33,330 bases of DNA, from IMG/VR virus record IMGVR_UViG_3300042883_000573, positions 1 through 33,330 of that record. One strand, written 5' to 3'. Made by a program: the position numbers and the translations under genes. The notes below the pieces were generated by a model, which did not search any database, was not told the DNA's origin, and worked only from the letters and a program-made list of their open reading frames with translations. Position 1 is the first letter of the stretch; each line of letters starts with the position of its first letter. Shown here in pieces: positions 1 through 33,330 of the stretch. The stretch comes from a virus.

Positions 1-1
1 A

Positions 2-82
2 GATTGGAGTACTTTTCAAAATAAAATGTTATTGACCAATAACAATGAATTAATAATATACAACATAAAACGTATTTTTTAA
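2..82 (+). CDS. C-terminal end of an upstream gene (partial)
   Basis: This frame is open from the window edge for 26 codons and stops with TAA at 80-82. The predicted tail (WSTFQNKMLLTNNNELIIYN then KRIF) has an ordinary amino-acid mix, and the other two forward frames close sooner (by 24 and 33). It lies 51 bases before the next small gene on the same strand, consistent with a co-directional gene cut by the window start. No function can be assigned from 26 residues. In such AT-rich DNA a chance open frame of this size is quite possible, so the call is tentative. Confidence 0.4.
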   Translation, partial: DWSTFQNKMLLTNNNELIIYNIKRIF

Positions 83-133
83 TAAAATATAGATATTTAT
101 TATTAAATAAATAAGATAATAAAAATTTGTATT

Positions 134-298
134 ATGAATAATGATAAAAACAACAAAAATTTGGAAAATGAATTAGATTCATTTCTAAATCAAAATGAAT
201 GTACTGATGGTGAATGTAAAATATATGAACCTAAAGAATTAGTTGAAAAAATCAATAAAAAAATAGTTACTGAAGACGGTAGACAATTATTAATCTAA
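134..298 (+). CDS. 54-aa small phage protein of unknown function
   Basis: ATG at 134 opens a 54-codon frame ending TAA at 296-298, only 8 bases before the next gene's ATG at 307, which suggests co-transcription. The product is hydrophilic: an Asn/Lys-rich N-terminus, two cysteines (residues 23 and 28, spacing C-x4-C) and a C-terminal segment ELVEKINKKIVTEDGRQLLI. The last part (KIVTEDGRQLL) looks like a conserved short motif rather than random AT-rich coding, but I cannot name its family. There is no signal peptide or membrane segment. It may be a structural or assembly accessory protein, but that is inferred only from its neighbour. Confidence 0.7.
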   Translation: MNNDKNNKNLENELDSFLNQNECTDGECKIYEPKELVEKINKKIVTEDGRQLLI

Positions 299-306
299 TA
301 GGTGTT

Positions 307-1131
307 ATGAATAAAGATAAAAAACAATTATTAAATGAAGAATTAAGTAAATTTAATAAATTACTTAACTATGACTTCTATGATGGTAAAAAATCGGTTA
401 GTGAAAGTAAATTTCATGGTATGAATGAATACAAACCAGAGGAGGGTACAGATAAAACTAAATTAATTTTTGGTTCCCAAGTTGAAGAAGCTGAAGAAGA
501 AGAAACTGACCCAGCAATACCAGAAGCACCAGTAGATGATGCGATAGCACCAGAAGGTGAAATTGCGCCAGAAGATATGCCAGACCCATCACTAGATGCT
601 GGACCACCAATACCAGAAATGGGAAATGAACCAACAGATGCTGGTATACCAATGGATGACACCATGCCAGTTGATGATACAATACCAGCAGATGCTGCAA
701 TGGGTGATGAATCAGTTGATTTAGATGTTACTGAATTAGTTAAAGGTTCACAAGAAGCTAAAGCTAGTGCTGATGAAGCTAATGCTAAAATCGAAAGGTT
801 AATGACTATGGTCGACCAATTAGAAAATCAATTAACATCAATGTCACAAATTAGTACTAAAATTGATGGGTTAGAACAAGAATTAGAAAAAAGAATGCCT
901 ACACCAGACGAAAAAGTTGGTTTACGTTCTATGGATTCTTATCCTTATAACATTAAATTATCTGATTTTTGGAATGATAAACAAGATTCACCATATAGTG
1001 AGGATGATGATGAAGAAAAAGATGAAGAAGGTAATTATACATTAACTAATGATGATGTTGATAATTATGATGCGACTCAAATTAAACAATCATTTAATAA
1101 AAATCCATACGAAGAAGAAGAAATTAATTAA
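307..1131 (+). CDS. Acidic coiled-coil protein, possible virion or scaffold component
   Basis: This 274-aa protein is very acidic. Residues about 60-140 are rich in Glu, Asp, Pro and Ala and probably disordered. Residues about 143-195 form a likely coiled coil (ADEANAKIERLMTMVDQLEN and following heptads). A conserved-looking C-terminal part (RSMDSYPYNIKLSDFW) is followed by another acidic tail. The gene follows the 54-aa gene after 8 bases and is closed by a terminator at 1155, so it ends a transcription unit that begins outside the window. Its size, acidity and coiled coil resemble T4-type head scaffold proteins (gp22-like), but no capsid genes are visible here, so a scaffold or structural role is only a suggestion. 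I do not recognise the family. Confidence 0.85.
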   Translation: MNKDKKQLLNEELSKFNKLLNYDFYDGKKSVSESKFHGMNEYKPEEGTDKTKLIFGSQVEEAEEEETDPAIPEAPVDDAIAPEGEIAPEDMPDPSLDAGPPIPEMGNEPTDAGIPMDDTMPVDDTIPADAAMGDESVDLDVTELVKGSQEAKASADEANAKIERLMTMVDQLENQLTSMSQISTKIDGLEQELEKRMPTPDEKVGLRSMDSYPYNIKLSDFWNDKQDSPYSEDDDEEKDEEGNYTLTNDDVDNYDATQIKQSFNKNPYEEEEIN

Positions 1132-1154
1132 TTAATAAATTAATAGTTTAAGTT

Positions 1155-1187
1155 AAAAGAGGGTTAAATACCCTCTTTTTTTATTTT
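1155..1187 (+). terminator. Rho-independent terminator after the 274-aa gene
   Basis: AAAAGAGGG (1155-1163) pairs with CCCTCTTTT (1171-1179) across a 7-base loop and runs into seven T residues, followed by more T-rich sequence. It separates the upstream unit from the SSB promoters. Confidence 0.85.
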
Positions 1188-1200
1188 TATTATATTTTTG

Positions 1201-1231
1201 TTGTTTTATTCAATGTTAGTTACTATATTTG
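1201..1231 (+). promoter_or_regulatory. Bacteroidetes-type promoter upstream of the SSB gene
   Basis: TTG at 1201-1203 is followed by a 20-base spacer and TATATTTG at 1224-1231. This matches the Bacteroidetes primary-sigma consensus (TTG, 19-21 bases, TAnnTTTG). It sits directly after the terminator at 1155 and about 130 bases before the SSB start, in a position to drive the replication genes early using host RNA polymerase. Confidence 0.6.
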
Positions 1232-1306
1232 TAAAAGTTATTATAAATCATACTTAAAAAGTTTAAAAATAATTAATAAAATCCTTTACTTTTAAATTAT
1301 TTTAAC

Positions 1307-1314
1307 TATATTTG
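1307..1314 (+). promoter_or_regulatory. Second possible promoter -7 element before the SSB gene
   Basis: TATATTTG at 1307-1314 is an exact TAnnTTTG match, 46 bases before the SSB ATG. No TTG is present at the expected distance upstream; only a TTTACTTTT stretch near 1284 is there. It is therefore weaker than the copy at 1224. Together they may form a tandem pair giving high SSB expression. Confidence 0.45.
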
Positions 1315-1360
1315 TAGAACAAACAATTAGTAATTAATAAACAAATATAAATAAAAAATC

Positions 1361-2272
1361 ATGGGAATTTTTGAAGAAATGATGCAACAGTACCAAGACT
1401 CACACAAAACTGGCGGTACTAAAAAGTCTGACAACAAGTACGACTTAAAAAACTATTTTAATACTATGTTACCTAAAGGTGTGACTTCGGTAAAGAAAAG
1501 AATTAGAATCTTACCTCCAGAAGAAGGTAAAAAAACATCTTTTAACGTCATGTATGGACATGTTAAAAAAGTAGATGGTCAATGGAAAACATTTCCATGT
1601 TTGAAACATGAGAAAAATGAAGAATGTCCATTTTGCCAAGCTAGAGAAGTTCTACTTTCTGGTGGAAGTGAAGAAGAAAAAGAATTAGCTAAAGAATTTT
1701 CAGCTAGAAAGTTTTACATCATTAAAGTTATTGATAGAGATAATGAAGCTGATGGTATTAAATTTTGGAGAATTAAGCATAATTACAAAAAAGATGGTTC
1801 TTATGATAAAATCATGAGTGCAATCGAAGATGCTGGTCACGATATTACAGATGCTAATAGTGGTAGAGATTTAATTGTAACTATTAAAGAAGGTGCTCAA
1901 GGTAATGCAATTACAATTGGATACGCTTTAGAAAGTACACCACTTACTACTGATGAAACTAATCTAGAAACATGGACAACCGATGTTAGAACTTGGGAAG
2001 ATGTTTATTCATTAAGAAATTATGATTATTTAGCGATTGTAGTTAAAAATGAAATCCCTATGTGGAGTAAAGAAGAAAATAAATGGGTTGCGAAATCATC
2101 TTTGGAAGAAAAAGAAAGTGATGGTATTGAAGATGAATTTGATATGGATTCTGATTTACCAACACCAACTGAAACACCAACTGAAGTAAAGGCTAAGTCA
2201 GTTGCAAAAACAACTACAAAAGCTAAAGCTATTGCTAATGATGAAGATGAGGACGATGACCTACCATTTTAA
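1361..2272 (+). CDS. 32: gp32-like single-stranded DNA-binding protein
   Basis: This 303-aa protein matches T4 gp32 (301 aa) in length and architecture. A basic N-terminal segment (residues 21-50, YDLKNYF...KKRIRILP) precedes a DNA-binding core with a zinc site. H67, C80, C89 and C92 have nearly the same spacing as T4 H64, C77, C87 and C90. The C-terminus is Ala/Lys/Thr-rich and ends in the acidic tail DEDEDDDLPF, the segment through which gp32-type SSBs contact other replication proteins. It would coat single-stranded DNA at the fork and during recombination. It is monocistronic or nearly so, with host-type promoters upstream and a terminator 16 bases after the stop, which fits its need for high dosage. 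UvsX follows. Confidence 0.93.
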   Translation: MGIFEEMMQQYQDSHKTGGTKKSDNKYDLKNYFNTMLPKGVTSVKKRIRILPPEEGKKTSFNVMYGHVKKVDGQWKTFPCLKHEKNEECPFCQAREVLLSGGSEEEKELAKEFSARKFYIIKVIDRDNEADGIKFWRIKHNYKKDGSYDKIMSAIEDAGHDITDANSGRDLIVTIKEGAQGNAITIGYALESTPLTTDETNLETWTTDVRTWEDVYSLRNYDYLAIVVKNEIPMWSKEENKWVAKSSLEEKESDGIEDEFDMDSDLPTPTETPTEVKAKSVAKTTTKAKAIANDEDEDDDLPF

Positions 2273-2287
2273 AATCAAATAAATTAG

Positions 2288-2312
2288 AAGGTGACTTTAG
2301 GGTCACCTTTTT
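2288..2312 (+). terminator. Rho-independent terminator after the SSB gene
   Basis: AAGGTGAC (2288-2295) and GTCACCTT (2302-2309) form an 8-bp stem with a 6-base loop, followed by T residues to 2312. It isolates the SSB transcript from the downstream recombination genes, although partial read-through is likely because no clear promoter is seen before 2349. Confidence 0.8.
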
Positions 2313-2348
2313 AATGTAAAATAATGTAATTAATTAAATAAATAATAT

Positions 2349-3458
2349 ATGACTAAAAAAGTAGCACCAAAAAAAGTTGGGATTGAAAAAACAGATTTTG
2401 ATTTAGATTCATTTTTAGAATCTGAAAATTTTAATAGCGCACCTACAGATAAAGATTTAACTTGGATTCCATTATCAAAAGGATGGCATGACGCTTTAAA
2501 ATTACCAGGTTTTCCACGTGGATTCGTAAGTCTTGTAAGAGGTTATTCAAATACTGGAAAATCCACCGCGTTTTATGAGGCGATAGTAGGAGCGCAAAAA
2601 ATAGGTGACTTCCCAATTGTAATTGAAACTGAAGGTAACTGGAACAATGAGCATGCTAAAATGGTTGGGGTTAAGTTCAAAGAAGTTGTTAATGAAGAAA
2701 CTGGTGAGATTACTGAGAAACCAGATGGGTTCTTATTAGTTAAGAGTAAGGATTTATATACTCGTTATAAAAACTATAACCATAAAGAAAGTAAAATGGC
2801 TACTAAACCAACAAGAAACGAACCAGTTATTGAAGATGTAGCATTATTTATTAACCAAATGATTCAAAAACAAGAAGATGGTGAATTAAATAAAAATATT
2901 TGTTTTTTATGGGATTCAATTGGAACACTTAATGGTTATCAATCAGCTACATCAAATTCAGCTAATAATCAATGGAACGCTGGTTCAATGAATGCATTTC
3001 AATCTATTGTTAACTTTAAAATTCCATCTAGTAGAGATGTTGAAAGTAAATTTACGAATACATTTATTTGTGTTCAAAAGATTTGGTTGGATAATATGAA
3101 TGGTACTGTTGTTAGACATAAAGGTGGTGAGTTCATGTTCTTTAGTGCTAGAATAATTGTACATATTGGTGGTATATTAACACATGGTACAACTAAATTG
3201 AAAGCAACAGCATTGGGTCATGATTTCCAATATGGTACAAGAGCTAAAATAAAATGTGAGAAAAATCACGTAACTGGTATCGAAAGACAAGGTGAAATAG
3301 CTTCAACGCCACATGGATATGTAAATCCAGATGAACTTGATGAATATAAAAAAGAACATCGTCAGTTTATTCATGATTCACTAAATGTTGATTTCAACAC
3401 TACAATTGAATACGATGAAGAAGAAGGTGAATTAAATGAGGAAGACAAAAGAAGTTAG
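2349..3458 (+). CDS. uvsX: UvsX/RecA-like recombinase
   Basis: This 369-aa protein has a RecA-fold ATPase core. Walker A is GYSNTGKST at residues 65-73, preceded by GFPRGFVSLVRG as in UvsX-type recombinases. Walker B is ICFLWDS around 184-190. A Gln/Ser-rich DNA-loop region (around 198-215) and a segment FICVQKIW..RHKGGEFMFF follow. The C-terminus is acidic (YDEEEGELNEEDKRS). Unlike T4 UvsX, whose P-loop is degenerate, this one has a canonical GKS/T. The role is strand exchange in recombination-dependent replication, acting on DNA coated by the SSB encoded just upstream. RNase H follows after 23 bases, probably in one operon. Confidence 0.88.
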   Translation: MTKKVAPKKVGIEKTDFDLDSFLESENFNSAPTDKDLTWIPLSKGWHDALKLPGFPRGFVSLVRGYSNTGKSTAFYEAIVGAQKIGDFPIVIETEGNWNNEHAKMVGVKFKEVVNEETGEITEKPDGFLLVKSKDLYTRYKNYNHKESKMATKPTRNEPVIEDVALFINQMIQKQEDGELNKNICFLWDSIGTLNGYQSATSNSANNQWNAGSMNAFQSIVNFKIPSSRDVESKFTNTFICVQKIWLDNMNGTVVRHKGGEFMFFSARIIVHIGGILTHGTTKLKATALGHDFQYGTRAKIKCEKNHVTGIERQGEIASTPHGYVNPDELDEYKKEHRQFIHDSLNVDFNTTIEYDEEEGELNEEDKRS

Positions 3459-3481
3459 TATTAATTTTTAAAAAGTTCAAT

Positions 3482-4537
3482 ATGAACAGAATGCCACCAA
3501 GAAACGGTGAAAGAATTAAAGAGGTAAATTATTTAGTTGTTGACGGTAATAGTTTATTTAAGCGAGGCATGATTGGTGCAAAAGATGAATATAACCCCAA
3601 TGGTCAACACATTGGGGGTCTTTACCAATTTATTACTGTATTAAGAAAAATAATGGAAGAAGACTTATACCATAGAGTATATGTTTTTTGGGATGGTAAG
3701 TATAGTGGAAAATTACGATACAACATCTACAAAGATTACAAGAGTGGTCGAGGAAAAGATTATGAGCATGGAACCATGCCAATCGATGAAAATGAGTTAA
3801 ATCAGAAAATACGTATTAAAAAATACCTTGAAGAATTATTTATTCGACAATTAGAGGATGAAATAGTTGAGGCTGACGATTTTATTGCCTATATTTGTAA
3901 TAACAAACTTAATAATGAAAGTATAACTATTATTACTAGTGATAGAGACTTATGTCAACTTATAAATGATAAAGTTAAAATTTATATGTGTGATTTAAAA
4001 ACATATGTTACAAAAGAAAATTTTAATAAACATTTTAAATATAAGTTAGAAAATTCTGCATTAACTAAAATACTTTGTGGTGATAATAGTGATTCAATTA
4101 AGGGTGTTAAAAGATTAGGTTTAGATACGTTGTTAAAGCATTTTCCAGAGATAAAGGATAAGGTATTAACAATTGAACAAGTTATTAACAAATCAAAAAT
4201 ATTACAAAATGAAAGGATAGACGAGAAAAAGAAACCATTACAAATATTAACTAATATTTACGATGGAATTACTGATGGAATACAAGGTACAGATTTATAT
4301 AAGATAAATAATCTTTTAGTTAATTTAACTACTCCGTTATTAACTGAGAATGCTATTGAAAGTGTTAATGACTTAATAGACTTACCAATAAACCCAGAAG
4401 GAAGAGATATCAAAAATGTATACAAGTATATTAAAGAAGACGGTATGCAAGATAAAATAAAAAATAATATTGAAGATTACTTTATGCCATTTAAAAAATT
4501 AATGGTTAGAGAAAATAATAAAAGTTTAATTAAATAA
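3482..4537 (+). CDS. rnh: T4 RNase H-like 5' nuclease (FEN/PIN family)
   Basis: This 351-aa protein aligns by eye with T4 RNase H (305 aa), the 5'-3' nuclease that removes primer RNA and trims lagging-strand fragments. The metal-binding acids are present: D21 in VVDGNSLFKRG; D71 in VFWDGK with R79 in the arch base; E130, D132 and D133 in EADDF; D154 and D156 in TSDRDL; D201 and D204 in CGDNSDSIKG. The last group is followed by the helix-hairpin-helix-like GVKRLGLDTLL. Spacing of the acids nearly matches T4 (19, 71, 130, 132, 155, 157, 197, 200). ATG 3482 gives the full N-terminal strand; Met4 is an alternative start. The next gene begins 10 bases after the stop. Confidence 0.9.
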   Translation: MNRMPPRNGERIKEVNYLVVDGNSLFKRGMIGAKDEYNPNGQHIGGLYQFITVLRKIMEEDLYHRVYVFWDGKYSGKLRYNIYKDYKSGRGKDYEHGTMPIDENELNQKIRIKKYLEELFIRQLEDEIVEADDFIAYICNNKLNNESITIITSDRDLCQLINDKVKIYMCDLKTYVTKENFNKHFKYKLENSALTKILCGDNSDSIKGVKRLGLDTLLKHFPEIKDKVLTIEQVINKSKILQNERIDEKKKPLQILTNIYDGITDGIQGTDLYKINNLLVNLTTPLLTENAIESVNDLIDLPINPEGRDIKNVYKYIKEDGMQDKIKNNIEDYFMPFKKLMVRENNKSLIK

Positions 4538-4547
4538 TATAAATAAT

Positions 4548-5069
4548 ATGATTACAAAACCTCAAACAGAAACAACTGCAAGACCGCAGTATGCTAATCA
4601 AAAATTTAGCTTCACACTTTACACTAATGATAATATCGTATGTAAAAGATATTTTAGTATTGATTCAGATAAAAGTGGTGATTTTAATAAAAATGTATTA
4701 AACTCTTTTGAAATAAAAGAATTAATGGATGAGTTAACTGGTACTAGTAATTATGGTAATATGGGTTTAATACCAATGTTCTTAAAAAAGATATGTGAAA
4801 ATATAGCTTGGAATAATTACAACCCATATAATCCATATACTAATCCAAATGACGTTAAAAATATTTATGAAACTGAACATAACTATATCTTTGAGATTGC
4901 TGTACAAGAAAAAGTAGTTGCAAGAAGTATGTTCACTGGTAATGTTTTTCAACCATATGCTAGAAAGGGTTTACATATTGGTAAAATTATACCACAAATT
5001 ATTGATTCAATCACAAATACGTTTACACTTAAAAAAGTCACTAAACAATACGCTGATATTGAATTGTAA
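4548..5069 (+). CDS. 173-aa protein of unknown function in the replication cluster
   Basis: This soluble 173-aa protein sits between the RNase H and helicase genes. It has no signal peptide or membrane helix. Residues 97-107 are an Asn/Tyr/Pro-rich segment (NYNPYNPYTNP), and the C-terminal half looks like alternating beta strands and a helix (YIFEIAVQEKVVARSMFTGN, then IGKIIPQIIDSITNTF). The position invites comparison with replisome accessory factors such as T4 gp59 or gp61, but none of their motifs are visible: there is no primase zinc finger or TOPRIM. I leave the function open. It begins 10 bases after rnh and is probably the last gene of that transcript, before the 5076-5123 inverted repeat. 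Confidence 0.8.
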   Translation: MITKPQTETTARPQYANQKFSFTLYTNDNIVCKRYFSIDSDKSGDFNKNVLNSFEIKELMDELTGTSNYGNMGLIPMFLKKICENIAWNNYNPYNPYTNPNDVKNIYETEHNYIFEIAVQEKVVARSMFTGNVFQPYARKGLHIGKIIPQIIDSITNTFTLKKVTKQYADIEL

Positions 5070-5075
5070 TTAAAA

Positions 5076-5123
5076 TAAATAAAACAATTATTTTTTATTA
5101 TTATTAAATAATTGTTTTATTTA
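5076..5123. repeat. 18-bp perfect AT-rich inverted repeat before the helicase gene
   Basis: The arm at 5076-5093 is exactly complementary to 5106-5123, with a 12-base T/A-rich loop. The right arm contains the TTG (5112-5114) of the promoter that precedes the helicase gene. It begins 6 bases after the stop of the 173-aa gene, so it could be an AT-only terminator hairpin or an operator-like palindrome. It lacks a terminal T run beyond the stem. Confidence 0.7.
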
Positions 5124-5141
5124 AAAAAAAACTTATATTTG
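5112..5141 (+). promoter_or_regulatory. Bacteroidetes-type promoter for the helicase gene
   Basis: TTG at 5112-5114, a 19-base spacer and TATATTTG at 5134-5141 match the TTG-N19-TAnnTTTG consensus. The ATG at 5161 lies 19 bases downstream, giving a short A/T-rich leader. The upstream element lies inside the right arm of the 18-bp inverted repeat, so a factor binding that repeat could control access. Confidence 0.6.
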
Positions 5142-5160
5142 TAAAAAAAAATAATAATTT

Positions 5161-7659
5161 ATGGCTAAAGTTAACAAAGAAGATTTAAGTTATCTTACAG
5201 ATGATTTTCAACAAAGATTGATTTTACAGATGATTACTGATAGAAAATTCGGTACATCGATTATCGACATATTGGAACCAAATTATTTTAAAGATAATTA
5301 TTTAAAAATTATTGTTGCAGAAATTAAAAATGCTTATGATAAACATGAAGCAATACCAGATTTAGGTAGTCTTAAATCTAGGGTTTTTGAAAAAAATACT
5401 ACAGAAGTTGAAGTTAATTTTTTTAATGGTCAATTTGCTAAAATCGAAAAAGCTACATTAAACGATACTTTATACGTTCAAGAAACTGCTATGAAGTTTT
5501 GTAAAAGACAAGAACTTAAAAAAGCTATAAAAGAAATCGATGTGATTATCACTAATGGTAGACTTGATGAATATGATAGTTGTGAAAATATTTTAAGAAA
5601 AGCACTTGACAAGGGTGATAACAAAGATGATAGTATTGAAATTTTTGAAAACATAGATGATGTATTAGATGATGATTATAGAAACCCAATACCAACTGGA
5701 ATTTCTGGGTTAGATACTATAATGGGTGGTGGTTTAGCTAAAGGTGAATTAGCTGTTATACTCGCAGCATTCGGTATTGGAAAAGCGCAACCATTAAGTT
5801 CTAATGTTTTAACACCTAACGGATGGGTTAAAATGGGGGATATTAAAATTGGTTCCGAAGTTATTTCTAGAGATGGTAATGCAACAAAAGTTATTGGTGT
5901 GTATCCACAAGGTATTAGACCGATTTATAGGGTTAGTTTCAATGATAGTACTAGTGCTCTATGTGATAAAGAACATCTTTGGTCAGTTAACACTATCAAT
6001 CAAAGAAATAGGTCAACTAAGAAAAATGGTAAATACGTTAGCTTACCTTCGGATAATAGTTTTAAAACTATAAGTACTAGTGAAATGATTGGTAAGACAA
6101 AGGTATGGAATGGTAAACGATATAATTTTAAAATACCAAATGTTGAACCAGTCAATTTCAATAAAAAAGACTTAATAGTTGAACCTTATTTATTAGGTGT
6201 AATTTTAGGTGATGGTTGTATTACTACTTCTAATCAACCAAATTTTGTAAATAAAGATATTGATATTATCAATGAAGTTAAAAGAGTTTATGATAATGTA
6301 TCAGTAACTGAGTTATTCAGAACAGTTGAAAAAGAAATAAACGGTGAATTAGTATTGGAAAAACGTTCAATTTATAAAGCTTCTTTATTAGGGATTAAAA
6401 ATGACTTAATTAGATTAAATTTATATGGGTGTGGTTCGAGTGATAAATTTATACCTAAAGATTATTTATATTCATCAGTAGAAGATAGAGTTAGGTTATT
6501 ACAAGGGTTGGTGGATACTGATGGTTACATACATAAACATACCGTTGAAATTAGTACAGTATCTAAAGAAATGTCTGAAAACATTAAAGAATTGGTTTTA
6601 TCGTTAGGTGGTAGAATAAGTATTAAACCAACTCAAGGTAAATATAAAAAGAATGGTATAGTTATAAATACTAAGATATATTATAGAATAAGTTTTAGTT
6701 TTCCCGATAATGGTGTAATACCAGCTTTATGCGGTAGAAAGGTTAAAAATTTCACACCTAGAACAAAATATGGTAATAATAAATTTATAACTTCTATTGA
6801 ATATTCTCATGATGAAGAAGCACAATGTATTATGGTCGATAATAATGAACATTTATACGTCACTGATGACTTTATAGTAACTCATAATACAACTATGTTC
6901 ACTAAAATGGCAAACCATGCTTATAATGAAGGGTATAATGTATTACAAATATTTTTCGAAGATATGCCTAAAGTTATACAAAGAAAACATATAGCATGTT
7001 GGACTGGTATTAATTTAAGTGACTTAGGTGAACATAAAGAAGAAATTAAAGAAACTTTAGAAAAAGTTAAAGCTAGTACTGGTAAATTAAAGCTTAAGAA
7101 ATTCCCAAGCTCAGACACTACTATAACTACTATTAAACAATACATTAGAAAACAAATTGCTAGTGGATTTAGACCAGATATTATAATGTTAGATTATATT
7201 GATTGTGTTCAACCATCTAAAAAAGTAGATGATGTAAATGTAGGTGAAGGTCAAGTTATGCGTGAATTTGAATCTATGTTATCTGAACTTGAAATGGCTG
7301 GATGGACCGCTGTTCAAGGTAACCGTTCGGCAATTTCTTCAACTATAGTTGAATCAGACCAAATGGGCGGTTCTATTAAAAAAGGTCAGATAGGTCACTT
7401 TATAGTATCTATAGCTAAAAGTTTAGAGCAAAAAGAAAACGGTACAGCTAATATGGCTATATTAAAGTCTAGATTTGGTAAAGATGGTTTAGTATTTGAA
7501 GATATTGTTTTCAATAATGGTACAATCCAAATTGAAATGAATTCAAAAAATAATAATGCTATATCAGTTAGTAATTTAAAAAATAATAAGAAAACTAGTG
7601 CTATGAATAAGGTTAACTCATTAATGGATGCTGGTTTAAAAGCTAGGGAGAATAATTAA
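5161..7659 (+). CDS. 41: Replicative DNA helicase (gp41/DnaB-like) containing an in-frame intein
   Basis: The 832-aa precursor would splice to a 464-aa helicase, close to T4 gp41 (475 aa). The N-extein (1-208) holds the N-terminal domain and the start of the RecA-like core (GISGLDTIMGGGLAKGELAVI..AAFGIGK). The C-extein (577-832) resumes with TTMFTKMANHAYNEGYNVLQ. Joining them restores Walker A as FGIGKTT. Walker B is IIMLDYID (674-681); GEGQVMREFESMLSELE and AVQGNRSA match later DnaB motifs. The protein would unwind DNA at the phage fork, and the activity depends on splicing because the P-loop is split. It has its own host-type promoter. An intact-frame intein, not a broken gene, explains the extra length. 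Confidence 0.93.
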   Translation: MAKVNKEDLSYLTDDFQQRLILQMITDRKFGTSIIDILEPNYFKDNYLKIIVAEIKNAYDKHEAIPDLGSLKSRVFEKNTTEVEVNFFNGQFAKIEKATLNDTLYVQETAMKFCKRQELKKAIKEIDVIITNGRLDEYDSCENILRKALDKGDNKDDSIEIFENIDDVLDDDYRNPIPTGISGLDTIMGGGLAKGELAVILAAFGIGKAQPLSSNVLTPNGWVKMGDIKIGSEVISRDGNATKVIGVYPQGIRPIYRVSFNDSTSALCDKEHLWSVNTINQRNRSTKKNGKYVSLPSDNSFKTISTSEMIGKTKVWNGKRYNFKIPNVEPVNFNKKDLIVEPYLLGVILGDGCITTSNQPNFVNKDIDIINEVKRVYDNVSVTELFRTVEKEINGELVLEKRSIYKASLLGIKNDLIRLNLYGCGSSDKFIPKDYLYSSVEDRVRLLQGLVDTDGYIHKHTVEISTVSKEMSENIKELVLSLGGRISIKPTQGKYKKNGIVINTKIYYRISFSFPDNGVIPALCGRKVKNFTPRTKYGNNKFITSIEYSHDEEAQCIMVDNNEHLYVTDDFIVTHNTTMFTKMANHAYNEGYNVLQIFFEDMPKVIQRKHIACWTGINLSDLGEHKEEIKETLEKVKASTGKLKLKKFPSSDTTITTIKQYIRKQIASGFRPDIIMLDYIDCVQPSKKVDDVNVGEGQVMREFESMLSELEMAGWTAVQGNRSAISSTIVESDQMGGSIKKGQIGHFIVSIAKSLEQKENGTANMAILKSRFGKDGLVFEDIVFNNGTIQIEMNSKNNNAISVSNLKNNKKTSAMNKVNSLMDAGLKARENN
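5785..6888 (+). mobile_element. Class 3-like intein with LAGLIDADG endonuclease, inserted in helicase Walker A
   Basis: The 368-aa intein runs from Ala1 (precursor residue 209, directly after GIGK) to Asn368, followed by extein Thr+1. Block A is PLSSNVLTPNGWVKMGDIKI. Block B has His64 and Trp66 in KEHLW. Two LAGLIDADG helices, LLGVILGDG (136-144) and LLQGLVDTDG (238-247), mark a homing endonuclease domain with both acidic residues. Block F is AQCIMVDNNEHLYV with Cys348, and block G is VTHN. The N-terminal nucleophile is absent (Ala), and Trp at B:12, Cys at F:4 and Thr at G:5 match the WCT signature of class 3 inteins, in which the block F Cys starts splicing. The boundaries are clear from helicase continuity. 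Confidence 0.92.
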
Positions 7660-7766
7660 ATAAAAAATAACATTGAGATTAAAATTTAACTAAAATTTCA
7701 GATAATTATTATATAAACTAAAAAAAGTTTTTACTAATAATTAAATGTAAAAATAATAAAAAAATT

Positions 7767-8738
7767 ATGTACAGTGAAAAAACGGTAGTTGAACCGATAT
7801 TAAAAGAAAACGAAAATCGTTTTGTATTATTCCCTATAATACACCAAGATTTATTTGAGTATTACGAAATAGCTCAAGAAGCTATGTGGACACAAAAAGA
7901 GGTTGACTTATCAAAAGATATTGACCATTGGAATAATAAACTAACTGATAATGAACGTTTTTTTATAACTAATGTATTAGCTTTTTTTGCAGCATCTGAT
8001 GGTATAGTAAATGAAAACTTGGCTGAGAACTTCTTAAAAGAAGTTCAATATACTGAAGCTAAGTTTTTCTATGGTTTTCAAGTTATGATGGAGAATATTC
8101 ATAGTCATATGTATTCATTACTTATCGATACGTATATCAAAGACATCGATGAACGCAATAAAGCATTCAAAGCAGTTGAATATATGCCACCAGTAAAGAA
8201 AAAGGCTGAGTGGGCTTTAAAATGGATTGAATCAGAATCATTTGCTGAAAGACTTATTGCATTTGCAGCTGTTGAGGGTATTTTCTTTTCTGGTTCTTTT
8301 TGTAGTATATTCTATATGAAGTCTAGAGGTTTGATGCCAGGTCTTTGTGACACAAATGCGTTTATATCTCGTGATGAAGCTTTGCATTGTGATTTCGCAA
8401 TTCATTTGGTTAATAATCACTTGGTAAATAAACCAACAGAAGATAGAATTCGTGAGATATTATTATCAGCATTAGAGATTGAGAAAGAATTCATTACAGA
8501 ATCATTACCAGTATCACTTATTGGTATGAACTCTGATTTAATGAAACAATACTTAGAATTTGTTGTTGATGGGTTATTAGCTCAATTTAATTGTGAGAAA
8601 GAATTTAATTCAAAGAATCCATTTGAATTTATGAATCAAATTGCTTTGAAAACAAAACAGAACTTCTTTGAGGGGCGTTCTACAGAATACAAAATAGCTG
8701 ATTTAAGTGGTCCAATATCATTTGATGAAGAAATTTAA
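7767..8738 (+). CDS. nrdB: Ribonucleotide reductase class I small subunit (R2, NrdB)
   Basis: This 323-aa R2 protein carries the di-iron ligands D78 (AASDGI), E109 and H112 (MENIHSHMY), E170 (VEGIFF), and E204 and H207 (SRDEALH), plus the radical tyrosine at Tyr116. The stretch [19 protein letters not shown] is of the eukaryote-like R2 kind, unlike E. coli NrdB, with ligand spacing as in mouse R2. The acidic C-terminal tail ([10 protein letters not shown]) would dock on NrdA. It generates the tyrosyl radical for making deoxynucleotides during phage replication. NrdA follows 10 bases downstream, an order opposite to T4, where nrdA comes first. The 107-base gap upstream has an A-rich leader but no recognisable TAnnTTTG promoter. 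Confidence 0.95.
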
Positions 8739-8748
8739 TATATAAGAT

Positions 8749-11061
8749 ATGCAAGTATTAAAAAGAAACGGAAATAAAATTGATTTTAATCCTAGTAGAA
8801 TACTTACTAGAATTAAAAAACAAGCGGAAGGGTTAAAAGTTAATTCTGATGAAGTATTTATTAAAGTAACTCAAGGGTTAGCTGATAATATGACAACAAA
8901 TGAATTAGATGATTTGATTTCAGTTGTTGCTGAATCATTAGCTATGAATCATCCAGATTATTCTAAATTGGCAGCAAATATAGCTATTAGTAAGTTACAT
9001 AAAGAAACTGAAGATAACTTCATGAAAGCAACCAAAAAAATGTATAGTGCTGGGTTATTGAGTGAAATATATTATAATAAAGTGAAAGAAAATATTACAT
9101 TGATTGAATCGATTATCAATTATGATAAAGATTATCAATTTGATTATTTTGGGTGGTGCTCTTTAAAAGACATTTATTTATTGAAATTACCAAATGGTAA
9201 TGTGATAGAAAGACCACAACATATGTATGTTAGAGTTGCACTTATGTTAACAAATAATGATGTTGACTTTATTGAAAAATATAATGATTTAAGTGAACAA
9301 AAAGAATCACCAGCAACACCAATAAAAATAAATATCGGAACAACAATTGCTCAAATTGCATCTTGTAATTTATCTATTGTTCCAGATGATTCAACTGAAG
9401 GACTATTAAATATGTTAGGTCGTTTATCTATATCTTCATCAAAAGCTGAGGGTATTGGGTTAGCTGTGTCTAATATACGTTCTAAAGAAACCAATGTTGG
9501 TAATTCAGATGGTAAAGCTGGTGGTATTTTAAAATATTTAAAAGTAATAAATGAAGCTTTGAGATTTTGGAATCAAAGGGGTAAAAGACCAGGCTCATGT
9601 GCAATTTACATAGAACCATGGCATAAAGATGTTTTTGATGTGTTAGACATCAGAAAGAAAACTGGTGATGAAAGTCTTAGAGCTCGTGATTTATTTACAG
9701 CACTTTGGATACCTAATAATTTTATGAGAGCTGTTGAATCAAATGATGATTGGTATTTATTTTGTCCTCACGATTTAAAAATAGCTGGTTTAAAACCATT
9801 TTATGAAATTTATGGTGATGAATATGAAGCTGAGTATAATAAAGCTGTAGAAATGGGTATAGGCGTAAAGATTAAAGCACATGATTTATGGCTTAAGATT
9901 CTAGAATCACAAATTGAAACTGGAATGCCTTATATGTGTTATAAAGACCATGTTAATGAAAAATCTAATCATAAGAATTTTGGTGTTATTCATTCTAGTA
10001 ATTTATGTTCAGAAATAGTTCAAGTAACTGATAAAGAAACAACAGCTATTTGCACACTTACATCTATACCAGTTCAAAAATTTATTAAAGATGGTAATTA
10101 TGATTTTATTGAATTAGGTCGTGTTGTACGTTCTATCACCAAATCATTAAACGTTGCTGTAGAAGTAAATGAATATTCAACAGCTGAAGGTAGAAAAGGT
10201 GGGTTAGAACAAAGAGCTTTAGGTATTGGTATACAAGGATTAGCAGATGTTTATGCTATGTTAAAGTTACCATTTGTATCGTTAGAATCTAGATTATTAA
10301 ATCAAAATATATTTGAAACTATTTATTTCAATGCATTGAGACAATCATGTGATTTAGCAAAAGAAAGTGGATTAACATATGCACATTATGAGGGTTCACC
10401 AATCTCTAAAGGTATTTTCCAGTGGGAAATGTGGGGTGTTAAAGAAAATGCGTTAAGCGGTATGCATGATTGGTATGGATTAAGAGAAGACATCCTTTTA
10501 TATGGTGTTAGAAACTCTCTTGTAACAACTTGTCCACCAACAGCTAGTTCAGCTCGTGTAATCGGTTCTAATGAAGCATTTGAACCATTTACATCAAACC
10601 TATATGTACGTAAAGTAACTGGTGGTGAGTTTGCGATGGTAAATAAACATTTAGTTAGAGATTTAGAAAAATTAGGGTTGTGGAATAGAGACATACTTAA
10701 TGAATTGATTAAAAATGAAGGTAGTATTCAAAAAATACCAGTAATACCACAAGAGGTAAAAGATGTATATAAAACAGTTTGGGAAATATCTCAAAAAGCA
10801 CTTATAGAAATGTCTGCTGAAAGAGGTCCATTTATCGACCAATCACAAAGTCTTAATATATTTTTTGATACACCAACAGTTGGTAAACTAACAACAGCAC
10901 ATACTATAGGTTGGAAATTAGGGTTAAAAACTGGACAATATTACTTAAGAAGTCAACCAGTAGAAAACAAAGCTAAACATTTAGCTATTGATATGGTAAA
11001 AGAAGTTATTCCAGAAAAACCAAAGGATAGTCAATTCGAATGTTTTGGGTGTAGCGCATAA
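8749..11061 (+). CDS. nrdA: Ribonucleotide reductase class I large subunit (R1, NrdA)
   Basis: This 770-aa catalytic subunit reduces ribonucleoside diphosphates. An N-terminal ATP-cone (residues about 1-90, VLKRNGNKIDFNPSRI) suggests dATP-sensitive overall regulation. The barrel contains C206 (ASCNLS) and C435 (ICTLTS) as the redox pair, and the NLCSE motif with N418, thiyl C420 and E422. The PPTASSARVIGSNEAFEPF loop and the YYLRSQP tyrosine region follow. The C-terminus ends ECFGCSA, supplying the CxxC that receives electrons from thioredoxin or glutaredoxin. It lies 10 bases after nrdB and ends the replication block at a strong terminator. No split, intein or missing catalytic residue is seen. 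Confidence 0.96.
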   Translation: MQVLKRNGNKIDFNPSRILTRIKKQAEGLKVNSDEVFIKVTQGLADNMTTNELDDLISVVAESLAMNHPDYSKLAANIAISKLHKETEDNFMKATKKMYSAGLLSEIYYNKVKENITLIESIINYDKDYQFDYFGWCSLKDIYLLKLPNGNVIERPQHMYVRVALMLTNNDVDFIEKYNDLSEQKESPATPIKINIGTTIAQIASCNLSIVPDDSTEGLLNMLGRLSISSSKAEGIGLAVSNIRSKETNVGNSDGKAGGILKYLKVINEALRFWNQRGKRPGSCAIYIEPWHKDVFDVLDIRKKTGDESLRARDLFTALWIPNNFMRAVESNDDWYLFCPHDLKIAGLKPFYEIYGDEYEAEYNKAVEMGIGVKIKAHDLWLKILESQIETGMPYMCYKDHVNEKSNHKNFGVIHSSNLCSEIVQVTDKETTAICTLTSIPVQKFIKDGNYDFIELGRVVRSITKSLNVAVEVNEYSTAEGRKGGLEQRALGIGIQGLADVYAMLKLPFVSLESRLLNQNIFETIYFNALRQSCDLAKESGLTYAHYEGSPISKGIFQWEMWGVKENALSGMHDWYGLREDILLYGVRNSLVTTCPPTASSARVIGSNEAFEPFTSNLYVRKVTGGEFAMVNKHLVRDLEKLGLWNRDILNELIKNEGSIQKIPVIPQEVKDVYKTVWEISQKALIEMSAERGPFIDQSQSLNIFFDTPTVGKLTTAHTIGWKLGLKTGQYYLRSQPVENKAKHLAIDMVKEVIPEKPKDSQFECFGCSA

Positions 11062-11079
11062 AAATTATAATAATTAATG

Positions 11080-11106
11080 AAAGGGGAGCAATTGCTCCCC
11101 TTTTTT
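11080..11106 (+). terminator. Strong terminator closing the replication/RNR block
   Basis: An uninterrupted 24-bp palindrome (11080-11103) centred on GGGGAGCAATTGCTCCCC is followed by a T run to 11106. It lies 18 bases after nrdA and just before the tail gene cassette, so it marks the border between early and late regions. Confidence 0.88.
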
Positions 11107-11110
11107 ATTT

Positions 11111-11161
11111 AACTCTTTATAAATAAAAAAAATTTATTATTATATTTATTTATAAAGAGTT
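11111..11161. repeat. 17-bp perfect inverted repeat with TATAAATA in both arms
   Basis: AACTCTTTATAAATAAA at 11111-11127 is exactly complementary to 11145-11161, with a 17-base A/T spacer. Each arm contains TATAAATA, on the plus strand at 11118-11125 and on the minus strand at 11147-11154. It fills the space between the RNR terminator and the first tail gene. Confidence 0.85.
11118..11125 (+). promoter_or_regulatory. Candidate T4-like late promoter TATAAATA before gp25
   Basis: TATAAATA is the T4 late promoter element. Here it lies 40 bases before the ATG of the first structural gene, immediately after a terminator. No T4-type late sigma (gp55) is visible in this window, and the octamer also occurs by chance elsewhere here, so this is a position-based suggestion. 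Confidence 0.4.
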
Positions 11162-11165
11162 AAAT

Positions 11166-11549
11166 ATGGCAAATTCAAATATAAGTCTTGACTTTCCTTT
11201 CAAAGAAAGTCCAAAAGGTTATTACTTAAATATGACCACTACAGATTCTGAAGATGTTAGGTCTAGTCTTATGCATTTATTGTTAACTAATAAGGGTGAG
11301 AGATTTATGATGCCAGAATTTGGTACTAATTTAATTAAATACATCTTCGAACCTAAAGATAGTAAAACTATTACTGATTTAAAGTTAGAAATTAGCGAGG
11401 CGATTAATAAATTCATCCCCAATTTACAACTTAATGATATCATCATTGAAGATAGTGTTTTAAGTGAATATATGGTTACAATTAAAATAGATTATACCGC
11501 AACTGATGGGTTATATTCTCAACCAGATACACTAATAATAAATATGTAA
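11166..11549 (+). CDS. 25: gp25-like baseplate wedge protein
   Basis: This 127-aa protein matches the T4 gp25/gpW-lysozyme-like family (T4 gp25, 132 aa), which starts sheath assembly on the baseplate wedge. Typical features are the LLLTNKGERFMMPEFGTNL segment (residues about 38-56, usually GER.m.PefG..l), a following helix (TITDLKLEISEAINKFIPNL) and a C-terminal beta strand MVTIKIDYTATD. It is the first gene of the tail cassette. The gp6-like gene follows 12 bases downstream, the same neighbour arrangement as in many contractile-tail clusters. The start at 11166 is well placed after the inverted repeat. Confidence 0.9.
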   Translation: MANSNISLDFPFKESPKGYYLNMTTTDSEDVRSSLMHLLLTNKGERFMMPEFGTNLIKYIFEPKDSKTITDLKLEISEAINKFIPNLQLNDIIIEDSVLSEYMVTIKIDYTATDGLYSQPDTLIINM

Positions 11550-11561
11550 AAAATATATTAT

Positions 11562-13382
11562 ATGGCAAATAGATTAAATTATAGTGCTGGTAACTTTGAA
11601 GATATAAGAAAAGAATCTTTTAATTTTCTTAAACAATACTACCCAGATTTAAAAAACATAACTGAACCAACTGTTGCTGGTGCGTTAATCGATTTAAATG
11701 CTGGTGTCGCAGATTTGTTGATGCATCATACAAATAGAATGGCTCAAGAATTAGTTATTGATTATGCTCAAGAAAGGTCTTCAGTTATGGCAATGGCTAG
11801 AACATTTGGGTTATGGATACCTCATTTAAGACCATCCGCTTCAATATGTGATTTTTCAGTTGTAATACCAGTTAAAGGTGATGCACCAGATTCTAGTTAT
11901 TATCCAGTATTAAGAAGTGGTGCTCAAGTTAGTGGCGCTGGTAAAGTGTTTGAATTATTACATTCATGTGACTTTTCTCAACCATTCACTGAAGGTGGTA
12001 TTCCGAATAGAACTATCATACCTAATTATAATGCTGATAGTAAAATTGTTAATTATACTATAACTAAAAGAGAAATGGTAGTTAATGGTGTTACTAAAAT
12101 TTATAATAGAGTTACAACAATTAATGATATCAAACCATTTTTTACTGTTATATTACCTGAAAATGATGTAATATCAGTTGAATCTATTATATTTTTAGAT
12201 GGTACTAATTATGCTGGAGCTCCAGAAGACACTATGTTCTATGATGAAGCTAGACAATGGTATGAAGTAGATGCGTTAGCTAGAGATACTATATTCATTC
12301 CAGATGGTACTGTAAATTCTGATAATCCAAGTATAAAAGCTGGAAAATATATTAGATTAACTAAAGGTAATAAATATATAACCGAATACACTGATAATGG
12401 GTTTTTAAAAATTATATTTGGTGCTGGTACACAAGATGTAACTGGTTTATGTGATATAGACGTTAGTACACCACTAATTAATATGGTGGGTGACTTTATT
12501 AATAATATGGCGTTAGGTGCAATCCCAGAAGCAAATAAGACTATGTTTATTAAATATAGGACTGGTGGTGGTGCTACTAGTAATTTAGGTAGTTCAGTAT
12601 TAACATCAATGGGTGCTCATACTATATCCGTTACTGGTAATGAACCAAAAATTAATGCTGCTATTATGAAATCTTTAACTGTGACTAATCCACTACCAGC
12701 TATTGGTGGTAAAGATGCGCCTTCAGTTGAAGAAATTAGAAATTTAGTTAAATATAATTTTTCAGCACAAAATAGAGCTGTAACACTTAGTGATTATAAA
12801 ACTTTAATTGGTAAAATGCCTGGCAAATATGGTGTACCATTTAGATATAATGTGTTAGAAGAACAAAATAAAATTAAAGTATATACTATCACTTTAGACG
12901 CTAACTCTAGAATATCTAGTACATCTACATCAACGTTACAAGAAAATATCGCTACTTATTTATCTGATTATAGAATGCTTAATGATTATATAGAAGTAAC
13001 TAATGGTAAAGTATATAATCTTGGGTTTGAAGTTGATTTATTTTTAGATAAAGGTTATCAACAAGCCCAAGTTATGGCTCAAGTTATAGATTTAATTACA
13101 AAATATTTTGATATTAATAAATGGGGTATGGGTGAAAATATCTATATGGGTCAATTATTAGAAAAAATATCTGGTGTATCTGGAGTTATGAATGTAATCA
13201 ATTTAAGAGTGTTTAATAAAGTAGGTGAAGGTAGATATTCATCACATGAAGTTCCACAAGCATATTTAGATAATACAACTAGGGAAATAGATTTATTAGG
13301 TGATTATGTGTTATATGGTGACCCAGTTGGGATGTTCGAAATCCGTAATCCAGAGAAGGACGTTCGCGTGAGGGTAAAATAA
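11562..13382 (+). CDS. 6: gp6-like baseplate wedge protein (baseplate J family)
   Basis: This 606-aa protein corresponds to T4 gp6 (660 aa) and baseplate J proteins, which form the ring holding wedges together. The N-terminal region (DIRKESFNFLKQYYP, EPTVAGALIDLNAGVADLLM) is typical for the family: a helical domain inserting after gp25. The middle is beta-rich, and residues about 375-440 (GGKDAPSVEEIRNLVKYNFS, then RAVTLSDYKTLIGKMPG) form the conserved J-like segment seen in gp6 relatives. The C-terminal part (YIEVTNGKVYNLGFEVDLFL) also fits. Adjacent gp25 supports the call. No truncation is visible. Confidence 0.88.
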   Translation: MANRLNYSAGNFEDIRKESFNFLKQYYPDLKNITEPTVAGALIDLNAGVADLLMHHTNRMAQELVIDYAQERSSVMAMARTFGLWIPHLRPSASICDFSVVIPVKGDAPDSSYYPVLRSGAQVSGAGKVFELLHSCDFSQPFTEGGIPNRTIIPNYNADSKIVNYTITKREMVVNGVTKIYNRVTTINDIKPFFTVILPENDVISVESIIFLDGTNYAGAPEDTMFYDEARQWYEVDALARDTIFIPDGTVNSDNPSIKAGKYIRLTKGNKYITEYTDNGFLKIIFGAGTQDVTGLCDIDVSTPLINMVGDFINNMALGAIPEANKTMFIKYRTGGGATSNLGSSVLTSMGAHTISVTGNEPKINAAIMKSLTVTNPLPAIGGKDAPSVEEIRNLVKYNFSAQNRAVTLSDYKTLIGKMPGKYGVPFRYNVLEEQNKIKVYTITLDANSRISSTSTSTLQENIATYLSDYRMLNDYIEVTNGKVYNLGFEVDLFLDKGYQQAQVMAQVIDLITKYFDINKWGMGENIYMGQLLEKISGVSGVMNVINLRVFNKVGEGRYSSHEVPQAYLDNTTREIDLLGDYVLYGDPVGMFEIRNPEKDVRVRVK

Positions 13383-13450
13383 CTTTATTTCAAACATATT
13401 TGTTGTTTAAGGAATTAAGCTTTATTTTTTTATTAAATTTATTATAATAG

Positions 13451-13471
13451 ATTATAATAAAAAAATTAAAT
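13451..13471 (+). promoter_or_regulatory. A/T motif shared with the region before the 680-aa gene
   Basis: ATTATAATAAAA at the start of this 21-base stretch, then A at position 13, then AATTAAAT, matches 26222-26242 at 20 of 21 positions. It lies 9 bases before the ATG at 13481. It could be a phage promoter or translation-start element; its role is unknown. Confidence 0.3.
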
Positions 13472-13480
13472 AATTTAAAC

Positions 13481-13873
13481 ATGGGCTGTAATTGTAAGAA
13501 TAAAAATTTATCAGATATAATTTCTGAAGGTGGTATTAAGTCAAGTAATAAAAAGATGTGGCATGTTCATGTTGTAAGTTATATTGTAAAAAGTGTTGCA
13601 TTTTTATTAACTTTAATCATAGGATTACCAATATTGAATGTATATGTAATTTATTTGATATTTAAATTTTTGGTTTTAAATAAAAATTTAAACACTAATG
13701 ATTTAGTATCGTCTTTAGTAACTTTAACTAAAAAATATACACCTAAAGATGGTGATGATGACGATGATGATGACGATGATGATGACGATGATGATGACGA
13801 TGATGAATTTGAATTAACTGATGTTGATGATATTACCGAAATTGAAGAACTAATAATATTAGAAAAAAAATAA
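13481..13873 (+). CDS. Small membrane protein with a 17-residue Asp run
   Basis: This 130-aa protein starts MGCNCKNKN, has a hydrophobic helical region at about 33-68 (probably one or two membrane passes: VAFLLTLIIGLPILNVYVIY then LIFKFLVL), and carries 17 consecutive aspartates at about 89-105, followed by a further acidic tail. The Asp run is encoded by about four copies of a 12-base unit (GATGATGATGAC). It lies 4 bases before the 1587-aa gene. I do not recognise a family; the location suggests a virion or assembly role, while the membrane region could also suit a holin-like or DNA-entry function. Both are inference. Confidence 0.8.
   Translation: MGCNCKNKNLSDIISEGGIKSSNKKMWHVHVVSYIVKSVAFLLTLIIGLPILNVYVIYLIFKFLVLNKNLNTNDLVSSLVTLTKKYTPKDGDDDDDDDDDDDDDDDDDEFELTDVDDITEIEELIILEKK
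13753..13805 (+). repeat. 12-bp tandem repeat encoding poly-Asp
   Basis: GATGATGATGAC is repeated about four times in perfect register inside the small membrane protein gene. Because the unit is a multiple of three, copy-number slippage would change the acidic tract length without shifting frame. Confidence 0.85.
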
Positions 13874-13877
13874 ATAA

Positions 13878-16800
13878 ATGACTAACGAAACTATAAGGAT
13901 TAGAACAACGCCTAATGATGGTACTAAAGTCGTTAATATAGAATTAAATCAAAAGTTTGATTTTATTGAAATTTTATCATTAAAGATATCTCAAGAAGAT
14001 ACATATAGACGATTTTGTTCTGACTATGGCGTTGTTGTGGGTAGAGTTACAGTTAATAGTGGTTTTGGTGTACCAAACGCTAAAATATCTATATTTATAC
14101 CAATATCCGATGAAGATAAAGCTGAACCATTAATAAATGGTTTATATCCATACTCAGCTATTGACGATAAAAATCAAGATGGTTATAGATATAATTTATT
14201 ACCTAAAAATAATGAAACAACAAATGATTGTTTCACTCAAACTGGTTCTTTCTTTAATAAAAGAGAATTTCAAGATAATGATGAAGCATTAGATATATAT
14301 TGTAAATATTATAAATACACTACTGTATCAAATACTGCTGGTGATTATATGTTTTTTGGTGTACCTAATGGTTCTTATTTAATACATGTTGATGCAGATA
14401 TATCAGATATAGGTGTAGCATCTCAAAAACCATATGATATGGCTAGAGAAGGTGCAAATGATACTCAATTCTATAGTAAAAGTAAATTTAAAAAATCAGA
14501 AAATTTAGATACATTATCACAAATTAAAACTAAAAATGGTAGTGTTAATGTTGTACCTTTTTGGGGTGATACCGAACAATGTAGTATTGGTATAACTAGA
14601 TTTGATGTTGATTTAGCAACAAACATAACACCTAGTGCGATATTCATAGGTAGTATATTTGGTGATAATAATAAAAATAGTGTTAATAAAAGATGTAAAC
14701 CTAGAAGAAAAGTTGGTGCATTAGAAGGTATGACAACTGGTTCTGGTGTTATTGAAATGATTCGTAAAACACCCCTTAATGAAACTGAACGTTTTGATGT
14801 TAATGGTGGTCAATTAATTGATGACAATGGTACATGGGCTTATCAAGTACCTATGAATTTAGATTATGTTGTTACAGATGAATTTGGTAATTTAATACCA
14901 TCAGATAACCCTAATAAAGGTATACCTACTAGAGCTAGAGTTAGATTTAGGATAGGTATGGATGCCACTGGTGGTGAAGGAAGAATAAGAACTAGAGCTA
15001 AATATCTAGTACCACATAACCCATCATCATGGTCAGATTCTGATTATAATTTTGATGAAAATACAAGAGATAAGCATTTCCAAGACTTTCATTGGAATAA
15101 AATATATAGTATAGCTAACCATGTTACTAGAGTTCAAAGTACTATAATGGGTGGAGCTACTAATCATAGAACATTTACAGCAATTAAAGAAGTTGATAAT
15201 GGTGGTAATAATAATCAATTCCCATTTAATAAAATGGATGTGACATTAAATCCATTATTTGTTATTTTATGTGTCATTGTTAAAATTATAGCTATCATAG
15301 TTAAATTAATTAATCAATTTATGATACCAGCTATTAATGCAGTTTTTTATGTTCTGAATAAATTTATTATGGGTCCAATTTGTAAACTATTAAATTGGAT
15401 AGTAGGTGCTGTATGTAAATTGAGACATCCATTTGATAATGGTAAAAAAGATGATTGTATAAGGGAACGTAGTGTACCTAGTTGTTTAATTGATTATATA
15501 GGTTATATGGTTTTATCTTGTTCAGCAGATGAAACTGGTAAGCCATACTGTATTGGTTGTGATACTGCAAATACTGGTAATGGTGCTAAAGAAAGTCTTA
15601 AAAAAACAAAAGAAAAATATACTGGTGGGTTCTATTTCCCAGGAAGTAATAATTACAATAAGTGGGGTGATACATTACCAACTGGAGATGCTGGATGGGT
15701 AAATTGTATTGCATTAGCGTTAGCTGAAGCATTAGATGTGTTTAAATTCGATTTCTATAATGATTGGGTTAATGGTTCGTTATATTCGTTCTTATTAAAA
15801 TATAAAGTAAGAAGGAAAGGAAAAGGTAAAGAAAAGTTTTGTGAAATAGATTGTGGTAGTACAGATGGTGTTGATAATAATAAAGATGGTCAATCAGATA
15901 ATGATTGTTTTACCAATTATATTGTAGACATATGTACTATAGCTGTACCACAAGGAACTAATATAACTAGTGATAAAGTTGGTGAAAGCGCTAACACTAT
16001 AGAAGTTAAGGAAGGTTTAATTAAAAAATATAAAGACCAATTATATTACGCAGCTTATTCTAAAAAAAGTAATTATAGATTATACGCTACCAAAATTGTA
16101 TGTCTAGGTGCTGTATTTGATTGTGATTGGCAAGGATTACCTAGTATTCATAAGTATTTAGTTGATACAAGTTATAATAAACCACCATTAATTAATGTAT
16201 ATCACGATAGTGGACCATATACTGGTGATATTATGGAAACTGGATTTGATTCTCCAGATAATAAATTAAGTAACTCACAAATTTGTAATATAAATTGTAC
16301 ATCATTAGGTGTTGGTTCTCAACAATGTAATAACATTAAAAGGTTATGTGAGTTAGGTGTTAATAGTGATGATGATAATAGAGACGATGGAGGCTCTAAA
16401 GCTGATTTTAAAATCTTAAACGCTGATATATCAAATACATTTATTAGAGGTGCATTTGCTTATGTTAACGGTACTTTTGACCCAACACCTTTAATGAGTA
16501 ACAAAATACAATTAATACCATTTGACCTTACTGGTAATGAATATCAATATAATCATAAATATTACGATAAATTTAGAGGAATTAGAAGTAAATCAGATTT
16601 AATTTGGACATATGAAAATTCATTTTACTTTTATTTTGGTTTATTACCTGGTAAAACAGCTATAACTAGATTAAAAACTGATTTTTTTCCAGATTGTATT
16701 CGAAGTGATAGAAAAGAAATGAGTATTGTTATTAATGATATAATTGATGATTCTAATGATGGTAAAGGTATTGGCTCAATAGATATTTCAGTTAACGGTG

Positions 16801-18641
16801 GTGTTGGTCCTTATTTATATCAATGGGAAGGTCCATTAGTTAATGGTAGTAGAGTATCATGTTGTTATGACGGTGCAAGTAAAGCACCATGTAATAATAC
16901 TTTGCTTAATTGTCCAGAAGGCTTACCATTTACTGGTCTATATGGTGGTACTTATACGATTACTGTTACAGATTCATCTGGCACTATAGTAACAACTAGC
17001 GTTAATGTTGGTGGGTTTATAGGTGTTGAATGTGAAGTAAGACCTAGTCCTATAACAGCTAAAGGTAATGGTAATATTTACATTAATTTAAGTCATGGTA
17101 CTGCGCCATATAATATTACAATACAAAAATTAGACGCAAATGGTATCCCAATAATTGGTCAAACATATACTTTACCACCAATTTATAGTACACCTACAGC
17201 TGGGTATTGTTATGGTGATTGTACTAATCAACCACTATCAGAAGGTGAATATATAATGATAGCTAAAGATAGTGGTAGTTCTATTAAAACTGAATGTAAT
17301 TCAAATTTTACTATTATAAAACCAGAAACATTAATTATTGACGTTACTCATACTAGTAGTATTGACCCATTAAATCCTAACATTACACCTATGTTAGAAT
17401 GTAATGGTAATGAAGATGGTAGTGCTGAAGTAAGTGTTGAAGGTGGAACTCCACCATATACATTTGAATATATATTACTTTCTACTACTAATATTAAATT
17501 TATACCTAAAATAGGTACAGTTATTAGTACAAGTTCAGCACCAACTAATTTAGTTGCTGGAACATACAATTTAAAAGTAACAGATTTAGGTGGTAATACA
17601 ACACCAAATTCATTTACAATTAAAGAACCACCACCAATTATTGTTAATTTAGTTAAAAAAGTTAATGTAACAACTAAAGAAGGTGATAATGGTTTTGTTT
17701 CATTTAACATATATGGTTCAAATCAACCATTTACAATTGATATTGAAGGTAATGAATCTTTCACTAAAACAGTTACTAATAGTGGTGATTTGGTTGAATT
17801 TTTCGGGTTAACAGCTGGTTTTAATAAAAGTAATAGTACTTATAAACCTTACAAAATAACTGTCACTGATAATATTGGTTGTACTACAACTTCATTTTAT
17901 CAAGGTAGTGCTATAAAATATGATTTCATTATTACGCAACCTGGAGGTAATGACAAATTCCCAATTGGTCTAACTACCCATGGGTATGTAGATTATGCTT
18001 ATGCTACTTGGCAAGGTGGTTCTCCTGACTCTAATTTATTTAATTATAACTCAGCTTTTCCAGATAAATATGGTACAGATAACTTATATGATACTATAAG
18101 TGGTAATGTAGTTTATAGACATAAAATGTTTGCATATGGTAGTGGTCCTGCTGAAGATATTTATCACGTTAGAGTTAAAATTACTAACCCAAATACCGAA
18201 AGATATTGGATTGGGTTATCATGTGATACTGCGTGGAATAGTGTTTTTAAAAAACCATATTATGGTGGTTGGCTTAAATTAGGTAAACTTAACAGTCAGT
18301 GTGTTGACTGCATCCCTAAAGGTGGTAATAGTGGTGGTTGGGGTAGACAGTTTAATGTGTATGCCTCTAGATACGAGGGCTCAACTGGTACTTGGATACC
18401 AAAGATTAATGATATAATAATTGAAGTATCTGACAATCAACAATTAAATGCGTTTAATGTTAGTAAGAATAAAATTCGTCATGATTTAAGTACTTGGGAT
18501 TTTGATGGTGATAAAGATGGTACTTATGGTACTATAGATAGTACAACTGGTGTATATTTATATTATAATCAAACTAATGGGCCATTAATAGATGAATTAG
18601 GTAATACAATATTAAAATCACCAAATAGTCCACTTCAATAA
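13878..18641 (+). CDS. 1587-aa multidomain tail/baseplate protein with SprB-like repeats
   Basis: This is the largest gene in the window. Residues about 50-172 resemble a carboxypeptidase-regulatory/transthyretin-like beta domain (VVVGRVTVNSGFGVPNAKIS, later TAGDYMFFGVPNGSYLIHVD). A long hydrophobic helical stretch at about 458-515 could insert in a membrane. A Cys-rich region follows (about 520-850, with C-x2-C pairs and DGVDNNKDGQSDNDC). From about 950 to 1355 lie three or four immunoglobulin-like repeats with the SprB-repeat pattern: GGVGPYLYQWEG...GGTYTITVTDSSG and GGTPPYTFEY...AGTYNLKVTDLGG. The C-terminus is again Cys-containing and ends with WDFDGDKDGTYG. Following gp25 and gp6 it occupies the place of T4 gp7. 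A virion surface or host-contact role is likely but inferred. Confidence 0.85.
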   Translation: MTNETIRIRTTPNDGTKVVNIELNQKFDFIEILSLKISQEDTYRRFCSDYGVVVGRVTVNSGFGVPNAKISIFIPISDEDKAEPLINGLYPYSAIDDKNQDGYRYNLLPKNNETTNDCFTQTGSFFNKREFQDNDEALDIYCKYYKYTTVSNTAGDYMFFGVPNGSYLIHVDADISDIGVASQKPYDMAREGANDTQFYSKSKFKKSENLDTLSQIKTKNGSVNVVPFWGDTEQCSIGITRFDVDLATNITPSAIFIGSIFGDNNKNSVNKRCKPRRKVGALEGMTTGSGVIEMIRKTPLNETERFDVNGGQLIDDNGTWAYQVPMNLDYVVTDEFGNLIPSDNPNKGIPTRARVRFRIGMDATGGEGRIRTRAKYLVPHNPSSWSDSDYNFDENTRDKHFQDFHWNKIYSIANHVTRVQSTIMGGATNHRTFTAIKEVDNGGNNNQFPFNKMDVTLNPLFVILCVIVKIIAIIVKLINQFMIPAINAVFYVLNKFIMGPICKLLNWIVGAVCKLRHPFDNGKKDDCIRERSVPSCLIDYIGYMVLSCSADETGKPYCIGCDTANTGNGAKESLKKTKEKYTGGFYFPGSNNYNKWGDTLPTGDAGWVNCIALALAEALDVFKFDFYNDWVNGSLYSFLLKYKVRRKGKGKEKFCEIDCGSTDGVDNNKDGQSDNDCFTNYIVDICTIAVPQGTNITSDKVGESANTIEVKEGLIKKYKDQLYYAAYSKKSNYRLYATKIVCLGAVFDCDWQGLPSIHKYLVDTSYNKPPLINVYHDSGPYTGDIMETGFDSPDNKLSNSQICNINCTSLGVGSQQCNNIKRLCELGVNSDDDNRDDGGSKADFKILNADISNTFIRGAFAYVNGTFDPTPLMSNKIQLIPFDLTGNEYQYNHKYYDKFRGIRSKSDLIWTYENSFYFYFGLLPGKTAITRLKTDFFPDCIRSDRKEMSIVINDIIDDSNDGKGIGSIDISVNGGVGPYLYQWEGPLVNGSRVSCCYDGASKAPCNNTLLNCPEGLPFTGLYGGTYTITVTDSSGTIVTTSVNVGGFIGVECEVRPSPITAKGNGNIYINLSHGTAPYNITIQKLDANGIPIIGQTYTLPPIYSTPTAGYCYGDCTNQPLSEGEYIMIAKDSGSSIKTECNSNFTIIKPETLIIDVTHTSSIDPLNPNITPMLECNGNEDGSAEVSVEGGTPPYTFEYILLSTTNIKFIPKIGTVISTSSAPTNLVAGTYNLKVTDLGGNTTPNSFTIKEPPPIIVNLVKKVNVTTKEGDNGFVSFNIYGSNQPFTIDIEGNESFTKTVTNSGDLVEFFGLTAGFNKSNSTYKPYKITVTDNIGCTTTSFYQGSAIKYDFIITQPGGNDKFPIGLTTHGYVDYAYATWQGGSPDSNLFNYNSAFPDKYGTDNLYDTISGNVVYRHKMFAYGSGPAEDIYHVRVKITNPNTERYWIGLSCDTAWNSVFKKPYYGGWLKLGKLNSQCVDCIPKGGNSGGWGRQFNVYASRYEGSTGTWIPKINDIIIEVSDNQQLNAFNVSKNKIRHDLSTWDFDGDKDGTYGTIDSTTGVYLYYNQTNGPLIDELGNTILKSPNSPLQ

Positions 18642-18656
18642 TAAAATATAGGTAAT

Positions 18657-20549
18657 ATGGCAATAGGTAGAATAAGACAAAGATTAAATAAATTTACATC
18701 GAAACAATCGGTAAATATCGATACATTGATTAATTTACCATTTATTAGTGAACAAAAAATATTACCTACTGGTGAGATTAATCATATTGTTAATGAAGTT
18801 GAACAATTCAACAAAGAAAGAAATGCTTCTAAGAAATATAGATTGATAGCTACTATAGACCCATTAATTAGTAATGTTTTATTTAATATAAGTAGTGATA
18901 AAGTACCTAAAGATTTTGGGTTAAAACCTGGTTCGGATGATTTAAATGATAAGACTCGTAGCTATGGTTGGGAAGTATTTAATAATAATATTTTTAAACA
19001 AGATATATTAAAAACACAAGCTGGTGATGGTGGACAAGCACCTTTAACTACCAACCCAATGCTTGGTAGAGAAGATTATACTTATGAACAAGCTATACGT
19101 AAAAGTCTTAAGGAAATTAATGGATGGTTTGGATTTTTTGACCCAGATGATACAAAGGCTGGTGATTGTTCATTTTATGATATGGAACCAACTAGGTATA
19201 GGTTTGATTTTAATAATAATATTAATAAAAATTGGGATATTGTTGTAACATATCCAGCTAAAAGTGATAACACACATTATTTAGTTAATAATGGGTTATT
19301 AATTACAACAATGACAGTTAGAAATTTCGGTGGTAGACAATTAGTATGTTTAGGTACTGCTGTTCCACATAATTTAGTTAATGGTGATGATATCAATCTA
19401 AGTAATATGCCATCAACATTATTGAATGGAACTTTTTCAGTTTTATCATTAGGGTTAGATAATGGTGACTATAAGAAAAACTTTTTCACTATCTCTATTG
19501 ATGTAACTATACCATCTATTAGTGGTCTAATTGGTGTAGCATTTAACAGTGGTAGATTAAAGAGACTTTACTTTGGTCATGAAGTTGAATATTATATTAG
19601 AAAGTTTAGAAAGATTAAAATGTTTAGTACACAAAAAGAAATGGAGACCGATGATTATGAATTATACCCAGTAGGGTTTGCTGTTACTAGTTTTAATGAT
19701 AAATTATTTCAATTAATAATTAATGAAGATATTGATATTGAAAATCTTAAAGATAATTTAGGTAGACCAATAACTGAAATATATGTTACCATACTTAAAA
19801 CAGATAGTAATAGTACGTTTACAAAAATCATGGATGGTTTTGACATGGCTAATATAGAGGGTAATACTAAAACAAACACCACTCAATTTAGGAAAATTGG
19901 TAATATTAGAAAAATGCATACACTTGGTTCAAGTAGTAAAGCACCATTCAATAGTCATGACCCATTAGATTCATTCGGTAACGGTGTTGACATTAATGAT
20001 AATGAATTTTATGGTGATATTGTTGAATATTCAAAATATGAGGCTAGGGAAATTATATTAGCTAAAGTAATGCATAGATTTAACACTATTGATAGAGAAT
20101 TAATTAGTGATATATCGATTTCCGATGCAGCTGAACCTGATGTTACAAAACAAAATAAAACAATTGAAGGTAGTAGGTTAGAGGGTTATATATATAATCC
20201 ACATCATAAAATACAAATTAGAGAATATTCTAATTATGTTGAACAAGGTAATGATAAAACTGTAGGTATTCCAGAATATAGAGAATTAATAGGTAATAAT
20301 CTTTATTTATGGAGAGATTTACTAGATATTGGTTATAACGATGGTATTGATACACCTATTGAATTCCCTTTTTTAAACGGATGTCATTATTTATATAGTA
20401 ACATATGTTTTCCAGTAAGGAGACAAGACCCATTTGGTAATTTTGATTTATATTACAATGGTAATGATAAATTAGCGTCACCAGCCGATATTATCGGAGA
20501 CGCTATTTCAGATAACTTTAGCATAAATTCATCAGATAATGCATGTTAA
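18657..20549 (+). CDS. 630-aa tail/baseplate structural protein, family not recognised
   Basis: This soluble 630-aa protein is encoded 15 bases after the 1587-aa gene and overlaps the next gene by 11 bases, which implies translational coupling in the tail operon. The N-terminus is basic (GRIRQRLNKFTSKQSVNIDT). The middle is a mix of beta strands, including RNFGGRQLVCLGTAVPHNLV, a pattern of the kind seen in phage beta-barrel or tail-needle inserts. The segment at about 315-350 (YYIRKFRKIKMFSTQKEMET) is strongly basic, then acidic. No enzyme motif, signal peptide or membrane helix is seen. It is most likely a baseplate or tail component by position. Confidence 0.8.
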   Translation: MAIGRIRQRLNKFTSKQSVNIDTLINLPFISEQKILPTGEINHIVNEVEQFNKERNASKKYRLIATIDPLISNVLFNISSDKVPKDFGLKPGSDDLNDKTRSYGWEVFNNNIFKQDILKTQAGDGGQAPLTTNPMLGREDYTYEQAIRKSLKEINGWFGFFDPDDTKAGDCSFYDMEPTRYRFDFNNNINKNWDIVVTYPAKSDNTHYLVNNGLLITTMTVRNFGGRQLVCLGTAVPHNLVNGDDINLSNMPSTLLNGTFSVLSLGLDNGDYKKNFFTISIDVTIPSISGLIGVAFNSGRLKRLYFGHEVEYYIRKFRKIKMFSTQKEMETDDYELYPVGFAVTSFNDKLFQLIINEDIDIENLKDNLGRPITEIYVTILKTDSNSTFTKIMDGFDMANIEGNTKTNTTQFRKIGNIRKMHTLGSSSKAPFNSHDPLDSFGNGVDINDNEFYGDIVEYSKYEAREIILAKVMHRFNTIDRELISDISISDAAEPDVTKQNKTIEGSRLEGYIYNPHHKIQIREYSNYVEQGNDKTVGIPEYRELIGNNLYLWRDLLDIGYNDGIDTPIEFPFLNGCHYLYSNICFPVRRQDPFGNFDLYYNGNDKLASPADIIGDAISDNFSINSSDNAC

Positions 20550-21444
20550 TAAATATATAATTAAAATACCATCATTAAATGGTGCGACTGGCTTAACCGC
20601 AACTACATTAACAATACCGTTAAGTTTAGATTTCCAAAACGTGGACCAAAGTGAAATTATTAAAACTAAATTTGTTGATGTTGAAATTGAGAATAGTATT
20701 AATCAAATTGTTGATTGGGAACAAGGTAGATTTAGTCCTATAAAAACTTTTATAGCACCATTAAATAATTTAATCGATTCAATTACATATTCATTATATT
20801 TTTTAGATAGTACAAATAATTTCATAAGTGCTACATACGCTGATGCTGAATTTAATGATACTGATATTAAAAATAGAAAAAATAAATTTAAAAAAAGTTT
20901 TTTAAGGTTAAATTTTTATGATAGTGATAATATTGCTAAACAAAAATTAGTAGCTTTTTTAATTATATACCCTAGAGTTGATGATAAATTTTTTGCTAAA
21001 ACTAATTTACCTAGTACATCATTTTTTACACCTCCTGGTTCGACACCATGGGGAACAATTAATTCAGTTAAACAAATTAATTTAGAATTTACCGTTGGCG
21101 ACTCATTGAAAGATAGACGTAAAGATGGTGAAGGGTTTTTCTTTTATTATTATAAAGATGAAATAACTAAAACCGCACCCAAAGAATTATTTATGAAAGC
21201 TAGTTTTAGTAACGCTAAAACTGGTAAAGTAATGAGGTTAATGTCAACTAGTAATAAAGTTAGTATCGATAAATTAAATATCACAACAAATGGGACAACT
21301 TTAAAAAATAACGTACATACAAAATATTTATTATCAAAAGATAATACTGGTTATTATTATACTATAGATACTAATTACTCTTCAAATGTTAGTATTAATG
21401 GTGATACATACGAAGTTAATTTATATGAAATATTTGTACTATAA
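20539..21444 (+). CDS. 301-aa tail structural protein
   Basis: ATG at 20539 lies inside the end of the 630-aa gene (11-base overlap, different frame), and the stop TAA shares its last A with the next ATG. The product is 301 aa, beta-rich, with a segment GLTATTLTIPLSLDFQNVDQ near the N-terminus whose TATT-x4-IPL pattern recurs in the next protein. No catalytic motif, signal or transmembrane helix is seen. The tight packing shows it belongs to the tail/baseplate cassette; its exact place is unknown. Confidence 0.8.
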   Translation: MHVNKYIIKIPSLNGATGLTATTLTIPLSLDFQNVDQSEIIKTKFVDVEIENSINQIVDWEQGRFSPIKTFIAPLNNLIDSITYSLYFLDSTNNFISATYADAEFNDTDIKNRKNKFKKSFLRLNFYDSDNIAKQKLVAFLIIYPRVDDKFFAKTNLPSTSFFTPPGSTPWGTINSVKQINLEFTVGDSLKDRRKDGEGFFFYYYKDEITKTAPKELFMKASFSNAKTGKVMRLMSTSNKVSIDKLNITTNGTTLKNNVHTKYLLSKDNTGYYYTIDTNYSSNVSINGDTYEVNLYEIFVL

Positions 21445-22349
21445 TGGAAATAATTAAACGAAGAATTTTATTAGAAAGTCTTAGAAGTAGATACTCAGGT
21501 TCAACATATGGAACTATAACAGCTACAACTATAAGTTTATTAATACCGTTAACTCAAGATATTAAAGACCTTGGTATGGTACATAGTTTAGATTATATAC
21601 CTAAAGGGGTTACTGACCCAACTACTGGTGTATTAGTTGATTATACGTTAGTAGTTAATAAATTAAAAGATACTAATACTAATACGTTTAATTTTTGTAT
21701 AAATCCAAGTGCTAATTTTACAACAATAAAATCTACATTAAGTCCAGACACTAGAAATGCTGGTTATGGGTTATCAGCTTACTTATCTGATGGATTAGAT
21801 ATTAGCGGTTATACTGAATCTAGAATAGAGAATTCACATAGTTATGGGTTTACTGGAGATAGTAGATTAATAGTTGGTAAAGATGTTAATATAGAAGTAT
21901 ATACTAATTTTACTGGTGGAACTGTTACTGGATTAAATAAAGTTATTAGTAATAATAGTAAAAACCCTATAATATACACTGAATTCGCTGATAGTACTAA
22001 TAAATATTACAGTAATATATTACCACCGTATCAAGATGATGGGATATTATTTATGAGTGTTACAGCAAACACTGGTGAATCTTATGCTATTATAGATGAT
22101 TTTGGTGAAACTAGTATAACTAAAATGTTTTATAAGGGTCAAAGTTTTAATTTAACAAATGTTGGGTTATATGCTTCAACTAGACAAGAATATTTATTAC
22201 ACATCACAACTCCACCAAAAGTAGAAAGCGATGTTTTCATTGAACGAGGTGGTATTAGTGTTATGCCTATGCATGGTCAATTGGGTGAGATAAATACGCT
22301 AGAACAATTAGAGAAATTCGGTAACGGATTTTATAAAATAATAAAATAA
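21444..22349 (+). CDS. 301-aa tail structural protein
   Basis: This gene is coupled to the previous one through a TAATG junction. The 301-aa product begins MEIIKRRILLESLRSRYSG and has GTITATTISLLIPLTQDIKD, similar in pattern to the N-terminal part of its equal-length upstream neighbour; the two may be distant paralogues. The C-terminus (FIERGGISVMPMHGQLGEIN then TLEQLEKFGNGFYKIIK) looks well conserved and is duplicated in decayed form immediately downstream (22373-22448). The role is probably a baseplate or fibre-attachment component; the function is not identified. Confidence 0.8.
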   Translation: MEIIKRRILLESLRSRYSGSTYGTITATTISLLIPLTQDIKDLGMVHSLDYIPKGVTDPTTGVLVDYTLVVNKLKDTNTNTFNFCINPSANFTTIKSTLSPDTRNAGYGLSAYLSDGLDISGYTESRIENSHSYGFTGDSRLIVGKDVNIEVYTNFTGGTVTGLNKVISNNSKNPIIYTEFADSTNKYYSNILPPYQDDGILFMSVTANTGESYAIIDDFGETSITKMFYKGQSFNLTNVGLYASTRQEYLLHITTPPKVESDVFIERGGISVMPMHGQLGEINTLEQLEKFGNGFYKIIK

Positions 22350-22372
22350 TAAAATAATAAAATATTTAACAT

Positions 22373-22448
22373 ATTTATAGAAAGAGGTGGAATTAGTGTT
22401 ATACCTATACATAGTCAATGGGTTTTATAAAATAATAAAATAATAAAA
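22373..22448 (+). pseudogene. Decayed duplicate of the 3' end of the preceding gene
   Basis: After the stop at 22349, the sequence at 22373-22422 repeats 22238-22285 with a few substitutions and small gaps (translated FIERGGISVIPIHSQW versus FIERGGISVMPMHGQL). It then skips about 45 bases and repeats the gene's last bases (TTTTATAAAATAATAAAA). The copy is out of use: it has no start, and a stop soon after SQWVL. This reads as a tandem duplication with an internal deletion, or the scar of a lost paralogous gene. Confidence 0.8.
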
Positions 22449-22456
22449 ATAAGGAT

Positions 22457-23353
22457 ATGAGTAGTGGAATGTATGGAATAGTTAGGGGTGCTGATGTGAC
22501 ACCAGCTGACGTAGAAATGATGGTATTTTATTCACCAGATAGACAAACTAAAACTACAAGTACGTTTGCATTAGGTAGTAATAATTTATCTAACGTTAAC
22601 GATAGTGTTAATGGTATTGATGTTTTTGGCGGTTTATATACACTTAATTTACCAGTAACACAATTTCAAGCTAAAGGTATATATACTATTGTGATTAAAC
22701 CTATTGAAATTAGAACTAAAATTGTAGATTGTGGTGTATTGGCAGCATTACCAGATAATAAAGGTATTGTATTAGATGTATCAGACCCCAAAGTTGCTAA
22801 TTTTGTTAGTAAATTTGAAAATAATAATTTAATTGGTTATAGAATTGAATATTTAGATACAGCAAATCCAGCTATTAAAGTTAGAAATTTATTTAGGATT
22901 ATTACATCAAATAATAGAACTGAACCAGTAACACAAAATTTAACTAACACTAATCAAAAAGCGATTAGATATCGTTTTAATGATAATGCTACATTAGTGT
23001 TTTGTACTGTTACACCAAATGCACCTACAAATGTTAAACCTGATGTATTACCATATATTGGTGTACCAAATCAAGAGATTATATTAACACATACATTTTT
23101 TAACCCAATTACAATTGAAGTTGAAATGGTAGAACATGATTTCGATACACTTGCTTACGGATTATTCGGTAATCAAACTAAAGGTCTTGAAGATGGTATT
23201 TATACATTATATAATTTTGATAATAATATCTATAAACAATATAACTTATTTGAAATTAAAGACAGATTCAGTGGTAAACCTCTTCATGAAGTTAGAGAAG
23301 AAAGAACTAGTATTGATTTTGGTAAAGATTTTAATAGCATAGCAAACGTATAA
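22457..23353 (+). CDS. 298-aa tail structural protein
   Basis: This 298-aa beta-rich protein (MSSGMYGIVRGADVTPADVE..) has no catalytic motif. A C-terminal part, NPITIEVEMVEHDFDTLAYG then LFGNQTKGLEDGIYTLYNFD, looks conserved. The stop is 4 bases before the 938-aa gene, so it is in the same operon. The 107-base gap upstream contains the duplicated fragment of the previous gene rather than an obvious promoter. It is probably a baseplate or adaptor protein by position only. Confidence 0.8.
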   Translation: MSSGMYGIVRGADVTPADVEMMVFYSPDRQTKTTSTFALGSNNLSNVNDSVNGIDVFGGLYTLNLPVTQFQAKGIYTIVIKPIEIRTKIVDCGVLAALPDNKGIVLDVSDPKVANFVSKFENNNLIGYRIEYLDTANPAIKVRNLFRIITSNNRTEPVTQNLTNTNQKAIRYRFNDNATLVFCTVTPNAPTNVKPDVLPYIGVPNQEIILTHTFFNPITIEVEMVEHDFDTLAYGLFGNQTKGLEDGIYTLYNFDNNIYKQYNLFEIKDRFSGKPLHEVREERTSIDFGKDFNSIANV

Positions 23354-23357
23354 ATAA

Positions 23358-26174
23358 ATGGCAAAGGGTGATTTGATAAGGGTTCCTGGTTATTCTCAAA
23401 GAGTAATCTATAATGGTAACATTGAGTATAGAAATTTTTCTGATAACTTAGTTGGTAATCAATCGATTATTAATATTGATAATAATGCTAATCAATCTAG
23501 TTCATTATTTACAATGGGTAACTTTATTGTTACCACAAGTTCAAGTAATAGGAGTGAACATTCTTTTAGAGGTAAAGATTTTACACAATTTTACGATTTA
23601 ACTACGTTAAATATTACTAATAATGTTGAAAAACTAATTAATAATAATGTTAATATAAAATTAAATTTAGATAATAATAAATTATCTAGTTATGCTTATT
23701 TTGGTTCAGCTACTGAATTCATTAGAGTAACATTAGAAAATATTATTACTTATTGGCCAGCTTCTTTATATCTTAACCCATTATTAATAACTAATTATGG
23801 TAATTTTACTGGTTTAACTGTTGAAAACTATATTTATGATGCATATAATGATAAGTCTTCATTCGATGTTGACGTAACATTTATTACTAATAATTTTGAA
23901 TTAGTATTCACTCAAAACGGTAACGTTATTGATACTTTTAATGAAGATAATAAACTTAGAAATTTTACATTAAATTATGTGGATTATGTTATTGCTTATA
24001 ATGACATTGAATATAATGTATTAGAATTTACTGGTGCGACTAATGAAATTAGTGGTTATATTAATTTAGTCGTAGAGGGTGACCCATTTAAAGACATTAC
24101 AACAACAGCAACAAGTAGAAATAGTATATATCATATTAGACCAAATAAATTAAAAGTAGATGAATTTTTTAATAACTTAAATTCATTTGAACAAAATATA
24201 TTAAATAGATACACAGCACCAAAATATACATCAACGTATGATTATGATAGAGCTGGTTCAGATAATGTAATATATAAAGCTAAAAAATTAGTTACATGGC
24301 CAGTATCAGATGGTTATAATATAGATTTTTCAACAAACGAGTATGTTCGATATGTTAATGAATTAATTGAAATCGGAACATCTAGTGATAAAGCTAGTTC
24401 TGATATTTTAACTAGATTTTTAGTTTCTGATTCGATAGCTGACTTTGATTCATTACCTAACTTAGATGGAACACTTGAATTAACTAGTGGTCAAAAAATG
24501 ACTAAAATTCTTAAAATTTATGGTAGGAATTTTGATGAAGTTAAAATATGGATGGATGGTCTTAAATTATTTAATACTGTAACATATGATAAAAAGAGTA
24601 ATACTCCAGACCAATTAGTTAAAGGTTTAGCTAAAAATTTAGGATGGGAATTAACTACAGCATTAAGTGATAATGATTTATTAAAACATTATGTTGAAAC
24701 AAAACAATCATCTTATTCTGGACAAAGTACTGGTCTTTCAGTGCAACAAGCTGAAACTGAGATGTGGCGAAGACTTATATTAAATTCTGCTTGGTTGTTT
24801 AAATCAAAAGGTTCTAGAAAAGGTATTGAATTCTTTTTTAAATTTTTAGGTATACCTAAAGGTCTTGTAGATTTAAATGAATATATCTATAGAGCTAAAA
24901 ATAAAATAGATATGAATATATTTTATGCAATATTAAAAAGATTCAATTTAGATACTGATTTAGCTTTATATAATTTAGATTCAGATGGGTTTCCAAAATT
25001 CCCAGCTCAAACTAGTGACATGTATTTTCAAAAAAGTGGTTTATGGTATAGACAAACAGCTGGAACTGGAACTAGTGAACATATATTAACTGGCAACAAC
25101 CCACATATTGGTCCATATGATGGTGGTCAAACATATTTATCCCAATTACATAATTTAATACCTGATTTTAAACCATTTACAATAGTTAATGAAGTTAAAT
25201 TAACTGGTACCACTAATTTATTCTATAATTATAATAAGGGTAAAATGAATTACTATAGTGGAAAAACATTTATTGATACATATAGTAGTAATGGTGGTTC
25301 ACCAATAAAATGTTTAACTACTACAACTAGTATTATAGCTGACCCATACCCTAATTATAAAGAAACTGTGTGTGGTTGTCCATGTGAAGTTGAAGATGAC
25401 ATATTATCAGTATGTCTTAAAAAATTACCACAAGTTGCTAAACCCCTATCATGTAATACTAATGTATCAATTAACTATGTTGATTCTGGTATTGATTATG
25501 ATACTTTCCCAAATATATTTCTGTATAAAACATTAGGTGAAGGTTCAATATATAGAAGTCAAGAATGTTGTAAAATTGATGGTGGTACACCATACAAATA
25601 TGATGAATATTTAACAAAGTGCACAACAGCAAATGGTTGTTTTGCATCATATAGAAATAATGGATACATTTGTACAAAATCATTAGGTGAAAAAACTGAT
25701 TTAGGTAATAAGGGTGGTGGTTGTTTTTTAACTTGTCAATGGCAATTACCATTTCAAACTACAAAACCCAATAGCCCAAAAGCATCATATACAACTTCTG
25801 TAGTTGGTACTGGTAACCCTAATAGTGTTATTGGTGGTGCAATATCTTTAAATGATTTTACATGGTCTAGTGGTACTAAGTTATATTTAAAATTTGCTAC
25901 ACCATTTAATTCATGGGGTAAAACTGGTCCAGTAGAATTTAAATATACTCATCCATCTGATTCATGTTTTTGTAATTTAAATTATACAACACCTGAATTA
26001 GTCACTGACCCTGACACAAAGATTAAAGGTTATGCTTGTAAACTTAACGCATATAGTTTACAAAGACTTAATTTAAGTATTAATACATTTTGGAAAGAAG
26101 TGGGTTATGATTACTTATTAAAAGCGCAAGGTGTTTTACCTTGTCCAACACATCGATTAAATGTTATAACATAA
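23358..26174 (+). CDS. 938-aa baseplate/tail protein with P2 gpI-like segment
   Basis: This long protein has beta-rich N-terminal parts and, at about residues 465-525, the segment LILNSAWLFKSKGSRKGIEF then FFKFLGIPKGLVDLNEYIY. This pattern (helix, SKGTRxxIE, short loop, D-x-NE) resembles P2 gpI-type tail proteins that link baseplate and fibres. The C-terminal third (about 650-870) is Cys-rich (CGCPCEVEDD, QECCKIDGG, CTTANGCF, GGCFLTCQW), suggesting disulfides or metal sites that form after assembly or outside the cell. It starts 4 bases after the 298-aa gene. A 66-base gap separates it from the 680-aa gene, which may form a functional pair with it. The gpI similarity is by eye only. Confidence 0.78.
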   Translation: MAKGDLIRVPGYSQRVIYNGNIEYRNFSDNLVGNQSIINIDNNANQSSSLFTMGNFIVTTSSSNRSEHSFRGKDFTQFYDLTTLNITNNVEKLINNNVNIKLNLDNNKLSSYAYFGSATEFIRVTLENIITYWPASLYLNPLLITNYGNFTGLTVENYIYDAYNDKSSFDVDVTFITNNFELVFTQNGNVIDTFNEDNKLRNFTLNYVDYVIAYNDIEYNVLEFTGATNEISGYINLVVEGDPFKDITTTATSRNSIYHIRPNKLKVDEFFNNLNSFEQNILNRYTAPKYTSTYDYDRAGSDNVIYKAKKLVTWPVSDGYNIDFSTNEYVRYVNELIEIGTSSDKASSDILTRFLVSDSIADFDSLPNLDGTLELTSGQKMTKILKIYGRNFDEVKIWMDGLKLFNTVTYDKKSNTPDQLVKGLAKNLGWELTTALSDNDLLKHYVETKQSSYSGQSTGLSVQQAETEMWRRLILNSAWLFKSKGSRKGIEFFFKFLGIPKGLVDLNEYIYRAKNKIDMNIFYAILKRFNLDTDLALYNLDSDGFPKFPAQTSDMYFQKSGLWYRQTAGTGTSEHILTGNNPHIGPYDGGQTYLSQLHNLIPDFKPFTIVNEVKLTGTTNLFYNYNKGKMNYYSGKTFIDTYSSNGGSPIKCLTTTTSIIADPYPNYKETVCGCPCEVEDDILSVCLKKLPQVAKPLSCNTNVSINYVDSGIDYDTFPNIFLYKTLGEGSIYRSQECCKIDGGTPYKYDEYLTKCTTANGCFASYRNNGYICTKSLGEKTDLGNKGGGCFLTCQWQLPFQTTKPNSPKASYTTSVVGTGNPNSVIGGAISLNDFTWSSGTKLYLKFATPFNSWGKTGPVEFKYTHPSDSCFCNLNYTTPELVTDPDTKIKGYACKLNAYSLQRLNLSINTFWKEVGYDYLLKAQGVLPCPTHRLNVIT

Positions 26175-26221
26175 GACAATAACTATGTAATATTATTAAA
26201 AATAAATTATATTAATAGATA

Positions 26222-26242
26222 ATTATAATAAAAGAATTAAAT
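26222..26242 (+). promoter_or_regulatory. A/T motif shared with the region before the 130-aa gene
   Basis: This stretch (ATTATAATAAAAGAATTAAA, then T) differs from 13451-13471 at one of 21 positions and overlaps the A and T of the start codon at 26241. The 66-base gap holds no host-type promoter, so the motif is a candidate regulatory element, weakly supported in such AT-rich DNA. Confidence 0.25.
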
Positions 26243-28283
26243 GTATAAATACGAAGGGGTTAGTAATGGTTATAATAGTAGTAATACCTATATTAGTAAA
26301 CAACCATGTTTAACGAATACTCAATTAATATCCAATGGTTACGAATTATTTAATAACCCTAATGGTATTGTTAGTGTAAAAAAGAAAAATGTAGTAAATA
26401 CTAATAGCGATATTCTTAAATATACAAATATTTTTGTTAATAATAAAACTTGTTGTGAGTTTTTAGGTTATAAATTTGATATTGAAACACAAACATGTTA
26501 CTGGACTGATATCCCAAGTTCTTGCAGTGATTGTACTACTAAAATAGTTTATAATCCTAAAGATAACGATGGTGTTATATTCAAAGTTAATGATGGGGAA
26601 ACATGTTCATTAAACGTATCATTAGATTATATATTAAATTTTGATTGTGACCTATTTAATAAAACTTGTAATACACCATCGATTAACCCAGCTGCTGATG
26701 CGATAACTAACTTAGAAAATTTACAGATTTATCTTACATTAGAAGTTGAAGGATTAAATAATGCTTATAGTTTAGTTTATGAAGAATCAATATTCAATAT
26801 TGGTAGTGGTAATTTATTAAATTTTATTCTTAATAATTCACCTAATACTGGTATATTGATATCTGGTACTACTGCTGGTGGTATATTACAATCACCATTT
26901 AAAGATAAAAGTGCAGTTATTCCAAACACTAATTGTAATACACATAGAGATGAATTTATAAAAGAATTATATTTAACACAATATAAGGGTAATTATCCAG
27001 ACCCAACAACACCAGACGAACAAACAGCATTAAACATAAAAATGAATGATTGGTATAATTCATCATGGTTATATTATAACAAAATAATGGATGATGCTAC
27101 TATTTCAAAAATTAAAAATAAAAAAATTAAAATAAGTTTAAGAATTGAAAATTGTTGTTTAGATTTATGTATATTAACTGATAATTTAAATTTAACTAAA
27201 ACTTGTGAAAGTTTACATAATCAAGAAATTATTATTTCAGAATCACCTAAATTTGAAATTGAAAGGGTAATGGATAATAGAAAATCTTGGGTATCCTATA
27301 CTGAAACGAGCAACAGAGAACATGATTTACAATTTAGAGAAACGCAATATAGTATTGATGATTATAGATTAACTATTAATACAAAAGAAATTGATTTAAA
27401 AATTGATGGTGCTAATGCAATAGAAGAAGATGTATTATGTGTGATTGACTACTTAATTACTGGGTCAACTGGCACAACTATTAATAGTTGTATTACTGGA
27501 CCAAATATTAGTGGTTGTACTACAGTTAATTTAGATACTTTTTTAACAACTGATTTACCAAATATTAATAATGTTGATGAATTTAGGAAAGCAGTTAACG
27601 CAGAGTTGATTGATGTTAAAAATAGACAAACATTAAGTTCATACCCAACACTTAGGTTATTATACGAAAGATATTTAGGTAATTGCGGTAACTATGATAA
27701 ACCGTTCAATAAATTTACATATAATATAATGGATACATTTATAGATTTAATTGGTAAACATTGGGTTGATTTAGCTGAACAATTTGTTCCAGCAACAACT
27801 ATATGGGGAGCAACAGATGTATATAGAAATATCACATTCCATCAACAAAAACATAAATATAGAAGAAGTAATTTAGAGTTTAAAAGATTTAGTAATGGTG
27901 TAATTAATACTATTAATTGGTCAGCAGAAACAATAATATATGATATTACACCACAAGCTATGCCTGAAGTATTACCTACTTCAGCTACTACGATTAATTT
28001 TCAAGCGGCAGCTCAAATTGATGAAACACCTAGAAGTAATCCAGATACACCAATAAAACTTAATTTTCAAACTAATACTGTAATACAAACATTTGGTAAT
28101 TTAACAACACAACAACTTAATGATATAACATCGCAAATTGATACAGTAACACATCAATTAATTAGTAGTAACGTATTTCAAATTAAGAAAAGTGTTAATT
28201 ATTGCTTAGCTAGTGGACCAGCACATTGTTCACCAATATTTTATGGTAAAGTATTAGAATATACGAAATCACTTTACGAATAA
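26241..28283 (+). CDS. 680-aa Cys-containing tail/baseplate protein
   Basis: The N-terminal third is rich in cysteine (NKTCCEFLGYKFDIETQTCY, SSCSDC), echoing the C-terminal third of the preceding 938-aa protein. Residues about 480-560 contain LYERYLGNCGNYDKPFNKFT, later HWVDLAEQFVPATTIWGATD and VYRNITFHQQKHKYRRS, which looks like the conserved end of a larger phage tail protein. The two adjacent proteins may therefore be halves of one ancestral protein, now split by a stop and a 66-base gap. No catalytic motif, signal peptide or membrane helix is seen. The role is inferred from the operon. Confidence 0.8.
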   Translation: MYKYEGVSNGYNSSNTYISKQPCLTNTQLISNGYELFNNPNGIVSVKKKNVVNTNSDILKYTNIFVNNKTCCEFLGYKFDIETQTCYWTDIPSSCSDCTTKIVYNPKDNDGVIFKVNDGETCSLNVSLDYILNFDCDLFNKTCNTPSINPAADAITNLENLQIYLTLEVEGLNNAYSLVYEESIFNIGSGNLLNFILNNSPNTGILISGTTAGGILQSPFKDKSAVIPNTNCNTHRDEFIKELYLTQYKGNYPDPTTPDEQTALNIKMNDWYNSSWLYYNKIMDDATISKIKNKKIKISLRIENCCLDLCILTDNLNLTKTCESLHNQEIIISESPKFEIERVMDNRKSWVSYTETSNREHDLQFRETQYSIDDYRLTINTKEIDLKIDGANAIEEDVLCVIDYLITGSTGTTINSCITGPNISGCTTVNLDTFLTTDLPNINNVDEFRKAVNAELIDVKNRQTLSSYPTLRLLYERYLGNCGNYDKPFNKFTYNIMDTFIDLIGKHWVDLAEQFVPATTIWGATDVYRNITFHQQKHKYRRSNLEFKRFSNGVINTINWSAETIIYDITPQAMPEVLPTSATTINFQAAAQIDETPRSNPDTPIKLNFQTNTVIQTFGNLTTQQLNDITSQIDTVTHQLISSNVFQIKKSVNYCLASGPAHCSPIFYGKVLEYTKSLYE

Positions 28284-28335
28284 AAGTAATTTTGTATAAT
28301 TTATAATTAAAGTTAAATAATTAATATTTATATAT

Positions 28336-28584
28336 ATGGCACTTTTAATCAAATCAATTAATGTTACTCTAGCTGATAATTTCACTACCACAATTGGTAT
28401 GATTGATAAATTAACTTTCGAAATAGCTGAATTAAAATGTAATCATATAAAATTAGGTACTATTGAAGCATTTTTAATTGATTTTAGTAAAGTAACTTCA
28501 ATTGAAAATTTAATAGAACCATTAACTTATGGGTTAGCTATAAATAGTAATAATGTTTTTACAGAATTAGAAATTTCATATTAA
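28336..28584 (+). CDS. 82-aa small protein of the tail cassette
   Basis: This short beta-rich protein (MALLIKSINVTLADNFTTTI..) overlaps the next gene's ATG by one base (TAATG at 28582-28586), which supports it as real and translationally coupled. There is no membrane helix or catalytic motif. It could be a small adaptor or chaperone for the fibre-like protein encoded directly downstream; function not recognised. Confidence 0.7.
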   Translation: MALLIKSINVTLADNFTTTIGMIDKLTFEIAELKCNHIKLGTIEAFLIDFSKVTSIENLIEPLTYGLAINSNNVFTELEISY

Positions 28585-30467
28585 TGAGTCATCAAGAAAG
28601 AATATATAGACAAGGAGGTATTTGCGCACAAAGAAATAGTACAGTAGGAGTTGTTTCAACTAGCTCTGATTTATTTGTTTACGATATGCCTTTATTTACA
28701 ATACCTAATGCTGGTAAAATTAATCAAAAAGAATTAACATTTGATTTAAGTGGTATGTCATATAATGATATATTTACTGCAACCACTAACTGCTTTATAA
28801 TTAATAGTTTAAGTGGTACATGTTTTAACTCTATTGATTGGTATACTAACATATATGAAAATAATTATTTAATATATAGTTCTAGTTTTTTTAGTAGTAC
28901 TGGACTAACTGGTGATATACCAACAATAAATGAATTTAGTGGTTCAGTTATAACCGCTTTTAATGGTCTAGGATACACTTATAGTAACACTGGTACAACT
29001 TATACTATCTTACAACCTTCGAGTGAATTAAAACTAACGTTAAGTAGTGTTTTAAATGTTCTTAATGATTGTCCATTAACTGGTTCATCGTCTGGTAATA
29101 CATTTAGTGGTTATTGTGAAACACAAGTTGATGTATTTAATTTAGATTTTAGTGGTTTAACCACTAATGATACATATGTATATGTTATTGATACACAAAG
29201 TGATATTATATTAGATTGTATTTTTACAGCAAACACAACATCATTTAATGATATTAGTCAAAGTAAATTTAAATTTGAAGTATATAAATATAATTTAAAC
29301 ACTAAGGGATTTAATTCACCAGCGGTGTATAAATCAACTTCAGTTAATTGGGTTAAACTTAGTGCTACTAGTGCAACAACATTATCAATACCGATAAATA
29401 ATCTATTAATTGATGGTGATTATATTATTAAAGGATATTATGAATATACTGCTGGTACAGAAATGGCTTCATTATTAAATAAAGCTTTAGATACATCAGT
29501 TATTAAATATGGCGATAATTATGGTATTTATGATAGTCTAAATGATTATTATATGGTTGTCATTAGAAAACCAGCAATACCTAAAATTAGATTAGGTCAA
29601 GTAAATAATTTAGCAATCAATGCGTTTTCAGTTAATAGTTTTGAATTAAGTGGTGGTCAAACAGATGTGATATTACCATCAGCGAATGGTGATTATATTG
29701 TATCATTAAATGGGTTAACATTAGCTGTTGAATATGATTATGTATTAAGTGGATTTACAGATGGGTCTGTAAGTATAGATACTTTAAAATTATTAACCCC
29801 AGCTGTCGAAGGTGATTTAATGACTATAGCTTTTTCAACAAATAATGTCGGCAGTACTCTTAGAGTTGATACTTATGATATTCAAAATACGATACCTACT
29901 GGACCTAGTAATAATCAAGGGAGTAATAAAGTATATTACAATACAACAACAAATAAATACGAATTGTATACTACAATGGAACCCAATATTAATAATAATG
30001 TTGCTATTACATTAAACGGTATGATGTTAGCTAATGATATAGATTATTATCAATCATCATCTAATATTTATAGGTTAATATTAGAAGGTAATATTATTGT
30101 TGGCGATATTATTAATATATATTATAATTCATTAACAGAAGTCCAAGGAAAAATTAGTAATCCTAACCCAATAGTAGCTTGGGACATTGACCCAGCACCA
30201 ATTGATTTAAGCGGTAAATTTATTGTTGAATTAGCATATGATGAAGCATTTACTAATATAGTTAATTCAGTTGATGTACCATACGTTATCGGTGTCACTG
30301 GTTATTCAACAAAAATAAAACTTATTGGTGGTTTTGGGACACAATTATATTATAGAATTAAAAATTATAAAAAGTATAAAGCGATAGCTAATGATAATAT
30401 TACGTTAACTGAATATAGTGATATAACACCAATTACAGTTAACACAAATGCAACAAATAATTACTAA
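28584..30467 (+). CDS. 627-aa fibre-like structural protein
   Basis: This beta-rich, Thr/Ser/Asn-rich protein contains a repeated pattern seen in phage fibre and baseplate-decoration proteins: YIVSLNGLTLAVEYDYVLSG at about 373-392 and VAITLNGMMLANDIDYYQSS at about 473-492. Each is followed by a strand and GD-x-I/M-x-I (EGDLMTIAF, VGDIINIYY). The N-terminus (MSHQERIYRQGGICAQRNST) is more polar and may be the attachment part. The start is coupled to the 82-aa gene. The product is likely an exposed virion protein; receptor binding is possible but unproven. Confidence 0.8.
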   Translation: MSHQERIYRQGGICAQRNSTVGVVSTSSDLFVYDMPLFTIPNAGKINQKELTFDLSGMSYNDIFTATTNCFIINSLSGTCFNSIDWYTNIYENNYLIYSSSFFSSTGLTGDIPTINEFSGSVITAFNGLGYTYSNTGTTYTILQPSSELKLTLSSVLNVLNDCPLTGSSSGNTFSGYCETQVDVFNLDFSGLTTNDTYVYVIDTQSDIILDCIFTANTTSFNDISQSKFKFEVYKYNLNTKGFNSPAVYKSTSVNWVKLSATSATTLSIPINNLLIDGDYIIKGYYEYTAGTEMASLLNKALDTSVIKYGDNYGIYDSLNDYYMVVIRKPAIPKIRLGQVNNLAINAFSVNSFELSGGQTDVILPSANGDYIVSLNGLTLAVEYDYVLSGFTDGSVSIDTLKLLTPAVEGDLMTIAFSTNNVGSTLRVDTYDIQNTIPTGPSNNQGSNKVYYNTTTNKYELYTTMEPNINNNVAITLNGMMLANDIDYYQSSSNIYRLILEGNIIVGDIINIYYNSLTEVQGKISNPNPIVAWDIDPAPIDLSGKFIVELAYDEAFTNIVNSVDVPYVIGVTGYSTKIKLIGGFGTQLYYRIKNYKKYKAIANDNITLTEYSDITPITVNTNATNNY

Positions 30468-30519
30468 ATTATTTACTTTTGAGTATTTATTATTAAAATA
30501 AAATATATTTATAAATAGT

Positions 30520-32688
30520 ATGAGTTATATAACAACAGAAAATGGTACATCAGCTTTAGTTAATATTAAATTAACTGATACTGGTAGAAAAAAATTAGCA
30601 CAAGGTCAATTAAACTTTAGTGCATGGTCCGTTGGTGATTCGGAGATTAATTATGAAAAAGAAAGTCTTTTGGATACCAAACCAACATTACCAATTGGTA
30701 ATACTAAAATAACAATGCCATTTGATTTACAACCAAATTTAAAACACTTTGTCACTATAGATGGTGTAACTGCATTAAATTCATTTACAGCTGGTCAAAT
30801 AAATACGATTAAAGCAATTGTAAATAATTCAGCAATTGAAAGAGGATTTTTTACTGGTGATACAACACATACTACTTTTACAACTCTTACTGGTTCTACT
30901 TATGTTAAATCATTTGGTAAAATAACTAACTCAATGTTAAGTGGTGGAACTACATTAGTAATTGGTGCTGGTAATGCATTAGCTGTAAACGATTTTATTT
31001 TATTAAAATTAAATAATGATACTATAAATTTATCTGATAATCAAAATAGTGTACCGTCACCACAATTATGGTATAAGATTCAATCAACTGGTACTACAAT
31101 TAATGTGGGTGATACAATTACTTTAGATAGGAAATTACCTAACTTAAGCGCTATGACAGCATCAACACAATTTTTAATATATCCTAGTGATTTTACTGAT
31201 TATTATGACTTTCAATCACCAATACCATATTGGAATACTAATACACTAAACTTTGATGGTTGTTGTGATGTATCAACTGGTGATGTACCAGTTTGGAACA
31301 TGAATAATATCTATTGTACTGATTTAGTTGGAATGACTGGAACTGGTGTTGATAATATTGTATCTACACCTAATGAAAATTATGAATTATTTGGTTCTTA
31401 TTCATATTCTGGATTTAAATATCCATATATGGAAATTTCTTGCATTAGTAGTGGTGACACTAATAGTATAATTGATACATGTTCTCAACCAGGACAATCC
31501 GTATTTGATACAGCAATAAAATCAATGTCAGTAATACATTATACTAACCACACTATTTCTAATTTTTATGGTGAATTCTTTTTCGTTGATAATACAAATA
31601 GTAAAACTGTTAAATTACATTTGCCAGATTTAATGTGGCATCGTAGAGATTTTTCTACAGCTAGTGGAACAACAATGGGTATGACATTTTTAGCTAGTGG
31701 TTCAACACAAATTGTTGGGACATCTCAAATTGAATATATTGATTTAATTGAAGACCCTACTTTAATACCAATTGACGCAACACCATTAGTAGTTGGAAGA
31801 GTATTACCACAAATGAAAATGGTTGTATTAACTGATGACGAATTAATTGCTGCAATTTCTTATAAATCAAATAGAAATTGGACATTACCACCATTAGTTG
31901 CAAACTTAAAAGCACCAAATGCTGGTTCAGGTGGTGGAGTATTAAGTCCAACTGAAACAATGTGGTTAACATATGTTCTTGACAATAATACTGTTAGTGG
32001 ATTAACATCAACATTACCATGTCAAAAATATACTAAAATATATAATAATACTTCATCTAAAAAAGATGTTGAATTTAGATTATCAGATGTAGATTTATTA
32101 CCATTCATGCGAAAAGAAGAAGCTATTGATTATGATGGTATGGGTTGGTCAGCTAGAAACTTTAAATTATTATATCAAACTACTGTTGATAACGATAGAC
32201 CAGCACCAAACACTTGGAAATCACATGATTTTACAACTACTGGATTAACAGCTACAATTGGTGGTACTATTAACCCTAAAAAATTAGAAAATCAAAACCC
32301 AACTGCTATTGGGTTTAATTTAGATTATTCAACATCTTTTGGTGATACAACATATAGTATAATGGATTCATTAGGTATGGCTCATAATTCTAATCATGAT
32401 TCATTGCAATTTGGTGACGAAAGATTCTTTTATGGTAATTTAGAAACATATATTGGTGCTAACATATATAAAACAACATTTAACGTAACAGTACCAGCTA
32501 ACGCTTTTAGATTTTCATCAAACCCAACTAGAAGTTCTAATACTAGTATTAAAGTACCTGATATTAGAATAAGTGAAATTGGTATTTATGATACTGCTGG
32601 TGATTTAGTTATGATTGGTAAATTAAGTATACCGATTAGATTAGAAAATGGTAGAACTGTGATGATAGAAATGAGTATTGATTTCTAG
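30520..32688 (+). CDS. 722-aa tail fibre/baseplate-type structural protein
   Basis: The N-terminus has ALVNIKLTDTGRKKLAQGQL then NFSAWSVGDSEINY (about 11-44), a pattern recurrent at the start of phage tail proteins. The C-terminus has IRISEIGIYDTAGDLVMIGK then LSIPIRLENGRT, matching the usual ending EIGIYD..L..IG.L..PI of tail-collar/fibre-type proteins. Between them lie beta-rich parts with several cysteines (DGCCDV, SCISSG, DTCSQ). It is the last gene of the tail cassette in the window and ends three bases before a bidirectional terminator. Assembly site and receptor role are not determined by sequence. Confidence 0.82.
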   Translation: MSYITTENGTSALVNIKLTDTGRKKLAQGQLNFSAWSVGDSEINYEKESLLDTKPTLPIGNTKITMPFDLQPNLKHFVTIDGVTALNSFTAGQINTIKAIVNNSAIERGFFTGDTTHTTFTTLTGSTYVKSFGKITNSMLSGGTTLVIGAGNALAVNDFILLKLNNDTINLSDNQNSVPSPQLWYKIQSTGTTINVGDTITLDRKLPNLSAMTASTQFLIYPSDFTDYYDFQSPIPYWNTNTLNFDGCCDVSTGDVPVWNMNNIYCTDLVGMTGTGVDNIVSTPNENYELFGSYSYSGFKYPYMEISCISSGDTNSIIDTCSQPGQSVFDTAIKSMSVIHYTNHTISNFYGEFFFVDNTNSKTVKLHLPDLMWHRRDFSTASGTTMGMTFLASGSTQIVGTSQIEYIDLIEDPTLIPIDATPLVVGRVLPQMKMVVLTDDELIAAISYKSNRNWTLPPLVANLKAPNAGSGGGVLSPTETMWLTYVLDNNTVSGLTSTLPCQKYTKIYNNTSSKKDVEFRLSDVDLLPFMRKEEAIDYDGMGWSARNFKLLYQTTVDNDRPAPNTWKSHDFTTTGLTATIGGTINPKKLENQNPTAIGFNLDYSTSFGDTTYSIMDSLGMAHNSNHDSLQFGDERFFYGNLETYIGANIYKTTFNVTVPANAFRFSSNPTRSSNTSIKVPDIRISEIGIYDTAGDLVMIGKLSIPIRLENGRTVMIEMSIDF

Positions 32689-32690
32689 TA

Positions 32691-32719
32691 TTAAAAGAGG
32701 GTAGTCTACCCTCTTTTAA
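32691..32719. terminator. Bidirectional terminator between convergent genes
   Basis: A 14-bp perfect stem (TTAAAAGAGGGTAG with CTACCCTCTTTTAA) spans this site with one central unpaired base, with T runs on both strands. It ends the plus-strand tail cassette and the minus-strand HNH fragment, whose stop codon lies inside the stem. Confidence 0.85.
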
Positions 32720-32927
32720 TATCTCTATTTATTTTACTACATAATGGTTGGAAATTACTATAATGGTTTAATTTAATCACATCTTCTTCATTTTTAGCTG
32801 ACGACATAGGTATTATGTGGTCTAAATCCCAACCATAATTTAACTCACCATTATATAAACCATAATTATCCCAATTCATCCACGGTTCAAATTTTGATTC
32901 TATAAACAATTTAAAGATAAAATAACT
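32706..32927 (-). pseudogene. C-terminal part of a disrupted HNH endonuclease gene
   Basis: On the minus strand the frame reads FKLFIESKFEPWMNWDNYGL, then NGELNYGWDLDHIIPMSSAK, and ends LNHYSNFQPLCSKINRDIKRG. This is the HNH core of phage free-standing homing endonucleases: DH in LDHI, and N in LNHYSN-QPL. The frame runs back only to a stop at 32928-32930 and has no convincing start (TTG at 32909 at best). The N-terminal part of such a protein appears 200 bases away (33097-33237), beyond a TnpB fragment. The gene was therefore interrupted and part of its middle is missing, although a short product cannot be excluded. Confidence 0.8.
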
Positions 32928-33122
32928 TTAAGTGATAGGACAGTTAAATTAAATAATGATATAGAAATAGATAGAGATTTAAATGCATCTATTAATATAT
33001 TAGAAAGATACTTTAACAACCATCTTGCTGCAATGACACAGCCACTGGATTTATCCAGTGTGATTCATAGATTCAATCTAATGAATAAATCATCTCTTAT
33101 TGAGAAACCCATGGTTCTTTAG
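32913..33122 (+). pseudogene. tnpB: C-terminal fragment of TnpB (IS200/IS605 accessory nuclease)
   Basis: The plus-strand frame reads KDKITLSDRTVKLNNDIEID then RDLNASINILERYFNNHLA and stops at TAG 33120-33122. DRDLNASINIL is the RuvC-III motif of TnpB (usually DRD.NAA.NI), preceded by the LTLSDR that normally borders the zinc ribbon. The expected CxxC just before DRD is absent (VKLNND), which suggests decay or a variant. Everything upstream, including RuvC-I and II, is missing, since the sequence runs straight into the HNH fragment. No functional nuclease can be made from this piece. Confidence 0.8.
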
Positions 33123-33139
33123 ACCATGGGAGAATGTCA
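33030..33139 (+). ncRNA. Possible omega-RNA (TnpB guide RNA scaffold) remnant
   Basis: In IS200/IS605 elements the TnpB guide RNA comes from the tnpB 3' end and the right end. Here two stable hairpins lie in that zone: CACTGGA-TTTA-TCCAGTG (33043-33060) and the 8-bp terminal hairpin at 33108-33130. A transcript would carry the HNH flank starting at about 33140 as its guide. Expression is unknown and the cognate TnpB is truncated. Confidence 0.3.
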
Positions 33140-33237
33140 TATTTACTCTGACAACCGCACTCCCCTTTTTTATCTTTAGAAAATTCAGATATATCCTTTT
33201 CTATGTTACAATATTTACATAATTTAACTTGACACAT
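33097..33237 (-). pseudogene. N-terminal part of the disrupted HNH endonuclease gene
   Basis: ATG at 33237 on the minus strand gives MCQVKLCKYCNIEKDISEFS then KDKKGECGCQSKYD, the Cys-pair N-terminal segment (CxxCN-EKDISEF-KDK) usual in phage HNH endonucleases. After Tyr33-Asp34 the frame enters the transposon right end and stops at 33097-33099 after 46 residues. It starts 2 bases after the stop of the next gene upstream, so it was in the same minus-strand unit. The HNH core it should continue into is at 32706-32927. Confidence 0.75.
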
Positions 33238-33239
33238 AA

Positions 33240-33330
33240 TTATAGTGGAATTTCACCTATTTGTTTATTTTTTTTTAAATCTTGGTAGATTAACCATTCA
33301 ACATGTTTAGATACATTATTATGTGAATTA
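33240..33330 (-). CDS. C-terminal end of a minus-strand gene (partial)
   Basis: Read on the minus strand, the frame is open from the window edge and ends HVEWLIYQDLKKNKQIGEIP then Leu and stop at 33240-33242, two bases before the ATG of the HNH N-terminal fragment. Thirty residues are visible and they are hydrophilic and helical. The function cannot be told. The tight spacing suggests it and the former HNH gene were one transcription unit opposing the tail cassette. Confidence 0.6.
   Translation of the reverse strand, partial: NSHNNVSKHVEWLIYQDLKKNKQIGEIPL

What the first reader, a model, noticed from the sequence alone, without database searches (positions are those of the whole stretch)
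5785..6888. Class 3-like intein splitting the Walker A motif of a T4-type helicase
The intein begins with Ala instead of Cys/Ser, so standard class 1 chemistry cannot start. Instead it shows Trp66 (two residues after the block B His), Cys348 in block F (AQCIMVD) and Thr366 before His-Asn, with Thr as the +1 residue. This is the WCT combination that defines class 3 inteins, described mainly from mycobacteriophage and actinobacterial DnaB-like proteins. Finding it in a probable Bacteroidetes T4-like gp41, together with two apparently intact LAGLIDADG motifs, would extend the range. The insertion point, between Lys and Thr of the P-loop, makes helicase activity strictly dependent on splicing.
Basis: partly seen in the sequence, partly recalled or inferred. 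Interest (0 to 1): 0.72.

Follow-up and report, generated by a model that had tools for sequence, protein, structure and literature searches.

The report
Class 3 intein in phage helicase
A phage's DNA-unwinding helicase is interrupted in its ATP-binding loop by a mobile self-splicing protein insert of a known type (a class 3 intein) that is common in phages of many bacteria, so it is real and well preserved but mostly ordinary.

Summary
ORF 5161-7659 encodes a T4 gp41/DnaB-like helicase, split between Lys and Thr of its Walker A motif by a 368-residue intein (5785-6888). It has Ala1, Trp66, Cys348, Thr366-His-Asn and Thr+1. Sequence alignment to the solved class 3 DnaB inteins puts Trp66 on their Trp67 and Cys348 on their catalytic Cys. 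The AlphaFold model's splicing domain matches 6bs8 (class 3) better than any class 1 splicing domain listed. Both LAGLIDADG motifs keep their acidic residues, and the endonuclease region is under purifying selection.

The class 3 reading therefore holds; only splicing chemistry is untested. The 'range extension' does not hold. 598 phage records carry relatives, including Vibrio phage gp41s at the same K|T site and a Bacteroides phage ATPase, and 1701 class 3 inteins were already catalogued in 2020.

The intein is mobile. Intein and helicase trees conflict, close helicases at 91% identity are empty, and two virus populations about 99.5% identical over 6 kb differ by exactly this insertion. In related loci the same helicase also shows a 233-residue variant that has lost the endonuclease motifs. 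Two also carry a split class 1-like intein at a second site. Verdict: a new member of a known kind.

The parts
5161..7659 (+). gp41/DnaB-like replicative helicase gene carrying the intein (832 aa precursor; 464 aa after splicing)
   Evidence: inteinless homologues of 464 aa at 91% identity; PDB best hits DnaB-like replicative helicase
5161..5784 (+). N-extein (208 aa), ends ...AAFGIGK, first part of Walker A
5785..6888 (+). class 3 intein, 368 aa
5785..5787 (+). Ala1, no class 1 nucleophile at the N-terminal junction
   Evidence: position 1 variable among relatives
5965..5982 (+). block B DKEHLW: Asp61-x-x-His64, Trp66 (B:12, W of WCT)
6190..6216 (+). LAGLIDADG motif 1 (LLGVILGDG), Asp143 intact
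6496..6525 (+). LAGLIDADG motif 2 (LLQGLVDTDG), Asp246 intact
6820..6840 (+). block F AQCIMVD with Cys348 (F:4, catalytic cysteine of WCT)
6880..6888 (+). block G Thr366-His367-Asn368 (T of WCT at G:5, then penultimate His and terminal Asn)
6889..7656 (+). C-extein (256 aa), begins with Thr+1, the Walker A Thr

Best explanation
This is a full-length, mobile class 3 intein with a two-motif LAGLIDADG homing endonuclease, inserted between the Lys and Thr of the Walker A motif of a T4 gp41/DnaB-like phage helicase. Inferred splicing pathway, by homology to characterised class 3 inteins: Cys348 attacks the Lys(-1)-Ala1 peptide bond and forms a branched thioester on itself; the N-extein is passed to the hydroxyl of Thr+1; Asn368 cyclises with help from His367; an O-N shift leaves an intact GIGKTT P-loop. 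At DNA level the endonuclease cuts inteinless alleles at the conserved P-loop codons and the intein is copied in by repair. Shown here: architecture, motif positions, predicted fold, open frame, purifying selection on the endonuclease, natural empty and occupied sites, and horizontal movement between helicase lineages. Inferred: the chemistry, the DNA cleavage, and that the unspliced helicase is inactive.
For: Exact motif alignment to class 3 structures 6bs8/6rix/6riy. AlphaFold model mean pLDDT 93.3; splicing domain Z 20.4, 1.5 A over 123 residues to 6bs8 and 19.8 to 6rix (class 3), against 18.5 for gp41-1 and 17.4 for Ssp DnaB (class 1); whole-length best match PI-SceI, Z 27.7. WCT in 45 of 46 sequences, residue 1 variable. 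Endonuclease dN/dS 0.12-0.21 in window-versus-relative comparisons. Empty sites: four helicases 88-91% identical without the intein; L001/L002 (with intein) and L041 (without) are about 99.4-99.6% identical for 3 kb on each side and differ by exactly 1104 bp. Horizontal movement: the intein is 86% aa identical to that of L001 while the helicase is 65%; the extein tree joins L001 with L003 (100/100) and the intein tree joins window with L001 (100/98); AU rejects L001+L003 for the intein (p 0.0025) and window+L001 for the extein (p 0.0002).
Against: No splicing or cleavage assay exists for this protein. A class 3-lineage intein that fails to splice is known (Arsp-FB24 Arth_1007, PMC3196547), although that one lacks Cys F:4. 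The Z-score advantage of class 3 over class 1 structures is modest (20.4 against 18.5). Pfam's Intein_splicing model PF14890 does not ring in the window; the C-terminal splicing model TIGR01443 does, weakly.
Confidence: 0.93

Rival explanations
1. The intein is of class 3 descent but no longer splices, so the helicase is dead, or splicing is too slow to matter.
For: One natural class 3-lineage intein is a pseudogene (PMC3196547).
Against: Open frame, all catalytic residues kept, dN/dS well below 1 across splicing and endonuclease parts, helicase motifs intact in the C-extein, and no other helicase gene seen in the window.
Confidence: 0.04
2. Splicing runs by the class 2 route (direct attack of Thr+1 on the N-terminal junction), with Cys348 only structural.
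For: Ala1 excludes the ordinary class 1 start; class 2 also lacks a nucleophile at position 1 (PMC5222942).
Against: The W-C-T triplet at the defining positions with Cys348 kept in 45 of 46 sequences while residue 1 varies; closest splicing-domain structures are class 3.
Confidence: 0.03
3. The intein is a regulatory gate that holds back the phage helicase under some condition (redox, temperature, metal), not simply a mobile parasite. This is compatible with the class 3 chemistry of the main explanation.
For: The P-loop class 3 intein of M. smegmatis DnaB is inhibited by oxidation of its catalytic Cys (PMC6195587); here a second Cys (Cys60) lies beside block B, and Cys at that column is common in relatives.
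Against: Many near relatives simply lack the intein, so no gate is needed in that group; the endonuclease and recent mobility explain its presence.
Confidence: 0.1

Closest known systems
Mycobacterial DnaB-b class 3 inteins (Msm DnaBi1 6bs8; Mch DnaB1 6rix)
   Same: Class 3 WCT triplet, DxxH in block B, insertion in the P-loop of a replicative helicase whose P-loop Ser/Thr is the +1 residue; splicing-domain fold Z 20.4
   Different: Those are mini-inteins without an endonuclease, and Msm DnaBi1 has Ser+1; the window intein carries a full LAGLIDADG endonuclease and Thr+1
Mycobacteriophage TerL1-a and other phage P-loop K|T inteins (PMC5050341)
   Same: Insertion between the invariant Lys and Thr of Walker A, phage-borne; class 3 inteins are among those described in the same phages
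   Different: Host protein is a terminase, not a helicase
Vibrio phages YC and GR28A gp41 inteins (L074, L077)
   Same: Class 3 intein at K|T of a gp41 helicase with Ala1, W, C, T, Thr+1 and LAGLIDADG motifs
   Different: 32-33% identity in the intein, about 23% in the helicase; proteobacterial hosts
Bacteroides phage BS-TP3 ATPase intein (L071)
   Same: Class 3 intein at GMGK|TT in a phage of a Bacteroidota host
   Different: Different ATPase (annotated terminase large subunit); 34-38% identity
PI-SceI (1ef0, 1lws)
   Same: Whole-length fold with two LAGLIDADG motifs inserted in a HINT domain, Z 27.7
   Different: Class 1 chemistry; yeast VMA1 host; lacks Cys at F:4

Membership tests
Class 3 intein | No Cys/Ser/Thr nucleophile at residue 1 | tested here: met
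   Ala1
Class 3 intein | Trp at B:12 | tested here: met
   Trp66 aligns to Trp67 of 6bs8, two after the block B His
Class 3 intein | Cys at F:4 | tested here: met
   Cys348 aligns to Cys118 of 6bs8 and to the engineered Cys107 of gp41-1 WCT, 6riz
Class 3 intein | Thr at G:5 before His-Asn | tested here: met
   Thr366-His367-Asn368
Class 3 intein | HINT fold closest to class 3 structures | tested here: met
   Z 20.4/19.8 to class 3 DnaB inteins against 18.5 or less for class 1 splicing domains; rows within 1 Z are tied
Class 3 intein | Clade with InBase class 3 inteins in a splicing-block tree | not tested
   InBase sequences not held; similarity, motif and fold comparisons only
Class 3 intein | Splices through a Cys F:4 branched intermediate | not testable with these tools
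   Needs biochemistry
LAGLIDADG homing endonuclease | Two LAGLIDADG motifs with catalytic acids | tested here: met
   Asp143, Asp246; Pfam LAGLIDADG_3 2.9e-10 and Hom_end 1.5e-7
LAGLIDADG homing endonuclease | Cleaves the intein-free allele | not testable with these tools
   Indirect support only: empty/occupied pair and tree conflict
T4 gp41/DnaB-type helicase | DnaB_C ATPase domain with Walker A, gp41-like sequence | tested here: met
   phrog_19 3.6e-50; best PDB hits DnaB-like replicative helicase 8due/8dtp

The most novel reading that the evidence does not exclude
The P-loop class 3 intein is a conditional switch on phage replication: Cys60 and Cys348 form a reversible disulfide, as Cys48-Cys118 does in mycobacterial DnaB, so the helicase is switched on only under reducing conditions. 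In some sister phages the helicase additionally needs trans-splicing by a split class 1-like intein, so two splicing chemistries must both succeed before replication.
Probability: 0.08. Interest if true: 0.6.

Novelty: new member of a known kind. Interest (0 to 1): 0.3.

Why it matters
The intein itself adds one more, cleanly preserved, class 3 intein to a large known class. Its surroundings are more useful: in one helicase lineage of probable Flavobacterium-type phages, the same codon junction occurs empty, filled by a full endonuclease-bearing intein, and filled by a variant that has lost the endonuclease motifs. One pair of virus populations is about 99.5% identical apart from the intein. 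That gives a natural system for testing the homing cycle, which is usually inferred from distant comparisons.

Tried and rejected
Range extension to Bacteroidota as a novelty: rejected, since cultured Bacteroides and Parabacteroides phages and many Bacteroidota genomes carry relatives. Pfam Intein_splicing PF14890 in the window: no match, which only means the model misses this phage class 3 intein. Further intein of this family in the window: none. DNA-level relatives of the N-extein in phage records: none. Co-conversion tracts beside the insertion: L001/L002 versus L041 differ at -1 and -28 and then not until -235; too few sites to conclude. Census bias: the later locus scans used patterns containing parts of block G and one pattern contained Cys348, so the 204/206 WCT count is partly by construction; the phage set was found by whole-length similarity, and the variable residue 1 does not suffer from this. 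The Tori and Perler 2011 paper was not held.

Full report
What is there. The window is an IMG/VR virus contig. ORF 5161-7659 is an 832-aa helicase precursor. Removing residues 209-576 leaves a 464-aa protein that matches, over its whole length and at 88-91% identity, four uninterrupted helicases from other IMG/VR contigs (L037-L040). The insert, 5785-6888, is 368 residues long and starts AQPL and ends VTHN. It sits between K and T of the Walker A motif GIGK|TT.

Class. Class 3 inteins are defined by no N-terminal nucleophile plus Trp at B:12, Cys at F:4 and Thr at G:5 (PMC3196547; PMC5050341). Aligned to the solved class 3 DnaB intein 6bs8, Trp66 falls on Trp67, Cys348 on Cys118 and Thr366-His-Asn on its THN; the block B motif is D61xxH64, like its DxxH (PMC6195587). 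Among 46 distinct sequences W, C and T are kept in 45; the exception, L034, reads as a class 1 intein. Residue 1 is A, S, L, M, D or C, which is what one expects if residue 1 is not the nucleophile. The AlphaFold model built on IMG/VR relatives has mean pLDDT 93.3. Its splicing domain matches class 3 DnaB inteins best (Z 20.4 and 19.8, rmsd 1.5-1.9 A), then gp41-1 (18.5) and Ssp DnaB (17.4); over full length the best match is PI-SceI (Z 27.7). The class 3 label is therefore supported by sequence and fold. The chemistry itself was not tested.

Endonuclease. Both LAGLIDADG motifs keep their acids (Asp143, Asp246). Pfam LAGLIDADG_3 and Hom_end hit above their cut-offs. Between the window and its relatives the endonuclease part has dN/dS 0.12-0.21 (up to 0.29 among all pairs tried), so it has been under purifying selection.

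Mobility. Three independent lines. First, the intein is more alike than its host gene: window versus L001 is 86% aa in the intein and 65% in the helicase. Second, the trees conflict: helicases join L001 with L003 (100/100), inteins join the window with L001 (100/98); the AU test rejects the helicase grouping for the intein (p 0.0025) and the intein grouping for the helicase (p 0.0002) (the groups were named after seeing quick trees, so the p values are optimistic). Third, L001/L002 with intein and L041 without are 99.4-99.6% identical over 3 kb on either side and differ by exactly the 1104-bp insertion. Gain or precise loss must be recent there; which of the two is not decided.

Host. The nearest isolates for the baseplate wedge protein include the Flavobacterium phages immuto, and these share the order ssDNA-binding protein, recombinase, 5'-3' exonuclease, helicase, NrdB, NrdA, with an intein-free helicase. 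The window also holds a SprB repeat protein, a family I know from gliding Bacteroidetes. A Bacteroidota host is probable, not proven. The helicase is T4-type by sequence, though immuto carries a family A DNA polymerase, unlike T4 (the contrast with T4 is from my own knowledge).

How known is it. Very. tblastn with the intein finds 598 phage records, 570 of them matched over at least 80% of the query. Junctions read from 15 of them show Ala1 in most, W-C-T, and mostly GK|T insertion in helicases, terminases and other ATPases, including Vibrio phage gp41 and a Bacteroides phage protein. At least 248 bacterial genome loci carry relatives. The literature lists 1701 class 3 inteins, 82.5% with LAGLIDADG (PMC7891396), calls the K|T site in TerL a 'classic' P-loop insertion (PMC5050341), and describes a class 3 intein in the P-loop of M. 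smegmatis DnaB (PMC6195587).

Related loci worth more than the window. L068 carries at the same site a 233-aa class 3 insert that keeps the splicing blocks but has lost both LAGLIDADG motifs. Its helicase is also broken at AVQGSR|C by what looks like a split class 1-like intein: N-half in ORF 2489-4519, C-half 'YTHN|SAINST' in ORF 4535-5008. L003 and L069 come from one metagenome and overlap in 140 of 142 bases; together they show an endonuclease-bearing class 3 intein at the P-loop plus split-intein halves on either side of a 404-aa ORF whose end matches DUF559/REase_MTES_1575. I recall this 'fractured gene' layout from Dassa et al. 2009 for phage gp41; that paper was not read here. M. smegmatis DnaB has a similar pair of sites, a class 3 intein in the P-loop and a class 1 intein in the H4 DNA-binding loop (PMC6195587); that AVQG(N/S)R is the H4 site is my inference.

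Verdict. Real, well preserved, correctly classed, and a new member of a known kind. Interest 0.3, mostly for the empty/occupied pair and the variety of states at one site.

Noticed in passing
L001/L002 3001-4104 against L041 at about 3115: Natural occupied/empty pair: flanks about 99.4-99.6% identical over 3 kb each side, differing by exactly the 1104-bp intein.
   Followed up: yes
L068 2489-5008: Same helicase site holds a 233-aa class 3 insert without LAGLIDADG motifs; the helicase is also split into two ORFs by N- and C-halves of a class 1-like split intein at AVQGSR|C ... YTHN|SA.
   Followed up: partly
L003 end and L069 1-2219: Contigs of one metagenome overlapping 140/142 bases: P-loop class 3 intein with endonuclease, plus split-intein halves flanking a 404-aa ORF with a DUF559/MTES_1575-type endonuclease end.
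   Followed up: partly
L034 2269-4749: A gp41-like helicase with what reads as a class 1 intein at a neighbouring P-loop position, GASG|C...CHN|SGKS, lacking the W and Cys of class 3.
   Followed up: no
IMGVR_UViG_3300032291_001378 (L012 and L241): One 48.7-kb virus contig carries two inteins of this family at two places about 28-30 kb apart.
   Followed up: no
window 13878-18641: 1587-aa ORF after the baseplate genes with SprB repeats (Pfam 3.5e-13), a family I know from Bacteroidetes gliding adhesins; no match in phage records.
   Followed up: partly
window 18657-32688: A run of large same-strand ORFs (mostly 298-938 aa) with no PHROG match and, where scanned, no Pfam match; possible tail fibre or adhesin region.
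   Followed up: no
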